Shown piece by piece: positions 1-64,000 of a DNA stretch of 64,000 bases. Numbering within the stretch: position 1 is the stretch's first letter; every line of letters starts with the position of its first letter. This stretch comes from Asticcacaulis tiandongensis (GTDB taxonomy: Bacteria; Pseudomonadota; Alphaproteobacteria; Caulobacterales; Caulobacteraceae). Where the stretch lies: NCBI RefSeq assembly GCF_006475605.1, contig NZ_SSBC01000010.1, positions 620,001 through 684,000 of the forward strand, read 5' to 3'. The notes under the pieces were generated by a model that was given only the letters and a program-made list of their open reading frames with translations, was not told the DNA's origin and made no database searches. A program made the position numbers and the translations under genes.

Positions 1-470
1 CGGAAAATCTCGTCAATGGCAAAGGCTTCGGGGTCACCACTGGCGTCATAGCCCAGTTCATAACGCCCTTCAGGCGATACGGACAGGACGATCTCAAAAC
101 CTTCGGCGGATATATGCGCCGGCGCGAGATGCAAAAGTAAAAGACTATCGAGGGCCAGCGCCGCCTCAAGCTGATCAGACGCCGCAATAGTGCGCTGCTT
201 ATCGTCCTTAAGGACCAGCCCCTCAAAGCGTAGCCCCAGCGCATTGGTGTCGTGAAACCATACCAGATCAAGATGTTTCAGACTGGCGTCACTGCCCGGC
301 ACCGTGCGCTCAAGGCGCGTAATAATGATATTTTTCAGGCCATCAATACGCACAGGCCCCTGCGCCAGACGTACACCGCCCGCAAACACACTCAGGATCA
401 ATCCGCCTGCAAGACAAAGCTTCCACCGCCGTTTGATCGTACCGATTATTTTTATTACCAATGGAGGCAT
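1..470 (-). CDS. AsmA/YhdP-like (DUF3971) envelope protein, N-terminal part
   Basis: The minus strand is open without a stop from an ATG at 470 down to the window edge, so only about the first 156 residues are seen. The N-terminus is a short basic stretch (KRRWK) followed by one hydrophobic segment (about residues 18-33), which fits a single inner-membrane anchor. The rest alternates short beta-like segments, as in AsmA/DUF3971 proteins, which are now thought to carry phospholipids across the envelope. The start is divergent from the peroxiredoxin gene. The family call rests on the overall pattern, not on a catalytic motif, so it is moderate; that the frame is coding is more certain. Confidence 0.6.
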   Translation of the reverse strand, partial: MPPLVIKIIGTIKRRWKLCLAGGLILSVFAGGVRLAQGPVRIDGLKNIIITRLERTVPGSDASLKHLDLVWFHDTNALGLRFEGLVLKDDKQRTIAASDQLEAALALDSLLLLHLAPAHISAEGFEIVLSVSPEGRYELGYDASGDPEAFAIDEIF

Positions 471-589
471 TCAGGCGGTTTATTATTCTATTATAGTATC
501 AGGCGAATCCACTTTGTCCCGTGCGGTCGCAATCAAAGTGGCTAATCCGAACGCACCCTAAAGTCATAAGCGTAACAGAAGGCGATGTC

Positions 590-1105
590 ATGGCAAAAAA
601 ATTACAGTCCGTACAGGAATTCCCCCCTTATAAGGTGCCCGATTTCAGCCTGCCCGTCGCCGTGGCTGAAAAAGACGGTGTGCAGCACGATATGCGTTCG
701 CTCAAAGACTTCCGTGGCCAATGGCAGCTTCTGTTTGTTTATCCGGCAGACAATACCCCGACCTGCACACAGGAAGCCGTGGCGTTTGATGCGGCTCAGG
801 CCGACTTCAGCGCCCTTGATTGTGCCATAACAGGATTATCCAAAGACGATCTCAAAAGCCACGAGCGTTTCATAACCAAACATAATCTGACCATTCCGCT
901 CTTGTCCGATACCGAAACCACCCTGATTTCCGCATTGGGGTCGTGGGGTGAAAAAAGTCTCTATGGCCGGAAATATATGGGCACTGACCGCTCAACCTTC
1001 CTGATTGATCCCGAAGGCCTTATCCGCGCCGAATGGCGAAAGGTGCGCTTTAAAGGCCATGTCGAGGCGGTCCTCGAAGCCCTTAAAACCCTGCGGCGCG
1101 CCTGA
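590..1105 (+). CDS. bcp: Peroxiredoxin, PrxQ/Bcp type, apparently 1-Cys
   Basis: This is a 171-residue thioredoxin-fold thiol peroxidase (AhpC/TSA family) that reduces hydrogen peroxide and organic hydroperoxides in the cytoplasm. The peroxidatic motif PADNTPTCTQEA places the catalytic Cys at residue 59. The residue five positions later, where two-Cys PrxQ enzymes carry the resolving Cys, is Val64. The only other Cys is residue 78, so the enzyme is either 1-Cys or uses an unusual partner. I chose the ATG at 590 because GAAGG lies just upstream and the protein then begins like family members; the longer open frame from 521 reads through leader sequence. Confidence 0.9.
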   Translation: MAKKLQSVQEFPPYKVPDFSLPVAVAEKDGVQHDMRSLKDFRGQWQLLFVYPADNTPTCTQEAVAFDAAQADFSALDCAITGLSKDDLKSHERFITKHNLTIPLLSDTETTLISALGSWGEKSLYGRKYMGTDRSTFLIDPEGLIRAEWRKVRFKGHVEAVLEALKTLRRA

Positions 1106-1297
1106 GTTACCCCAAAACCATCCCCGAATTACCCCCAAAACCGCCCACAGCTGTACATCACCTGACAAGGTCAGGGCTGGCATTATTCTTGAAACCCCGC
1201 CCCCTGTATCGTCGTCAATTCCGGTGATTCGATTAAGGCTTGCCAAGACAGGTTTGGTTAAGCCATAATTAATTTGCGGATGGGGAGTGGGGAACTT

Positions 1298-2440
1298 ATG
1301 CACAGAAGCCGTTTTCAGCGCCTGAAAGACGCGCTTGAACACACCTTTCCTGAGCGGCACCTCTATATCCGCTCAGGCGATGAGACGCGTGGCTATCGTT
1401 TTGGCACCGGAAAGCAGTTCACCCTCGCCATTCTGGCCAGTTTTCTGATCACCTGGCTGGCCATGAGCACCGGTGCCGTTATATTCATGGCGGCCTCTGC
1501 CGGTTCTGGTTCTGAAAAACAGATCATTATGTTAAAAGCCCAGTCCGAACGCTGGGTCGCCGACCGTCAGGCGCGCCTTGATGTGCTGATGCGCCAGAAC
1601 GAAGTCTCCTCCGGCTCGCTGGAACAACTGGCAAAGACCGTTGAAAACAGACACATAGCGCTTGGCCAGATGCTGCCGGGCTTCAAGGGGGTTCCGGGGG
1701 CCGCCGCTGTCCTTGCCCCCGCCGCCATTGACGATACACTGCCGCCAGTTGAGCGCATCTATGCGGTCAGGGCAGATCAGGAACGGGTCGTGGCCCGCGC
1801 CGAAGAACTGGCCAAGACACGGGCCGAACGCCTCAGGCTGGCCTTCCGCACCGCCGGTCTCAATCCAGCAGGCTATAGCCGACGCACCTCCAATGGCCCT
1901 CTGCTTGAACACCGTAATGCGCAGGAACTGGCGGCCTATCTAAATGTTGATCAGGGCTTTGCCGAACGTATTCGTAACGCCGCGCTTAACCTCTCGGACA
2001 TGCGTGGCCTTGAAACCTCGGCCGAGCACATTCCCTTTACCCGCCCGACGCGCAATGCGCGCACGACTTCGGGCTTTGGCGTGCGGCTTGATCCTTTCAC
2101 CCGTCGACCCAAAAATCACTTTGGCCTCGATTTTGCTGCGCCCTACCTGACCCCTATTCACGCAACCGCCCCCGGAACCGTTTCGTTCTCAGGCACGCGC
2201 GGTGGATACGGGCGTACTGTGGAAATTGACCACGGTAACGGCTTCAAAACCCGTTACGCCCATTTGCAGACACTTTCGGTCAAGACCGGCCAGCGTGTCA
2301 GTGTTGGCCACCGTGTAGGGGCCATGGGCTCAACGGGCCGCTCTACCGGGGTGCACCTTCATTATGAAGTGTGGATCAACGGACGTCCTCAAAACCCTGC
2401 TCGCTTTATAAAGGCCGGAGATTATGTTCAGCAAAACTAA
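1298..2440 (+). CDS. Membrane-anchored M23 (LytM) peptidoglycan endopeptidase
   Basis: The 380-residue protein has a cytoplasmic N-terminal tail of about 35 residues, one transmembrane segment (about 38-65), a coiled-coil-like linker (about 70-190) and a C-terminal M23 domain (about 255-370). The zinc-site signatures are intact: NHFGLDF for HxxxD and VHLHYE for HxH, so it should be an active DD-endopeptidase in the periplasm. Its 3' end overlaps the bactofilin gene by 17 bases, implying coupled translation. Bactofilin-M23 pairs of this kind (BacA-LmdC in Hyphomonas and Rhodomicrobium) shape stalks and buds. In-frame TTG (1274) and ATG (1280) codons exist; ATG 1298 is preferred because GGGGA precedes it at suitable spacing. 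Confidence 0.9.
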   Translation: MHRSRFQRLKDALEHTFPERHLYIRSGDETRGYRFGTGKQFTLAILASFLITWLAMSTGAVIFMAASAGSGSEKQIIMLKAQSERWVADRQARLDVLMRQNEVSSGSLEQLAKTVENRHIALGQMLPGFKGVPGAAAVLAPAAIDDTLPPVERIYAVRADQERVVARAEELAKTRAERLRLAFRTAGLNPAGYSRRTSNGPLLEHRNAQELAAYLNVDQGFAERIRNAALNLSDMRGLETSAEHIPFTRPTRNARTTSGFGVRLDPFTRRPKNHFGLDFAAPYLTPIHATAPGTVSFSGTRGGYGRTVEIDHGNGFKTRYAHLQTLSVKTGQRVSVGHRVGAMGSTGRSTGVHLHYEVWINGRPQNPARFIKAGDYVQQN

Positions 2441-2993
2441 AACCACCCGTCAGGCCAAACCCGTACAGGTAAAGCACACGTCGGCGGTTCCACCGCTTGA
2501 TCTTCCCGCATCACCCCCAAGCCCTGTGGCGGCCGCTCCGGTGGCGACATCCGCTCCCGCCGTCACACCGGTGCGCAGCACGCCGTCGATACTCGGGCCG
2601 CAAATCAGCATTAATGGTAATGTCACCGGTGCCGGTCACCTTCAGATTGACGGCAATGTACACGGCGACGTCAAGGTGGGCCATCTTATTGTCGGAGAAG
2701 CGGGCAATATCGAAGGTGCGGTCGAAGCGGAAACCATCGAGATTCGCGGTCGCGTGCTTGGGGCCATCAGCGGCAAACAGGTCAGGCTTATGGCCTCATC
2801 CTATGTCGAAGGTGATATCACCCACGAAAGCCTGTCGATCGATATTGGTGCCTATTTTCAGGGGCGCTGCCTGCAAACCCGACCGGCTTTAGCCCCAGTC
2901 GCCGCACCCGTGGTGAAACCCGTGCAGGTGCCCGAGTCATTGACCGCTCATTCAAGTGCCTATGACCTGAACGCACTTTCGGATCTGAAATAA
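2424..2993 (+). CDS. bacA: Bactofilin cytoskeletal protein
   Basis: The protein has 189 residues. A Pro/Ala-rich disordered N-terminal tail (about 1-50) is followed by the bactofilin (DUF583) beta-helix core (about 52-150), visible as repeating hydrophobic/glycine turns such as INGNVTGAGHLQIDGNVHGD. A Pro/Val-rich C-terminal tail follows. Bactofilins polymerise without nucleotide and act as membrane-associated scaffolds that recruit cell-wall enzymes; in Caulobacteraceae they contribute to stalk formation. The gene overlaps the upstream M23 peptidase and ends in a strong terminator, so the two form a closed operon. The symbol is by analogy with the M23-linked bactofilins of stalked alphaproteobacteria; paralogue assignment is not certain. 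Confidence 0.9.
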   Translation: MFSKTKTTRQAKPVQVKHTSAVPPLDLPASPPSPVAAAPVATSAPAVTPVRSTPSILGPQISINGNVTGAGHLQIDGNVHGDVKVGHLIVGEAGNIEGAVEAETIEIRGRVLGAISGKQVRLMASSYVEGDITHESLSIDIGAYFQGRCLQTRPALAPVAAPVVKPVQVPESLTAHSSAYDLNALSDLK

Positions 2994-3017
2994 CAAACAG
3001 ATGACGCTACACACTTA

Positions 3018-3049
3018 CCGGAAAAGGTATTGACCTTTTCCGGTTTTTT
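3018..3049 (+). terminator. Rho-independent terminator after bactofilin gene
   Basis: A perfect 11-bp stem (CCGGAAAAGGT / ACCTTTTCCGG, 3018-3028 and 3033-3043) with a four-base loop is followed directly by six T. It lies 24 bases after the bactofilin stop codon and closes the M23-bactofilin operon. Confidence 0.93.
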
Positions 3050-3086
3050 GTCTGCTTGATACAGGGACTTACGATGTGAGGACTGT

Positions 3087-3989
3087 ATGAGCGACTCTAT
3101 TCCGACACGACCGCCCCTGACCTTCCGCCTGTTGTGGAAAATGCTTAAGGAGAGCGGACAGGAATGGCTTAATGACAAGGTGCCCCGCCTCGGGGCCGCC
3201 CTTGCCTTTTACAGTGTCCTGTCCATCGGCCCGCTTTTGCTTATCGTCATTGCCATTGCCGGTCTGGCTTTCGGGCGTGATGCGGTCAGCGGGTATCTCT
3301 ACGAAGAAATCCGCGATCTCGTAGGTGATATTGGCGCTCAGGCCATACAGGCCATCATCGCCTCAAGCGCCAGCAAAAGCTCAGGCATAGTCGCTACCCT
3401 GATCGGTTTGGTGACTCTGATCATTTCCGCCACCGGCTTCTTTGCCCAGCTTCAGGACGCCATGAATGCGGTATGGAATGTTGATGAAAACCAAAAACGC
3501 CACTGGTCATGGTTCATCCGCAAGCGCGTTCTGTCTTTCGCCCTGATTGTCGGCATAGGCTTCTTGCTGCTGATATCACTGGTGATTTCCGCCGCATTGA
3601 CGGCGCTTAACGCCTTTGTCTCTGATTACACGCCGGTTTTCATGGCCCAAATAATCAATCATGCCGTATCTTTTATCGTTACGACCTTTATGTTTGCCAT
3701 GGTTTTCAAAATCCTGCCGGACGTCAGAATCAGATGGCGGGATGTCTGGGTGGGTGCGGCCATCACTGCCATTCTGTTCTCATTCGGCAAATATCTGATC
3801 GGACTTTACCTCGGCCAGAGCGCCCTGAGCTCGGCCTATGGTGCCGCAGGGTCGCTGATCGTGCTTCTGGTCTGGATTTATTATTCCACCCAAATATTCT
3901 TTTTCGGTGCTGAATTTACGCAAGTCTATACCCGCCACTTCAGCACCGAAATTACACCCCGCACGCATCGCTCGAATATATCGAAATAA
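3087..3989 (+). CDS. YihY/BrkB-family integral membrane protein
   Basis: The 300-residue protein has an N-terminal amphipathic part (KMLKESGQEWLNDKVPRLGAALAFY) and about six hydrophobic segments spread from residue 35 to 280, the layout of the YihY/virulence factor BrkB family. The conserved early segment LGAALAFYSVLSIGPLLL is typical. Members are inner-membrane proteins of uncertain function (historically called ribonuclease BN by mistake; BrkB is linked to serum resistance in Bordetella). The stop codon directly abuts the stop of the convergent peptide transporter gene with no spacer. Confidence 0.88.
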   Translation: MSDSIPTRPPLTFRLLWKMLKESGQEWLNDKVPRLGAALAFYSVLSIGPLLLIVIAIAGLAFGRDAVSGYLYEEIRDLVGDIGAQAIQAIIASSASKSSGIVATLIGLVTLIISATGFFAQLQDAMNAVWNVDENQKRHWSWFIRKRVLSFALIVGIGFLLLISLVISAALTALNAFVSDYTPVFMAQIINHAVSFIVTTFMFAMVFKILPDVRIRWRDVWVGAAITAILFSFGKYLIGLYLGQSALSSAYGAAGSLIVLLVWIYYSTQIFFFGAEFTQVYTRHFSTEITPRTHRSNISK

Positions 3990-5846
3990 CTACCGGTTCG
4001 CCCCGTAATCCCAGTGTTTAATCACATAGGACAGGCCAAACAGCGCCACCCTAAGCCCGACACCCCACCAGCCAATCACCTCAAATGTACTGAGCGCCGC
4101 CTCAAGCGAGGCCCGCTGATCAAGCACCTGCCCGCCCACCGTTTCCGTCGCCGTGGTCGCGGCAATGAAACCGGCAATATATTGTGCCGCTGACGAACTG
4201 AGGAACCAGATCGCCATCATCGTGGATACAATAACGGGCGGCGACAACTTGGTGATCTGCGACAGACCGACCGGCGACAGCGCCAACTCCCCGATCGTAT
4301 GCACCAGATAGGTCGCCCCGAGAAACACCAGCGGCAACCGGAAGGCATTATCAGCGAAGCCCGCGCCCCACACCAGTATCAGGAACCCGACACCGGCATT
4401 GACCAGCGCAAAGGCAAATTTCTTGACCGGATCAGGATCGCGTCCGCGCTTACCCAGCCAGGTAAAACCAATGGCAAACAGCGGGGCCAGCAACAGAATA
4501 AAGGCCGAATTAAACGACTGGGTCTGTGACGCGGTAAAGGTCGTATCGAAATGCCAGTAGCCTGCCGGAAGCGTAACCGCCGCCAGTTGCGCCGGTGTCC
4601 CGAACACCATCAGCTGCCCAAACAGATCAAACACAACGGCCTGACTGACCAGTTCCAGATTCGTATTACGCGCCGCAAACAGATTAAGCGACGACCCCGC
4701 CTGTTCAAACAGCGTCCAGAAAATCACCGAGGCAAAAATCAGCACAAAGGCCAGCCCCAGCCGGAAATTCTCCTCGCGCGCGAAATAACGTGCCATATAC
4801 CAGACGACATAGCCGATAATGGCTACGGACGCCGCCCCCAGACCCCAGCCCACGACCTCATTGCGCTGAACCGCAAACCAGATCAGCGGGACGGACAGGA
4901 TCGACAAACCGTAGATCAGGGTTTCACGGTTAAACGGCCCGAAAACCGGCGCTTTCAGTTTCTCAGGCTCCGGCGGTTCGCCATTACCCTCAAACAGCGG
5001 CTTGCCCCAGACAAACACAATAAGTCCCGCCAGCATCCCCAGCCCCGCCAGACCAAACCCCCAGCCCCAGCCATAGGTTTCCCCCAGATAGCCGCACAAT
5101 ATCGCCGCCCAGAAAGCCCCGAGATTGATGCCGTAATAATAGAGCGTGAACCCCGAATCGCGGCGCGGGTCTTTTTCCGGATAAAGCTGCCCGACAATCG
5201 AAGATATATTGGCCTTAAGATAACCAACCCCTAGAATAATCAGTGAAATCGACAGGAAAAACGCCTGCTCGGCCCAGGGCGTAACCTTGACCACACCTTG
5301 CGTATAACTGCCCGCTTCAAGCACCGGCGGCAAGGGCGCACTCTCCGGAATATCAACAATCCGCAACCCGCCATTTTCAGCCGCCGCCACAGCATACAGC
5401 CCCTCACCGACCTTAAGCTTTTGCGGCCCCAGATGATGCCCGTCGCGCACAAATTCATAGGTCTGCGCCTCATAGGTCAGGGTCGCAATATTGGGCTTAC
5501 CCTCAATCGCCAGACTGCCGTGACCAATCACCAGCAATATGGCCCCGAACACAATCGCCTTACGTGTCCCCAGATAGCGGTCCGCCATAAGCCCGCCAAT
5601 CAGCGGCAGCAGATAGATCAGCGACGTATAGGAGGCGTATTGCGTATTGGCGATTTCATCGGAAAACAGGAAATGCGACGTCAGATAAAAGATCAGCAAC
5701 GCCCGCATGCCGTAATAGGAAAACCGCTCCCACATCTCGGCAAAAAACAGGACAAACAACCCCTTAGGGTGTTTGCGCAACTGACTGAGAACCGGAATAG
5801 CCGTCAGAACGGTGATAACTATGCCGACCAGAATAACAATATTCAT
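3990..5846 (-). CDS. Proton-dependent oligopeptide transporter (POT/PTR2 family)
   Basis: The 618-residue MFS protein would import di- and tripeptides with protons across the inner membrane. The POT signature ExxERFxYY is present as EMWERFSYYG near residue 40, followed by LPLIGGLMADRYLG of the second loop. About twelve to fourteen hydrophobic segments can be counted. An extra hydrophilic stretch of roughly 75 residues (about 118-190) lies between the third and fourth helices and would face the periplasm; most bacterial POT proteins lack it and are about 100 residues shorter. The next upstream gene on this strand, gshA, is 240 bases away. Confidence 0.92.
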   Translation of the reverse strand: MNIVILVGIVITVLTAIPVLSQLRKHPKGLFVLFFAEMWERFSYYGMRALLIFYLTSHFLFSDEIANTQYASYTSLIYLLPLIGGLMADRYLGTRKAIVFGAILLVIGHGSLAIEGKPNIATLTYEAQTYEFVRDGHHLGPQKLKVGEGLYAVAAAENGGLRIVDIPESAPLPPVLEAGSYTQGVVKVTPWAEQAFFLSISLIILGVGYLKANISSIVGQLYPEKDPRRDSGFTLYYYGINLGAFWAAILCGYLGETYGWGWGFGLAGLGMLAGLIVFVWGKPLFEGNGEPPEPEKLKAPVFGPFNRETLIYGLSILSVPLIWFAVQRNEVVGWGLGAASVAIIGYVVWYMARYFAREENFRLGLAFVLIFASVIFWTLFEQAGSSLNLFAARNTNLELVSQAVVFDLFGQLMVFGTPAQLAAVTLPAGYWHFDTTFTASQTQSFNSAFILLLAPLFAIGFTWLGKRGRDPDPVKKFAFALVNAGVGFLILVWGAGFADNAFRLPLVFLGATYLVHTIGELALSPVGLSQITKLSPPVIVSTMMAIWFLSSSAAQYIAGFIAATTATETVGGQVLDQRASLEAALSTFEVIGWWGVGLRVALFGLSYVIKHWDYGANR

Positions 5847-5965
5847 AGGACATCCCCAATCATTGTCTGGGGATCAGAAACCAAAAGCCGGGATTTGGCA
5901 AGCCTTGTATCCCGTGCTTCCCTCCTCTCAGTCTGGACGAATATATAAACCTTAAAGGCGCAAAA

Positions 5966-6034
5966 TCTCCCTCCTCCCTGCTCTGCGGGGAGGTGGATTT
6001 TTTGCATCCGCAAAAAAGACGGAGGGGTATCTTT
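5966..6034. repeat. Modular intergenic palindromic repeat, copy A
   Basis: The copy has two hairpins linked by a G-rich strand. The first is CCTCCC...GGGAGG (stem loop around 5974-5993) and the second is TTTTTTGC-atcc-GCAAAAAA (5998-6017); a tail GGAGGGGTATCTT follows. The same order of modules recurs at 22522-22583. The 240-bp gap that contains it, between gshA and the peptide transporter gene, shows no gene. Confidence 0.7.
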
Positions 6035-6086
6035 TTACACAGCCAACAACCACGTGCCTTATAGGCTTAAGTGGCTGTGACCATAA

Positions 6087-7454
6087 CTAATAGGCCGCTT
6101 CTTTATAGATCGGATCAACCACCCCACCCCATTCGCCATAATATTTCTCAAGCCAGCGATCCGCCAGAGTCAGCCCCGAATCGGCAATATCAAACAAAGG
6201 TGCCAGACAAACCGACTCATCCTGACCGGTGTCTGACAATTGCCCGCGACGCTTAAGCCCCGCTTCGGCGATCTTCAACGCATCCAAAGCCCAGTCTTTG
6301 ACGGCGCGTCCGGCGATCTCGCCCTTAAGACCGGTTTTCGCCGCCTGCGTCCGCCACAGTAACCGCTCGGCCTGCGTCCAGTTTTTCACCAGATCCCATG
6401 CCGCCTCTAACGCCGTCTGATCGTACAATATACCCGCCCAGAAGGCCGCCAGCGCATTGATATGGCTCTGCGGACCGCCGTCGGCCCCACGCATTTCGAG
6501 ATACTTCTTGAGGCGTACTTCCGGGAAAAGCGTCGTCAGATGATCCCCCCAATCATCAATCGTCGGGCGCTGCCCCGGCAATGCTGGCAATTCCCCTTTG
6601 AGGAACGCCCTGAAGGATTGCCCCGACGCATCGATATAATCGTCACGTTTGACGAAATACATAGGTACATCAAGCGCATATTGCGCATAACGCTCATAGC
6701 CAAAATCGTCGTCAAACACGAACCCGAGCATCCCCGTCCGATCAGCATCCGTATCCGTCCAGACATTGGCGCGCGCCGACACAAACCCGTTCGGCTTGCC
6801 TTCTGTAAACGGCGAACTGGCAAACAGAGCCGTGGCGATCGGCTGAAGACTTAAGGCCACGCGGAACTTCAGCACCATATCGGTTTCGGAACTGTAATCC
6901 AGATTAGCCTGAATGGTCGATGTCCTGAGCATCATATCAAGCCCGAGATTCCCGACCTTTGGCATATAGGCACGCATGATATTGTAACGGCCCTTGGGCA
7001 TGACCGGCGTTTGCTCACGGCTCCAAAGCGGCGAAAATCCGGCCCCGAGAAACCCCAGCCCCAGTTCTCCGCCAACGACCTTCACTTCATCCAGATGACG
7101 GGCGGTCTCGGCGGCTATCTCATGCACACTCTCAAGCGGCGCGCCCGAAAGTTCAAACTGTCCGCCCGGCTCAAGCGACACAGAGGCCCCGCCACGGCTC
7201 AGGGCAATCAGCTTGCCCTTTTCATACACCTCGGCCCAGCCAAAGCGCGTCAGGCCTTTAAGCAGCGCCTCAATACCGCTGGCGCCCTCATAGGCCGGAC
7301 GGCTCAGATCACTGTGATGGAAAACAAATTTCTCGTGTTCCGCACCAATCCGGAACTGCGCCTGTGGCTTTTCACCAGCCGCAAAATAATCGATCAGGGT
7401 TTTATGGCTATCCACGGGCGCGATATCGCCGGAAATTACAGGAGAACTGGCCAA
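6087..7454 (-). CDS. gshA: Glutamate-cysteine ligase (class 3, plant/alphaproteobacterial type)
   Basis: This 455-residue cytoplasmic enzyme makes gamma-glutamylcysteine from glutamate, cysteine and ATP, the first step of glutathione synthesis. The sequence carries the landmarks of the plant/alphaproteobacterial class: FRIGAEHEKF near residue 36, SLEPGGQFELSG near residue 95, MPKGRYNIMRAYMP near residue 153 and LRTSTIQANLDY near residue 178. The length is normal. It lies 89 bases downstream of rsmE on the same strand, a common pairing in Caulobacterales, and the two are probably co-transcribed. Confidence 0.95.
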   Translation of the reverse strand: MASSPVISGDIAPVDSHKTLIDYFAAGEKPQAQFRIGAEHEKFVFHHSDLSRPAYEGASGIEALLKGLTRFGWAEVYEKGKLIALSRGGASVSLEPGGQFELSGAPLESVHEIAAETARHLDEVKVVGGELGLGFLGAGFSPLWSREQTPVMPKGRYNIMRAYMPKVGNLGLDMMLRTSTIQANLDYSSETDMVLKFRVALSLQPIATALFASSPFTEGKPNGFVSARANVWTDTDADRTGMLGFVFDDDFGYERYAQYALDVPMYFVKRDDYIDASGQSFRAFLKGELPALPGQRPTIDDWGDHLTTLFPEVRLKKYLEMRGADGGPQSHINALAAFWAGILYDQTALEAAWDLVKNWTQAERLLWRTQAAKTGLKGEIAGRAVKDWALDALKIAEAGLKRRGQLSDTGQDESVCLAPLFDIADSGLTLADRWLEKYYGEWGGVVDPIYKEAAY

Positions 7455-7543
7455 GCGCCCTATCCTTTAAATCGAATAATGACTGTTACAATTTCTGGCT
7501 ATATGGGCCTATGTGTGCAGGCGCACAAGTCATTTTCACTAAT

Positions 7544-8299
7544 TTATCGCCAGTCCCCAAGCGTCGCCTGATAAAGCGTCAACGCCGATATGGCCGCCGT
7601 ATCCGCCCGCAGAATACGCGGCCCCAGATTGACGGCCACGGCCTGATCATGCTGTCTTAAATTACCGCGCTCATGATCATCAAACCCGCCCTCCGGCCCG
7701 ATCAGAATTATAATCCGACCGCTGGCCTCAAGCCTGCCTAAAACCTCTGTCATAGGCCTGATCTGACGTCCTTCTGTCTCATGGGTCGAGTCTTCGTCCC
7801 CATAGACAATCCTGTCGTCAGAACTTAACTCTTTTACATAAGCTTCTAATTTAACTGGGCTTAAAACCAAAGGTACATCCAAACGCTCTGTCTGTTCCGC
7901 CGCCTCCTGCGCAATAAGCCGAAGCCGCCCGACATTGGTGTGATCGGCATTGGTGCGTCGCGTAATCAAAAGCTGGATAGCTCCTACCCCAAGCTCCGTC
8001 GCCTTCTCAATGATCGTCTCAAGCCGCGCCCGCTTAACCAGCGCCACAGCCAGCACCGGCGGATATCCTGTCTGCGGCTGGGCCTTGGTCTGACGCAATA
8101 ATTCAACCGTCACCAGTTTCTTGGTCACCAGATGGATACGCGCCCGCCATTCCCCGTCACGCCCGTTGAACAGTAAAACTTCATCATCCACCCCTAGTCG
8201 CATGACCACAGCCAGATAGCGCCCCTGATCAGGATTGAGGGCCAGGGTCAAACCTTCGGTAAAAGGTGGCGTATTTTCAGCGATAAACAGACGGATCAT
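7544..8299 (-). CDS. rsmE: 16S rRNA (uracil1498-N3)-methyltransferase RsmE
   Basis: The 251-residue SPOUT-family methyltransferase modifies U1498 in the decoding region of 16S rRNA using S-adenosylmethionine. The C-terminal knot motifs are clear: GPEGGF and NLGPRILRADTA. The N-terminal part (about 1-70) is the PUA-like RNA-binding domain. The length matches the family. It is first in a likely rsmE-gshA operon and starts divergently from the pectate lyase gene, leaving a 97-bp intergenic region. Confidence 0.95.
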   Translation of the reverse strand: MIRLFIAENTPPFTEGLTLALNPDQGRYLAVVMRLGVDDEVLLFNGRDGEWRARIHLVTKKLVTVELLRQTKAQPQTGYPPVLAVALVKRARLETIIEKATELGVGAIQLLITRRTNADHTNVGRLRLIAQEAAEQTERLDVPLVLSPVKLEAYVKELSSDDRIVYGDEDSTHETEGRQIRPMTEVLGRLEASGRIIILIGPEGGFDDHERGNLRQHDQAVAVNLGPRILRADTAAISALTLYQATLGDWR

Positions 8300-8396
8300 A
8301 AGCCTGTTTTAAGCCTGTCCGGCCCGCCCGCCAAGCATGTGGATTGATATTTTGTCGTTTCACTTGATATGCTGTCAAAAAATATGAGGAAATGCC

Positions 8397-9539
8397 ATGA
8401 CGTCTGCCCCCCTGCCTGCCCGTTTGTGGCTTATGGGTGCCCTGCTTCTCAGCAGCTGCGCCACGCCGACACATCTTTCAGCCCCGGACATCAGCGGCTT
8501 TAATGACGCTGTGCATCACTGGCGCAATAAGCACGGGGATGGTTATGCACGTCTTCAGCCGGATAATTATGTCGCCATTGCGGACACGATTCTGCTCCTC
8601 CAGAGGGATAACGGCGGCTGGATCGAAAACCGCGACCCCTTAAGGATACTCAGCGAAGCCGAAATCCAGCAGGCGCTGGCTGAAAAAGCCGATCCTGACT
8701 TCAGCTTTGACAACCGCAACATCTATACGCAGGTCGAATATCTCTTTGCGGTTTTTGAACGCACACAGGACAATCGCTATCGTCAGGCCGCCCTCAAGGG
8801 CCTTGATCTGATTCTGACCCATCAGATCGACACCTGCGGTGGCTGGCCCCATACGGTGCCCGCCCGTCAATCCTATCACCCGATGATCACGCTGGCCGAT
8901 GAGGTCACTTCCGGTAACCTGACCCTGTTGCGCACCATCTCGCAACGTAAAGCCCCCTTCACCCATATCGACGAATCGCACCGCCAGCGCGCCGAAAACG
9001 CACTCCAAAAAGGCGAATCCTGCCTGTTACGCCTGCAAATCCGTCAAAATGGCCGCCTGACGGGATGGGCCGGACAATATGATCCTGTAACCCTATTGCC
9101 TGTTAAAGGCCGCAGCTTTGAACTGCCCGCCATAGTGACGCAGGAAACCGTCGAGGTCGTCCGCTATCTGATGCGCATCGACAATCCGTCACCGGAAATA
9201 CGTACCGCTATTATTGCCGCAGTTGAATGGATCGAGTCTTCAAAATTCAATGGCTTGCGTCTGGAAACCTACACTCTGGATGAAGCCATACGCTATGATT
9301 ATCACACCGCGACCACCGACCGCCGTCTGGTCAGCGACACGACCGCCCCGCCGCTGTGGGCACGTTTTTATGACCTGAATGACAATAGCGTTATCCTCGC
9401 CAATCGTGATGGCGTAAGGGTGGCAAACTATCAGGATATTCATCACGAACGGCGCACCGGCTATGCCTGGTATGGCGAATGGCCCGCCAAACTGCTTGAG
9501 GAAGACTATCCGGCCTGGTTGAAACGCAACGCGCCCTAA
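8397..9539 (+). CDS. Pectate lyase, polysaccharide lyase family 10, lipoprotein
   Basis: The protein has 380 residues. A signal peptide ends in a lipobox (LLSSC, Cys21), so it is predicted to be a lipoprotein displayed in the envelope. The rest matches PL10 pectate lyases, an alpha/alpha toroid enzyme that cleaves polygalacturonate by beta-elimination with calcium. Family blocks seen are LLLQRDNGGWIENRDP, YTQVEYLFAVFE, CGGWPHTVPARQSYHP, GWAGQYDPVTLLPVKGRSFE and PLWARFYDL...GYAWYG. Where many PL10 enzymes have a TFNDNA-like block this one reads ITLADEV, retaining the Asp. It stands alone, with no pectin locus nearby. The 3' end overlaps the convergent M61 gene by 4 bases. Confidence 0.87.
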   Translation: MTSAPLPARLWLMGALLLSSCATPTHLSAPDISGFNDAVHHWRNKHGDGYARLQPDNYVAIADTILLLQRDNGGWIENRDPLRILSEAEIQQALAEKADPDFSFDNRNIYTQVEYLFAVFERTQDNRYRQAALKGLDLILTHQIDTCGGWPHTVPARQSYHPMITLADEVTSGNLTLLRTISQRKAPFTHIDESHRQRAENALQKGESCLLRLQIRQNGRLTGWAGQYDPVTLLPVKGRSFELPAIVTQETVEVVRYLMRIDNPSPEIRTAIIAAVEWIESSKFNGLRLETYTLDEAIRYDYHTATTDRRLVSDTTAPPLWARFYDLNDNSVILANRDGVRVANYQDIHHERRTGYAWYGEWPAKLLEEDYPAWLKRNAP

Positions 9540-11452
9540 CGCTTCTCGCGCAAAATCTCATCGAGCCAGCTTTTCCGACCCTCAATGACCTCAAGATGCG
9601 GGTAACGCAGGCCCTCGCGATAATCGACCTTATAGGTGCGATAGGTCTTTCCACGCCGGATCAGAAGGTCCAACGCCCCACCGGTCTTAGCCACCCCTAT
9701 GGCCTCCTGAAGCTTCTCCGCCTCATAGGCCTCGCCATTGACCGCGATCAGGGTCATGCCCTGCCCCAATCCCGCCTTGTGAGCCGGACTGTTCCATATC
9801 ACCTGTTGCAGATCGCCATTGGTTCCCAAAACCAGCCCCAGCGAATGGCTCAGATCGGTCTGCCTTAACAGACGCTCCCGCGCCCGCGTCCAGTCACTTG
9901 GCCGATCGCGATAGACCAGCCGGTATCCCCCCTGCTCAAGTCCTGCCAATGGCGCAGACGGGCCAGCCTGATATAGCCTCTCGCTCAGAAAACCGGCCCA
10001 GTCATATTCATAAACCGCATTAAGTGCTGAAACCACATCATTGAATTGATAGGCTTTGGCCTCAAAATCACCGTCCGGCCCCTTGAAGAAGGTAGCGGCA
10101 AAATCATCCAGCGATTTACGCCCCCGCGTCTGCTCACGGATCAGCGTATCTGCCTCAAGCCAGACCAGTAAACCGGCATTATAATAGTCTTCGCTCCGCT
10201 GCCAGCTCACCCAGTTTTTTGGCGCACGCTGGGCAATGACGGGATCATTGGTGGTATCAATCAGCGGCCGCCACTCGCCGCCCGCCTGAAGATCATAATG
10301 TGCCGCTATGTGCGCCAGTGCCTGTAAGGTCTGTTCGCGACTATAAAGCCCTGACCGCGCCGACAACACATAGCCCCAATATTGCGTCTGCCCTTCATAA
10401 ACCCACAACAGGCTCCCCTGCATAGGCGTCTGAAAATCCGGCGTCAGCAAATCAGCGCCGCGTTTGTATTTGCCATTCCACGCATGAACAAACTCATGCG
10501 GCAACAAATCACGCCCCACAAATTCCGTGGCCCACAGCCTGAAATAATCCGGCGAATGACCATTTTCCGACGACCGATGATGCTCCAGCCCAATATCCCC
10601 CAGATTATCCGACAGATGCAGCAGGAAACTGTAACGATCATAGGGCTCGGACTGAAACAGCTTCAGCGTCTGATCGACCATCTTGCGGTGAAGGGCGATC
10701 TGCTCGTCAGTTATGACCAGATCACCGGCCTCATCAGCCATAAAAAACAGACTGACCGGCGCCCGCCCTTTTGGCGTCAGATCCACCGTTTTGAAATGCT
10801 TACCGGCAAACATCGGCGAATCGACAAAATGATCATAGCTGATCGGCTTGAAGGTGATGCGGTTGTCTTCTGACGTCCCCGCCACCTCAAGTGCGCTGCC
10901 ATACCCCCAGCCCGGCGGCAGCTTAAGCGTCAGTTCGATCGGAATCCGGCGCGTGTAATATCCCGCCGGATAAAAAGACAATAACTCCCATTGCAGGTTG
11001 CTCATGGTCTCGGTGACAATGACCCGCCCTGCCGCCGCCGTCATGGGCGACAGAAACTCGAACTCAGCCACCACCTCCGTGGTCCCTTCCGGCACCTCCA
11101 GATGGAACGCATTGACCTCAAGCGGATCACGCAGCCAGCCAATTGTCTCGCCGCCGGCTGTAAACCGCAGATTGGCTACCTTATCCACAATTCGGGGCGC
11201 GGCATGTTTTCCGGGCAGCCACTTTGGCATCATCAGCACCAGCGGCCCGCCCTGCGTCACGGGAATCACCTGTCTGACACGGATAATGCGTTGCTGGGTA
11301 TCTGTGGCATCGACCGAAAGCCGCAAGGTGCCACCATAGGGAATATCCTGAGACACAGGAATCGCAGGCCTGTCCTTGAAAGGCTGCGCCGCAACCGGCC
11401 CCACAACAGCCAGGGCAATGGCTATCCCGCTCAGCAGCCCCTTTAATGCCAT
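9536..11452 (-). CDS. M61-family metallopeptidase (glycyl aminopeptidase type) with PDZ domain
   Basis: The 638-residue protein starts with a signal peptide (about residues 1-22, ending VAAQP), so it acts in the periplasm or outside. The zinc site HEFVHAWNGKY (HExxH) is near residue 320, with the third ligand in LLWVYEGQTQYWG about 30 residues later, the M61 arrangement. A PDZ-like domain follows at about 525-610 (SLGLVLGTNGDLQQVIWNSPAHKAGL). Family members favour N-terminal glycine or alanine. A small secreted protein gene lies 13 bases upstream on the same strand and is probably co-transcribed. Confidence 0.9.
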   Translation of the reverse strand: MALKGLLSGIAIALAVVGPVAAQPFKDRPAIPVSQDIPYGGTLRLSVDATDTQQRIIRVRQVIPVTQGGPLVLMMPKWLPGKHAAPRIVDKVANLRFTAGGETIGWLRDPLEVNAFHLEVPEGTTEVVAEFEFLSPMTAAAGRVIVTETMSNLQWELLSFYPAGYYTRRIPIELTLKLPPGWGYGSALEVAGTSEDNRITFKPISYDHFVDSPMFAGKHFKTVDLTPKGRAPVSLFFMADEAGDLVITDEQIALHRKMVDQTLKLFQSEPYDRYSFLLHLSDNLGDIGLEHHRSSENGHSPDYFRLWATEFVGRDLLPHEFVHAWNGKYKRGADLLTPDFQTPMQGSLLWVYEGQTQYWGYVLSARSGLYSREQTLQALAHIAAHYDLQAGGEWRPLIDTTNDPVIAQRAPKNWVSWQRSEDYYNAGLLVWLEADTLIREQTRGRKSLDDFAATFFKGPDGDFEAKAYQFNDVVSALNAVYEYDWAGFLSERLYQAGPSAPLAGLEQGGYRLVYRDRPSDWTRARERLLRQTDLSHSLGLVLGTNGDLQQVIWNSPAHKAGLGQGMTLIAVNGEAYEAEKLQEAIGVAKTGGALDLLIRRGKTYRTYKVDYREGLRYPHLEVIEGRKSWLDEILREKR

Positions 11453-11464
11453 AGCCGCAGCTCC

Positions 11465-11989
11465 CTACTTAACCAGCCGCAGCGTTGTCACAAGCGGCAC
11501 ATGACGGTTGCCATTCACATCCTGCACAGTGACTTCGATTCGGTAAGGCCCCGCCATATCCTTGTCTTCAAAACGAATGCCTAAGGTGGCGCTGTTATTG
11601 AATATCTGTTCCGGTCGCGTCGTCGCCCCACGAAACGCCGTCAGCCCCTTGTGATCCGTTTCACTGTATACTGCCCCGTCCGGCGACAGAAGACGGACAT
11701 CATAGGTCACCAGACCGAAGCCGTCACTCAGCGCCATACCGGTAAACAGTACCTTGACAAAAACCCGCTGCCCCACCGCCACTTCGGAAACATCCGTAAG
11801 CTGCAAGCCCTGATCCGATGGCGCATTAAACGCCGTGTGACCGGCCTCATCAACCACCACCAAAGCCGCACTGAAGGGCCCATCCGCCTCAGGAAACCCG
11901 CGCATATCCCGCATGGGGGCCTCCTGAGCCACAACCGGCCCCATTAGCCCCAAACCCAACAAAGTCGCCAGAACGACAGGCTTCAACAT
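11465..11989 (-). CDS. Secreted protein of unknown function, partner of M61 peptidase gene
   Basis: The 174-residue protein has a clear signal peptide (MLKPVVLATLLGLGLMGPVVAQ) and then a mostly beta sequence without cysteines. Strands such as VAVGQRVFVKVLFTGMAL and GPYRIEVTVQDVNGNRHVPLVTTLRL suggest an immunoglobulin-like fold. I do not recognise a named family. Its place, 13 bases upstream of the M61 peptidase gene, suggests a shared periplasmic role, perhaps as a substrate-binding or chaperone partner, which is inference only. Confidence 0.75.
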   Translation of the reverse strand: MLKPVVLATLLGLGLMGPVVAQEAPMRDMRGFPEADGPFSAALVVVDEAGHTAFNAPSDQGLQLTDVSEVAVGQRVFVKVLFTGMALSDGFGLVTYDVRLLSPDGAVYSETDHKGLTAFRGATTRPEQIFNNSATLGIRFEDKDMAGPYRIEVTVQDVNGNRHVPLVTTLRLVK

Positions 11990-12004
11990 AGCGCCCCCTG
12001 AATA

Positions 12005-12421
12005 TTATCCCGCCACCGTATCGATATGCACACCGGCCGTCAGGGTCTTGTGTACCGGACATTTCGCGGCAATCTCAATCAGCTTTTGCGTCTGATCCTC
12101 CGTCAGCTTTTCGCCAATGATCGTCACGGTCTTGCTGTAGATATCCGCCTTGCCCGACGCGTGCCCCACCTGCCTGTCGTAACTCAGACTGACCCTGACA
12201 CCCTCAAGCGGCCAGTCCTTCTGCCGCGCATACCAGCGCACGGTCATGGCCGTGCATTCTCCTAACGCCGCCAACAGGTAATCATAGGGTGACGGCGCCA
12301 GATTATGCCCGCCCTTAGCTTCGGGCTCGTCACCCGACAAGCGATGCCCCCCCACCAGCATACTGACGCTAAAGGGGGTTATGTGGGTTTCATGTACCTC
12401 TGCATCTATACGATCAGTCAT
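12005..12421 (-). CDS. OsmC/Ohr-family peroxide-detoxifying protein
   Basis: The 138-residue protein has both active-site cysteines of the OsmC fold: GECTAMTVR near residue 54 and AKCPVHKTL near residue 121. These reduce organic hydroperoxides through a thiol/disulfide cycle. The block NLAPSPYDYLLAALGEC is family-typical. The longer open frame to 12586 is shadow of the pirin gene; the ATG at 12421 gives the correct N-terminus. It begins 7 bases after the pirin stop codon, so the two form an operon. Confidence 0.92.
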   Translation of the reverse strand: MTDRIDAEVHETHITPFSVSMLVGGHRLSGDEPEAKGGHNLAPSPYDYLLAALGECTAMTVRWYARQKDWPLEGVRVSLSYDRQVGHASGKADIYSKTVTIIGEKLTEDQTQKLIEIAAKCPVHKTLTAGVHIDTVAG

Positions 12422-12428
12422 GTTTTTT

Positions 12429-13298
12429 TCAGGCCTCCGGCAGGGGAATAAACTCGATCTCGTCCCCCGGCACCTTGGGGAAACGCCCTTCGCGCCAGTC
12501 GGCCTTGGCCTGCTCGATCCGCTCTTTGCGTGACGAGACGAAATTCCAGTAAATATGCCGCTCCGTGAACGGCTCACCGCCCACAACCGCGATCTGCGAA
12601 TCGGCCACCGCCGTCAGAGTCACGACCTCACCGGCTTTCAGCACCGCCATATGCGCCGCCTCGACCACAGTCCCGTCAATATCCACCGCCCCCGTCACCA
12701 CATAGACGGCCCGCTCAGGCGTATCGGCGCTGATCTCAAGGCTCTGGGCGGCGGCCAGACGTGCCTCCAGATAGAGCGTCTCGGCAAAGGTTTTGACCGG
12801 TGACGTAACACCATAAGCGCTGCCCATCATCACCCGCACAGGTACGCCCCCCACCTCCAGCGCCGGAATATCGGCGGCATCATAATGATAGAAGGCCGGA
12901 TCAGTCTCCTCATCGGCTTCCGGTAAGGCATGCCACAGTTGAAGCCCATGGGTCTTACGCGTCTGTTGCGCCGTTTCCGCCGGTTCGCGCTCCGAATGGA
13001 CAATCCCGCGCCCCGCCACCATCAGATTGATATCGCCGGGTGAAATCACCTCGTCATTCCCAAGCGAATCGCGGTGATGCACATGACCTTCAAACAGATA
13101 GGTTACGGTCGCCAGATTGATATGCGGATGCGGTCGTACATTCAGCCCCTCACCCGGCGCAAATACCGCAGGCCCCATATGATCAAAGAACAGCCACGGC
13201 CCGACCTGACGCTTTTTGGCGTACGGCAGAATACGCCTTACGACAAACCCGCCCAGATCCTTTTCCCGTGGCTCAATAATCCATTCAATCTTGCTCAT
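12429..13298 (-). CDS. Pirin-family protein
   Basis: The 289-residue bicupin has the metal-binding histidine pattern RPHPHINLATVTYLFEGHVHHRD near residue 57 and the following GDINLMVAGRGIVHSER of the N-terminal cupin. Pirins bind iron and may act as quercetinases or as redox-responsive regulators. A GTG or other upstream start would add 16 odd residues; the ATG at 13298 gives MSKIEWIIEPREKDLGGF, the usual family start. It is first in a pirin-osmC operon and divergent from the PadR regulator gene. Confidence 0.93.
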   Translation of the reverse strand: MSKIEWIIEPREKDLGGFVVRRILPYAKKRQVGPWLFFDHMGPAVFAPGEGLNVRPHPHINLATVTYLFEGHVHHRDSLGNDEVISPGDINLMVAGRGIVHSEREPAETAQQTRKTHGLQLWHALPEADEETDPAFYHYDAADIPALEVGGVPVRVMMGSAYGVTSPVKTFAETLYLEARLAAAQSLEISADTPERAVYVVTGAVDIDGTVVEAAHMAVLKAGEVVTLTAVADSQIAVVGGEPFTERHIYWNFVSSRKERIEQAKADWREGRFPKVPGDEIEFIPLPEA

Positions 13299-13463
13299 AA
13301 CACACCCCGACAAGTCTTTACCCAAACCGATTAAGCCGTTTCTCAAAGCCGGTCATGTACTATTTTCGTGATGGCTGATGAGACTTCGGGTAATTTTACA
13401 CTTGCCATAATTTTTGCCCGACCATATATCTTGCATAACAAAGCAACCATTTTCCGAACCGGC

Positions 13464-13835
13464 ATGCCTCCCGAACAGGTCACCCCTCAGGTCAAAACCA
13501 CCGAAGCCCGTCGCACCCAGATGTACAAGGGCATTCTGGAACTGGCCCTGATGCGCCTGTTGCGTGATGACGCCCAGTATGGCCTGCGCATCCTTGAGGC
13601 CTTACGCGAAGCCGCAGGTCTCGATCTGTCCGAAGGGACGCTTTACCCCCTGCTGCACCGTCTGGAAAAGGCAGGCCTCATAAAGGCGGAGTGGCGGCAC
13701 GAAGCCGAAGCCAGCCACCCGCGCAAATATTATCATCTGACACCGCAGGGCCTTAGCGAGCTTAAGGTTCAAAGCGACATCTGGCTTGAGATGAGCGAAC
13801 GCCTCAACGCCTTTCTGAAGCAGGAGGGGAAATGA
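13464..13835 (+). CDS. PadR-family transcriptional regulator
   Basis: The 123-residue winged-helix protein shows the PadR core KGILELALMRLLRDDAQYGLRILEAL, then LSEGTLYPLLHRLEKAGLIKAEWR and the beta wing PRKYYHLTPQGLSEL. The chosen ATG at 13464 gives a family-length protein; the frame opens earlier, at 13368. The stop overlaps the next gene by 4 bases (ATGA), so the regulator and the downstream HAAS-domain membrane protein are translationally coupled. PadR plus HAAS/DUF1700 is a recurring pair in which PadR represses its own operon. Confidence 0.92.
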   Translation: MPPEQVTPQVKTTEARRTQMYKGILELALMRLLRDDAQYGLRILEALREAAGLDLSEGTLYPLLHRLEKAGLIKAEWRHEAEASHPRKYYHLTPQGLSELKVQSDIWLEMSERLNAFLKQEGK

Positions 13836-14383
13836 CTGAACAAACCGATATAGACCTCTGGCTGAAATATCTCGACGAGGTCCTGCACACCCTGCCCGCC
13901 GATGAGCGTGCCGATATTGTCAACGAAGCCCGCGCGCACCTCGAAGAAAAGGTCGCTGCCGGACAGACCGCCATCGCCGCCCTTCAGGGCTTCGGCAAGG
14001 CCGAGGCCTATGCCCGCCCCTTCCTTGAGGATCACCGCCTGTCGCAGGCGCTCGATTCCAACGGCCACGTGGCCATGACAAAGGCCCTGCTGTCGCGCAC
14101 GACCCGTAGCCTGTCCTCAAGTCTGGGGCTGATCGGCGCGTTCATCTTCACCGCCGCCGCGGTCATTATTGCCCTACTGATGGTGCTGAACCTGCTGCAC
14201 CCGGGCTGGCTGCCGCACTTTATCCGCTCGTTCGGACAGGGGCCGCTGACGGATTTCATTACCGGCCCGGCCCTTTACCCCTTGCTGATCGCGCTGATCG
14301 GCCTTGACCTTTACCTCGCGCGCATCTGCCTGATCGGGGCGACAAAGAGCGCCATCAGCCAGACCAGCCTGCAAAATACCTAG
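13832..14383 (+). CDS. HAAS/DUF1700-type membrane protein coupled to PadR
   Basis: The 183-residue protein has an N-terminal helical domain of about 75 residues (LWLKYLDEVLHTLPADERADIVNEARAHLEEK) typical of HAAS-domain proteins. Two hydrophobic stretches follow (about 95-120 and 145-165), so it sits in the inner membrane. HAAS proteins accompany PadR regulators and are thought to sense or transduce an envelope signal. Translation is coupled to padR through an ATGA overlap. A weak hairpin (14382-14409, 7-bp stem with short T run) follows the stop. Confidence 0.8.
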   Translation: MTEQTDIDLWLKYLDEVLHTLPADERADIVNEARAHLEEKVAAGQTAIAALQGFGKAEAYARPFLEDHRLSQALDSNGHVAMTKALLSRTTRSLSSSLGLIGAFIFTAAAVIIALLMVLNLLHPGWLPHFIRSFGQGPLTDFITGPALYPLLIALIGLDLYLARICLIGATKSAISQTSLQNT

Positions 14384-14530
14384 AGCCAGTTTCGATCGTA
14401 TATGGCTCTGGTTTTGCCGATTCATTACGACCGCTATCGCCGGATCATATGTCGTTCTGATCGCTGCTTTTCTATGCTGTTCCTAAGGGCGGGCCCTTAA
14501 GGCGGAAACGACATAGAGGAACCGAGGATC

Positions 14531-15004
14531 ATGGATATTTATAGCTATCTTAAAAAAGATCATAAGAAGGTGGCCGATCTGATGGATCAGGTCATCGCCA
14601 CCAGCGATTCAGGCCAGCGCCAGAAACTGTTCGAGCAGATCAAACTTGAACTGACACTGCACGCTGAAACCGAAGAACAGACCTTCTACAAGACTATCCT
14701 CAAGGAAACGCGCTCCAAAGCCGTTGAGGAGAAAATGGATCATGCCGATCATGAGCATGACGAGATCGACCAGTATCTGCAAACCCTGAGCACCCTGCCG
14801 GTCGATACTGACAAGTGGCATTTCACCTTTGGTGAATTCAAGCAAGCCGTCACCCACCATGTCCACGAAGAAGAAAATGAAATCTTCGAAAAGGCAAAAC
14901 AGTATCTGAGCCCGGAACAGGCGAAGTCACTGGCAAAGGAAATGGACAGTCTGAAAAAAGCCGCCCTGAAAGAGATGACAAAGTCTCTTGAACCGGCCCA
15001 ATAG
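14531..15004 (+). CDS. Hemerythrin HHE cation-binding domain protein
   Basis: The 157-residue all-helical cytoplasmic protein has the diiron ligand pattern of the HHE family. DHKKVADLMDQ is near residue 10, LTLHAETEEQTFY near residue 42, DHADHEHDEIDQYL near residue 73 and AVTHHVHEEENEIFEKA near residue 105. Such proteins bind oxygen or nitric oxide or store iron. GAGGAACCGAGGATC just before the ATG supplies the ribosome binding site. It is a single-gene unit closed by a strong terminator. Confidence 0.92.
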   Translation: MDIYSYLKKDHKKVADLMDQVIATSDSGQRQKLFEQIKLELTLHAETEEQTFYKTILKETRSKAVEEKMDHADHEHDEIDQYLQTLSTLPVDTDKWHFTFGEFKQAVTHHVHEEENEIFEKAKQYLSPEQAKSLAKEMDSLKKAALKEMTKSLEPAQ

Positions 15005-15025
15005 GGCGCAAGCCAGACCCGAAAT

Positions 15026-15062
15026 ACAAAAAACAGCGGAGCGCCCCTCCGCTGTTTTTTTT
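15026..15062 (+). terminator. Bidirectional terminator between hemerythrin and histidine kinase genes
   Basis: A 10-bp GC-rich stem (AACAGCGGAG / CTCCGCTGTT, 15032-15041 and 15047-15056) is flanked by A-rich sequence on the left and eight T on the right. It can therefore stop both the hemerythrin transcript and the converging histidine kinase transcript, whose stop codon begins at 15063. Confidence 0.92.
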
Positions 15063-17931
15063 ATGACAAGACCTGTGACAGGCTATGGATTGTATAGGGT
15101 TTGGTCAGATAGCCATCCATACCCGCCGACAGCGCTTTTTCCCTGTCGTTGGTAAAAGCATGAGCCGTCAGGGCGACGATTTTCACAGGCCTTGCCCCTG
15201 CCTCACGCTCCATTTGCCGAATGCGGCGGGCTACCGTCAGTCCATCCATATCCGGCATCTGCAAATCAAGCAGGATAATATCGAAATCACCCTGCCGCCA
15301 CTTTTCAATCGCCGCAAATCCGGTATTGGCCGTCTCGAATGTGCAGCCCAGTTTCTGCAACATGGTTTCCGCGACCATGGCATTGACGGGGTTATCTTCG
15401 ACCAGCAAGGCGTGCTGAAGCGCCGCTGTTTCCGCCTTTACGTTGCCCATGACCCCATCCGACGAGGCCCCATCCGCCGGGCCGCTCAGATAACTCACCG
15501 GCACGGTCAGCAGGAAAGCCGCCCCCTCACCCAGCTCACTTTCAACCCTTAGCGTGCCCCCCATGGTCTGCGCCAGCCGCTTGCTGATCGCCAGCCCTAG
15601 TCCCGTCCCGCCAAACCTGCGGGAATAGCTGCCATCGACCTGTGTGAACTTCTCAAAAATGGCCTCCAGCTTGTCCGAGGCAATACCAATACCGGTGTCA
15701 CGTACACAAAAGGTCAGGGTTTCGCGGCCATCAATCGACGCCCCTTCACTCACCATAAGGTTCACACTGCCCTTGTGGGTAAACTTCACCGCATTGGACA
15801 TCAGATTAAGCAATATCTGCTTGATACGGTGCCCATCCGCCACATAAAGCCGCGTCTGGCCGGTGAAATCCTGAATGCCCAGCGACAAGCCCTTGGCGTC
15901 GGCTTTGACGGCCGATATGCGTTCCACCTCCCCCAGCAGATCACTCAGGGCAAATTCCGTCTCACTCAGTTCTACCATGTCCGCATCAAGCCGCGAGAAC
16001 TCGAGAATGTCGTTGATCAACTCATGCAACGCATTAGAACTGTCCTGCATAGTCCGGAAATACTTAGGATACATGGACGGATTGGAATGAGCTGAGGTCA
16101 GAATGGACGTAAGCCCGACAATGGCATTAAGCGGCGTTCTTATTTCATGGCTGATATTGGCGAGGAACTCCGACTTGGCCCGATCCGCCGCTTCGGCCTG
16201 AAAACGCGCCTCCATCAGCGATTGAATATCCGCGCACACACCGATCCATTGCTGGCCATTTCCATCCGTGAGCGGTGCCGGAACCACCCGCCCCAAAAAC
16301 CAGCGATAAACCCCATCGTGGCGACGGAGCCTGAACTCTACCTCAAACCCCTCTTCATCATCCGGCAGGTTTAACCAGGCCGATTTTACGCTTTCCACAT
16401 CATCGGGATGGATGGATTTCATCCAGCGAAACCCGAGTAATTGCGCTGACGTCTGTCCGGTATAGGAGGCAAACCGGTCATTGACATAAATAGACCCTGC
16501 CTCCCGTGCCTCGGCAATCCACACAAGATGCGGCATGGCGTCCGTCAGAATACGCCAGCGCGCTTCGGCAACGCGAAGCGAGGCTTCGGTTCGCTTTATG
16601 GCGTCAATATCCATAATGACGCCGACCTGTCCCGTTATCTGCCCGCGCTCATCACGTACAGGCACCGCAGATACCGACGTCCACATATTCTCGCCGGAAT
16701 CAGACGTATAAAGCATTTCCATTCCGGGAACGACATGCTCGCCGCGTAAGGCGCGCGCACCCGGAAACTGTTCCCGTGGCACCGGATTACCCTGCGCATC
16801 CCACGCTTCCCAGCGCCAGCCACGCTCCGCGTCGCGCGAAGGCATGGCCCCTGTCGGCAGATAGGGTTTCATTGCCGCATTGGCCAGCACCATCCGCCCG
16901 CTCGCGGCGTCAAACAGCCCTGCACCGACCGGAAGGCTTTCAAACACCGCCGCCAGACTGGCCTTACTGTCCTTCAGGGCCGTCTCGGTACGTGCCCGCA
17001 TTACTTCGGCCCAGGTGCGCTCCCCCACCTCCCATGCCAGCGCCACTTCAGCCTCGGTGAAGACATGCGGGCGCTGATAATGCACAAAAAGAATAGCCTC
17101 CAGCGCCCCGTCCTTCAGCAGCGGCACATTAAGCACCGCACCAATGCCCAGCAGGTCATAGGCCTGCTTTTCAACGTCTGTAAGCAAGGGATCATCTGAA
17201 ATATCGTTATGGATAACCGGACGTCCGGCCCTCAGCGTTGCCAGCAAATCCGCGCCGAAGCTTTCGTACAGATGCCGCCCTTCGATATTGGCAATGGTTC
17301 GGGCATGGTCATGGGTCACCACCACTTCGCCCGTATTACCATCATCCTCGGCATAACCGACTCGATCGGCCTTGAGAAATTCCGCCAGCCTCTGAGAGGC
17401 AATCTGCTGAATGGTGGCGGCATCGGAAACGGGACGAAGTTCATCCCCCAGTTTCAACAGAAAGCTTTGACGGGCGTCACTGGCCTGCAACGCAAGTTCG
17501 GCACGTTTGCGGGTATCGATATCGTTGAAGAGAACCCCCACCTGCCGTTGCTCAGGCTGGCCTATGCGAAAGGCAAGAATTTCGTACCAGCGGCCAATGG
17601 CGTCAATGCGATTCTCAAAACGCTCGGACACACCGGTCATGGCAATCCGACCATAGATGTCGAACCATTCCTGTCCGTGATCCGGAAGCACCTCCAAAGC
17701 CCGGCGCCCAAGAACATCCTTTAACCCTGATTGCGCTTCAAAATGGGCGTTAAGTTCTTTATACACATAGTCGCACGGGCGACCTGTGACATCAAATTGC
17801 ATTTCGATTACACAAAAACCGGAATCCAACGCACTGTAGAGATCGCGGTACTTATTTTCCCAATGCGACGCACTTTCTTCATTATTACCGGTCAACAGAT
17901 ATGCCTTATCCGCGCCATCCCTCTGGTACAT
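15061..17931 (-). CDS. Hybrid sensor histidine kinase (PAS-GAF-PAS-PAS-HisKA-HATPase-REC)
   Basis: The 956-residue protein has no clear membrane segment, so it is probably a cytoplasmic sensor. Domains in order are PAS (about 25-140), GAF (about 150-315), two further PAS (about 325-445 and 455-580), HisKA with phospho-acceptor His595 in SHEIRTPLNA, HATPase_c (about 700-815, with NLMSNAVKF and GTGLGLAISKRL) and a C-terminal receiver domain with Asp889 in LLDLQMPDMDG. The receiver suggests a phosphorelay to an unlinked histidine phosphotransferase. No cognate regulator gene is adjacent. The signal is unknown. Confidence 0.93.
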   Translation of the reverse strand: MYQRDGADKAYLLTGNNEESASHWENKYRDLYSALDSGFCVIEMQFDVTGRPCDYVYKELNAHFEAQSGLKDVLGRRALEVLPDHGQEWFDIYGRIAMTGVSERFENRIDAIGRWYEILAFRIGQPEQRQVGVLFNDIDTRKRAELALQASDARQSFLLKLGDELRPVSDAATIQQIASQRLAEFLKADRVGYAEDDGNTGEVVVTHDHARTIANIEGRHLYESFGADLLATLRAGRPVIHNDISDDPLLTDVEKQAYDLLGIGAVLNVPLLKDGALEAILFVHYQRPHVFTEAEVALAWEVGERTWAEVMRARTETALKDSKASLAAVFESLPVGAGLFDAASGRMVLANAAMKPYLPTGAMPSRDAERGWRWEAWDAQGNPVPREQFPGARALRGEHVVPGMEMLYTSDSGENMWTSVSAVPVRDERGQITGQVGVIMDIDAIKRTEASLRVAEARWRILTDAMPHLVWIAEAREAGSIYVNDRFASYTGQTSAQLLGFRWMKSIHPDDVESVKSAWLNLPDDEEGFEVEFRLRRHDGVYRWFLGRVVPAPLTDGNGQQWIGVCADIQSLMEARFQAEAADRAKSEFLANISHEIRTPLNAIVGLTSILTSAHSNPSMYPKYFRTMQDSSNALHELINDILEFSRLDADMVELSETEFALSDLLGEVERISAVKADAKGLSLGIQDFTGQTRLYVADGHRIKQILLNLMSNAVKFTHKGSVNLMVSEGASIDGRETLTFCVRDTGIGIASDKLEAIFEKFTQVDGSYSRRFGGTGLGLAISKRLAQTMGGTLRVESELGEGAAFLLTVPVSYLSGPADGASSDGVMGNVKAETAALQHALLVEDNPVNAMVAETMLQKLGCTFETANTGFAAIEKWRQGDFDIILLDLQMPDMDGLTVARRIRQMEREAGARPVKIVALTAHAFTNDREKALSAGMDGYLTKPYTIHSLSQVLS

Positions 17932-18071
17932 AGATATCCGACCATTCTCAAATAAACCACAATACCATCAGCCCACGTCACCCATAAATTTTCTATTCGT
18001 CACTCTCGTCAAACATTTGTCCACGCCCGAATAATAGTCTGATTTTCAACTCCATAGCCCTGAGGTCAGCG

Positions 18072-18377
18072 ATGAACGCATTTTTACATGGTACGGTCCA
18101 CGAAGCCGCTGAAGACCTGCAAACCGCCATAAGCTCAAATCCTGAAACACTGGCGCTCTGGGAAAAACTGACCCCCTTGGGCCGCAACGAGTTCATCTGC
18201 TGGGTCGATGACGCCAAACAGGACAAGACGCGCCAAAAACGCATCGCGCGCACCCTTGAGGAATTGCTGGAGGGCAAAAAGCGGCCCTGCTGCTGGGCGG
18301 GATGTATTCACCGCACCGACAAAGCGCCAGGCAAATGGCAGCAGGCCGTCCTGATCGACAAGAAACGCGCCAAATAA
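18072..18377 (+). CDS. YdeI/OmpD-associated family protein
   Basis: The 101-residue protein matches the C-terminal OmdA block of YdeI/OmpD-associated proteins: ALWEKLTPLGRNEFICWVDDAKQDKTRQKRIARTLEELLEGKKRPCCW. Members have been linked to resistance to cationic peptides and to bacteriocin protection. It has no signal peptide. It faces the endonuclease V gene convergently with a five-base gap. Confidence 0.78.
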   Translation: MNAFLHGTVHEAAEDLQTAISSNPETLALWEKLTPLGRNEFICWVDDAKQDKTRQKRIARTLEELLEGKKRPCCWAGCIHRTDKAPGKWQQAVLIDKKRAK

Positions 18378-18382
18378 TACCT

Positions 18383-19063
18383 TTATCCACGCATATAGGC
18401 ATCCGGCTTTTTGGAAATAGCGTCAGCCAGTCGGGTCGGTTCTGGCAACTTATATTTCGTCAGGCAGGCCTTCACAACGGCCACAGACTGTACCAACGAC
18501 AGGCGATGGCCCGGTGAGACAAACAGAGGCTTTATCCTGTCTTTGCTCCTTAAGACCATGCCGACCTGTTCTTCGCGGTGAATCAGCGGACTCATCGATC
18601 CTTTTTCCAATGCCGGTTCTTCATATTTTCCCGTCAGACGTTTCTTGGCCACCCCCATACTCGGCATGTCCATAAGCACCCCCAGATGGGCGGCGATACC
18701 CAAACGGCGCGGATGGGCTATGCCATGGCCATCCACCATCAATATGTCCGGCCTGACCTCAACATAGGAAAGCGCCTTGAGGATCGCCGGAATTTCCCGA
18801 AAGGACAACAGGCCGGGGACATAGGGAAATTGCGTGTCGATCTGCGTTGCCACAGGTGGCACGACCGGCGTGAGGGTCACCGCATCAAGCACCACAACCA
18901 CGGCACGGGTCAGGTTGTTGGTGATATCATAGCTGACATCAATGCCTGCGATGAGTCCCCACGGGACATCGTCGGCACCAATCCTGACCTGTTGTCGCAA
19001 AGACTGCTGTATGGCTATGGCTTCGGCAGCATCTTTTGGCCATGTAATATCAGGGACTTGCAT
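18383..19063 (-). CDS. nfi: Endonuclease V (deoxyinosine 3' endonuclease)
   Basis: The 226-residue protein carries all the family blocks in order: AGIDVSYD (metal-binding Asp), FPYVPGLLSFREIPAIL, DGHGIAHPRRLGIAAHLG, MGVAKKRL and KPLFVSPGHRLSL. The enzyme nicks DNA one base 3' of deaminated adenine (hypoxanthine) to start repair. The length is normal for the bacterial enzyme. It sits 32 bases downstream of nhaA on the same strand; co-transcription is possible. Confidence 0.95.
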   Translation of the reverse strand: MQVPDITWPKDAAEAIAIQQSLRQQVRIGADDVPWGLIAGIDVSYDITNNLTRAVVVVLDAVTLTPVVPPVATQIDTQFPYVPGLLSFREIPAILKALSYVEVRPDILMVDGHGIAHPRRLGIAAHLGVLMDMPSMGVAKKRLTGKYEEPALEKGSMSPLIHREEQVGMVLRSKDRIKPLFVSPGHRLSLVQSVAVVKACLTKYKLPEPTRLADAISKKPDAYMRG

Positions 19064-19095
19064 CCCTTATATATGCCGGTTCTGGTCTAAAAATC

Positions 19096-20301
19096 CTATG
19101 GTGTATTCGCGGTAAATGTCTCACGTCTGGCAAATCTCAACACCAGATACCCCGCACTTCCGGCCAGCAGTGAGCCCGCCAGAATCCCGAACTTGACGCG
19201 GTCCTGAAGCATCGGATCACCAAAGGCAAGCAGTCCGATAAACAGGCTCATGGTGAAGCCAATACCGCACAAAAGCGACACACCGAACACCTGCCCCCAG
19301 CTCGCGCCCATCGGCAGGTCAGCCCATTTCAGCGTCACCATAAGCGCCACAGCGCCGAAAACGCCGATCAGCTTACCCAGCACCAAACCGCCTGCGACCC
19401 CAAGTGACAGTGGCTCAAGCAGCACATCCGGCGATACCCCTGAAAAAGACACACCCGCATTGGCAAAGCCAAACAGAGGCACGATCAGGAATGCCACGGG
19501 CACATGCAGGGCCTGCTCAAGGCGATGCAGCGGCGACACCGCCGGTGAGGCCTCAGGCGTCGCCGGAGTCAGCGTGATGGGTATGGTCAGCGCCAGCAAC
19601 ACCCCCGCAAGTGTGGCATGTACCCCTGAGCGATAGACCAGTATCCACAATACGACCCCGAGCAATAGATAGGGGATAAGCGAATTGACCCTGAAACGAT
19701 TAAGCGCAAACAGAGCCGCAACCACCACCCCTGCCCCCAGCAAATCCGGCACAGACAGGCCGGTGGTATAGAACAGCGCAATAATGATCACCGCCCCCAG
19801 ATCATCAATGATAGCCAGAGCCGCCAGAAATATCTTCAGCGAGGTTGGCACTCGTGAGCCCAGCAACGACAGCACCCCCAGCGCAAAGGCGATGTCCGTC
19901 GCGGATGGAATGGCCCAGCCATGTATCGCCGCCGCGTCCGCATGATTGAACGCAAGATAGATCAGGGCAGGCACAACCATCCCGCCAAGCGCCGCCATGC
20001 CGGGCAGTATCCGCCGCGACCAGCTCGATAGCTGCCCGTCTGTCATTTCGCGCTTTATTTCCAAACCAACCATCAGGAAAAACAACGCCATCAGGGCGTC
20101 ATTGATCCAGTGCAGAACACTTAAAGGGCCGACATAGGTTTTAAGCGCTGAAAAATAGCTGTCGGCAAACGGCGAATTGGCCGTAAGGATCGCCGCCAGA
20201 GCAACAAACATCAGAACAATACCGGCCGAGGCATTATTATCGAGAAACCGGCGAAGGGTCGAGTTGATACGGCCCTTATTGGGCGTGAGGGCTGAAGACA
20301 T
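19096..20301 (-). CDS. nhaA: Na+/H+ antiporter NhaA
   Basis: The 401-residue inner-membrane protein exchanges sodium for protons and supports pH and salt homeostasis. Family landmarks are present: [13 protein letters not shown] near residue 87, the [25 protein letters not shown] region with the transport aspartates of helices IV and V (ATD, and [16 protein letters not shown] further on), and [18 protein letters not shown] near the C-terminus. The length is typical. The BCCT transporter gene lies upstream on the same strand, so both may serve osmotic adaptation. Confidence 0.96.
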
Positions 20302-20357
20302 GGGTCTGCGCTCCCTTATCTAAAAGGTTCATCCATTCTCCGTATTAGGGGAAAAGC

Positions 20358-20439
20358 CCTGACGCACGCAGCACACGTCAGGTATAATATAAGCGCCCGT
20401 ATAAAGGCTGACAAGCGTTTCCGGCGACGATCAGCCTTT
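20358..20439 (-). terminator. Candidate terminators after BCCT transporter gene
   Basis: Two hairpins lie in the 137-bp gap below the BCCT stop codon. AAAGGCTGA / TCAGCCTTT (20403-20411 and 20431-20439) begins at the stop itself, and CCTGACG / CGTCAGG (20358-20364 and 20376-20382) is followed on the minus strand by GCTTTTCCCC. T runs are short, so efficiency is uncertain. Confidence 0.4.
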
Positions 20440-22439
20440 TACTGACTGTGCTCAGGCGCTTCCAGAACCAGTGTCGTTTCATGCGAACTGACCAGCGCCA
20501 GATAGCGCTCAAACTGCACCAGAACATCCGTGATGATCTGCTCTCTCGACATACCCATCACATCATATCCACTACTACCGTCCGAGAAGAAGGTTCGGGC
20601 TTCGTATCTCATGCCCATATTGCTTGCCTCGGATGCCGAGAAGGCCGGCAGCTTATGTGACGCCAGTTGCACGCCATACACAAAATCGCGCATCCCCTCT
20701 GCTGCCGAAATCAGGGTCACAGTGCCGTTCTCGCAAGTGACCATTGCCGGACGATCCTTAAGGGTAAGTTCCGCCGCCACCGCCTCAAGCGAGGTACACA
20801 CGGTGCTGTTTATAAATCTTGCAACCTCGTCCTCATCCGGCGTTTTCAGAGCCAGAGCCAGCCTGCGTTGCCAGGACAAACCTGACGCCGGATAGGCCTG
20901 CCCGCGCGATGCCCCGCTATTGGCCGCCTTAAGCTGAGCCACATCCGCCCGCATCCCCTTGAACAGACCATAGACAAGCACCAGCATGACCACAACAAAC
21001 GGTAAGGCCGATGCGATCGTCGCCGACTGAAGCGCCGAAAGCCCGCCGCTCATCAGAAGTATGATCGCCACCAATCCGGCCAGTGCACACCAAAAGACGC
21101 GCTGTAGCGTCGTCGTTTCCGTTTTGCCACCGGCTGATATCGTATCTACCACCAGTGAGCCGGAATCAGACGACGTCACAAAGAAAATAGCCACCAGAAT
21201 TATGGCAACAGTCGATGTCACCGCCGGTAATGGAAGGTACTCAAAGAATTTGAACAGCCCCACCGATATATCTGCTGACACCGCGCCTGAGATTTGTCCG
21301 GCGGCAACGGTCTGATCAAGGATCATGGCCGTGTTCCCGAAGACCGTCATCCAGAAGAAGGTAAAGACCGACGGGATAAACAGAACGGCAACGATAAATT
21401 CACGCACCGTCCGGCCCCGTGAAATCCGTGCGATAAACATGCCGACAAAGGGTGACCAGGATATCCACCAGGCCCAGTAAAACAGCGTCCACGCATCGAT
21501 CCACGGACGCGGTTCGTAGGCATAAAGATTGAAGGTCCTGAGCAAAAACTGATCGAGATACAGCCCGATATTCTGCACGAAATCACGCATCAACTCGACC
21601 GTCGGCCCGACCAGCAGCACAAACAGCATCAGGCCAATCGCCACAAGCAGATTGATCTCACTGAGAATGCGTACGCCCTTATTCAGTCCAGACACAACCG
21701 ATCCGGTCGCTACCACGCTGATGCCGATAATCAGCAACACCTGAGTGGTCGTGCTGACAGGAATGCCGATCAGATATTCCAGACCGGCATTGATTTGTAA
21801 AACCCCGAACCCAAGCGAGGTCGCCAGACCAAAAATGGTGCCGCATACGGCAAATATATCAACCACATGCCCGATCCAGCCATTGATACGCTGCTTGAAG
21901 ATCGGATAGAGCCCCGACCGGATAGTCAGGGGCAGATTATAGCGATAGCCGAAATAACCGAGCGATAACCCTACCACGGCATAGATGGCCCAGGCGTGGA
22001 TACCCCAGTGGAAGAAAGTGACGCTCATCGCTTCGCGCTGGGCGGCGGGCGTCATGGGCTCGGCATCCGGTGGCGCGATATAATGACTTAAGGGTTCGCC
22101 CACGGCGAAATACATCAGCCCGATGCCCATACCGGCGGCGAATAGCATGGCGATCCATGAGGCGTAGCGGAAATCCGGTTCGGAATCATCCGGCCCCAGC
22201 TTAAGATCACCATAGCGGCTGAAACACAGGATGATAACCGACAGCAGAAAAATCCCGACCGCCAGCAGGTAAAGCCATCCGAAATTGGCAAGTATGTGGC
22301 TATGCAGACTTGAGAACACAAACTCGGCCTGCTCAGAGGCAAAAGCGCCGACAGCCAGAAAAAGGGCAATGATACCTACCGAGCCAAAAAATACCGGCGG
22401 GTTGATGACAAACTGAAATTTATTTTTGATCTTATTCAC
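20439..22439 (-). CDS. BCCT-family betaine/choline transporter (BetT-like)
   Basis: The 666-residue protein has twelve hydrophobic segments and the BCCT signature region around [32 protein letters not shown], with the tryptophan-rich substrate site. It would take up choline, betaine or a related trimethylammonium compound. A C-terminal cytoplasmic extension of about 150 residues after the last helix resembles that of BetT, which adjusts activity to osmotic stress. The start is a GTG at 22439; no internal Met gives a complete first helix. No bet catabolic genes are nearby. Confidence 0.92.
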
Positions 22440-22521
22440 GCTGCGTAAATTGCACAGCTAAGCCTTAAGGTCAAAAAACGTATATGTTACCGTGCGCTTA
22501 GATCTTTAAGGCAAAATCATA

Positions 22522-22636
22522 CCTCCCCAATTCATTGGGGAGGGGGACCGCGCCGGTTTGCCGGCGGGGTGGTGGGGCATCTTACTGTCTCACCCTTCAT
22601 GGGGTGGGGGCAAAACCGGCCTGCCGTGGGTGGCTC
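22522..22636. repeat. Modular intergenic palindromic repeat, copy B plus a degenerate second unit
   Basis: Copy B (22522-22583) has a hairpin CCTCCCCAA-ttca-TTGGGGAGG, a GGGA linker, a second hairpin CGCCGG-tttg-CCGGCG and a tail GGTGGTGGGGCATCTT, the same module order as at 5966. A looser unit follows at 22592-22636 (CACCC-ttcat-GGGGTG, then an aaaccggcctgccg segment and TGGCTCTTTTTT). The stretch 22440-22697 holds no other feature I can support. Confidence 0.7.
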
Positions 22637-22697
22637 TTTTTTCGCATTTTCCCACCCGTTTTACCCCCGTTTTCGCATTTCACCCTATGATAATCCC

Positions 22698-23246
22698 ATG
22701 GCTACAAATCCCACACAGGAACAGATGACTCCCGAAGACCGCAGAGCGCGCCTGTGCGCCTTTGCCGACCGGATGCTCATCTGTGCCGAGAACATGGCCC
22801 CTCCCGAAGACATGCTTGAGCTTGAACGCGCCGTGCGCGTCGCGACCCTCATTGAACGCATCTATGCGCGTGTTCACCTTACCGAAGTCAGGGCACCCGC
22901 TCTCGCCGGTGAGCACCTGATGAACCGCCTTAAGCTTCAGGAAGACAAACACTATGTGCGCACCGTGCTCAAAAGAACGCCTGAACTGAAACCCGTTCGG
23001 GCCTTAAGCTCTGCGGCAGCGGTCCCTGCAAAAGCCCCCACAGCGGGCGAAATCTTTAATGATGACGATTTGCTGGCCCTGCATGCTCTACTGATGCCAT
23101 TTGCGCCTCAGGCAACGCCGTTACGTGCCCCCTCTTTTCAGACTCCTGAAAATCCGCTACGGCAGAGAGATAAGCCCGAAAAACGGGTGCTCTCAGGATT
23201 GCCGCCTTCATGTCAACCGCAGCCGCCCCCGCCTCGAAGCCCGTAA
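22698..23246 (+). CDS. Conserved-looking helical protein of unknown function
   Basis: The 182-residue soluble protein is rich in Ala, Arg, Leu and Pro. Residues about 10-90 form charged helices with possible coiled-coil character (MTPEDRRARLCAFADRM and LELERAVRVATLIERIYARV). The C-terminal third is Pro-rich and probably disordered. I do not recognise a family. The open frame extends upstream to 22569 through the repeat, but the ATG at 22698 gives the plausible N-terminus MATNPTQEQ. Its end overlaps the following MFS transporter start by 37 bases. Confidence 0.65.
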   Translation: MATNPTQEQMTPEDRRARLCAFADRMLICAENMAPPEDMLELERAVRVATLIERIYARVHLTEVRAPALAGEHLMNRLKLQEDKHYVRTVLKRTPELKPVRALSSAAAVPAKAPTAGEIFNDDDLLALHALLMPFAPQATPLRAPSFQTPENPLRQRDKPEKRVLSGLPPSCQPQPPPPRSP

Positions 23247-24490
23247 ATTCACCGGCTCAGGTGCTCCTCGCCAGCCTTATCGGCACGACTATCGAATTTT
23301 TCGATTTTTACGTTTATGCCACGGCGGCGGTGCTGGTTTTCCCCGCACTCTTTTTCCCCGACAGCGACCCGACCTCGGCGCTGCTGCAATCCTTTGCCAC
23401 CTTCTCGATTGCCTTCTTCGCGAGGCCCATCGGGGCCATAGTCTTCGGCCACTTTGGTGACCGTATCGGCCGTAAGACCACCCTGGTCGCGGCCCTTCTG
23501 ACCATGGGTATTTCGACCGTTATCATCGGTTGCCTGCCCTCTTATCACCAGATCGGCATTCTGGCCCCGCTGCTGCTGGCCGTCTGCCGCTTCGGTCAGG
23601 GCTTCGGCCTTGGCGGCGAATGGGGCGGAGCCGTACTGCTGGCCACCGAAAACGCCCCTCCGGGCAAACGGTCATGGTACGGTATGTTCCCCCAGCTTGG
23701 GGCCCCGATCGGCCTCCTGCTGTCGTCCGGTGCCTTCTGGATCCTGCTGCACTTCATGTCTCAGGACGACCTTTTGAGCTGGGGCTGGCGTGTACCATTC
23801 ATCGCCTCGATTGTCCTTATCGCCATCGGCCTCTGGGTGCGTTTGTCGATCACGGAAACCCCTGAGTTTCAAAAGGCTATCGACAAGGAAGAACGCGTAA
23901 AAGTCCCTCTGAAACACATCTTTGCCCGCCATAAACGCAGCCTTTTTCTCGGCACTTTCGTCGCTCTGGTCACCTTCGTTCTGTTCTATATCGGCAGTGC
24001 TTACCTGCTGTCCTATAACGTCAAAATCAGGGAAATGAACTTCATCAGTGCCTTGGAAATACAGATATTCGGCTCTATTGCCTTTGGTATTTTCATTCCG
24101 CTTTCGGCTCTTCTGGCGCAAAAATTCGGCCGTCGGGAAATCCTGATCGTTACAACGGTTCTGATCGGCGCCTTCTCCTTCATCCTGCCTTCCCTGATGG
24201 GCGGCAGCGACCTGAACGTCTTTATTTTCTCCATGTCTGCCATGGCTCTGATGGGAATGACTTACGCCCTGATCGGAACGGCACTTGCCGCCCCCTTCCC
24301 CGCCAATGTGCGCTACACAGGGGCCTCGCTGACCTTCAATTTCGCAGGTATTGTCGGTGCGTCTCTGGCCCCTTATGCCGCCACCTGGCTCCAGAGCAAC
24401 TTCGGTCTGGCCTATGTCGGTTATTATCTGTTGCTGGCTTCTGTCATCACGCTGATATGTATCTTCGCTTCAGGCAAGGACGAGGTCTGA
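23210..24490 (+). CDS. MFS transporter, metabolite:H+ symporter (ShiA/ProP-like) family
   Basis: The 426-residue protein has about twelve transmembrane segments. The MHS-family signatures are clear: GTTIEFFDFYVYATAA near residue 24, the loop FGHFGDRIGRKTTL near residue 82, and GFGLGGEWGGAVLLATENAP near residue 127. Relatives carry shikimate, proline/betaine, alpha-ketoglutarate or citrate with protons; the substrate here cannot be told. Translation may be coupled to the upstream hypothetical gene through a 37-base overlap. Confidence 0.93.
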   Translation: MSTAAAPASKPVNSPAQVLLASLIGTTIEFFDFYVYATAAVLVFPALFFPDSDPTSALLQSFATFSIAFFARPIGAIVFGHFGDRIGRKTTLVAALLTMGISTVIIGCLPSYHQIGILAPLLLAVCRFGQGFGLGGEWGGAVLLATENAPPGKRSWYGMFPQLGAPIGLLLSSGAFWILLHFMSQDDLLSWGWRVPFIASIVLIAIGLWVRLSITETPEFQKAIDKEERVKVPLKHIFARHKRSLFLGTFVALVTFVLFYIGSAYLLSYNVKIREMNFISALEIQIFGSIAFGIFIPLSALLAQKFGRREILIVTTVLIGAFSFILPSLMGGSDLNVFIFSMSAMALMGMTYALIGTALAAPFPANVRYTGASLTFNFAGIVGASLAPYAATWLQSNFGLAYVGYYLLLASVITLICIFASGKDEV

Positions 24491-24497
24491 TCTGATT

Positions 24498-24959
24498 TTG
24501 CGCCGGTTAAGCGATACAGAACGTAACGCCCTGCCGCAGGCCCTTATCCACGCCCTGCCCGTCGATCATATCCGACTGATTGATGCACCACATATCCTCT
24601 GCCGACTGGCCAGACTTATAAATAAAGACCCGCTGATCGTCGCCAGAGGCCGACAAATTTTCTGGCCGCGTCTGCCGGATGATCTGTCAAAACGACCGGA
24701 GCAACTGGCGCTTCTGGCCCATGAACTGACCCATGTCTGGCAATATGAAACCGGCATGACCCTTTGGAAATATCTGTGGCGTGAACGCGGTCGCTACCGC
24801 TACAGTCTTGTTGCCGATAAACCGTTTCGGGCCTATGGTTATGAACAGCAGGCCGCTATGGTCGAAGATATGGTGAGGCTGGGCCACGGCCTGCCGCCCC
24901 GATGGGCCGAAACGCCCGTCACACTATCGAAACTGACACTTGTCATACGGTTTTCCTGA
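24498..24959 (+). CDS. Small zincin-like protein with HExxH motif
   Basis: The 153-residue protein contains HELTHVWQYETG (HExxH, residues about 76-80), a metallopeptidase-like motif found in DUF4157-type and so-called Vgr-related proteins. No signal peptide is visible. The start is a TTG at 24498; no ATG occurs before the motif region. It lies between the MFS symporter (8 bases upstream) and nnrD (13 bases downstream), so it is probably translated from a shared transcript. Function is unknown; peptidase activity is only a possibility. Confidence 0.75.
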   Translation: MRRLSDTERNALPQALIHALPVDHIRLIDAPHILCRLARLINKDPLIVARGRQIFWPRLPDDLSKRPEQLALLAHELTHVWQYETGMTLWKYLWRERGRYRYSLVADKPFRAYGYEQQAAMVEDMVRLGHGLPPRWAETPVTLSKLTLVIRFS

Positions 24960-24971
24960 GGAAAGATACCC

Positions 24972-25805
24972 ATGACCGCCCTTCCCGTCGCCGGAGACAA
25001 TTCGCCCGATTACTGGGCTGAGCACTTTCCCTCCCCCGACCTGAAAGGTAACAAATACGACCGGGGTTACAGCATTATTCTCGGTGGCCCTCTGGCCTCC
25101 ACAGGTGCCGCGCGATTATCGGCACGCGCCGCCCTGAGGATCGGTTCCGGTCTCGTCAGCATAGCCTGCGATCCGTCTGCACTGATCGTTTATGCCACCG
25201 CACTTGAAGCCGTAATGACCAAGCCCATAAGGGATGTCGCCGAATTTTCCGGCCTGATCTCTGACCGGCGTGTGACCGCCGTCATGCTTGGCCCCGCCGC
25301 TGGCATCAATGAACGCACACGCGATCTCGTTATAACCACCCTTAAGGCGCAAAAGCCCGCTGTTCTTGATGCCGACGCCCTGACCGTTTTCAAGGACGAT
25401 CCGAAAACCCTGTTTGAAGCAATAAATTCTCCGGTCGTCCTGACACCGCATGATGGGGAATTTGAACGCCTTTTTGGCCAGATCAAAGACCGTAAACGCG
25501 CCGTTTGCGACGCCGCCGCCGTCAGCGGCGCCATCGTCCTCCTCAAAGGCCCCGAGACCCTGATTGCCCATCCTGACGGTCGTCTTGTGGCCAACCGACA
25601 CGCCCCGTCATGGCTGGCGACTGCCGGTTCCGGCGATGTGCTGGCCGGACTTATCACCGGCCTGATGGCACAAGGGATGAAAGCTTTTGATGCCGCCTGC
25701 GCTGCCGTCTGGTTCCACAGTGAGGCCGCGCGCCGCTTTGGCCCCGGCCTGATCGCCGAAGACCTGAGCGAACAGATACCGGCTATACTCAAAGATCGCC
25801 TTTAA
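24972..25805 (+). CDS. nnrD: ADP/ATP-dependent NAD(P)H-hydrate dehydratase (stand-alone NnrD)
   Basis: The 277-residue ribokinase-fold enzyme repairs hydrated NADH and NADPH (S-NAD(P)HX). Key blocks are [14 protein letters not shown] near the start, [16 protein letters not shown] in the middle and the anion-hole motif [16 protein letters not shown] near residue 220. In many bacteria this domain is fused behind the epimerase NnrE; here only the dehydratase is present, and no epimerase lies in the window. GAGGAAAG precedes the ATG. The stop overlaps the convergent msrA stop by 4 bases. Confidence 0.94.
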
Positions 25806-26440
25806 GCGACACAAGCAACGCCGGTGCCTTTAAGCCCGCAATAGCCATCAGGATTTTTCTCCAGATAGCCCTGATGATAACCCTCGGCATAATAGAACGG
25901 GAAACCGGCGTCGGGCGCATTTATTTCAGTGGTGATCGCCCCAAGCCCCTTGGCGGTAAGGGCTGCCTGATACTTATCCCTTGAAGCCAGTGCCGTCTTA
26001 TATTGTGCCTCTGTGGTAGCGAATATAGCCGACCGGTATTGCGTACCGACATCATTTCCCTGTCGATTGCCCTGAGTCGGATTGTGTTCCTCCCAGAACA
26101 GCTTAAGGAGCGCCTCGAACGAAAAGACCGCCGGATCATAGACCACCAGAACCCCTTCGGTATGTCCGGTCAGGCCGCTGCATACTTCACGATAGGCCGG
26201 ATTAGGCGTGTAGCCACCGATATAACCGACCGCCGTTGTATAAACGCCTGCCTGCCGCCAGAATAACCGCTCTGCCCCCCAGAAACAGCCCAGCGCCACG
26301 ACGACACTTTCCAGATGTTCCGGAAATGGCCCTTTTAGCGGGGTTTCAAGAACCACATGCTGGGTTTCGGTAGGTACGGCCTCCGGACGTCCGGCCAGAG
26401 CCTGATCAGCGGTAATGAGCACAGGCGTTTTACCAAACAT
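25802..26440 (-). CDS. msrA: Peptide-methionine (S)-S-oxide reductase MsrA
   Basis: The 212-residue enzyme reduces methionine-S-sulfoxide in oxidised proteins. The active-site motif [11 protein letters not shown] is near residue 51, with [21 protein letters not shown] downstream and C-terminal recycling cysteines in [15 protein letters not shown] took the ATG at 26440, preceded by GGAGACTCTT; the open frame extends 20 codons further but has no ribosome site there. No signal peptide is seen, so it is cytoplasmic. Confidence 0.95.
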
Positions 26441-26539
26441 AAGAGTCTCCTTTTGACACTTATCCTCAATATAAGCGCAGCTGCTGACCATACGAGTCAA
26501 AAAGATGCGTTTTTTCGTGATTTCAGGTCTTGCGCATTC

Positions 26540-28279
26540 TCAGAGGACAGCTATAACCGCCGCCTTCCCAAGGCATTGCCTTTGGTGACCAAATGCGGAC
26601 AGGTGGCGGAGTGGTCGATCGCGCACGCTTGGAAAGCGTGTGTACGTGCAAGCGTACCGAGGGTTCGAATCCCTCTCTGTCCGCCACTTCAGTCCCTGAG
26701 TGGGCACTGAGTTTACGCCACTTCCCGCCACAAGCGTCTGTAGCAGCCGGGACTTCGATCCCATGATGCGCACCTCGCCCTCAGCAACCTCGACGCGCTG
26801 CGCTAGCGCGCGAAGGTGGTCGCGGCGATAGCCGCCGCCTTCCAGCCGGATACGCTGGCGGGCGGTCGTGGCGAACTTGCGCAGCATCTGCGGCGTGACC
26901 GCCTTCTGCCCCGAGTTCTGGAGCATGGCCTGCGCCCGCTCTGCATCGGCCTTGGCATGATCGCGGATGGCCTTGAGGCCGTCGATACGATCTTTCAGCG
27001 CCGGGTCGTCCAGATCGGCCACGCCCGCCTCGATAGCGTCATAGAGCCGCTTGAGACGCAATTCCGATTCGGCTGAGCGCTTGTTCAACTCGGCGATATG
27101 CTCGCGGCGGCGCTCGGCGTGTTCTTCCCTGCGGTCGAGTGCTGCGGCAAGAACGGTTTCCAGCCGCCCGGGGTGTAGAAGCTGCTTTTCAAGGTGATTG
27201 ACGACCAGATCGTCCAGCTTCTCCATCGGCACGGCCATGCCCTCGCAGGCGGTCGACCCCTGCCGCGCCTTCATGGAGCAAGCATAATAGCGATAGAGCC
27301 CGCCCTTGCCGGTGCGAATGGTCATGGCACCGCCGCACTTGGCGCAATGGATCAGCCCCGTCAGCATGGTCGGGCCGCTGATGACGCGGGCGGGCATGAC
27401 CTTGGGATTGCGGGCCTTGAGCAGCTTCTGAACCGCGTCGAAGGTCTCGCGGTCGATGATCGGCGGCACGGGAACGGTGACAATCTCGCTGACCGGCTTC
27501 AATTCCTTGGTCTTGCTGCGTTTGTTGAACTCATGCTCGCCCATATAGGTGCGGCGTGTCAGGATGCGGTGAACCTGACCAATGCCCCAGCGTCCGCCGT
27601 CGCGGGTGAAGATGCGGCGGTTGTTGAGATAGGAGACGATGTTCTTGACGCCCATCTGGCCGGTGGTGCCGTCGCCTTCTAGCGCAAGGCGATAGATCAG
27701 CCGCACCGTGTCGGCGTGCAGCGGGTCGATTTCGAGCTTCTTCTTGGTCTTGGCTCCGCGCTGCTCGGCGGCGACGGTGCGATAGCCGATAGGGGGAAGC
27801 GAGCCGTTGCCTTGCCGCGCATTCTCTTTCAAAGCTCGCATGACGTGCTTGGCGTTTTCCTTGGACTGGTATTCATCGAACAGCGCCATGATCTGCCGCA
27901 TCATGACGTGCATCGGGTCGCCCCCCATCTCCTGCGTGATCGAAACCAGCTTCACGCCGTTCTTCGCCAGCTTGCGGACATAGAACTCAAGCTCGAAGTG
28001 ATCGCGGAAGAAGCGGCTGAACGAATGGACCACGACAACATCGAACGGCGCGGGTTTGGATGTGCCCGCCTCGATCATGCGCTGGAACTCGGGACGGCGG
28101 TCATTGGTCGCGGATGCGCCGGGCTCGATGAAGGTTTCGACCAGTTGCAGGCCGCGTGACTCGCAATAGGCTTCGCCCTGCCGCTTCTGGTCGGGGATCG
28201 ACACGTCATGCTCGGCCTGCCGCGCCGTTGAGACGCGCAGGTAAAGGGCGGCGCGTAGCGACACGGTGGAAGCGGTCAT
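26540..28279 (-). CDS. Large serine recombinase of an element inserted at tRNA-Ser
   Basis: The open frame codes 579 residues. The N-terminal resolvase domain (about 8-150) holds the catalytic serine in [19 protein letters not shown] and the conserved block [20 protein letters not shown]. Then come a recombinase domain (about 165-270), a zinc-ribbon ([14 protein letters not shown] ... [18 protein letters not shown]) and a coiled coil (about 390-450). The last roughly 48 codons run antisense through tRNA-Ser ([20 protein letters not shown] is tRNA sequence), so the natural C-terminus is changed by insertion, or the att site lies inside the gene's end. The ATG at 28279 has GGAGA upstream. Confidence 0.92.
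26597..26686 (+). tRNA. tRNA-Ser(GGA)
   Basis: A 90-nt class II tRNA with encoded CCA. The acceptor stem GGACAGG pairs with CTGTCC plus one G-U, the anticodon loop reads CTTGGAAAG (anticodon GGA), there is a long variable arm (GTGTACGTGCAAGCGTAC) and the T loop is GGGTTCGAATCCC. An integrative element borders its 3' end. Confidence 0.97.
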
Positions 28280-28321
28280 GGCGATGTCTCCTTTCAAACC
28301 CGGTCGTATCGAACGAGGCCG

Positions 28322-28534
28322 CTATTCAGCGGCCTCCCTGATCGTCCCGACAATCCATTCATTCAGGCTCTTGCCCGATGCTGCTGCGGCAATGACTGCT
28401 GCGGCGTGGTCGTCAGGGGTTAGGCGGACATTGAACTTGCCGGAGAACTTCCGGCGCGGCTCGATGCCCTTCTCCCGGCACATTTCGAGATAGACGGCCA
28501 ACGACTTGCGGCCTTCCTCGATCAGATCGTGGAC
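28322..28534 (-). pseudogene. hicB: HicB-type antitoxin, C-terminal stump
   Basis: About 70 codons remain, ending in FSGKFNVRLTPDDHAAAV and AASGKSLNEWIV, the ribbon-helix-helix DNA-binding end of HicB antitoxins; the preceding SLAVYLEMCREKGIEPRRK is also typical. Upstream (above 28534) the reading frame turns into the reverse complement of an hsdS fragment, so the N-terminal part is lost or altered. No HicA toxin gene is present. A 9-bp hairpin (GAGGCCGCT / AGCGGCCTC, 28314-28335) spans the stop codon. It lies just upstream of, and co-oriented with, the recombinase gene. Confidence 0.72.
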
Positions 28535-28762
28535 TACGTCAGTAGCGGTATGGGTAACCCGAAACTGATGAGCAACGTCATGTCGCAGATCAAGGTTCCC
28601 ATCCCGCCGCTCGAAGAACAGGAGCGCATCGTCTCCATACTCGACAAGTTCGACGCACTGGTGAACGATCTTTCCAGCGGCCTGCCTGCCGAGATCAGGG
28701 CGCGCCGCCAGCAATATGAGCATTATCGCGACCGCCTGCTGACCTTCCGCGAGGCGGCATGA
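28529..28762 (+). pseudogene. hsdS: Type I restriction specificity subunit HsdS, 3' stump
   Basis: About 77 codons match the C-terminal end of HsdS: SGMGNPKLMSNVMSQIKVP, PLEEQERIVSILDKFDAL (the conserved second-repeat helix) and QYEHYRDRLLTF. Both target-recognition domains are missing. The 5' break coincides with the HicB stump at about 28530, marking a recombination junction. The stop overlaps the hsdR start (ATGA), so the original hsdS-hsdR operon order is preserved. Confidence 0.82.
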
Positions 28763-31700
28763 AGGAAGCGCCGTCACCCTCCCGTTATGACGTCATCGCG
28801 CTGTCGGCCGAAAGCACAGTTGTTTCGGAGTATCTGCCCGATCCTTCCTCGCCCCACGAAAGCGGCTATCAATCGGAAAACGAGCTGGAAAGGGCCTTCA
28901 TCCGGCAATTGCAGGCTCAGGCCTATGAATACTTGCCAGTCACGTCAGAGGCTGGACTGGTCGCCAATCTGCGCCGCCAACTGGAAAAGCTGAACAAGGT
29001 CACGCTGTCGGATGCGGAATGGGAGCGGTTTTTTTCCACCTGTATCGCCAGCACCAATGACGGCATCATCGAGAAAACCGCGCGCATTCAGGAAGCCCAT
29101 GTGCAGGTGTTGAAGCGCGATGATGGCACCTCAAAGAACATCTACCTGATCGACAAGGCCAACATCCACAACAACAGCGTTCAGGTCCTCAACCAGTATG
29201 AAATAGAGGGCGCACGGGCCAATCGGTATGATGTTACGGTGCTGGTGAACGGCCTGCCGATGGTGCACATCGAATTGAAGCGCCGGGGCGTTGATATTCG
29301 TGAGGCTTTCAACCAGATCAATCGCTACAGCCGAGACAGCTTCTGGTCTGGGTCTGGCTGTTCGAATATGTCCAATTGTTCGTCATCAGCAATGGTACGC
29401 TGACCAAATATTACAGCAACACCGTGCGTGACGGGCATCTGGCGGAGCAACGCGGCAAAAGAAGCCGCCAGAGAAACTCCAACAGCTTTGCTTTCACCAG
29501 CTGGTGGGCCGATGCGAAGAACCAGCCCATTACCGATCTGGTCGGCTTCACCAAAACCTTCTTTGCCAAGCATACGCTGCTGAACATCCTGACGCGCTAC
29601 TGCGTGTTCGATGTGGACCGGAAATTGCTGGTAATGCGTCCCTACCAGATCGTGGCCGCAGAGGGGATATTGCTCCGCATCGGCACAGCCCCCAATCACC
29701 GGCAACTGGGCACTTTGGCGGCAGGCGGCTATGTCTGGCATACGACAGGCAGCGGCAAGACCCTGACCAGCTTCAAGGCCGCGCAACTGGCACGCGCGCT
29801 ACCCGCAATCGATAAGGTGCTGTTCGTCGTGGATCGCAAGGATCTCGACTATCAGACCATGCGGGAATACGAACGATTCGAGAAGGGCGCGGCCAATTCA
29901 AACACCTCGACCGCCGTGCTGCAACGACAGTTGGAAGACCCCAACGCCCGCATCATCATCACGACGATCCAGAAGCTCAGCCGCTTCGTTGCCCGAAACA
30001 AAAAGCACCCCGTCTACGATGCGCATGTCGTGGTCATTTTTGATGAATGCCACCGCAGCCAGTTCGGCGACATGCACACGGAGATCACCCGATCCTTCAA
30101 GCGCTATCACTTGTTCGGCTTCACCGGCACGCCGATCTTTGCCGAAAACTCCGGTACAGGCGGTAATCCGCGCCTGCGAACGACGCAACAGGCATTCGGT
30201 GACAAGCTGCATACCTATACCATCGTCGATGCCATCAACGACAGGAATGTGCTGCCGTTCCGCATCGACTACATCAATACCATCAAGACTGCGCCGAACG
30301 TGCGCGACAAGCAGGTATCGGCCATCGATACTGAGCGGGCGCTGCTTGCGCCTGAGCGTATCACCCAGGTCACCAATTATATCCGCGAGCATTTCGACCA
30401 GAAGACGAAACGCAGCGCCAGCTACCGGCACGGCGGAAAACGCCTGAGCGGCTTTAATTCCATCTTTGCCACAGCGTCCATCGACGCGGCCAAACGCTAT
30501 TACACGGAATTCTCTAACCAGCAGAAAGAAATGCCTCTCGCTCAGCGGCTGAAGATCGGCCTGATCTACAGCTTCGCTGCCAACGAGGACGAGGCGGACG
30601 GTCTGTTGAGCGAGGAAGAGTTCGAGACTGAAGGACTGGATCAGGGGTCACGCGATTTTCTCGACGCCGCCATCCGCGACTATAACGCCCAGTTCGGCAC
30701 CAGCTACGATACCTCCGCCGACAATTTCCAGAACTACTACAAGGATTTGTCGCAGCGGTTGAAGAACCGCGAGCTTGATCTCGTGATCGTGGTCAACATG
30801 TTCCTGACCGGCTTTGATGCCACCACGCTTAACACGCTCTGGGTGGATAAGAACCTGCGCGCGCACGGGTTGATCCAAGCCTATTCGCGCACCAACCGCA
30901 TTCTTAATTCAGTTAAGACCTACGGCAACATTGTCTCCTTCCGCGATATGGAGCAGGCGACCAATGATGCGCTGGCGCTGTTCGGCAACAAGGACGCCAA
31001 GGGCATCGTTCTGCTCAAACCCTATGCCGATTACTACGCAGAATATGAAAAGAAGATCGCCGAACTGGTGAGGCTGTTCCCCTTAGGAGCCCCAATCGTC
31101 GGCGAGACTGCGCAGAAGTCGTTCATCAAGCTGTTCGGATCGATCCTGCGGCTGAAGAATATTCTGACGGCATTCGACGATTTTGCTGGCAACGAAATTC
31201 TCAGCGAACGCGACTTCCAAGACTATCAAAGCCTCTATCTGAATCTGCACGCTCAGTTTCGCAGCGTGTCGGACGCCGAGAAGGAAACAATCAACGACGA
31301 TGTGGTGTTTGAGATCGAGCTGATCAAACAGGTCGAAATCAACGTCGATTACATCTTGATGCTCGTCGAGCGGTACATTGGAGCCAAAGGGACAGGCGAG
31401 GATAAGCAAATCCGCGCAACTATCGAGCGCGCAATCAACTCCAGTCCGTCCCTGCGCAACAAGAGAGACCTCATCGAGCAATTCGTCGATTCCGTCTCCG
31501 CAAAGGCAAAGGTCGATGCACAATGGCAGGCCTTTATGGCAGCGAAGAAGGTCGAGGAACTGGATCGCATAATCGCAGATGAAAATCTCAATGCAGAAGC
31601 CACCCGCAGCTTCATCGACAAGGCCTTCCGCGATGGCAGCGTTCCCACCACTGGCACTACAATCACCAAAATCCTGCCGCCCGTGTCGAGATTTTCAAAG

Positions 31701-31781
31701 AGCAACGGCCATGCCACCAAGAAGCAGACGGTACTCGACAAACTGGCCGCCTTCTTCGAACGATATTTTGGGCTGACATGA
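28759..31781 (+). pseudogene. hsdR: Type I restriction endonuclease HsdR with a one-base frameshift
   Basis: Two overlapping frames make one HsdR. The first (28759-29403) carries the nuclease domain with RYDVTVLVNGLPMVHIELKR (Asp...Glu-x-Lys). The second (open by 29376, ending 31781) carries the motor: Walker A TTGSGKTL, DECHRS box, FTGTPIF and later SF2 motifs. At 29358-29359 the first frame reads GSGC while the family expects GSGLFEYVQLFVISNG; adding one C there restores a protein of about 1007 residues, normal HsdR length. Either a true pseudogenising deletion or an assembly error. Without hsdM or an intact hsdS the system cannot restrict anyway. Confidence 0.88.
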
Positions 31782-32749
31782 ACGAGACAACGGAAACCAC
31801 AGCGCCTGCCGATCAGGTTCCTGACTATCAGAGTCTGATGCTGCCAGTATTGCGCGCAGCTGAAGAAGGCGAGATTCGGATCGGCGATCTCATCGTGAAA
31901 CTGGCGAGTATCCTTGGCTTGAGCGAAGCCGCACGGACCGTGCTGCTCGCTTCGGGACGGCAAACCGTTTTCGCCAACCGAGTGCATTGGGCAAAGACCT
32001 ATCTTGCGAAGGCAGGGCTTGTTGAAGCTACGCGGCGCGGTCACTTCCGTATCACCGCACGCGGCGAAGAGGTGCTGGCGACGGCACCTGATCGGATTGA
32101 TAATCGCTTTCTCGCCCGCTTTGATGAGTTTCGTGCCTTCACCGACCGGGGGATATCCCCTGTCACGGAGGCACCTGATCGGGTCGAGATAGTTGCTGAT
32201 GCGACAGAAGCGACGCCTGACGAAATCATGCGCGCCGCTCATCGTCGGATCGAGGCTGCGCTGGCCGAAGATTTGCTCGACCGCGTGCGCGCTGCGCCAC
32301 CGGATTTTTTCGAGCGGCTGATCGTCAATCTGCTGCTTGCCATGGGCTATGGTGGCTCAGCCGTCGAGGCTGGGCGCGCCCTTGGTCGAAGCGGCGACGA
32401 TGGTGTCGATGGCGTAATCGATCAGGACGAGTTGGGGCTTGATCGTGTTTACATTCAGGCCAAGCGTTATGCGGCGGGCAACAGCGTAAGCTCAGGTGCG
32501 ATACGCGACTTCTTTGGCAGTCTTGATCGACACAAAGCTGCCAAAGGGCTGTTCGTCACTACATCCTCCTTCACCGCTAGCGCCCGGGACACAGCCGAAT
32601 ATCTGAGCAAACGCATCGTGTTGATCGATGGAGGGCAACTGACCCGATTAATGATCCGACACAACGTAGGCTGCCGGATCGAGGAAATTTACACGTCAAG
32701 AAGGTCGACGAGGACTTCTTCGAATAGGGGAAAAATGTTGCGGGTTTGA
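31778..32749 (+). CDS. mrr: Mrr-family restriction endonuclease, C-terminal codons frameshifted
   Basis: The 323-residue protein has an N-terminal winged-helix Mrr_N domain (about 15-100) and a C-terminal Mrr_cat nuclease domain (about 180-300) with DGVDGVIDQDELGLDRVYIQAKRY, the Asp...Gln-x-Lys active site. Mrr enzymes cut modified (methylated) DNA. The last 17 residues (from TSRRSTRTSS) do not fit the family. One C added between 32695 and 32696 would give the usual ending LKKVDEDFFE with a stop at 32725-32727. The catalytic core is whole, so activity may survive. It overlaps hsdR by 4 bases (ATGA). Confidence 0.85.
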   Translation: MNETTETTAPADQVPDYQSLMLPVLRAAEEGEIRIGDLIVKLASILGLSEAARTVLLASGRQTVFANRVHWAKTYLAKAGLVEATRRGHFRITARGEEVLATAPDRIDNRFLARFDEFRAFTDRGISPVTEAPDRVEIVADATEATPDEIMRAAHRRIEAALAEDLLDRVRAAPPDFFERLIVNLLLAMGYGGSAVEAGRALGRSGDDGVDGVIDQDELGLDRVYIQAKRYAAGNSVSSGAIRDFFGSLDRHKAAKGLFVTTSSFTASARDTAEYLSKRIVLIDGGQLTRLMIRHNVGCRIEEIYTSRRSTRTSSNRGKMLRV

Positions 32750-32768
32750 TCGTAGAAATGGGGGAGGC

Positions 32769-33216
32769 ATGGTTATCAGAAAAGTGAACGAAGGCCTCGG
32801 GTTTGTTAGACTTATTTTAGTCTGGTCCAGCCTGAGCCCAGTTTTCCTGCTCTGGTCAATCCGGGGCGTCGATGCTGTTGACGACACCATTTGGGTGCCG
32901 GTGTGCTTATTCCTGTTCGTCTTGCCTACGGCGATTCTATATTTTATTTTCCATCGCGCTCGGACAAGTGAAAACGTCAAGACAATAGATGTGGTGAGCT
33001 CTCGCGACCAGAGACTATATGAATCTTATATTCGCAATTTGGGGGTACAAGATTTATACGGTTGAAGCAAAAATCGGTACCAAGGAGCGAGACAGGGAGA
33101 GGCCTCGGCTAGTGACCTTTGCTGTTATATCACGGCGGCATTACCTGCCCGAAGGGGAGGCACTGACAGGCTATAGGTTGGGTGGAAACGTTCTGGTGGA
33201 TAAAGACGATGATTGA
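32769..33216 (+). pseudogene. kwaA: KwaA-like membrane subunit of a Kiwa defence system, internally deleted
   Basis: The first frame (32769-33065) codes two transmembrane segments (about residues 10-33 and 40-63) and then VKTIDVVSSRDQR, after which it runs out. A second frame, entering at about 33016, codes YMNLIFAIWGYKIYTVEAK and a C-terminal soluble part ending in YRLGGNVLVDKDDD (stop 33214-33216). This order fits KwaA, a four-helix membrane protein with a short cytosolic tail, but the middle helices are missing and the frame is broken. I recognise it by the GYxxYTVE-like segment and the following kwaB-like gene; no alignment was run. Confidence 0.6.
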
Positions 33217-33902
33217 TCAGGAGTTCAATTTTTCAAAACATAGCGTCGGTGAATTTTGGTGTGGCCCTCAGAAGCAGCGGGGATATGCATTTCATACCAA
33301 CCGATGGTGCTACCAAGGAAGCGTTGAAGGGGACCCTGAGGACAACACGGGCTATTTTTTACGGGCTACCTACGGATTGGGAGTTGCATGATATATCGGA
33401 AGACTATGGGGATCGAAGGAGAGTTTATGCGCCGCGCACCAGTGAGTTTATGAGTGAGCTGTCGGCGGTTTATGATGCGGGGGCACTTAGCGATCTCACC
33501 AACATTCACGACCATGCAGGCGACGTAGATTTTTATTTTTCTGAGTTCAGGGACGATCAGAATCGGCGTGTGGTCGGAATTCGAAAAGCTACCAAACTCA
33601 AGGGTACGCTAAATGCCCGGAATAGGTTAATGCGGCTCATCGATGATACTCTTGTGCTAATTCAAGAAGATGTATTGCACTTGGATAGGGAATTCGATGT
33701 CATCGTCACAGATGCGAATGTCTTTATTCTGAATCCTCGCCAAGCCGAACAGGTGGCGAGGATGTGGAGCATGTTGCTGCGACAGCCACCGTTCCAGTTT
33801 GGAGATGTCACTTTTAAAATGGTCAGGCCTGCATTCCAAGGTTCCGGTTCATCTTCCTTTGGCGCGATCGGAACCTGTAGTCGAATGAAGTCTGCACGTT
33901 GA
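33209..33902 (+). pseudogene. kwaB: KwaB-like (DUF4868) subunit of a Kiwa defence system, frameshifted and damaged at 3' end
   Basis: The likely start ATG 33209 overlaps kwaA by 8 bases. After MIDQEFNF the frame shifts: removing one T from the T5 run at 33228-33232 joins it to QNIASVNFGVALRSSGD in the long frame, which continues to 33902. The DUF4868 core is visible: RRVVGIRKATKLKGTL and EDVLHLDREFDVIVTDANVF followed by ILNPRQAEQVA. After that the sequence loses family character. In frame, past the TGA at 33900, it continues to 34025 and ends in EVEEQPDMFNDE. KwaB binds DNA and, with membrane KwaA, blocks phage replication. Confidence 0.62.
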
Positions 33903-34237
33903 ATAGGAAAAAGTGGAGTTTCGCTAAAACCAATACCCCGGGATGATCGTGCATTAGACGCTATTTTGGGCACATTCACTCCTATTGAAGTGGAGGAACA
34001 ACCAGATATGTTCAATGATGAATAGTATCTCCTGAACTTTTAAATCATGGCTCATAAACATATCAACTACTTGCCTGATTGACCTGCCTATGGCAGAGGC
34101 ATCGGCATTCGCTCTGGACCCGGTGAAATTCCGGGTGGCTCTTCCGGCCGCCGATCCGCCGGACACTCAGATAAACGCATCATCCGTAAACCGGCTCGCG
34201 CTCCGTGGCCCGATGATGTCCTTTATTGCGTGATATA
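33903..34237. other. Right edge of island and leader of SulP gene
   Basis: From 33903 to 34025 an in-frame remnant continues after the kwaB-frame stop. From about 34070 base composition becomes G+C richer, with a small hairpin ACCCGG / CCGGGT (about 34118-34136), up to the SulP start at 34238. The island's right boundary probably lies between 34025 and 34090, but I find no tRNA-Ser fragment or direct repeat to fix it. Small open frames on both strands here are not convincing genes. Confidence 0.4.
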
Positions 34238-35722
34238 ATGATCTCCTCAGAAACAATTCGCCGTAACTGGTTTTCCAATATCCGTGCTGATCTGCTGGCC
34301 GGTATCGTCGTGGCTCTGGCTCTCATCCCTGAGGCCATCGGCTTTTCCATTATCGCAGGCGTTGACCCGCGCGTCGGGCTTTATGCCTCGGTGGTTATTG
34401 CTATCGTTATATCCTTCACCGGCGGGCGTCCGGCAATGATTTCGGCAGCAACGGCGGCCACGGCTGTGCTGTTTGGGGCGCTTGTGCGCGAGCATGGGCT
34501 TCAGTACCTGCTGGCCGCCACTATTCTGGCTGGCATCATACAGATTGCCGCTGGCTGGCTGCGTGTCGGATATGTCATGCGCTTTGTGTCCCGTTCGGTC
34601 ATGACCGGCTTCGTCAATGCGCTGGCCATCCTGATCTTCATGGCGCAATTACCTGAGTTGATCGGCGTGACATGGGAAACCTATGTGCTGATCGCCGCCG
34701 GATTGGCAATCATCTATCTGTTCCCACGCCTGACCAAAGCCGTGCCCTCGCCTCTGGTTTGCATCATTGTTCTGACCGGCCTCACCCTGGCGTTCGGCAT
34801 CGACATCCGTACCGTCAGTGATCTTGGGGAATTGCCGAATGCACTGCCTGTGCTGCTGTTCCCTGACATCCCGCTTAATCTGGAAACGCTCCGGATCATT
34901 CTGCCGACCTCAATTGCTGTCGCCGCTGTCGGGCTTCTGGAAAGCCTGCTGACCGCCTCTATTGTCGATCAGATGACCGATACCGGCAGCGATAAAAACC
35001 GTGAAAGCATCGGTCAGGGTATCGCCAACATCGCCAGCGGCTTCTTTGGCGGCATGGCCGGTTGTGCTATGATCGGCCAGTCTGTCATCAATGTTAAGTC
35101 TGGCGGGCGCACGCGGCTTTCGACCCTGACAGCGGGCGTGATGCTTCTGTTTTTATTGATGGTTCTGGGGGAAATGGTAGGCCTTATTCCCATGCCCGCG
35201 CTTGTAGCCATTATGATCATGGTCTCAGTCGGCACCTTTAGCTGGTCGTCACTGACCGACCTGAGGCATCATCCGCGACGCTCAAGCCTTGTTATGCTGG
35301 CGACGGTTCTGACGGTGATCGGGACGCATAATCTGGCGCTTGGGGTTGGGGTTGGCGTACTCTTGTCGGGCATATTCTTTGCCTGGAAAGTCGCGCAGAT
35401 TCTCCGTGTCACCTCAACACTTTCGGATGATGAAAAAGAACGTCATTACCGGATCGAAGGCCAGATATTCTTCGCATCAGCCGAAGATTTCATCAATGGC
35501 TTCAATTTCACCGAGCCTCTTACCAAGGTGACGATCGATGTCAGTCAGGCCCATATATGGGATCTGTCCGGTGTCAATGCCATCGACAGGGCGGTACTTA
35601 AATTCCGTCAGGCAGGTGCCGAAGTCGAGGTAATAGGCCTGAATGACGCCAGCGCCACGATTATGGACAGGTTCGCTGAGCATAACCGGCCGGATGCGAT
35701 CAGGAAGGTGCTGGGCCACTGA
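34238..35722 (+). CDS. SulP/SLC26-family anion transporter with STAS domain
   Basis: The 494-residue protein has about twelve to fourteen hydrophobic segments (about 15-395) and a C-terminal STAS domain (about 410-490). The SulP landmarks are [36 protein letters not shown] near the start and [35 protein letters not shown] near residue 270. The STAS block [20 protein letters not shown] aligns with the signature. Substrate may be sulfate, bicarbonate or another anion; it is not linked to carbonic anhydrase or sulfate-assimilation genes. The ATG at 34238 is used; a TTG 12 bases upstream is less likely. Confidence 0.93.
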
Positions 35723-35821
35723 GGCGGCAAGCTCACGCCTCACTTGCCCCCCCCTGGTGGCGCGTCAGAGCATATCCCGTGGGCAATGTTGATAATATCT
35801 ATTTTTGAAAATTAAATTGTA

Positions 35822-35897
35822 TGGTGGGCGATGACGGGATCGAACCGCCGACCTACTCGGTGTAAACGAGCCGCTCTCCCAGCTGAGCTAATCGCCC
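35822..35897 (-). tRNA. tRNA-Val(TAC)
   Basis: A 76-nt tRNA with encoded CCA. On the minus strand it begins GGGCGATTAGCTCAGCTGG, the anticodon arm reads CTCGTTTACACCGAG (anticodon TAC), the T arm is GCGGTTCGATCCCGT and the acceptor closes with ATCGCCCACCA. Confidence 0.97.
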
Positions 35898-35937
35898 CCA
35901 TGACAGGGTCCCTTATTTAAAAGGGTCTGGAAAGTAG

Positions 35938-35969
35938 TTCCGAGGCGAGGAAATGCCAAGCCTCGGAAT
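35938..35969. other. Inverted repeat between tRNA-Val and hup
   Basis: A perfect 9-bp inverted repeat (TTCCGAGGC / GCCTCGGAA) with a 14-base loop. It lies downstream of hup and upstream of tRNA-Val on the minus strand. It lacks a T run, so it may be a processing or regulatory hairpin and not a classical terminator. Confidence 0.5.
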
Positions 35970-36045
35970 ATAAGTCAAGCCTTTCTGACACGAAATCGTC
36001 AAAGGGCCTGTAAAACCTGTTAGCTAATGCAGCTAAGGCCCGAAC

Positions 36046-36324
36046 TTAGCCGTTCAGAGCGTTTTTCAGGCCTTCACCAACGCGGAAGCGTGCGGTGACG
36101 CTGGCCGGACGGGCAACGGTTTCACCGGTGCGCGGATTACGGGCCGTGCCGGCTTCGCGCTTAACGGCCAGGAAGGTACCAAAACCCACCAGACGCACTT
36201 CTTCACCCTTTTTCAGGGCATCCACAACACTGTCGGTGAAGGCGTCAACGGCCTTCTTGGCTTGTTCTTTGGTCAGACCGGCCTGTTCGGCAATGGCTGC
36301 AACGAGTTCAGCTTTTGTCGTCAT
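36046..36324 (-). CDS. hup: HU family DNA-binding protein
   Basis: The 92-residue nucleoid protein shows the complete HU sequence pattern: MTTKAELVAAIAEQAGLTKEQAKKAVDAF for the helical dimerisation part, then VRLVGFGTFLAVKREAGTARNPRTGETV, where the conserved RNPRTGE beta arm inserts in the DNA minor groove. I used the ATG at 36324, as the 14 extra upstream residues do not fit. Position downstream of lon on the same strand is conserved in alphaproteobacteria. A candidate promoter lies at 36416-36445. Confidence 0.97.
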   Translation of the reverse strand: MTTKAELVAAIAEQAGLTKEQAKKAVDAFTDSVVDALKKGEEVRLVGFGTFLAVKREAGTARNPRTGETVARPASVTARFRVGEGLKNALNG

Positions 36325-36415
36325 ATTCTCTCTCCCAGCCCGTCGCAGCGGGCAATATGTTGGCAACGCCCCAAGGCGCTTCGAGCGATTCCGAGTCGCC
36401 GCACAGGGGAAACAG

Positions 36416-36445
36416 ATACTGACAACAAAAAAACTGTCGCGTCAA
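36416..36445 (-). promoter_or_regulatory. Candidate hup promoter
   Basis: On the minus strand TTGACG (36445-36440) is separated by 18 bases from CAGTAT (36421-36416), about 90 bases upstream of the hup start. The -35 element is close to the housekeeping consensus; the -10 is weak. Confidence 0.35.
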
Positions 36446-36496
36446 AAGCCAAATCATACTTTTTGCACTGCAAACTCAGTTTTTTTAAGGGTTTAT

Positions 36497-36540
36497 AAAA
36501 AAAAGAGCAAAATCCAGAGATCAAATCCCTGAATCTTGCC
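36497..36540 (-). terminator. Rho-independent terminator of lon
   Basis: On the minus strand a 14-bp stem (36539-36526 with 36520-36507, three G-U pairs, five-base loop) is followed by a short linker and eight T (36504-36497). It separates lon from hup. Confidence 0.85.
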
Positions 36541-36596
36541 CTTCTGTATCAATCCGGCACACGGATTTTTTATAAATGAATTGGCATCCGTTGCGC

Positions 36597-38984
36597 TTAA
36601 TGCGCGGTACGGCTGTCCTTTTCCTCAATAGCGGCCTGAGGCGGTATCACCGGCTCCACCCAGTCCACAGCTTCCAGTTCTTCGGTCAGGGCGTGCTTAA
36701 GCACCTCCTCGACATGTTTCACCGGAATGATCTCAAGGCCTGCCTTCACATTTTCCGGCAGATCGGTCAGATCCTTTTCATTCTCATGTGGGATCAGAAC
36801 CGTTTTGATGCCGGAGCGCAGCGCCGCCAGCAGCTTTTCCTTTAAACCACCAATGGCCAGCACACGACCGCGCAGGGTGATCTCACCGGTCATGGCGATA
36901 TCCTTGCGCACCGGAATACCGGTCAGCACCGATACCATGGCCGTCACCATAGCTACACCGGCAGACGGGCCATCCTTAGGCGTTGCCCCTTCCGGCACGT
37001 GGACGTGAACGTCCGTGCGTTCAAAGACCGGCGGCAGGATGCCGAATTTCGGTGCCAGCGCCCGCACATAGGAATTGGCTGCCGAAACGGACTCTTTCAT
37101 GACCTCTTTAAGATTACCCGTGACCTTCATATTGCCCTTGCCGGGCATCTTGATGGCTTCGATGGTCAGAATATCGCCACCGAACTCTGTCCAGGCCAGA
37201 CCGGTGACAATACCGACCTGATCGACCTCATCGGTTTCACCATAGTGATACTTCTTCACGCCGGCATATTTCGCCAGACGCGCGTCATCGATGGTGATCG
37301 ACCTCACCTTTTCCTTAGCCAGATCACGAATGGTCTTCCGCGCCAGATTGCCCAATTCCCGCTCAAGCGAACGCACACCGGCTTCACGCGTATAGTAACG
37401 TATCAGATCGCGAATAGCCGCTTCCGGCACGATCCATTCCTGTTCGCTCAGGCCGTGATCCTTGGCCAGCACCGGCAGAATGTGGCGCTTGGCAATCTCG
37501 ACCTTCTCGTCTTCGGTATAGCCCGAGATACGGATGATCTCCATACGGTCAAGCAGCGGCTGCGGCATATTCAGGCTGTTAGCCGTTGTGACAAACATGA
37601 TCTTCGACAGGTCATAATCGACCTCAAGATAATGGTCGTTGAAGGTCGAATTCTGCGCCGGATCAAGCACCTCAAGCAGGGCCGAGGCCGGATCACCGCG
37701 CCAGTCGGCCCCCATCTTGTCAATTTCATCCAGCAGGAAGAAGGCATTGGTCGATTTGACCTTCTTCATATTCTGAATGATCTTGCCGGGCATCGAGCCG
37801 ATATAGGTACGACGGTGACCACGGATTTCCGATTCGTCACGCACCCCGCCTAAGGAAATGCGCACGAATTCACGCGCCGTCGCCTTGGCAATCGACTTAC
37901 CCAGCGAGGTCTTACCGACCCCCGGAGGCCCCACCAGACACAGGATCGGCCCCTTGAGCGTACCCATGCGCGCCTGTACCGCCAGATGCTCAAGGATACG
38001 CGCCTTGACCTTCTCAAGGCCATAGTGATCGGCATCAAGAATATCCTCGGCCTTATCCAGCTGGATCGGCTTCGGCTTGGTTACCCCCCAGGGAATAGCC
38101 AGCAACCAGTCGAGATAGTTGCGCACCACAGTCGATTCCGCCGACATCGGCGACATGTTCCGGAGCTTGTTTAGCTCTGACATGGCCTTGGCGCGGGCCT
38201 CTTTCGACAGCTTGGTCGCCTTGATCTTCTTTTCAAGCTCAAGGATTTCATCCTTGGTGTCGTCCTGCTCACCCAATTCGCGCTGAATGGCTTTCATCTG
38301 CTCATTCAGGTAATATTCGCGTTGGGTCTTTTCCATCTGACGCTTGACGCGTGAGCGGATTTTCTTCTCGACCTGAAGGACGGAAATCTCGCCTTCCATC
38401 AGGGCATAGATTTTCTCAAGCCGCTTGGAAACCGACAGTTCCTCAAGCAAGGCCTGCTTTTCAGCAATCTTGACCACCAGATGCGCGGCAATGGAGTCGG
38501 CGAGAATTTCGGCCTCAGACACCTCTGCCAGGGCCTGAAGCGCTTCAGGCGGGATTTTCTTGTTCAGCTTGATATAGTTGTCGAACTGCTCAGTGACGGC
38601 ACGCACCAACGCTTCTTCGTCAGGCCCCGCCGTATGCGCGGCCTCAAGCTGAACAGCCTCAGCTTCGTAATATTCCTTACGCTCAGTGAAGCGTTGAACC
38701 TTGGCGCGCGTCTTGCCCTCAACGAGCACCTTTACAGTGCCATCCGGCAGTTTCAGAAGCTGCAAGACATTGGCCAGCACGCCGATATCATAGATGGCAT
38801 CGCCCGCCGGATCGTCATCATCCGAGTTTTTCTGCGTCACCAGAAGAATTTGCTTATCGCCCTTCATGACCTCATCAAGGGCCTGAACCGACTTCTCACG
38901 CCCAACAAACAAAGGCACGACCATGTGCGGAAACACCACAATATCCCTTAAAGGCAATACGGGTATGGTCAGGACATCAAACAT
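36597..38984 (-). CDS. lon: ATP-dependent protease Lon
   Basis: The 795-residue AAA+ serine protease degrades damaged and regulatory proteins in the cytoplasm; in Caulobacter its substrates include DnaA, CcrM and SciP. Domains are the N-terminal substrate-binding LON domain (about 5-200), coiled coil (about 200-300), AAA+ with Walker [14 protein letters not shown] (about residue 350) and Walker B FLLDEIDK, and the C-terminal protease with the Ser674-Lys717 dyad in PKDGPSAGV and GGLKEKLL. Length is normal. It has its own terminator and an RpoH-type promoter about 100 bases upstream, which fits heat-shock control. Confidence 0.98.
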
Positions 38985-39082
38985 TCATACGCTCCAAAGG
39001 GCGGGTATCAAACGATCACCTTACGCCCATTTTTTTCAGGTTCCTACCTACCTTAGACGATTCCTCGGCTGAACCTGTAATG

Positions 39083-39111
39083 AATGTGGGATAAATTATT
39101 ACAGTTTCAAG
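39083..39111 (-). promoter_or_regulatory. RpoH (sigma-32) heat-shock promoter of lon
   Basis: On the minus strand CTTGAAA (39111-39105) is followed after 14 bases by CCCACATT (39090-39083). This matches the alphaproteobacterial RpoH consensus of CTTGAAA and a C-rich CCCCAT-type -10. It lies about 100 bases upstream of the lon start codon, with no other gene between. Confidence 0.82.
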
Positions 39112-39202
39112 GCAGGCAGGGTCGCGCTCAAGCAGCGTAGCGGTAGCGCAACTCAAAAGTCCCTGCACCCAATTGCCCCGAGGTGTGTGGCAATGTCCAT
39201 AA

Positions 39203-40306
39203 TCAGAACAGGCGCATCTGCCGGTCACCTCCGCGGAATGCCATGATATTCAGATCACGGCTTAATCGCCCCAGACCATGCTTTTTGACCGCAAGGTGAA
39301 ACCTCTGGTGAATCAGTTCCGCATAAACACCCTCGCCCGACATGCGGCTGCCAAAATTCGCGTCATTCAACTTACCATCACGGCACTGCCGGATCAGGTT
39401 CAGCACCTTATTACGCCGGTCTGGAAAATTATGCGTCAGCCATTCGTCGAACAGGATTTTCACCTCATACGGCAGACGAATGAGATTATAGCCCGCCCGC
39501 ACCGCTCCGGCCTCAGCCGCTGACCTGACCAGCGCCTCGATCTCATGGCAGGTCAGCCCCGGAATGACCGGCCCGATCATCATACCTGTCGGAATACCGG
39601 CACGGCTCAAGGCGGCAATCGTATCAAACCGCCTTTGAGGGGTGGCCGCACGAGGTTCCATAATGCGCGCCAGATGCCGATCGAGCGTCGTAATCGACAG
39701 GGTTGCCGTGACTAACTTTTCAGCGGCCATCGGCCCCAGAATATCAATATCGCGCTGAATGAGCGCCGATTTGGTAATCAGATGCACAGGATGGCGAAAT
39801 TCATACAGCACCTCCAACAACCGGCGCGTCAGACCTTCAGTGCGTTCCGTCGGCTGATAGGCGTCTGTGTTAATCCCCAGCATAAGCGGCGCCGGTTTGT
39901 AACGAGGATGGGCTAATTCCTTACGCAATAACGCCGGCGCATCCGGCTTGCAAAATATCCGCGTCTCGAAATCAATACCCGGCGACAGATCAAGGTAAGC
40001 ATGGCTCGGTCGCGCGAAACAATAGATGCAGCCATGCTCGCACCCTTTGTAGGGATTGATTGAACGGTCAAACCCGATATCCGGTGAGTCGTTAAATGTG
40101 ATGATCTTCCGCGCCGTATCCACACCGAGAACGGTCTTCAGTTTCGGTCGCTCTTCCGTTTCCCAGCCGTCGTCGGTGTCATAGCGATCCGGCGCATCAA
40201 ATCGCCCGCTCAGGCGATTAGACACCGATCCCCTGCCCTTGCGCTTCTGATCTGGCAGGGCGTTCTCATCCGTAATCGGTTCGGTTCTGAGCGTCGGAAT
40301 AACCAT
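39203..40306 (-). CDS. PA0069-family radical SAM protein (SplB-like)
   Basis: The 367-residue protein carries the radical SAM cluster motif in GCEHGCIYCFARP (CxxxCxxC) near residue 90 and the surrounding SINPYKGCEHGC typical of the PA0069 group, annotated as related to spore photoproduct lyase. The substrate is not known. The C-terminal half has DRHLARIMEPRAATPQRR and the GYNLIRLPYEV block. I used the ATG at 40306; a GTG seven codons earlier is possible. It is transcribed in the same direction as lon but separated by the lon promoter. Confidence 0.9.
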   Translation of the reverse strand: MVIPTLRTEPITDENALPDQKRKGRGSVSNRLSGRFDAPDRYDTDDGWETEERPKLKTVLGVDTARKIITFNDSPDIGFDRSINPYKGCEHGCIYCFARPSHAYLDLSPGIDFETRIFCKPDAPALLRKELAHPRYKPAPLMLGINTDAYQPTERTEGLTRRLLEVLYEFRHPVHLITKSALIQRDIDILGPMAAEKLVTATLSITTLDRHLARIMEPRAATPQRRFDTIAALSRAGIPTGMMIGPVIPGLTCHEIEALVRSAAEAGAVRAGYNLIRLPYEVKILFDEWLTHNFPDRRNKVLNLIRQCRDGKLNDANFGSRMSGEGVYAELIHQRFHLAVKKHGLGRLSRDLNIMAFRGGDRQMRLF

Positions 40307-40350
40307 ATCCCGACGATACGCCAACACCAGAACAAATCAAGAACAATTTA

Positions 40351-41493
40351 TCAGATTTGCTTTGGCCTTGCGCCATTGAACATCAGGCTCAAGGCCACGC
40401 TTTTGTGGATTACCCAAGCAATGCCCAATGACACTACTAAGCCCACGACATTCATAATCACAAATTCAACCAGCGGATTCCACGGCACGAAGATAAAGCC
40501 GTATCCCATGGCCTCAAGTACCGGCTGGTGGAACAGGTAGATGGAAAATGAGAAATAGACCATCCACTCCGTCAGGCGACTATGACCGTTCATGTGTCGC
40601 GATAACAATACGAACAGGCACTGACTGACATAAAGCCCCGTCAAGGCCCCCGACAAGGTCTTGGTCAGCTTCTGGAAGGTCGTCAGATCATCCGTACCGC
40701 CCCAGAACATGATAAACACCGCCAGCGATATACTGGCAATGATCAGCGACGGCAGACTGAAGTTCAGGAAGGCGGTAAACAGCCTGCGTTCATAGCACAG
40801 CGCCACCCCCAGCAGGAAATAGGGCAGATAGGTTGCCGTCATCGGGAGATTGATGATGGTTGAAAAGAACGTCAGGTCATGCCCGATAACCGCAGGCACG
40901 GCCTTAACCCCTATCGCCCAGACAACCGCGATCCCGGTCAAGGCCGCCACAGCATACCAGCGATGGCACAACTTCAAAAGCGCCGTCACCCGATCCGCAT
41001 GACGGACAAACACAGGCTTCCAGATCAGGGCAATCAGAGCCGACATAATCAACAGGCTGGGCAGGAACCAAAGATGCCGCACCCAGTGCTGGCCGGAGGT
41101 AGTCATTAACGTCCACCAGTCGCCCCAGTTGCCCGACATTCCCGCATAATGCCCCGAGATCAGGCTCAGATACATCTGGAACGGGTTGATCACTATGGTC
41201 GCGCAAATGAACGGCACACCCAGCCGGAAAAACCGCGACTTCAGCCACGCCGCCGGTGCCTTGCGCATCAGGATCAGGGCCGAGAAGAAACCCGCAATAA
41301 TAAAGAAGGCCGGCATACGAAACGCATTAATCACCGCCGCCATCAGACTGATGACTTCAAACGACACCGGCGCATAAGGCCCGCGTCCGGCATTGACCAG
41401 ACAGATCATGGCCGCGTGATAGGGAATCCCCAGCAGCATGAACAAGGCCCTGCCGGAATCCATGAAATGCACACGCGCCTTAGACTGATCCAT
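40351..41493 (-). CDS. Acyltransferase-3 family membrane protein (OpgC-like)
   Basis: The 380-residue protein has about ten hydrophobic segments and starts with FMDSGRALFMLLGIPYHAAMI, the Arg/His pattern of acyltransferase-3 proteins. The stretch INAFRMPAFFIIAGFFSALIL fits as well. The closest named type appears to be OpgC/MdoC, which succinylates osmoregulated periplasmic glucans, but no opgG or opgH is nearby and the acceptor cannot be told. The open frame extends to a GTG at 41556; the ATG at 41493 avoids overlap with the clpX terminator region and is preferred. Confidence 0.82.
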   Translation of the reverse strand: MDQSKARVHFMDSGRALFMLLGIPYHAAMICLVNAGRGPYAPVSFEVISLMAAVINAFRMPAFFIIAGFFSALILMRKAPAAWLKSRFFRLGVPFICATIVINPFQMYLSLISGHYAGMSGNWGDWWTLMTTSGQHWVRHLWFLPSLLIMSALIALIWKPVFVRHADRVTALLKLCHRWYAVAALTGIAVVWAIGVKAVPAVIGHDLTFFSTIINLPMTATYLPYFLLGVALCYERRLFTAFLNFSLPSLIIASISLAVFIMFWGGTDDLTTFQKLTKTLSGALTGLYVSQCLFVLLSRHMNGHSRLTEWMVYFSFSIYLFHQPVLEAMGYGFIFVPWNPLVEFVIMNVVGLVVSLGIAWVIHKSVALSLMFNGARPKQI

Positions 41494-41561
41494 ATCCGCA
41501 CTGTCCCGTTTTTCGCCAATCAGGCGTATCAGACATCGTGTCTGCAACAAACACACCAGAC

Positions 41562-41597
41562 ATAAAAAAGACGGCTGTGGCAGCCACAGCCGTCTTT
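41562..41597 (-). terminator. Terminator of clpX
   Basis: A perfect 14-bp stem (AAAGACGGCTGTGG / CCACAGCCGTCTTT, 41567-41580 and 41584-41597) with a three-base loop ends in six T on the minus strand. It lies just past the clpX stop codon. Confidence 0.93.
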
Positions 41598-41632
41598 AAT
41601 ATCGTATCGCCAAACCGGGCCTGAGGCCCTGC

Positions 41633-42895
41633 CTAGGCCGCGCCGCCACCGCTACGCTTTTCGGCGTAGATCAGAAGCGGTTGCGCCCGCTCTTCGACGA
41701 CTTCACCATTGATGACGACTTCTTCCACGCCCTGCATAGTCGGCAGTTCGTACATGGTATCGAGCAAAATCGCCTCAAGGATAGATCGCAGACCCCGCGC
41801 ACCGGTTTTACGGACAATAGCTTTCTTGGCGATGGCATAGAGCGCTTCTTCGGTGAAGGTCAGCGTCACATTTTCCATCTCGAACAGCCGTTGATACTGC
41901 TTTACCAGAGCATTCTTAGGCTCGGACAGGATCTTGACGAGCGTATGTTCATCAAGGTCTTCAAGCGTCGCCAGAACCGGCAGACGACCAATAAATTCTG
42001 GAATCAGACCAAACTTCATCAGGTCATCAGGCTCGACCTGATGCAGCACTTCGCCCAGACGACGCTCTTCGGGATCTTTCACCGTCGCGCCAAAGCCGAT
42101 GGATGTGCCCTTACCGCGGCCTGAAATGATTTTCTCAAGGCCCGCAAAGGCCCCGCCACAGATGAACAGGATATTGGTCGTGTCCACTTGCAGGAACTCC
42201 TGCTGCGGATGCTTGCGGCCACCTTGCGGCGGTACAGAAGCAACCGTGCCTTCCATGATCTTCAGAAGCGCCTGCTGCACGCCTTCGCCCGACACGTCGC
42301 GGGTGATCGACGGGTTATCGGACTTGCGCGAAATCTTGTCCACTTCGTCGATATAGACAATGCCGCGCTGAGCGCGTTCGACATTGTAGTCGGCGGCCTG
42401 AAGCAGTTTCAGAATGATGTTTTCAACGTCCTCACCGACATAACCGGCTTCGGTTAATGTCGTGGCATCAGCCATGGTGAACGGCACATCAATGATGCGC
42501 GCCAGAGTCTGCGCCAGAAGCGTCTTACCCGAACCCGTCGGCCCGATCAGCATGATGTTGGACTTCGCCAGTTCAACATCATTGCCCTTTGCGGCATGGT
42601 TCAGGCGCTTATAGTGGTTATGCACCGCGACCGACAGAACCTTTTTGGCCTGATTTTGCCCGATGACATAATCATCCAGCACTTCGCGGATTTCCTTAGG
42701 CGTCGGCACACCGTCCTTGGATTTAACGAAGGCGATCTTGTGCTCTTCGCGGATGATGTCCATGCACAGTTCCACGCATTCATCACAGATGAATACGGTC
42801 GGCCCCGCAATCAGTTTACGCACCTCATGCTGGCTCTTTCCGCAGAACGAGCAGTAAAGGGTGCTTTTGCTATCGCCACTGGCGGCTTTGGTCAT
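41633..42895 (-). CDS. clpX: ClpX, ATPase subunit of Clp protease
   Basis: The 420-residue AAA+ unfoldase feeds substrates to ClpP; in Caulobacter it drives cell-cycle degradation of CtrA. The N-terminal zinc-binding domain has the four cysteines (YCSFCGKSQ ... [10 protein letters not shown], about residues 15-45). The AAA+ core has Walker [13 protein letters not shown], Walker [11 protein letters not shown] and the ClpP-binding IGF loop in TSIGFGATV. Length is standard. Its divergent upstream region of 294 bp, shared with cicA, shows no feature I can name. Confidence 0.98.
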
Positions 42896-43189
42896 TCTCG
42901 CTTCTCACCTAATCGCGTCGCTTTAATCCCCTTACGGACGAAAACCGAACGCTTCAAACCGATACTAGGCACCTTTGCGCCTTAAGAAAAGGCTATTTTG
43001 GAACCAAATCGGGACTATTATTCCTGCATACGGGCATCTATGCACAGATTACACCACGCCTCAACCGTCTGTGCCATTAAGGCTGACCGATCGGTGCAAA
43101 AGCGCTTTGGAAACCGCCCTTAAGTCTATATGGGTCATTTCCGGCAAAATTAAAGCCACCCGTTTAACCGACCGAAGCCCCAAAAGCCC

Positions 43190-43807
43190 ATGCGTTCCGA
43201 TTTGTCCTCCGCGCCCGTTTCCCTTCATGCCTTCGATTTCGATGGCACCCTGACCTATAAGGACAGCTTTACGGCCTATCTGGTCTGGGAGAAAGGCTAT
43301 GCAGCGCTGGCGTTAGCATTCCTGCGTCACCCCTATATGCTGACGGATTACCTGAAAACAAAAGATCGCGGCGCACTGAAATCGCACCTGCTGTTTCATC
43401 TGATGGGGCCGATTGAGCGCAAAGAACTTGAGGCCCGTTTCGACGCCTTTGTCACCGCCACCGGCCATGACCTGTTTCGTCCCGACGCGATGGACAAATG
43501 GCAATCACTTGCAGACAGCAAGCGCGTTATTGTCACCGCCTCTCCCGCCCTGCTGGTCGGCAAATTCGGGCACTTGATCGGCGCTGACCTGACTATCGGC
43601 ACTGAGCTTGGCTTTGACGCGGACGATCGCCTGACCCTCGACCTAGCCTCACCCAATTGCCGCGGCGCAGAAAAGGTCACCCGCCTGAAAGCCACCTTTG
43701 GCGATGAGGTCGTGATTCAAAGCGCCTTCGGAGACACATCGGGCGACTTTGAGATGCTCAAAGCCGCCCGTGAAGGTCACTATCGTGTATTTAAGGCGAA
43801 GCCTTAA
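43190..43807 (+). CDS. cicA: HAD-superfamily IB phosphatase CicA
   Basis: The 205-residue enzyme shows HAD motif [14 protein letters not shown] near residue 15, motif [12 protein letters not shown] near residue 115 and motif [15 protein letters not shown] near residue 180. In Caulobacter crescentus cicA sits between clpP and clpX in the opposite direction, and its dosage affects growth and morphology; this gene has exactly that position and fold. It could be a lipid or serine phosphatase; the natural substrate is unknown. Its stop overlaps the clpP stop by 4 bases. The start could be a few codons downstream. Confidence 0.88.
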
Positions 43808-44430
43808 GCGCCGACCAGATCGGCACGCTTTTCGTAAACGTGGTCAATCAGGCCGAATTCCTTGGCTTCGGCCGCCGTCATATAGCGGTCACGATCAAGG
43901 GTCTTTTCAATAGTCTCATAGGACTGACCGGTGTGCTTGACGTAGATTTCGTTAAGTAGTTTCTTGGTCTTACGGATGTCTTCGGCCTGAATTTCGATAT
44001 CAGACGCCATGCCGCGCGCGCCACCCGAAGGCTGGTGCACCATGATCTTTGAATTGGGCAGAGAGATACGCTGACCGGCCTCACCGGCCTGAAGGATCAG
44101 CGAACCTGCCGATGCCGCCATGCCCATACAAACCGTTGTCACCGGCGACTTGATATATTGCATGGTGTCATAGATTGCCAGCGCCGAGGTCACCTGACCG
44201 CCGGGGCTATTGATATACATCGAGATTTCCTTTTTCGGGTTTTCCGATTCAAGAAACAGAAGCTGGGCGCAGATTGACGTGGCCATGCCATCCTCAAACG
44301 GGCCGGTCAGGAAGATGATACGTTCCTTGAGCATCCGCGAATAGATGTCGTAGGCCCGCTCACCGCGGCTCGATTGCTCGATGACCGTCGGGATAAGGTA
44401 GCTGGTCAGATTTTCGACTGGATCGCGCAT
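43804..44430 (-). CDS. clpP: ClpP, proteolytic subunit of Clp protease
   Basis: The 208-residue serine protease forms the double-ring chamber that degrades substrates delivered by ClpX. The triad is visible: Ser107 in GMAASAGS, His132 in [10 protein letters not shown] and Asp181 in LDRDRYM. The start at 44430 gives [19 protein letters not shown], the usual propeptide-free alphaproteobacterial start; the 24 extra upstream codons do not fit. The CTTGAAA heptamer at 44538-44544 hints at heat-shock control, but no matching -10 is clear. Confidence 0.98.
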
Positions 44431-44594
44431 GAAAGTTCCTAAAAAAATATTCGTTATGAGACAGTCCTGACACAGAATCTTTAAGCCAAGGTGTAAGGGC
44501 ATCCCGTCTTGTTCAACTTGGCAATTCGGCTGCGTCTTTTCAAGAGACTTTCTGTCGTTCCCCCAGCTTTAACAGCCCCTATAAGCCATACACG

Positions 44595-44627
44595 AAAAAG
44601 CGCAGGGAACGTGGCTCCCTGCGCTTT
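44595..44627 (-). terminator. Terminator of tig
   Basis: On the minus strand AGCGCAGGGA (44625-44616) and TCCCTGCGCT (44608-44599) form a 10-bp stem with a seven-base loop, followed by a run of T. A second hairpin with the same core (GCAGGGAC / GTCCCTGC, 44677-44695) overlaps the tig stop codon. Confidence 0.88.
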
Positions 44628-44694
44628 ACGTTTTTCAGATTAACACCGGCCCGACAAATAGCGCCCTATAATGGGTGCAGGGACCGCGTCCCTG

Positions 44695-46035
44695 CTAGTC
44701 TTCGTCGTCAGCCAGAAGTTCTTCCTTGGAGATCGGCTCGTCTTCGATCTTCGCCAGAGTGAAGATGTGGTCAACGACCTTCTCTTCATAGATCGGCGCA
44801 CGAATCTGGGCGGCTGCCGCAGGGTTCGAACGATAGAAGTCAAATACCTGACGTTCCTGACCGGGAAAGTTGCGGGCTTCCTGAGCAATGGCCTGAGCCA
44901 CTTCCTGCTCGGAGACCTGTACATTGGCGCGGGTACCGATTTCAGCCAGAACCAGACCGAGGCGCACGCGACGCTCGGCGATCTTGCGGTACTCAGCCTT
45001 CAGTTCGTCTTCCGACTTAGCGGCATCTTCTTCGGACAGCTGGCCTTGGGCCTTGTCCTGCTCAACCTGCTGCCAGATGCCGTTAAACTCGGCCTCAAGC
45101 ATACGCGCAGGCAGCTCGAAAGAGTGCTTTTCATCAAGAATATCAAGCAGTTTGCGCTTCAGTTTGAAACGCGCAGCCGTCGTATACTGCTGCTCAAGCT
45201 GGCCTTTCAGCAGACCCTTGAGGGCGTCAAGGCCTTCAAGACCGAGGCCCTTGGCCCACTCGTCGTCGGCCACTGCGTCCTTGGGTGCCGAGATTTCATG
45301 CACGGTGATGTCAAAGGTCGCGGCCTTACCAGCCAGATTGGCGGCACCGTAATCTTCGGGGAAGTTCACTTCGATAGTGCGCTCTTCGCCCTTTTTGGCG
45401 CCGATCAGTTGCTCTTCAAAGCCCGGAATGAACTGCTTGGAACCGATAACCAGTTCCGCACCTTCTGCCGCGCCGCCGTCAAAGGCTACGCCATCGATCT
45501 TGCCGAGGAAGTCGATCTTCAGCTTGTCGCCGTCAGCCGCCTTGGGGGCCTTGCCACCCTTGACGTCATATTGCTTGGTTTGCTTGAGGATGTTCTCAAG
45601 CTGCTCGTTCACTTCTTCTTCGGTCGGCTCATAGACCGGACGCTTCAGCTCAAGGGTCGCCACATCGACAGGCTCGAACGAAGGCATTTGCTCGACGGCC
45701 AGTTCATAGGCCAGATCGGCATCACCCTTGATAACCGCTTCGATGTCACCGACAGGCTTGATTTCAGGCTGACCGGCGGGGCGGATGCTGTGCTGATCAA
45801 GCGTCGCCTGCGACGTCTCGTTCAGTTGCTCCTGCAACACTTCGCTCATCAGTTCCTTGCCGTAGAGCTTACGAACGTGACCTGCAGGCACCTTGCCCGG
45901 ACGGAAGCCCTTGATATTCATCTTGGGCGCCATGTCTTTAATCTTGGCGTCCAGTTTGGAAGCCAGCACGTCTTTCGCGACGGTTACCTCGAAAACGCGG
46001 CTTAAGCCTTCACTTGATTTTTCAACGACCTGCAT
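44695..46035 (-). CDS. tig: Trigger factor
   Basis: The 446-residue ribosome-associated chaperone binds nascent chains at the exit tunnel. The N-terminal ribosome-binding part has the signature GFRPGKVPAGHVRKLYG (about residues 43-60). The central FKBP-type prolyl isomerase domain (about 150-245) reads GDKLKIDFLGKIDGVAFDGG ... ELVIGSKQFIPGFEEQLIG. The C-terminal helical arms follow and the tail is acidic (LLADDED). The order tig-clpP-clpX-lon is the conserved proteostasis cluster. Long opposite-strand open frames over this gene are shadows. Confidence 0.97.
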   Translation of the reverse strand: MQVVEKSSEGLSRVFEVTVAKDVLASKLDAKIKDMAPKMNIKGFRPGKVPAGHVRKLYGKELMSEVLQEQLNETSQATLDQHSIRPAGQPEIKPVGDIEAVIKGDADLAYELAVEQMPSFEPVDVATLELKRPVYEPTEEEVNEQLENILKQTKQYDVKGGKAPKAADGDKLKIDFLGKIDGVAFDGGAAEGAELVIGSKQFIPGFEEQLIGAKKGEERTIEVNFPEDYGAANLAGKAATFDITVHEISAPKDAVADDEWAKGLGLEGLDALKGLLKGQLEQQYTTAARFKLKRKLLDILDEKHSFELPARMLEAEFNGIWQQVEQDKAQGQLSEEDAAKSEDELKAEYRKIAERRVRLGLVLAEIGTRANVQVSEQEVAQAIAQEARNFPGQERQVFDFYRSNPAAAAQIRAPIYEEKVVDHIFTLAKIEDEPISKEELLADDED

Positions 46036-46287
46036 AGACCATATTACCTTTGCGAACCCTGCCTTCAGGCCGTAGACCCGATCATCCGTCCGCTGTTAAT
46101 GACAAGAAAAGCCGCGCCTGTGTACAGGGCGGGTTCCGAAAAGAAGCGCACTTATGGCATGATCGGGGCCAAGGTCAACGGCAAAAACGGCACAGGCGGG
46201 ATTTCAAACCTATTCAGTCATTGGCAATTTCCCGCTTTATGCCTGCCAACTTGCCCACGGGAACGGAATCATCACACTGCTTTTGCC

Positions 46288-46986
46288 ATGTGCGCCGCCT
46301 CGACAGACATAAAGCACCGCTATTATCAGGATCGCCGCCTTGATCGCGGCGCTGCGCATCTTTCGGCGCGGCAACGGCTCGGCATGCGTGAAGTCGACAC
46401 CTTCCTACGTCTGGCGCGTCTGGCCGGTTACGTGGAGGCTCTGTCACCGTCAGAGGCAACACCGCTTTTGCTCGATGCCGGATGTGGCGATAAATATATA
46501 GAAGCGGCGGTTCGCGCTCAGGGCTTTGACTATCTGGGGCTGGACATAGATGAGGTTGATTTTGAACGCCAATCCCTGCCGCTGGAGACGGCTCAGGCAG
46601 ACATCTATGTTTCGCTTGCGGTTATTGAACACCTTTCTGATGCCACACTCTATTTGCAGGAAGCCTTAAGGGTGCTCAGACCGGGCGGCGTGATCATTCT
46701 GTCCACGCCTAATTTCCAGATGGATTTCCGTAACTTCTATAACGACCCTACACACGTCAGACCCTACACCCCGCAATCCCTTGAAAAAGTTCTTGCCCTG
46801 ACCGGCTTTGAACAGGTTTCCATCTTTCCGGGATTACGCTGCAAGCCCGACTGGTACTACACCGGCAAAAGCCGCTTCTGGAAAGCGCGCTGGCTGTTGC
46901 CGTTTCGCGGCGATAATCCTTACGCGCCATCCTGGCTGAAAGGCCGCGCGACATCTCTTTTTGCCATTGCCCGAAAACCGGCCTGA
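46288..46986 (+). CDS. SAM-dependent class I methyltransferase
   Basis: The 232-residue protein has motif I LLLDAGCGDKYIEAAV near residue 55, the acidic strand LGLDIDEVDF, and VSLAVIEHLSDATLYLQEALRVLRPGGVIILSTPN for the later motifs, typical of the Methyltransf_11/23 group. The acceptor is unknown; small molecules, lipids or sugars are common for this type. The ATG at 46288 gives a compact domain; the frame is open from 46099 but the upstream part reads as non-coding. The MBL-fold pseudogene begins 9 bases later in the same direction. Confidence 0.85.
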   Translation: MCAASTDIKHRYYQDRRLDRGAAHLSARQRLGMREVDTFLRLARLAGYVEALSPSEATPLLLDAGCGDKYIEAAVRAQGFDYLGLDIDEVDFERQSLPLETAQADIYVSLAVIEHLSDATLYLQEALRVLRPGGVIILSTPNFQMDFRNFYNDPTHVRPYTPQSLEKVLALTGFEQVSIFPGLRCKPDWYYTGKSRFWKARWLLPFRGDNPYAPSWLKGRATSLFAIARKPA

Positions 46987-46995
46987 GGGCTTTCC

Positions 46996-48246
46996 ATGCG
47001 CATTTTCCATATTTCCAACTCATTCCTGAAAATCGAAAGCCCCGAAACGCGCTTGATCTGCACCCGTGGGCGGGCCCGACCAGTGGCGGTGGCTGGCACA
47101 GCTTCCCGGAATACGCTCCTCAGGACCTTAAAACCTATGTCGCTGATTGTGATGCCGTTTACATTTCTCACCTGCATAGTGACCATTTTGATCCGGCCCT
47201 GCTTCAATCCACAAACCTGACGGAAAAAGTTTTTATAATTAAATATTTTGCGAACCAGACCTTACGTCGTCGTTTGGAAAGACTGGGGGTTTCGCAGATT
47301 ATCGAATGTCAGCCATTCGAGATCATCACCTATCAGGATATGCGACTGGCGATCGTCCCGCAGATGACCAGCAATTCTGCCGGTCTGGAAGACCAGATTG
47401 ATTATGACCTTGATACGTCCATAATGGTTCACGCAGGTGGAAAGACGCTATTTAATCAGGTCGATAATCCGCTTTCGTTAGATAATTATGCCCACATCAA
47501 AGACTTTATCAGCACGCATTTCGGCGCACTTGACATTGCCTGCCTGGCGGATGGGGCCGCCAGCGCCTATCCGCAAACTTTGTAGGCATAGACCGCGATG
47601 CCGAGGCCCGACGCATTATTGACCTCAGCCTGACGCGGTTCTCGCGCATCATTAATATATTGAAACCCGAACATTTCTTTCCGGCGGGCGGCAGCTACAT
47701 TGTGCCCGGACGTTATGGCGATCCGATCTGACAGACCTGAGCCGTTTTGCGGCCTTAAGTCCCCTGCGACAGAGCAAACCGGAATCCGTGGCAGCCCACC
47801 GATCTGATCCCTACCCGTTCGATAATCTGGACGACAGCGCCATTGATGACACCATGCTTTTGGATTTATTCCAGTCAGCCTATGAGGCCTATGGCCACAA
47901 GATGGCGCATGATGGCGTTACAATCGGCCAAAGGGTGGGGTTTGATGTCTATGACCGCTTGTGCTTTGATGCGCATAACAAGATCACCAGCCCGCGTCGC
48001 GCCCGCTATGAGCTAAGCCAGCATGGCCCCAAAGACCACCATCAGACCTTTCACCTTGATCGTCGGCTGTTTATCAGTTGCCTGACGCGACGGATGAGCT
48101 GGAACGAGGGCGTGCCCCTGTGCCTTTATGACCGCCAACCCAACATATTCATGCCAACCGTAGACTTCAGTCTGAACTATCTGGTGGCCCCAACTGAAAA
48201 GCTTATTGACCTGAATCTCAGCCAACAAAGCCCGCCGCCCGCTTAA
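46996..48246 (+). pseudogene. Metallo-beta-lactamase-fold hydrolase broken by three one-base losses
   Basis: The segment reads as one MBL-fold protein of about 417 residues if single bases are restored after 47061 (TGC then GAC CCG TGG), after 47581 (ACT TTT GTA) and after 47724. The first frame gives MRIFHISNSFLKIESPETRL. The second gives GGGWHSFPEYAPQDL, the metal site SHLHSDHFD and LFNQVDNPLSLDNY. The third gives GIDRDAEARRIIDLSLTRF and HFFPAGGSYIVPG. The last gives LFQSAYEAYGHKMA and the end to 48246. It resembles large UlaG-like MBL proteins. The 3' end overlaps the convergent Sua5/TsaC gene by 29 bases. Confidence 0.8.
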
Positions 48247-49138
48247 GCCGGTCATTGATCGCCTCGCCTAACCCGTCTTCGGGCACCGGCGCAACACAGA
48301 TCCGCGCCGGCTTCTTCGCATCGGCTTCGCGCAGAGCGCTGAACAAACGTGCGGCCGCTTCGCGCAGGTCACGGGCCTCACTAAGCTGAACTACCACCCC
48401 GTCAAAATCCGTCGGCCCGAAAGCCATATAAACGCAATCCACAGGCGGCTCAGTCACATTGATTACCACCGGCGCATCGGGTGCATAATGGCGCGTCAGA
48501 CGCCCCGGCGACCGATGCCCCTCAGACGCATCATCCGCCAGCCCATCAATGACGGATTCGATATCTGACCGCGTGATAAGCCCTGCTCTTAGATAACGCG
48601 CCTCGCCCATAAGGCTGACTACCGTTGATTCCAACCCCATCTGACAGTCACCGCCATCAACAGAAGCCGCCACAAAGGCCCCCGTCTCCTCAACCGCATC
48701 CTTAAACCGCGTCGGGCTGGGCCGACCGGAACGGTTGGCCGAAGGCGCAACCACGCCCCCACCGAACGCCCTTAATATCTCTTGCGCCACCGGATGCGCC
48801 GGAACACGCACCGCCACGCTATCAAGGCCCGCCCGTGCCAGATCACAAACCTGACCGGTGTCCTTTACCGGCATTACCAGCGTCAAAGGCCCCGGCCAGA
48901 AGGCTTCGGCCAGTTTCTGAGCACGCGCATCAAACACCGCGATCGTTTCGGCCTGAGCCACATCCGCGACATGCACGATCAGGGGGTTGAAACGCGGTCT
49001 GCCCTTGGCCTCAAAGACTTTGGCGACCGCCTGCGGATCATCGGCGCGCGCCCCCAGCCCATATACCGTCTCGGTCGGCAGGTGGATAAGTTCGCCCCGT
49101 TCAAGGGCCAGCACAGCTTGGGCAACAGTCGCATTCAT
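48218..49138 (-). CDS. L-threonylcarbamoyladenylate synthase (Sua5/TsaC)
   Basis: The 306-residue protein makes threonylcarbamoyl-AMP from threonine, bicarbonate and ATP for t6A37 tRNA modification. The YrdC domain (about 1-200) shows LIHLPTETVYGLGARADDPQAV, KGRPRFNPLIVHV and VVAPSANRSGRPSPT. A C-terminal Sua5 domain (about 220-306) begins near the linker SPGRLTRHYAPDAPV, so this is the longer Sua5 type, not the short TsaC type. The start at 49138 fits family length. Confidence 0.95.
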   Translation of the reverse strand: MNATVAQAVLALERGELIHLPTETVYGLGARADDPQAVAKVFEAKGRPRFNPLIVHVADVAQAETIAVFDARAQKLAEAFWPGPLTLVMPVKDTGQVCDLARAGLDSVAVRVPAHPVAQEILRAFGGGVVAPSANRSGRPSPTRFKDAVEETGAFVAASVDGGDCQMGLESTVVSLMGEARYLRAGLITRSDIESVIDGLADDASEGHRSPGRLTRHYAPDAPVVINVTEPPVDCVYMAFGPTDFDGVVVQLSEARDLREAAARLFSALREADAKKPARICVAPVPEDGLGEAINDRLKRAAGFVG

Positions 49139-49175
49139 GGGCGCGGCCTTAGCACAGGCTGCGCAACCTCACAAA

Positions 49176-50474
49176 TTACTTAGTGTCAGCTTTCAGCTTG
49201 ATATCCAGCGTCACATCCGCCGGAATGGCACTTGTTGAAGCCCACTCCCCACTGCCGACCCCAAAGGCCAGACGATCCAGCGTAGCCGTTGCCGCGACAT
49301 TCGCCGTCTTATCGCTGATATCCAGTGTAAACGGCAGATCGAAATCACGCGTCTGGCCGTGCAGAGTCAACTTGCCTCTGGCGATATATTTATTGCCACC
49401 GGATGCGGTGAAGCGTCTGGCTTCAAACACCGCCTGAGGATGGTTCGTCACATCAAAGAATGACGATGATTTCAGCGTGCTGTCACGATCCGCATCGCTG
49501 GTGCTGACGGACGTCAGATCAATAGTCACCTTCACCGATGACCTATCCAGTTGCTGCGGATCAAAAACGATGCGCGCCTGATAGGCGCTAAAGCCGCCAT
49601 TGACGGAAGCCCCCTGAAAACTGGTTTTAAAGCGGATGTGCGACGCGGCCTTATCCACAGACCACACAGGCACTTCAACCCGCGCCTCTGAAGCTGTGGA
49701 TGACGCCACCTCCTCCTCAGTGGACACACTAACCGACGACACCGCCGAAACCGCCTCCGCTTCACCTTCGGACGACGCCTGCCCCGGGGCGTCAGTGATC
49801 TCTGAAACAGCCGGTTCAACTGGTGACGATGGCGCGCCGTGCAACAGGCCAAAGGCCGCCGCAAACGCCCCGACCACAATAACCAGAGGCACGATCCAGC
49901 GCCAGTTCAGTAACGACGCCACAATCGAAGGCTTAGGTTCCAACCCTGGCAACATGCGGGTGATCGCCTCATCCTTGTGGATGAAATGGTGCATAAGCGC
50001 CGCCCCGACATGCAGGGGTATCAACAGATATATCAACAGCTTTGCCAGCAAACCATGCAGATTGGCAAACCGGTCATGGCTGACTTCGGAGACATCGACC
50101 GGCAAATGCGGCCAGGGAATAACCCCAAACAACTCCGTAGGAATCTTAAGCGTGCTGGCTGACACCACCGCCCACCCGCTTATGGGCAGACCGATCATCA
50201 GCACATAAAACCCGATATGAACGGCTTTAGCCGCTCCCGTCTGCCATTTTGGGCCGGGCAACTCCGGCGGGGCCTTATAGGCCTCCCGCAATCCGATGCG
50301 CAAAACCGTTAAAAACAGGATCAGAATCCCTACGGACTTATGCAACTGAAAACGCGCAAAACGCCCGCTGTCGTCGCTGTCAAACGACCAGCCGAGAAAG
50401 ACCATGTAAAACAGCAAGGCCGCCATAATCCAATGCAGATAACGGCTGAAACGGTGATAGGTCACAGGTTGCAT
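49176..50474 (-). CDS. Cytochrome b561 fused to YceI domain
   Basis: The 432-residue fusion has an N-terminal cytochrome b561 domain (about 1-190) with four helices and heme-ligand histidines in YHRFSRYLHWIMAALL, QLHKSVGILILFL and LHGLLAKLLIYLLIPLHVGAALMHHF. One more transmembrane helix (about 205-225) leads to a Ser/Glu-rich linker (about 230-275). The C-terminal YceI lipid-binding beta-barrel (about 278-430) reads VDKAASHIRFKTSF ... SSFFDVTNHPQAVFEA. It may shuttle quinone-type lipids or electrons at the inner membrane. The start could also be a GTG at 50522. Confidence 0.9.
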   Translation of the reverse strand: MQPVTYHRFSRYLHWIMAALLFYMVFLGWSFDSDDSGRFARFQLHKSVGILILFLTVLRIGLREAYKAPPELPGPKWQTGAAKAVHIGFYVLMIGLPISGWAVVSASTLKIPTELFGVIPWPHLPVDVSEVSHDRFANLHGLLAKLLIYLLIPLHVGAALMHHFIHKDEAITRMLPGLEPKPSIVASLLNWRWIVPLVIVVGAFAAAFGLLHGAPSSPVEPAVSEITDAPGQASSEGEAEAVSAVSSVSVSTEEEVASSTASEARVEVPVWSVDKAASHIRFKTSFQGASVNGGFSAYQARIVFDPQQLDRSSVKVTIDLTSVSTSDADRDSTLKSSSFFDVTNHPQAVFEARRFTASGGNKYIARGKLTLHGQTRDFDLPFTLDISDKTANVAATATLDRLAFGVGSGEWASTSAIPADVTLDIKLKADTK

Positions 50475-50530
50475 GGAACGGGACTCGCTCGGTGATTTCT
50501 CATTAAACCTGAGTATGCTCACGCTTAGTC

Positions 50531-50570
50531 AGGATTGCAATCCTGATATGTAATTTAATTGGTTACATAT
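50531..50570. promoter_or_regulatory. Two palindromes in a divergent promoter region (candidate operators)
   Basis: AGGATTGCAATCCT (50531-50544) is a perfect 14-bp palindrome. Two bases later an 8-bp inverted repeat ATATGTAA / TTACATAT (50546-50553 and 50563-50570) with a 9-base A+T-rich spacer follows. They sit between the divergent cytochrome b561-YceI and acyl-CoA dehydrogenase genes, where a TetR-like or similar dimeric repressor would be expected. Confidence 0.55.
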
Positions 50571-50686
50571 ATATTCTTTTTATATAAGCCCTTGTGACGT
50601 AAGGGAACTTCACGCAGACTTGAGTCCCCAAAGCCGCCATATTGCGCCATCACTATAGCCAGAGCCGTTATAATTCAGGAATCAGT

Positions 50687-52447
50687 ATGACCTTTCGCGC
50701 CCCGCTCAAAGACATCAGCTTCACCCTTGAGGCGGTCACGGATATCGGACGCCTTTATGGACAAGGCCCTTTTGCTGAATTTGATGCCGATCTGTCAGAA
50801 GCGGTGCTCGATGCCGCCGCCGATTTGTCTCAGGACATATTGTCCCCCCTCAACCGGTCAGGCGATCTTCAGGGTTCGCGCCTCGAAGACAATAAGGTGA
50901 TCATCGCTGATGGATTTGCTGAAGCCATAGCCGCCTTCGCCGAAGGCGGCTGGAACAGCCTGTCATCTGACACAGCTCAAGGCGGTCAGGGCCTGCCCAA
51001 GACCCTTGAGATTGCCTGTTACGAGCTGTTCAATGCTGCCAACATGGCCTTCAGCCTGTGCCCAACCCTTTCACAGGGGGCCGCCGAAGCCCTTCACATC
51101 CACGGCGACGACCTGCAAAAGGCGCTCTACCTCCCCTTCCTCAGTTCAGGGGACTGGAGCGCGACCATGAACCTGACCGAGCCGCAGGCCGGTTCTGATC
51201 TGGGGCTTCTGACCACTCAGGCGACGCCCAATACTGACGGCACCTATAGCCTGAGCGGACAAAAGATATTTATCACCTGGGGCGACCATGAAGCGCGGGA
51301 CAACATCATCCATCTGGTACTGGCGCGCCTGCCCGATGCCCCCGAAGGCACACGGGGCATATCGCTGTTTCTCTGCCCGAAATATCTGGTCAATGCGGAC
51401 GGTAGTCTCGGTGCCCGAAACACCGTCACGTGCGTTGGCCTTGAGCACAAGCTGGGCATCCACGCTTCGCCCACCTGCGTTATGGCTTTTGAAGGCGCTC
51501 AGGCCGAATTGATCGGTCAGCCGCACCAGGGACTGGCCGCCATGTTCACCATGATGAACGCCGCCCGTCTGATGGTCGGCGTACAGGGCGTAGGCATTGC
51601 CGAACGTGCGTTTCAGCAGGCCCTGACCTATGCTCAGGAACGCCGTCAGGGCACCTCGCCCCTCACAGGCGAACGTAAGGCCCCGATCATCGACCATCCC
51701 GATGTGCGCCTGATGCTGGCCCTGTCAAAAGCGAAGATCGAAGCCGCCCGCGCCCTGTGCCTTGAGACCGCTTTCCACATCGACGCCCAGCAGATTGAAG
51801 ACGACCCGGATAAAAAAGCCCGCCTGAAACGGCGTGAGGACTTCCTTGTGCCCATAGCCAAGGCCTGGTCGACCGATATCGGTGTCGAAGTCGCCTCACT
51901 TGGCCTTCAGGTGCATGGCGGTATGGGCTTTATTGAGGAAACCGGCGCGGCTCAGTATTACCGTGATGCGCGCATTGCCCCGATATATGAAGGCACCAAC
52001 GGCATTCAGGCCGCTGATCTGACCGGTCGCAAGCTGGGTAATGACGCCACCGCTGCGCTTGAACTGGCCGCAGACATTGAGGCTTTTTTGCGTGACACAG
52101 CCATACCTGATGATCTGGCCCCTGCTATTACGACTTTGAAAGCGGCCATGGCCAGTTTCGAAGCCGCCAGCCTGTGGCTAATCGAGCGAAAAACCGAGGC
52201 TCCCGCCGATGTCGCCGCCGGTGCCAGCGCCTATCTGACGCTCACCGGAGATATGTTAGGGGGCTATTTCCTTCTCAAGGGATCTTTGGCCGCACATCAG
52301 CGCCTGAGTGACGGTGACAGCGACACGGACTGGCTGAACAGCAAAATTGCCCTGCTGAAGGTCTATACAGCACACATCCTGTCTGCCGCACCGTCTCGCC
52401 TCATGGCCATTCAAATGGGTGCGCCCCCCCTTACGGGCTTTGCCTGA
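50687..52447 (+). CDS. Acyl-CoA dehydrogenase (long DmdC/AidB-like type with C-terminal domain)
   Basis: The 586-residue flavoprotein oxidises an acyl-CoA to the enoyl-CoA. The FAD/substrate blocks MNLTEPQAGSDLG (near 165) and GQKIFITWGDHE (near 200) are followed by GLEHKLGIHASPTCVM and VASLGLQVHGGMGFIEETGAAQYYRDARIAPIYEGTNGIQA (near 400-440), which carries the catalytic Glu region. An extra C-terminal domain of about 130 residues is typical of DmdC-like and AidB-like members. The chosen ATG at 50687 has CAGGAATC upstream. The physiological substrate is unknown. Confidence 0.92.
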   Translation: MTFRAPLKDISFTLEAVTDIGRLYGQGPFAEFDADLSEAVLDAAADLSQDILSPLNRSGDLQGSRLEDNKVIIADGFAEAIAAFAEGGWNSLSSDTAQGGQGLPKTLEIACYELFNAANMAFSLCPTLSQGAAEALHIHGDDLQKALYLPFLSSGDWSATMNLTEPQAGSDLGLLTTQATPNTDGTYSLSGQKIFITWGDHEARDNIIHLVLARLPDAPEGTRGISLFLCPKYLVNADGSLGARNTVTCVGLEHKLGIHASPTCVMAFEGAQAELIGQPHQGLAAMFTMMNAARLMVGVQGVGIAERAFQQALTYAQERRQGTSPLTGERKAPIIDHPDVRLMLALSKAKIEAARALCLETAFHIDAQQIEDDPDKKARLKRREDFLVPIAKAWSTDIGVEVASLGLQVHGGMGFIEETGAAQYYRDARIAPIYEGTNGIQAADLTGRKLGNDATAALELAADIEAFLRDTAIPDDLAPAITTLKAAMASFEAASLWLIERKTEAPADVAAGASAYLTLTGDMLGGYFLLKGSLAAHQRLSDGDSDTDWLNSKIALLKVYTAHILSAAPSRLMAIQMGAPPLTGFA

Positions 52448-52448
52448 T

Positions 52449-53336
52449 CTATTCTACCTCCACCGGTGCCGGATCGGTAATCAGCGCCGGCGGCGGGCCA
52501 ACCGGCTCGACATCTTTTATCGCCCCGGTGCTTTCAGGTGTGCGAATAGGTGCCGGTGCGGCCGGACTGGCCCTGACGACCAGCGGCGCTCTGGCGCGCG
52601 TGTTCTGCATCAAAGTAATGGTATGACGCACAAAGACGGCGTGGGTCACAAGCCCAAGCTCAAGCCGCTGATTATCCAGTTCAACCTGTTTGGTCAGTAT
52701 GCCCGAAATAAAGGTCATGGAGGGCACTTCCGTGTCCGGTGCGCGACTAAGTTTATCGGTCATAAATACCGGCCCGCCGGAATTACCGGGAATAGCCGTC
52801 AAGTCGATAAGAAAGGTCGGATAGACATCCAGCGGCCCCAGTGGATAGGACGACACCCGCCCCGCCCGCAATATCGGAAAACCAACCTTATTGGCCGATA
52901 AGCCATGCGGATAGCCAAGCGTCATCATTTCATCGCCCGGCTTGATATTATACTGTCCGAATGTGTTTTCGTCCGCCAGCCAGTCCATGGGAATGGCTGC
53001 ATCTTCATATTCAGGCGGCACTTCAATGGGAATAACGGCCACATCCTGCTCAGGGTTCTGATACCACAACGGCCCCTTGGTGTTCCTTATAGGGATACGG
53101 GTCGGCGCATATTGCCAGCCGCCATTGTCACCCTGAATGCGCCAGCCGATACGCACCTCGGCACCGGGCATTTTCTCGAACACGTGGGCAGCCGTAACCA
53201 GTACAATTTCCGGCGTGCCATCGCGTTTGGGGATTGAAACCAGAAAGCCGGTGCCGACCATGCGGCGGCCTTCGGCAATGGGCTGATCGATCTGCACAGT
53301 GGCTTCGATCAGGGTCAGTGTCAAATCGGCATCCAT
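52449..53336 (-). CDS. Trypsin-like serine protease without export signal
   Basis: The 295-residue protein has the chymotrypsin-fold triad: His in VTAAHVFEKMPG (near 49), Asp in NPEQDVAVIPI (near 98) and Ser in TAIPGNSGGPVFM (near 185). A Pro-rich tail (about 250-295) follows. The N-terminus MDADLTLTLIEATVQ is not a signal peptide, so the product appears to stay in the cytoplasm or be exported by another route, which is unusual for this fold. Its stop lies one base from the acyl-CoA dehydrogenase stop, convergently. Confidence 0.83.
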   Translation of the reverse strand: MDADLTLTLIEATVQIDQPIAEGRRMVGTGFLVSIPKRDGTPEIVLVTAAHVFEKMPGAEVRIGWRIQGDNGGWQYAPTRIPIRNTKGPLWYQNPEQDVAVIPIEVPPEYEDAAIPMDWLADENTFGQYNIKPGDEMMTLGYPHGLSANKVGFPILRAGRVSSYPLGPLDVYPTFLIDLTAIPGNSGGPVFMTDKLSRAPDTEVPSMTFISGILTKQVELDNQRLELGLVTHAVFVRHTITLMQNTRARAPLVVRASPAAPAPIRTPESTGAIKDVEPVGPPPALITDPAPVEVE

Positions 53337-53501
53337 AAACGCACCCTACTGCCTAAATACGGCAAAAGCTTAGCTTGATACCGCAAATAATAGCCATATC
53401 TAAAACACAGACAGGGTTCACATCCGATTGACGCCCCAAAGCAAATCGTATCACAGTCCTGTCAAAGCTCTGTCTAAGTCTCGGCCAAAGGTGACCTGCC
53501 T

Positions 53502-55751
53502 ATGCCTGCCCAACCCGATCGTCGGCGTCTTGTCCTCAGCGGTCTTTCTGCCGCCGTATGGCTCACCTCAGGCACCTCAGCCCTGCGCGCCCAGCCCATC
53601 TTATCTCCGGAAAGTTTAATGTCGAAAACCCCTGCCCCAAAGCCCGCCAAGATCCCCGTCACCACCGAGCAACTGGGCGTTAGCCGCACCGACGACTATC
53701 AATGGATGAAGGACGACAACTGGCAGGCGGTGCTGCGCGACCCCGCACTCATCAAGGCGGATGTCAAATCGCACCTGACGCTGGAAAACAGCTATACCAA
53801 GGCCCTGCTTGAACCGACCGAAGCGCTGCAAAAAACCATCTTCGAGGAAATAAAGGCCCGCGTAAAGGAAGACGATTCCTCCGTTCCTGCCCCTGACGGG
53901 CCGTGGGAATATTACAGTCGTTACGCCATAGGGGCCCAGCACCCGATTCACGCCCGCAAGCCCCGCACCAAGACGCATATCAGCCGTGAAACCGTGCCGT
54001 TCGCCTCCGTGCCTGCCGATGAACAGATACTGCTCGACGAAGACGCCGCCGCCAAGGCGCATGACTATTACCAGACCGGCGCCTCAAGCCACAGCCCCGA
54101 CCACAAACTCTATGCCTGGGCTGAAGACACACAAGGCTCTGAGGTCTATCGCATCTTCATCAAGGATATCTCTACCGGACAACTGATCGGCACACCGGTC
54201 GAAAGCACGGCAGGCTCATTTGTCTTTTCACCTGACTCGCAATGGATTTTCTGGGTCTATCGCGATGACAATGGCCGTCCGTCCAAAATTTTCCGCCGCG
54301 CCGTCACCGGCTCCGAAGACACGCTCGTCTTTGAGGAAAAAGATCCCGGCTTCTTCGCATCGGTCGGCCTCACTTCGTCTGACGCCTATATTGTGGTCTC
54401 CAGCGGCAACCATGAAACCTCCGAAGTGCGCCTTACCCCCTCTGACGCCCTGACATCCGCTCCCTTTGTCGTACAACCGCGCCAAGAAGGCCTGCAATAC
54501 AGCCTCGATCACTGGGGCCACCGCTTTGTCATCCTGACCAATGCCGATGAGGCGATTGATTTCAAGCTGATGACCTCAGATGCGGCCATTCCGTCGCGCG
54601 ACACCTGGCAAACCCTGACGCCCCACCGTCCGGGCATCTATATTACCGGCGTCAGCCTGTATAAGAACCATCTGGTGCGTTCTGAGCGTGAAAACGCCAA
54701 TTCGCGCCTCGTGGTCGTGCGCAAATCCGACCTCAGCGAACACAACATAGAGGTCAGCGAAGAAGCCTATGCCCTCGGCGAAGGCGGCTCGCTTGAGTTT
54801 GACACCACCGTCATCCGCTATGTCTATACCTCACCAACCACCCCGTCCCAGACCTTCGATTACGATGTAGAAACCCGCGAAAAAGTGTTGCGCAAAACAC
54901 AGGTTATCCCATCAGGTCATGATGCCTCAGCCTATGTCGCCAAACGTCTCTATGCCAAAGCCTCAGACGGCGAAGACGTGCCGATCACGGTACTGATGAA
55001 GCGTGACACGCCGCTTGATGGTTCCGCGCCGCTGCTGCTTTATGGCTATGGCTCTTATGGCATCACCATAGACCCAACCTTCTCGGTGCGCTCCTTAAGC
55101 CTTGTCAATCGCGGCTGGATCTACGCCATTGCCCATATTCGCGGCGGGGCCGAAAAAGGCTATGGCTGGTTCCTTGATGGTCGAAAATTCAATAAAACCA
55201 ATACCTTTACCGACTTTATTGCCTGTGCAGAGCATCTGACTGCCAATGGCTACGGCTCAAAAGGCCGCATTGTCGGCTATGGCGGTTCGGCGGGCGGCAT
55301 GCTGATCGGGGCCGTGGCCAATATGCGCCCTGACCTGTGGGGCGGCCTGATCGGGGCGGTGCCGTTTGTCGATGTCCTAAACACCATGAGCGACACCACC
55401 TTACCCCTGACACCGCCGGAATGGCCGGAATGGGGCAATCCGCTCGAGGACAAGGCCGCCTATGACTATATCGCGTCCTATAGCCCCTATGACAATATTA
55501 CCGCTCAGGCCTATCCGCCAATTCTGGCCACAGGCGGCTTAAGTGACCCACGCGTCACCTATTGGGAACCGATGAAGTGGATTGCCAAACTGCGCGACTA
55601 CTCGACCTCAGGCGCACCGCAATTGCTGAAGATCAATATGGAAGCCGGTCACGGCGGGGCCTCAGGGCGCTTCGATTACCTCAAAGAAGTAGCGTTTGAT
55701 TACGCCTTCGCCATATGGGCGCTCGAAAAGGGCTGGGAAAACCCATCATGA
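53502..55751 (+). CDS. Oligopeptidase B-type S9A peptidase, Tat-exported
   Basis: The 749-residue protein has a twin-arginine leader (PDRRRLVLSG, residues 6-15), a seven-bladed propeller (about 110-450) and an alpha/beta-hydrolase domain (about 460-745). The nucleophile is Ser596 in GYGGSAGGMLIGAVAN; LSDPRVTYWEP and AGHGGASGRFDYL contain the expected Asp and His. Oligopeptidase B cuts after basic residues in short peptides. The Tat leader implies a periplasmic location, as in several Caulobacterales relatives. It overlaps the GNAT acetyltransferase gene by 4 bases (ATGA). Confidence 0.94.
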   Translation: MPAQPDRRRLVLSGLSAAVWLTSGTSALRAQPILSPESLMSKTPAPKPAKIPVTTEQLGVSRTDDYQWMKDDNWQAVLRDPALIKADVKSHLTLENSYTKALLEPTEALQKTIFEEIKARVKEDDSSVPAPDGPWEYYSRYAIGAQHPIHARKPRTKTHISRETVPFASVPADEQILLDEDAAAKAHDYYQTGASSHSPDHKLYAWAEDTQGSEVYRIFIKDISTGQLIGTPVESTAGSFVFSPDSQWIFWVYRDDNGRPSKIFRRAVTGSEDTLVFEEKDPGFFASVGLTSSDAYIVVSSGNHETSEVRLTPSDALTSAPFVVQPRQEGLQYSLDHWGHRFVILTNADEAIDFKLMTSDAAIPSRDTWQTLTPHRPGIYITGVSLYKNHLVRSERENANSRLVVVRKSDLSEHNIEVSEEAYALGEGGSLEFDTTVIRYVYTSPTTPSQTFDYDVETREKVLRKTQVIPSGHDASAYVAKRLYAKASDGEDVPITVLMKRDTPLDGSAPLLLYGYGSYGITIDPTFSVRSLSLVNRGWIYAIAHIRGGAEKGYGWFLDGRKFNKTNTFTDFIACAEHLTANGYGSKGRIVGYGGSAGGMLIGAVANMRPDLWGGLIGAVPFVDVLNTMSDTTLPLTPPEWPEWGNPLEDKAAYDYIASYSPYDNITAQAYPPILATGGLSDPRVTYWEPMKWIAKLRDYSTSGAPQLLKINMEAGHGGASGRFDYLKEVAFDYAFAIWALEKGWENPS

Positions 55752-56284
55752 CCCTAACTATTCGCAAAGTTCAGGTCACAGACTTTCAGTCCGTTTCAGA
55801 TATCTATGGTGATGCGGTGCTAAACACCACCGCCACCTACGAAACCGTGCCACCGACGCCTCAGATGATGATGTCGCAATGGTATGAATTGCGGGCAAAA
55901 AACCTGCCCTATCTGGTGGCCGTCGAAGATAAACGGGTGATTGGCTTCACCTATGCCGGCCCGTTCCGCCTGCGTCCGGCCTTTCGCTACGGGGTCGAAA
56001 ACGCCCTCTATGTCCACCCCGATCATAAGGGTAAGGGCGCAGGCCGCGCCCTGCTTGAGGCTCTGATTACCGCCTGCACGGATCAGGGCTTTTACAATCT
56101 CTATGCGGTTATTGGCGACCGCGATAATGTCGCCTCTTTGAACCTGCATAAGTCTCAGGGCTTCACTGAGACCGGCAGCCTGCCCGCCGCTGGCTATAAA
56201 CAGGATCGCTGGCTGGATATTGTCTTTCTCACCAAAGCCTTACGCCCTCACGACACGGCCCCCGAAGGTAATGGGTGGGGCTGA
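55748..56284 (+). CDS. GNAT N-acetyltransferase (phosphinothricin acetyltransferase-like)
   Basis: The 178-residue protein matches the Pat/Bar-like GNAT group: IYGDAVLNTTATYETVPPT near residue 20, LVAVEDKRVIGFTYAGPFRLRPAFRYGVENALYVHPDHKGKGAGRALL (acetyl-CoA loop) and VASLNLHKSQGFTETG. Relatives acetylate methionine sulfoximine or phosphinothricin, and the natural role is usually unclear. Translation is coupled to the oligopeptidase gene through ATGA. The ATG at 55748 is used; the frame is open further upstream inside the peptidase gene. Confidence 0.88.
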   Translation: MTLTIRKVQVTDFQSVSDIYGDAVLNTTATYETVPPTPQMMMSQWYELRAKNLPYLVAVEDKRVIGFTYAGPFRLRPAFRYGVENALYVHPDHKGKGAGRALLEALITACTDQGFYNLYAVIGDRDNVASLNLHKSQGFTETGSLPAAGYKQDRWLDIVFLTKALRPHDTAPEGNGWG

Positions 56285-56315
56285 GGCGCCCCCCCTGTTC
56301 GGGGGATGGCCCAGT

Positions 56316-56362
56316 CTATGATCTCCGATAAGGTCATCCGGTTACATCATCGGAGATCATAG
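56316..56362 (+). promoter_or_regulatory. 14-bp perfect inverted repeat masking the CAP-protein ribosome binding site
   Basis: CTATGATCTCCGAT (56316-56329) and ATCGGAGATCATAG (56349-56362) are exact complements with a 19-base loop. The right arm contains GGAG at 56352-56355, the ribosome binding site for the GTG at 56362, whose first G is the last base of the arm. In RNA the hairpin would hide the site. Confidence 0.75.
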
Positions 56363-56841
56363 TGAAATTCACCCTCATCATTGCCCTGCTGGCTTGCGCC
56401 TTCCCCGCCAGCGCCACAGACCTTACCGATCAGATGCTTTCAGTGCACAATACTGAACGACAGCTGGTCGGTGCGCCCCCTCTCAAATGGAATGCGCAAC
56501 TCGCTCAGGATGCTCAGGTCTGGGCCAATCATCTGGCAAGCCACGGCCTGTTCCAGCATTCAACCAGCGCTGATGGCGAAAACCTCTGGATGGGGACTGC
56601 AGGGGCTTATAGCTATAGACAGATGGCCCAACTCTGGGCCGACGAAAAAGCCAAATTCAGGTACGCCGCCTTTCCGGACATAAGCACAGATGGCAACTGG
56701 GCCAATGTCGGCCACTATACCCAGATGATCTGGTCAACCACGACCGAACTCGGCTGCGCCAAAGCCACCGGCAAAACGCAGGACATTCTCGTTTGTCGCT
56801 ATCGACGCCCAGGCAATGTGTATGGCCAGAAACCGTACTAG
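56362..56841 (+). CDS. Secreted CAP/SCP-domain protein
   Basis: The 159-residue protein has a signal peptide (MKFTLIIALLACAFPASA) and a full CAP (cysteine-rich secretory, PR-1) domain: MLSVHNTERQLVGAPPLKW, WANHLASHG, GENLWMG, NVGHYTQMIWSTTTELGCAKA and LVCRYRRPGNVYGQKPY. Bacterial CAP proteins are poorly understood; lipid binding or peptide cleavage have been proposed. The start codon is GTG. Translation may depend on opening of the hairpin that covers its ribosome site. The gap to the GH2 gene is 66 bases. Confidence 0.92.
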   Translation: MKFTLIIALLACAFPASATDLTDQMLSVHNTERQLVGAPPLKWNAQLAQDAQVWANHLASHGLFQHSTSADGENLWMGTAGAYSYRQMAQLWADEKAKFRYAAFPDISTDGNWANVGHYTQMIWSTTTELGCAKATGKTQDILVCRYRRPGNVYGQKPY

Positions 56842-56907
56842 GCATGGGTATGAAAGCGGCCTGGGCCTGCATCAGCTACGCGCAAGCCGCCCACCTGTAA
56901 GGCCTGC

Positions 56908-59823
56908 CTATCCCACCCGGAAGGTCGCAACGCTGGCCTTTAGAGTCTGTCCTGACGCTTTGACCGTGGCCGTGCCGGACGTGCCGGTCGATTGGACAAT
57001 GATCTGCGCCCAGCCATTAAACGCCTGTCTCTGCCATGGGGCAGCGGGTTGCGTCACACGCATTACACCCCATCTGGTGCCGCCGACTGAGCGATCCATC
57101 ATGCCCGGTATGCCCCCTTCGGGGGTTGACAGGACATAGGTCAGAGTGTTGACCGCTTTTAGGTGCCCCCTCTCCAGTTCAATCCACAGCGCGCCATCCG
57201 CCGATTTGGCGGTTACCCGTTCGCCATTAACGTAGACTTTTTGATCGGGCTGAAGCAGATCAATATACAGGGCGATCTTATCTTCCGGCCCTGTCACCGG
57301 ACGATCAAAGCGCCCTTGCAGAACCACGCCTTTTGTTAATGCGGGTTGTTGTTCGGGGGGCAACCATTTCATGGGGTCGCGCCAGTCTGAAGTATCGACT
57401 GACCCGCCAACCCATTCCGGTCGCCCTTCAATCGTATCCACAGCCAGTGACCGCCATGAACCTACATTATGATAGGTATGACGCTCTGCCGGACAATCGG
57501 CTTCGTGTGATCCGGGATTACCATTGCCCATCCCCAGAATGCGGATAGGCCCCGTGGCGTCAAACTGGATCATATCCGAGGCCGTCGGGACAATCTGACC
57601 AGCCTTATCCGTCACATTGACCCAGATGACAGCAATATCATCGCCATCGGCTTTCAGAGCAGTCTTATCGGGGGTCAGCCTGATCTGAGCCGCACTGCCG
57701 GTCGTGGCGACCTCGGCGCGTGCAACCGCCTTGCCGCCCGTATAGGCGCGCGCCTTCAGCTTTCCGGGCACATAAGGTACCTCCCACTTGAGATGCGAGG
57801 CGGCAACTATCGTCTTGCGACCCAATGAGCGGCCATTGAGAAACAGTTCCACTGCCTCGGCATTGGAATAGACACGTACATCCATCGCCTCGCCTTCTCG
57901 CCCCGCCCAGTTCCAGTGCGGCAGGATGTGAACCATAGGCTCAGGCCGCCACACAGATTTCAGGTAGTAGGCCGTGTCCTTAAGCACGCCGGTCGTATCG
58001 ATCATACCGAACTGGGACGAAATGGCGGGCCAGCCAAAGGGCGTGGTTTCACCGCGGTAGTCAAAGCCCGTCCAGATGAACATGCCCGACATCCAGGGAC
58101 GTTCAATAACCCGCCGCCAGCCTTCTTCGATGCTCAGGGAATTGCCCGGACGCCCCTGACGGTCATAGGCGTTAAGGTGCGAATTGGATCGATCATCAAA
58201 ATAGATGCCGCGCGTGGTCAGGGTCGACCCCTCCTCCGACATCATGGCCGGTTTGTCAGGGTGAGCGCGGTGGAAGGCGTCCACATCGTGTTGCGCGCCA
58301 TAGTTGAAGCCGATGACGTCCGCCCCCAGTGACACGCCCCTGCCCGAAGAACTGGTCGCCACAGTTGTGCGTCGCGTCGGATCAAGCCGTTTAACATAGG
58401 CCTGCATTTCGACTGCCAGATGTGTGCCCAATGGATTGTTCTCAAGCGCCCATTCTTCGTTACCCACTGACCAGATAATAACGCTGGGGTGATTGCGATC
58501 CCGGCGAACAAGGCGTTCAAGCTGCCCCTTTATTTCCGGACTTGTTCCCATCATGCGATGCTCGTTGACCACAAGCATGCCCAGTTGATCCGCCGCCGCC
58601 AGAAGTTCAGGCGTCGGCGGATGATGCGCGGTTCGGTAGGCGTTGACACCAAAGGATTTGAGTTGGTTGAGGCGCCAGGTCTGCAGACCATCGGGCAAGG
58701 CCACGCCAACGCCCGCGTGATCCTGATGGTTATTGGTTCCCTGTAGCTTGAGGTTCTTGCCATTCAGGAAAAAGCCCTTTTCCGGATCAAAAACAATCGT
58801 CCGAATACCGAAGCGCGTATTATAGGCATCAACGACGGCACCGCCTTTGATCAGGGTCGTGCGCAGGTGATAGAGATTGGGCGCCTCAAGCGACCATAAG
58901 GCCGCATCGGCAATGGCAAGTTTTGCGGTAAACTGACCAGAGCTATGGGCCTCAACCGTCAGACCATGCGCTTCACCCTCAGCCACCTTTCGTCCGTCAG
59001 GACCATAGGCTTCATGACGCAGAATAAAAGTTTCACTTGTCTCAGCAGAATTATCAACCGTCACGTCAATATCCAGATCGGCTTGCGTCGCCGTCACGGT
59101 TGATTTGACGAAGGTCCCCCACTGAGCCACATGCAACGGTGCGGTTTTGGTCAGCCAGACATGGCGATATATACCGGCCCCCTCGTAGAACCACCCTTCT
59201 TCAACCGTGGCATCAACCCGCACCGCGATCAGGTTTTGGCCATCGAAATTGACATAATCGGTGATGTCATAGCGAAAACCCGAATAACCGCTGGGTTCGG
59301 TGCCCATATAATGACCGTTTACCCAGACAACGCTGTTACGGTACACACCATCGAATTCGAGGGAAATTCGCCGCCCCTTGTCACTGGCGGTCAACGCAAA
59401 AGTCTTGCGATACCAGCCCACACTGTTTTCGGGGAAGTTTCGCCCGATTGCCTTGGAACCATGGTTCGTATTCGCTCGCGCATCGAAGGGCAGTTCGACC
59501 GCCCAGTCATGCGGTACATTAACCTGACGCCAGGCGGCATGGCTGAATTCGCTACTGGCGGGGCCGTCACCATATCCGGCCTTGGCAAAAAAGAACGGGC
59601 GCAGACCATGCCCGAAATCCTTGTCGGCATCGGTTGCATGCCCAAGAGCAAAATACCAGTCCTTATCCAGACGCTGGCGTGAACGTATCGCCGGATCTAT
59701 ACCGTCGTCAAATCCCGTTGCCAGAAGTGGTGCGTGAGATTGCGCGGCCCACCCGGCCCCCGCGATGCTGGCCGACAGCGCTAAACTGGCGCCGCCAGCG
59801 AGTAAAAGCTGACGTCTGTTCAT
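56908..59823 (-). CDS. Glycoside hydrolase family 2 (beta-galactosidase-like), Tat-exported
   Basis: The 971-residue enzyme starts with a twin-arginine leader (MNRRQLLLAGGASLALS), so it is exported folded. The GH2 sugar-binding domain (about 85-230) has VNVPHDWAVELPF and VWVNGHYMGTEPSGYSGFRYDIT. A TIM barrel follows with the acid/base Glu in SVGNEEWAL (near 454) and the nucleophile in MMSEEGS (near 529). C-terminal Ig-like domains and a further domain with GGIPGMMDRSVGGTRWG complete it. Beta-galactosidase activity on plant or algal glycans is likely, but beta-glucuronidase-like specificity cannot be excluded. Confidence 0.92.
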   Translation of the reverse strand: MNRRQLLLAGGASLALSASIAGAGWAAQSHAPLLATGFDDGIDPAIRSRQRLDKDWYFALGHATDADKDFGHGLRPFFFAKAGYGDGPASSEFSHAAWRQVNVPHDWAVELPFDARANTNHGSKAIGRNFPENSVGWYRKTFALTASDKGRRISLEFDGVYRNSVVWVNGHYMGTEPSGYSGFRYDITDYVNFDGQNLIAVRVDATVEEGWFYEGAGIYRHVWLTKTAPLHVAQWGTFVKSTVTATQADLDIDVTVDNSAETSETFILRHEAYGPDGRKVAEGEAHGLTVEAHSSGQFTAKLAIADAALWSLEAPNLYHLRTTLIKGGAVVDAYNTRFGIRTIVFDPEKGFFLNGKNLKLQGTNNHQDHAGVGVALPDGLQTWRLNQLKSFGVNAYRTAHHPPTPELLAAADQLGMLVVNEHRMMGTSPEIKGQLERLVRRDRNHPSVIIWSVGNEEWALENNPLGTHLAVEMQAYVKRLDPTRRTTVATSSSGRGVSLGADVIGFNYGAQHDVDAFHRAHPDKPAMMSEEGSTLTTRGIYFDDRSNSHLNAYDRQGRPGNSLSIEEGWRRVIERPWMSGMFIWTGFDYRGETTPFGWPAISSQFGMIDTTGVLKDTAYYLKSVWRPEPMVHILPHWNWAGREGEAMDVRVYSNAEAVELFLNGRSLGRKTIVAASHLKWEVPYVPGKLKARAYTGGKAVARAEVATTGSAAQIRLTPDKTALKADGDDIAVIWVNVTDKAGQIVPTASDMIQFDATGPIRILGMGNGNPGSHEADCPAERHTYHNVGSWRSLAVDTIEGRPEWVGGSVDTSDWRDPMKWLPPEQQPALTKGVVLQGRFDRPVTGPEDKIALYIDLLQPDQKVYVNGERVTAKSADGALWIELERGHLKAVNTLTYVLSTPEGGIPGMMDRSVGGTRWGVMRVTQPAAPWQRQAFNGWAQIIVQSTGTSGTATVKASGQTLKASVATFRVG

Positions 59824-60690
59824 AGTTTCCCTGTCCTCATTTTTATGGCTGCGATTTTTATGAATGATCACCCCATAAAACCTATCCATGGTCTGGGGCC
59901 TGATCGCCGCGTACAGCCTCAAGGCATTAAATACATCAAATTTAATTAATCAAGACATAGAGTCTGAGTTCAAGCGCCACCGGCCTATGAATTCATGTCT
60001 GACGGATTAGCAAACCGTGGACGCTTTCTTGCCTGTTCAAACGGGCTTCAAATCAGAGGATTGCGATACCTGCCTAACGAAAGCCCGCTGGAATGCAGGA
60101 CGCATCTGGCCGCGAACAATGTAATCTGACAGATTGGGAAAATTATCCGCTAGTCCCAAGTCTTTCCACCGTCGAAGATTATCAATGCTCGCGCCGACAA
60201 CATGTCCGGCATCTACGCCGCCGGTGACCTCGCCAATCCGGGTATACCCTCCGTCACCACAACCATGTGGCAAGGCGCAATGGCGGGTATCTTTGCTCAA
60301 CAGTCGATGCTGGTTTGAAAGCAACCGGCAACAGCACGACAGCTTACTTAAGCTAAACTAAAAACGAGGGCGTTACCTTGGACAAGTGAGGCGCGCTTCC
60401 AGCGAGCGCCTCCTCCGGTCACCCCAATCAGACGGCTTCCCAAACCCGATTAAGGATCTGCACGGCGAGCGCTGCCTTGTCCTGGGGTAAGAACCGACCG
60501 GAATGCTGGGCCACCATCACTGGCGTATCTTGGATCGCGTAGCTCGCTTGCTCGTACTAACCCGCCTGTTTCAAGATGTGAGTTGCCAGCACATCTCGGA
60601 CATTATGGGGACCGTGCGTCAAGAGACCTTTAACCGCGCGACTAACATGCGGGATTCTTTGAATTCACTGATGATGCAGGAAAAAGAAAG
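59824..60690. other. Gene-poor relic region upstream of tRNA-Gln
   Basis: About 870 bases without an intact gene. It contains a thioredoxin-reductase-like C-terminal remnant (60154-60318, +) and a roughly 40-codon remnant on the minus strand (60428-60549) ending QILNRVWEAV. The rest shows only short shadow frames. The A+T-rich part 59900-59990 should hold the GH2 promoter; I cannot name its elements. Confidence 0.5.
60154..60318 (+). pseudogene. Remnant of a thioredoxin reductase-like flavoprotein, C-terminal end
   Basis: An open stretch without a start codon reads KIINARADNMSGIYAAGDLA and then PGIPSVTTTMWQGAMAGIFAQ before a stop. The GIYAAGD block is the conserved FAD-binding end of thioredoxin reductase-like NAD(P)/FAD enzymes. 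All upstream domains are absent: a stop codon precedes the fragment at 60151. It is a decayed copy. Confidence 0.75.
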
Positions 60691-60764
60691 TGGCTGGGGA
60701 ACTAGGACTCGAACCTAGAATGACGGTACCAAAAACCGGAGTGTTACCATTACACCATTCCCCA
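60691..60764 (-). tRNA. tRNA-Gln(TTG)
   Basis: A 74-nt tRNA with encoded CCA. On the minus strand it starts TGGGGAATGGTGTAATGG, the anticodon loop TTTTGGT gives anticodon TTG, the T arm is CTAGGTTCGAGTCCTAG and the acceptor closes with TTCCCCAGCCA. Confidence 0.97.
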
Positions 60765-60888
60765 GCAGGAATGTCCTTACCGATCTCGTAGTGCATATCA
60801 GCGAAGGAGGCGCTTCACTACCCCAAGCTTTTGTGACATGCAATCCCCCTGAAAAAATTTTCCCCAACCTTTTGAGACTTTATCGCCA

Positions 60889-61374
60889 GTGACAGCGCAT
60901 CCCTATCATTTAAAACCGGTTCAAACCTATAACCGTCTGATGTCAGATAGCTTTCACCGACTGAATGCGCGCGCCATATTAGCCGATGCCACCACCGACA
61001 CATTAACGGACGCGCAACTGGCCGAAGCGCTATTCTATGCCCCTGAGGCCATTGTGTCTCACGGCACAGAACCAGACCCCGTATTTCGTTACGCCAATGC
61101 AAGAGCCCTTGAACTGTGGGGCATGGACTGGGATAGTTTCACCCGCCTGCCCTCGCGCCTGTCTGCGGAAACAGACCCATCAATTCAGTCTGACCGTAAA
61201 GCGCTGCTGGCCTCTGCGCTCGAAAAAGGCGCTATCAACGATTACAGTGGCATCCGCATATCGGCGACCGGCAAACGCTTCCGCATCAGGGACACTGTGC
61301 TGTGGAACGTGAGCGCACCTGATGGCACCCTGCACGGGCAGGCTGCGTTAATAGGTCGCTGGGACCCCCTCTAG
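60889..61374 (+). CDS. MEKHLA-domain (PAS-like) protein
   Basis: The 161-residue soluble protein matches the MEKHLA domain, a PAS relative: LFYAPEAIVSHGTEPDPVFRYANARALELWGMDWDSFTRLPSRLSAE in the middle, then IRISATGKRFRIRDTVLWNV at the end. It probably binds a small ligand or acts as a stress sensor; no partner is encoded beside it. The GTG at 60889 gives a family-like N-terminal helix; an ATG at 60940 is an alternative. tRNA-Gln lies upstream in the opposite direction. Confidence 0.85.
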   Translation: MTAHPYHLKPVQTYNRLMSDSFHRLNARAILADATTDTLTDAQLAEALFYAPEAIVSHGTEPDPVFRYANARALELWGMDWDSFTRLPSRLSAETDPSIQSDRKALLASALEKGAINDYSGIRISATGKRFRIRDTVLWNVSAPDGTLHGQAALIGRWDPL

Positions 61375-61414
61375 GGCTTTTCCATAGCGCCGCTTTGTGA
61401 TACGCGCACGCCCT

Positions 61415-62311
61415 ATGTCACACACAGAATCCGACAAACCCTTCGTCATCGCCGCCTACTACCATTTCTTCGATTTCAAAAACTTCGAAGCGATGCAGGC
61501 CCCGCTGCTTGAGCGTCTGCAATCCCTGTCCATCAAGGGATCGCTGCTGATCACGCGCGAAGGGGTCAATTCGACCATAGCCGGTACGCGCGAAGCCATC
61601 AACAGCTTCCTGACCTACCTTCAGGACGAACTGATCGGTGAGAAGATCGAGTGGAAGGAATCCTACGCGGATTACCAGCCCTTCGGTAAGGCCCGTGTGC
61701 GACTCAAAAAAGAAACCATTTCGCTGGGCGAACCGGTAAGCCTCGAAAAACGCGGTCAGTATGTCGATCCAAAGGACTGGAACGATCTGATCCGCCGCAA
61801 TGACGTGGTGATTGTCGATACGCGCAATGATTATGAGGTCAATCTCGGCACCTTCAAAAACGCCCTTGACCCGCAAATTCCGACTTTCAAATTCCTGCCT
61901 GAATGGACGCGCCAGAACGCTGACCAACTTAAGGGCAAGAAGATTGCCACCTTCTGCACCGGCGGCATCCGCTGTGAGAAATATACCGCCTGGATGCTCG
62001 ATAACGGCTTTGAGGACGTTTACCACCTCAAAGGCGGCATCCTGCAATATTTCGAAGAAGTGCCCGCCGAAGAGTCTCTCTGGGAAGGCGAATGTTTCGT
62101 CTTTGATGAACGCATTGCCGTGGATCACAACCTGAAACCTTCGGATAATGCCGCGCTGTGCCTCTATTGTGACCACGCCCTGACCGCAGAAGATCAGGCA
62201 AGCCCGCTCTACGTCAAGGGCGTCTCCTGCCCTCATTGCCACGGCGACCCCAGATATCAGCACGACCGGCCGCCAACCGATAAACCGGCCAGAGGCCGCA
62301 TAAGGTTCTGA
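61415..62311 (+). CDS. trhO: tRNA uridine(34) hydroxylase TrhO (rhodanese-like, YceA)
   Basis: The 298-residue enzyme introduces the hydroxyl group of 5-hydroxyuridine at wobble position 34 of tRNAs in an oxygen-dependent way. An N-terminal ferredoxin-like domain (about 10-95) has LLITREGVNSTIAGT. The rhodanese domain (about 120-220) has VIVDTRNDYEVNLGTFKNA and the active-site CTGGIRCEKY. A C-terminal zinc-type segment has cysteines in CLYCDHALT and VSCPHCHGD. The ATG at 61415 is preferred over a GTG six codons upstream. Confidence 0.94.
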   Translation: MSHTESDKPFVIAAYYHFFDFKNFEAMQAPLLERLQSLSIKGSLLITREGVNSTIAGTREAINSFLTYLQDELIGEKIEWKESYADYQPFGKARVRLKKETISLGEPVSLEKRGQYVDPKDWNDLIRRNDVVIVDTRNDYEVNLGTFKNALDPQIPTFKFLPEWTRQNADQLKGKKIATFCTGGIRCEKYTAWMLDNGFEDVYHLKGGILQYFEEVPAEESLWEGECFVFDERIAVDHNLKPSDNAALCLYCDHALTAEDQASPLYVKGVSCPHCHGDPRYQHDRPPTDKPARGRIRF

Positions 62312-62413
62312 CCCGCCCCCTCAGGCCTGTGGGTAATTATTACACCGTCTTCATTTGACGCCATCCGACAAACCTTTATTGTGGCCCCTGATTTGGGGGC
62401 GACAGGAAGATAT

Positions 62414-64000
62414 ATGAAACAGTTTCTGATTACGGTTGGCGCGGTTCTGACGGCGTTTTTTCTCTTCTTCATCGCTCTCCCGTTTATACTGATTGTTTCA
62501 ATCGCTGCCGCATCAAAGCCGGTGGCGCCCTCGTCGGTCACCTTGCTGGTCGATCTGCGCGAAGGTCTGACGGACCAGAGCCGCCCCACGCCGTTTGATT
62601 TCATTACCGGCAAGTCACTGTCGACCATGGACGTCGTGCAGGCCCTGCACAATGCCGCCAGCGATCCCAAGGTTAAATCCGTCCTGATTCGTCTGCCCGA
62701 AGGCGGCATGATGCCTGCCGCTGCCGAAGAAATCCGCGCCGCTGTCCTGCACGTCCGCAAAGCCAACAAAACCGTCATTGCGCACTCTCAGGGCCTCTAT
62801 CCCGATACACTGGTCATGGCCAGCTATGCGGTCGGGGCCTCGGCCTCAGAGCTTTGGATGCAGCCGCGCTCGGCTTTCCATGTCACAGGTATTGCCACCG
62901 AAAGCCTGTTCTATAAGCGCGCCTTCGACAAGTACGGCATCTCGCCCGAAATGGAGCAGCGCTACGAATACAAGAACGCGGTCAACCCCTACCTCTATAG
63001 CGATTTTACGCCTGAACACCGCGAAGCCACCCTCTCCATGCTAGGGGGCATCTACGAGTCCCTTACCTCTGCTGTGGCTCAGGATCGCCCGGAAAAAAAG
63101 CGCGATGCGGCCGCCCTCAGGGCCGTGCTTGAGGCTGGCCCCTATAGTGCCGAAAAAGCACTCGAACTGGGTCTGATTACCAAGCTCGGTCAGGTACATG
63201 AGGCCGAACGCGAAGCCCTCTCCAAGGGCGACGCCAACACCGCCCTTCTGGATGTACGCGACTATAATCGCATGTCGACCTCCAGCGGCTCGGTGACCAT
63301 CGCCGTCATCAACGCCGAAGGCCCGATCATGACCGGCAAAGGCGTGCCACAAGCCTTTGGTGGCGACGCGCAGATCCTGTCTGACGACACCTCCAAAGCC
63401 TTTTATGACGCCATTGATAATGACGCCGTAAAAGCCATCATCTTCCGCGTGTCGTCACCGGGCGGCACCGACACCGCCTCCGAACAGATTGCCCAGGCCG
63501 TCAAGGCAGCCAAAGACGCCGGCAAGCCGGTCATTGTCTCTATGGGCGATTATGCCGCGTCCGGCGGTTACTGGATTTCTGCGGATGCCTCCGCCATCGT
63601 CGCCAACCCGTCAACCCTGACGGGCTCGATTGGCGTCTATGGCGGCAAGCTGGCTATCGGCGACGCCTTAAGCCGTTTTGGTCTTGATATGCGCCAGATC
63701 GGTGTCGGGGGCGACTATGCAGGAGCCTATGCGGCAGGCAAAGAATTTACCCCGGCCCAGAAGGCCTCTATTTCCGGCTGGATCGATCAGGTCTACGAAG
63801 CCTTTATCCAGAAGGTCGCCAAAGGCCGCAATCTCGCCCCCGAAAAAGTGCGCGACATTGCCAAGGGTCGCGTCTGGACCGGCGCTCAGGCGCAAAAAAT
63901 CGGTCTCGTTGATAAGCTGGGCGGTTTTTACACCGCTGTGGATGAGGCGAAAAAACTGGCCAAGATCAGTGACAATACCAAGGTCAAGCTGGTCAATTAC
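62414..64000 (+). CDS. sppA: Signal peptide peptidase SppA, long form (runs off window)
   Basis: The first 529 codons are present and open to the window end. An N-terminal transmembrane anchor (about residues 5-35) is followed by two tandem S49 (ClpP-like) domains. The catalytic pair is Lys187 in YEYKNAVNPY of the first domain and Ser383 in GDYAASGGYWISA of the second, so this is the duplicated 67K-type SppA that degrades cleaved signal peptides in the inner membrane, facing the periplasm. GACAGGAAGATAT precedes the ATG. Confidence 0.95.
   Translation, partial: MKQFLITVGAVLTAFFLFFIALPFILIVSIAAASKPVAPSSVTLLVDLREGLTDQSRPTPFDFITGKSLSTMDVVQALHNAASDPKVKSVLIRLPEGGMMPAAAEEIRAAVLHVRKANKTVIAHSQGLYPDTLVMASYAVGASASELWMQPRSAFHVTGIATESLFYKRAFDKYGISPEMEQRYEYKNAVNPYLYSDFTPEHREATLSMLGGIYESLTSAVAQDRPEKKRDAAALRAVLEAGPYSAEKALELGLITKLGQVHEAEREALSKGDANTALLDVRDYNRMSTSSGSVTIAVINAEGPIMTGKGVPQAFGGDAQILSDDTSKAFYDAIDNDAVKAIIFRVSSPGGTDTASEQIAQAVKAAKDAGKPVIVSMGDYAASGGYWISADASAIVANPSTLTGSIGVYGGKLAIGDALSRFGLDMRQIGVGGDYAGAYAAGKEFTPAQKASISGWIDQVYEAFIQKVAKGRNLAPEKVRDIAKGRVWTGAQAQKIGLVDKLGGFYTAVDEAKKLAKISDNTKVKLVNY

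Follow-up and report, generated by a model that had tools for sequence, protein, structure and literature searches.

In working Kiwa systems KwaA is described as an inner-membrane protein which forms tetramers with bound KwaB dimers, senses the infecting phage at the site of injection and bears KwaB; the latter binds phage DNA as it enters, without cutting it, and blocks its replication and late transcription (PMC12904381). Kiwa is entered under DNA degradation in a table of PMC12322248. According to an AlphaFold analysis, the N-terminal domain of KwaB is alpha/beta and its C-terminal domain all-helical; the same paper reports activity of KwaB against phage in the absence of KwaA, KwaA being considered necessary for control (PMC11514479). 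The solved Kiwa chains (9mrg/9mrx, 9o0i) are distant in sequence from the subfamily studied here, and are found by profiles of this subfamily with E 1.1e-5 (KwaA) and E 4.2e-5 (KwaB).

Intact pairs of this subfamily are present as plasmid copies in Rhizobium etli 8C-3 and Rhizobium sp. NLR16a (tblastn), with KwaB bodies 57% and 56% identical to that of our locus. A scan of genome contigs with an alignment revealed 28 further loci, including Rhizobium herbae and Devosia submarina, while a scan with a single protein found no relatives. The 28 loci together with L002 and L003 make up the 30 related loci referred to below; they do not represent 30 independent lineages, as for example the KwaB proteins of L002 and L046 are 97% alike. 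No KwaB relatives were found in viral contigs.

The window analysed in this paper is the whole stretch of 64,000 nucleotides from Asticcacaulis tiandongensis (contig NZ_SSBC01000010.1). Within it, positions 32769-33799 very probably represent a kwaAB pair which was inactivated recently and gives no Kiwa defence. A sequence-only reading had placed an eroded Kiwa locus downstream of hsdR-mrr at 32769-34025. This holds as far as 33799, while 33800-34025 is not recognisable as Kiwa, and the decay is wider than had been stated, since it includes hsdS, hsdR, mrr and a hicB remnant as well (Table 1).

Table 1. Features from the tRNA-Ser gene to the sul1 RNA, in positions of the window.
Feature	Position	Strand	Basis
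tRNA-Ser (GGA), probable left edge of island	26597..26686	+	ARAGORN
Large serine recombinase, open frame running into tRNA-Ser	26540..28297	-	Pfam Resolvase, Recombinase, Zn_ribbon_recom
hicB, C-terminal remnant	28325..28507	-	Pfam HicB, E 2.1e-22
hsdS end piece, residues 322-393 of a 395-residue HsdS	28541..28756	+	tblastn with intact HsdS
hsdR, N part	28759..29358	+	HSDR_N; residues 1-202 of intact HsdR, 70% identity
hsdR, C part, other frame	29358..31781	+	residues 203-1013 of intact HsdR, 70% identity
mrr (type IV restriction), frame altered close to the C-terminus	31778..32727	+	Mrr_N, Mrr_cat
kwaA N half, residues 1-82	32769..33014	+	frame 1; PADLOC and intact relatives
kwaA C half, residue 128 to end, with stop	33016..33216	+	PADLOC and intact relatives
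kwaB start MIDQEFNF	33209..33232	+	other frame than kwaB body
kwaB body, N-terminal two thirds	33231..33764	+	PADLOC, intact relatives, constraint analysis
Last 11 recognisable kwaB residues	33767..33799	+	another frame; relatives
Filler separating the broken kwaB from the sul1 RNA	33800..34112		no peptide or Pfam match
sul1 RNA (RF03058)	34113..34168	+	RNA family match, 73.8 bits

The assignment of the two adjacent frames to KwaA and KwaB, originally made from the letters, is borne out by PADLOC and by intact relatives with the same gene order. Both the membrane and the cytosolic fragment match the KwaA profile PDLC00218, positions 4-81 being covered by 32769-33062 (E 1.3e-17) and positions 128-184 by 33019-33213 (E 1.1e-6). 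A DUF4868 (KwaB) match for 33213-33900 had been set beforehand as a test, as had the KwaA match of the two fragments, and was likewise found: 33213-33899 matches positions 7-189 of 300 in PDLC00228 (E 2.9e-24). These PADLOC matches, like those obtained by tblastn, are far beyond chance. Pfam did not match KwaA, NCBIfam gave no Kiwa match in the window, and the Pfam KwaB profile (PF16162) scored 24.0 bits, under its cut-off of 26.3, which is not surprising where the protein is incomplete.

The window shares with Kiwa both genes, their order, their strand and an 8-base overlap: the kwaB ATG lies at 33209-33211, and the overlap includes the kwaA stop. The length of this overlap is as first read, and the same overlap of KwaA with the MIDQEF start is present in L002 and L003, although the L002 record has its annotated KwaB start four codons earlier.

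In place of a complete KwaA open frame of about 190 residues the window has two frames, and the jump between them falls exactly at VSSRDQR, which is followed by YMNLIFAIWGYKIY, where an internal deletion had been suspected. The C half (33016-33213, stop at 33214-33216) is read in frame 2. Compared with the intact R. etli KwaA, residues 1-82 are 68% and residues 128-191 are 71% identical, but the two halves lie 1 base apart in the window and 135 bases apart in R. etli. The 45 middle residues (83-127) are absent, and the frame differs after the gap. The lost segment, whose counterpart in chain G of 9o0i is at about residues 92-135, includes two hydrophobic segments according to the alignment read by eye, and it is kept in a single open frame in all 30 related loci.

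KwaB is damaged at both ends. Its body is without a stop to 33764, but the family start MIDQEF is not in frame with it, so the frame change proposed after MIDQEFNF was confirmed against intact relatives. At the other end, family character is indeed lost from this frame after ILNPRQAEQVA, as had been noticed; however, 11 more residues can be recognised in a second frame. Homology stops at 33799, leaving about 106 of 307 residues missing, and a complete KwaB with C-terminal domain was not found in the window. Among 28 KwaB loci, 26 align to the C-terminus and the remaining two stop at contig ends. Given the domain layout of PMC11514479, the loss of the C-terminal third would mean that it is the helical domain which is mostly missing. 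A 229-residue open frame still spans the body, its TTG overlapping the KwaA stop, and might yield a truncated product.

Intact homologues in L002, L003 and L047 have the two genes in the same order, and comparison with intact relatives bears out the internal loss and the changes of frame. The KwaB body is 56-74% identical to intact alphaproteobacterial copies, and the closest copy found is that of Devosia submarina (L047), with KwaA halves 67% and 64% identical and a KwaB body 74% identical over 178 residues. Unlike the window, L047 has an intact Kiwa. Its mrr shares the strand of kwaA and lies 2.2 kb upstream, and the window likewise has mrr upstream; in L047, however, three other frames stand between the two genes (7258-9318), of which one has the same orientation and two are opposed. 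Type I subunits were not found in the DNA examined around the L047 kwaAB.

Between the KwaB bodies of the window and of Devosia there are 40 differing bases at codon position 1, 23 at position 2 and 99 at position 3. Over 128 columns in which L002 and L003 agree, nine differ only in the window and nine only in Devosia. Where columns are conserved to at least 90% in the other copies, the window deviates in one of 24 and Devosia in four of 25; with a threshold of 80% the numbers are 18 of 50 and 26 of 57, which are high because most of the reference set belongs to a distant branch. The KwaB body looks as if its evolution had, up to a recent time, been largely that of a functional gene, although the changes are few and the power of the comparison is low. 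Because it still looks constrained, the damage to kwaAB is probably recent.

As a control for the frames, proteins of the window were compared with the corresponding regions of seven relatives, using the best segment only. In all seven the alignment spans 775-798 columns for Lon (795 residues) and 91-92 columns for HupB (92 residues), so both genes, which lie to the right of kwaAB, are without frame break. ClpX (420 residues) aligned over 397-419 columns in three relatives, over 250 and 255 in two, whose stretches began inside the gene, and had no match in the last two; the gene at 39203-40327 (374 residues) aligned over 370 columns in two, 318 and 108 in two, and none in three. These two genes are partly uninformative.

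The neighbours of kwaAB on the left are broken too. Besides the single frame change of hsdR, between residues 202 and 203, the mrr tail LHVKKVDEDFFE is read in another frame, while the Devosia Mrr, compared by eye, ends RLDEDFFFDE. An HsdM query was unmatched in the window, and none of the six N6-methylase matches of the genome lies inside it. At 28325-28541 the hicB remnant on the minus strand meets the hsdS end piece on the plus strand, both being truncated near the junction. A left boundary of the island at tRNA-Ser is weakly suggested by the other genomes of the genus: the best matches end within 5 bases of the tRNA-Ser 3' end in all 24, and in 13 of these they consist of the tRNA alone. 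The right end was not located, since the window holds no further tRNA-Ser copy of 12 or more bases. Queries with genes of the island and its left flank (kwaA not among them) were unmatched in the 20 kb lon-hupB-tRNA-Val regions of all seven relatives. Scans for promoters (one site, minus strand, shuffle mean 2.1) and terminator-like sites (one, shuffle mean 1.2) gave nothing above chance.

On the right, the filler at 33800-34112, taken as two peptides, had no match on plasmids; at the level of DNA, the 20 plasmid records listed out of 146 match only from 34091 on, in the stretch that contains the sul1 RNA. It matched nothing in Pfam, only itself in its own genome, and in the 72 loci compared produced only two matches at chance level (E 0.17 and 0.60). 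Of the 24 other genomes of the genus one matches this region, at 34083-34165 only. The frame just downstream of the sul1 RNA is presumably SulP-like.

Counting the genome of A. tiandongensis itself, Kiwa matches occur in 1 of 25 genomes of the genus, 1 of 398 sampled genomes of the order (0 of 397 others) and 4 of 385 sampled genomes of the class, identity being 28-31% in the three that are not its own; a second KwaA or KwaB copy was not found in its own genome. In 1 kb windows the G+C content over kwaAB is 0.48-0.51, whereas the remaining ones listed from 22000 to 40000 have 0.53-0.63. From these matches and the lower G+C we infer that kwaAB was gained by horizontal transfer.

The best reading of these data is a horizontally gained restriction/Kiwa operon, now apparently dead, near a recombinase at tRNA-Ser. 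The kwaAB pair stood last in a same-strand defence run hsdS-hsdR-mrr-kwaA-kwaB near the serine recombinase. From KwaA the 45 central residues are missing and the frame beyond them has changed, and KwaB has neither an in-frame family start nor its C-terminal third. Since neither subunit can be whole, the KwaA/KwaB complex would not be built, and the locus should give no Kiwa defence.

Could the lesions be errors of assembly or sequencing in a working Kiwa operon? The assembly is in 22 contigs, and comparison with relatives shows one simple change of frame apiece in the kwaB start, in hsdR and in mrr, as such errors could produce. However, 45 KwaA codons and the C-terminal third of KwaB are gone, which is hard to explain in this way, stumps of hsdS and hicB are present, and core genes nearby are in a single frame; we hold an artefact to be very unlikely. 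More improbable still, in our view, is a natural short Kiwa, in which the KwaA pieces and a 229-residue KwaB N-domain are expressed, e.g. as decoy or regulator. Such a form would agree with the open and conserved 229-codon frame whose TTG overlaps the KwaA stop, and some anti-phage effect has been reported for KwaB alone (PMC11514479). The promoter scan has no bearing here, because the genes would be read from upstream. But none of the 30 related loci has a KwaA without the segment in question, and among the 26 loci that do not break off where a contig stops, none has a KwaB without the C-terminal part. We keep to an inactivated kwaAB pair, and regard the locus as a Kiwa pseudogene locus and not as a Kiwa system.

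The position of kwaAB behind restriction genes recurs in the subfamily. Profiles iterated three times (E 1e-5) were used to search up to 10 kb on each side of the 30 related loci for hsd genes, and at least one candidate was matched in 24 of them, counted over loci that are partly kin and not independent. In 14 of 30 loci, again partly kin, the end of an hsdS frame lies no more than about 20 bases from where kwaA starts (L048, L050, L052, L054-L060, L069-L072), and in nine of these 14 hsdS-kwaAB is followed by hsdR on the same strand (L050, L052, L056-L060, L070, L072). Two loci have kwaAB between hsdM and hsdS (L049, L062), and L073 shows the order M-S-R with kwaAB about 0.3 kb on, which is close to that of the window. 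The hsd genes are on the other strand in L002, L046, L064 and L065, and were not found by the profiles in L003, L047, L051, L053, L066 and L067, some of which are on short contigs. Other systems are also described from such places: DarTG2 sits between hsdS and hsdR (PMC12255303), and a type I cluster harbours TgvAB (PMC11411939). It is conceivable, though we consider it rather doubtful, that this Kiwa subfamily is a standard module of type I operons, cooperating with them, and that the window shows a joint operon decaying as a unit. The titles and abstract openings among the matches listed contain no statement on Kiwa inside type I operons; as the literature was covered only in part, we claim no novelty for this link.

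In itself the locus is ordinary, a decayed copy of an already known system. It would be an example of a defence operon that is lost through several lesions at a time when the rest of its sequence is still fresh. It also cautions against taking a frame of 229 residues with a match to KwaB for a working KwaB. The part worth a proper survey is the linkage of Kiwa with type I restriction.
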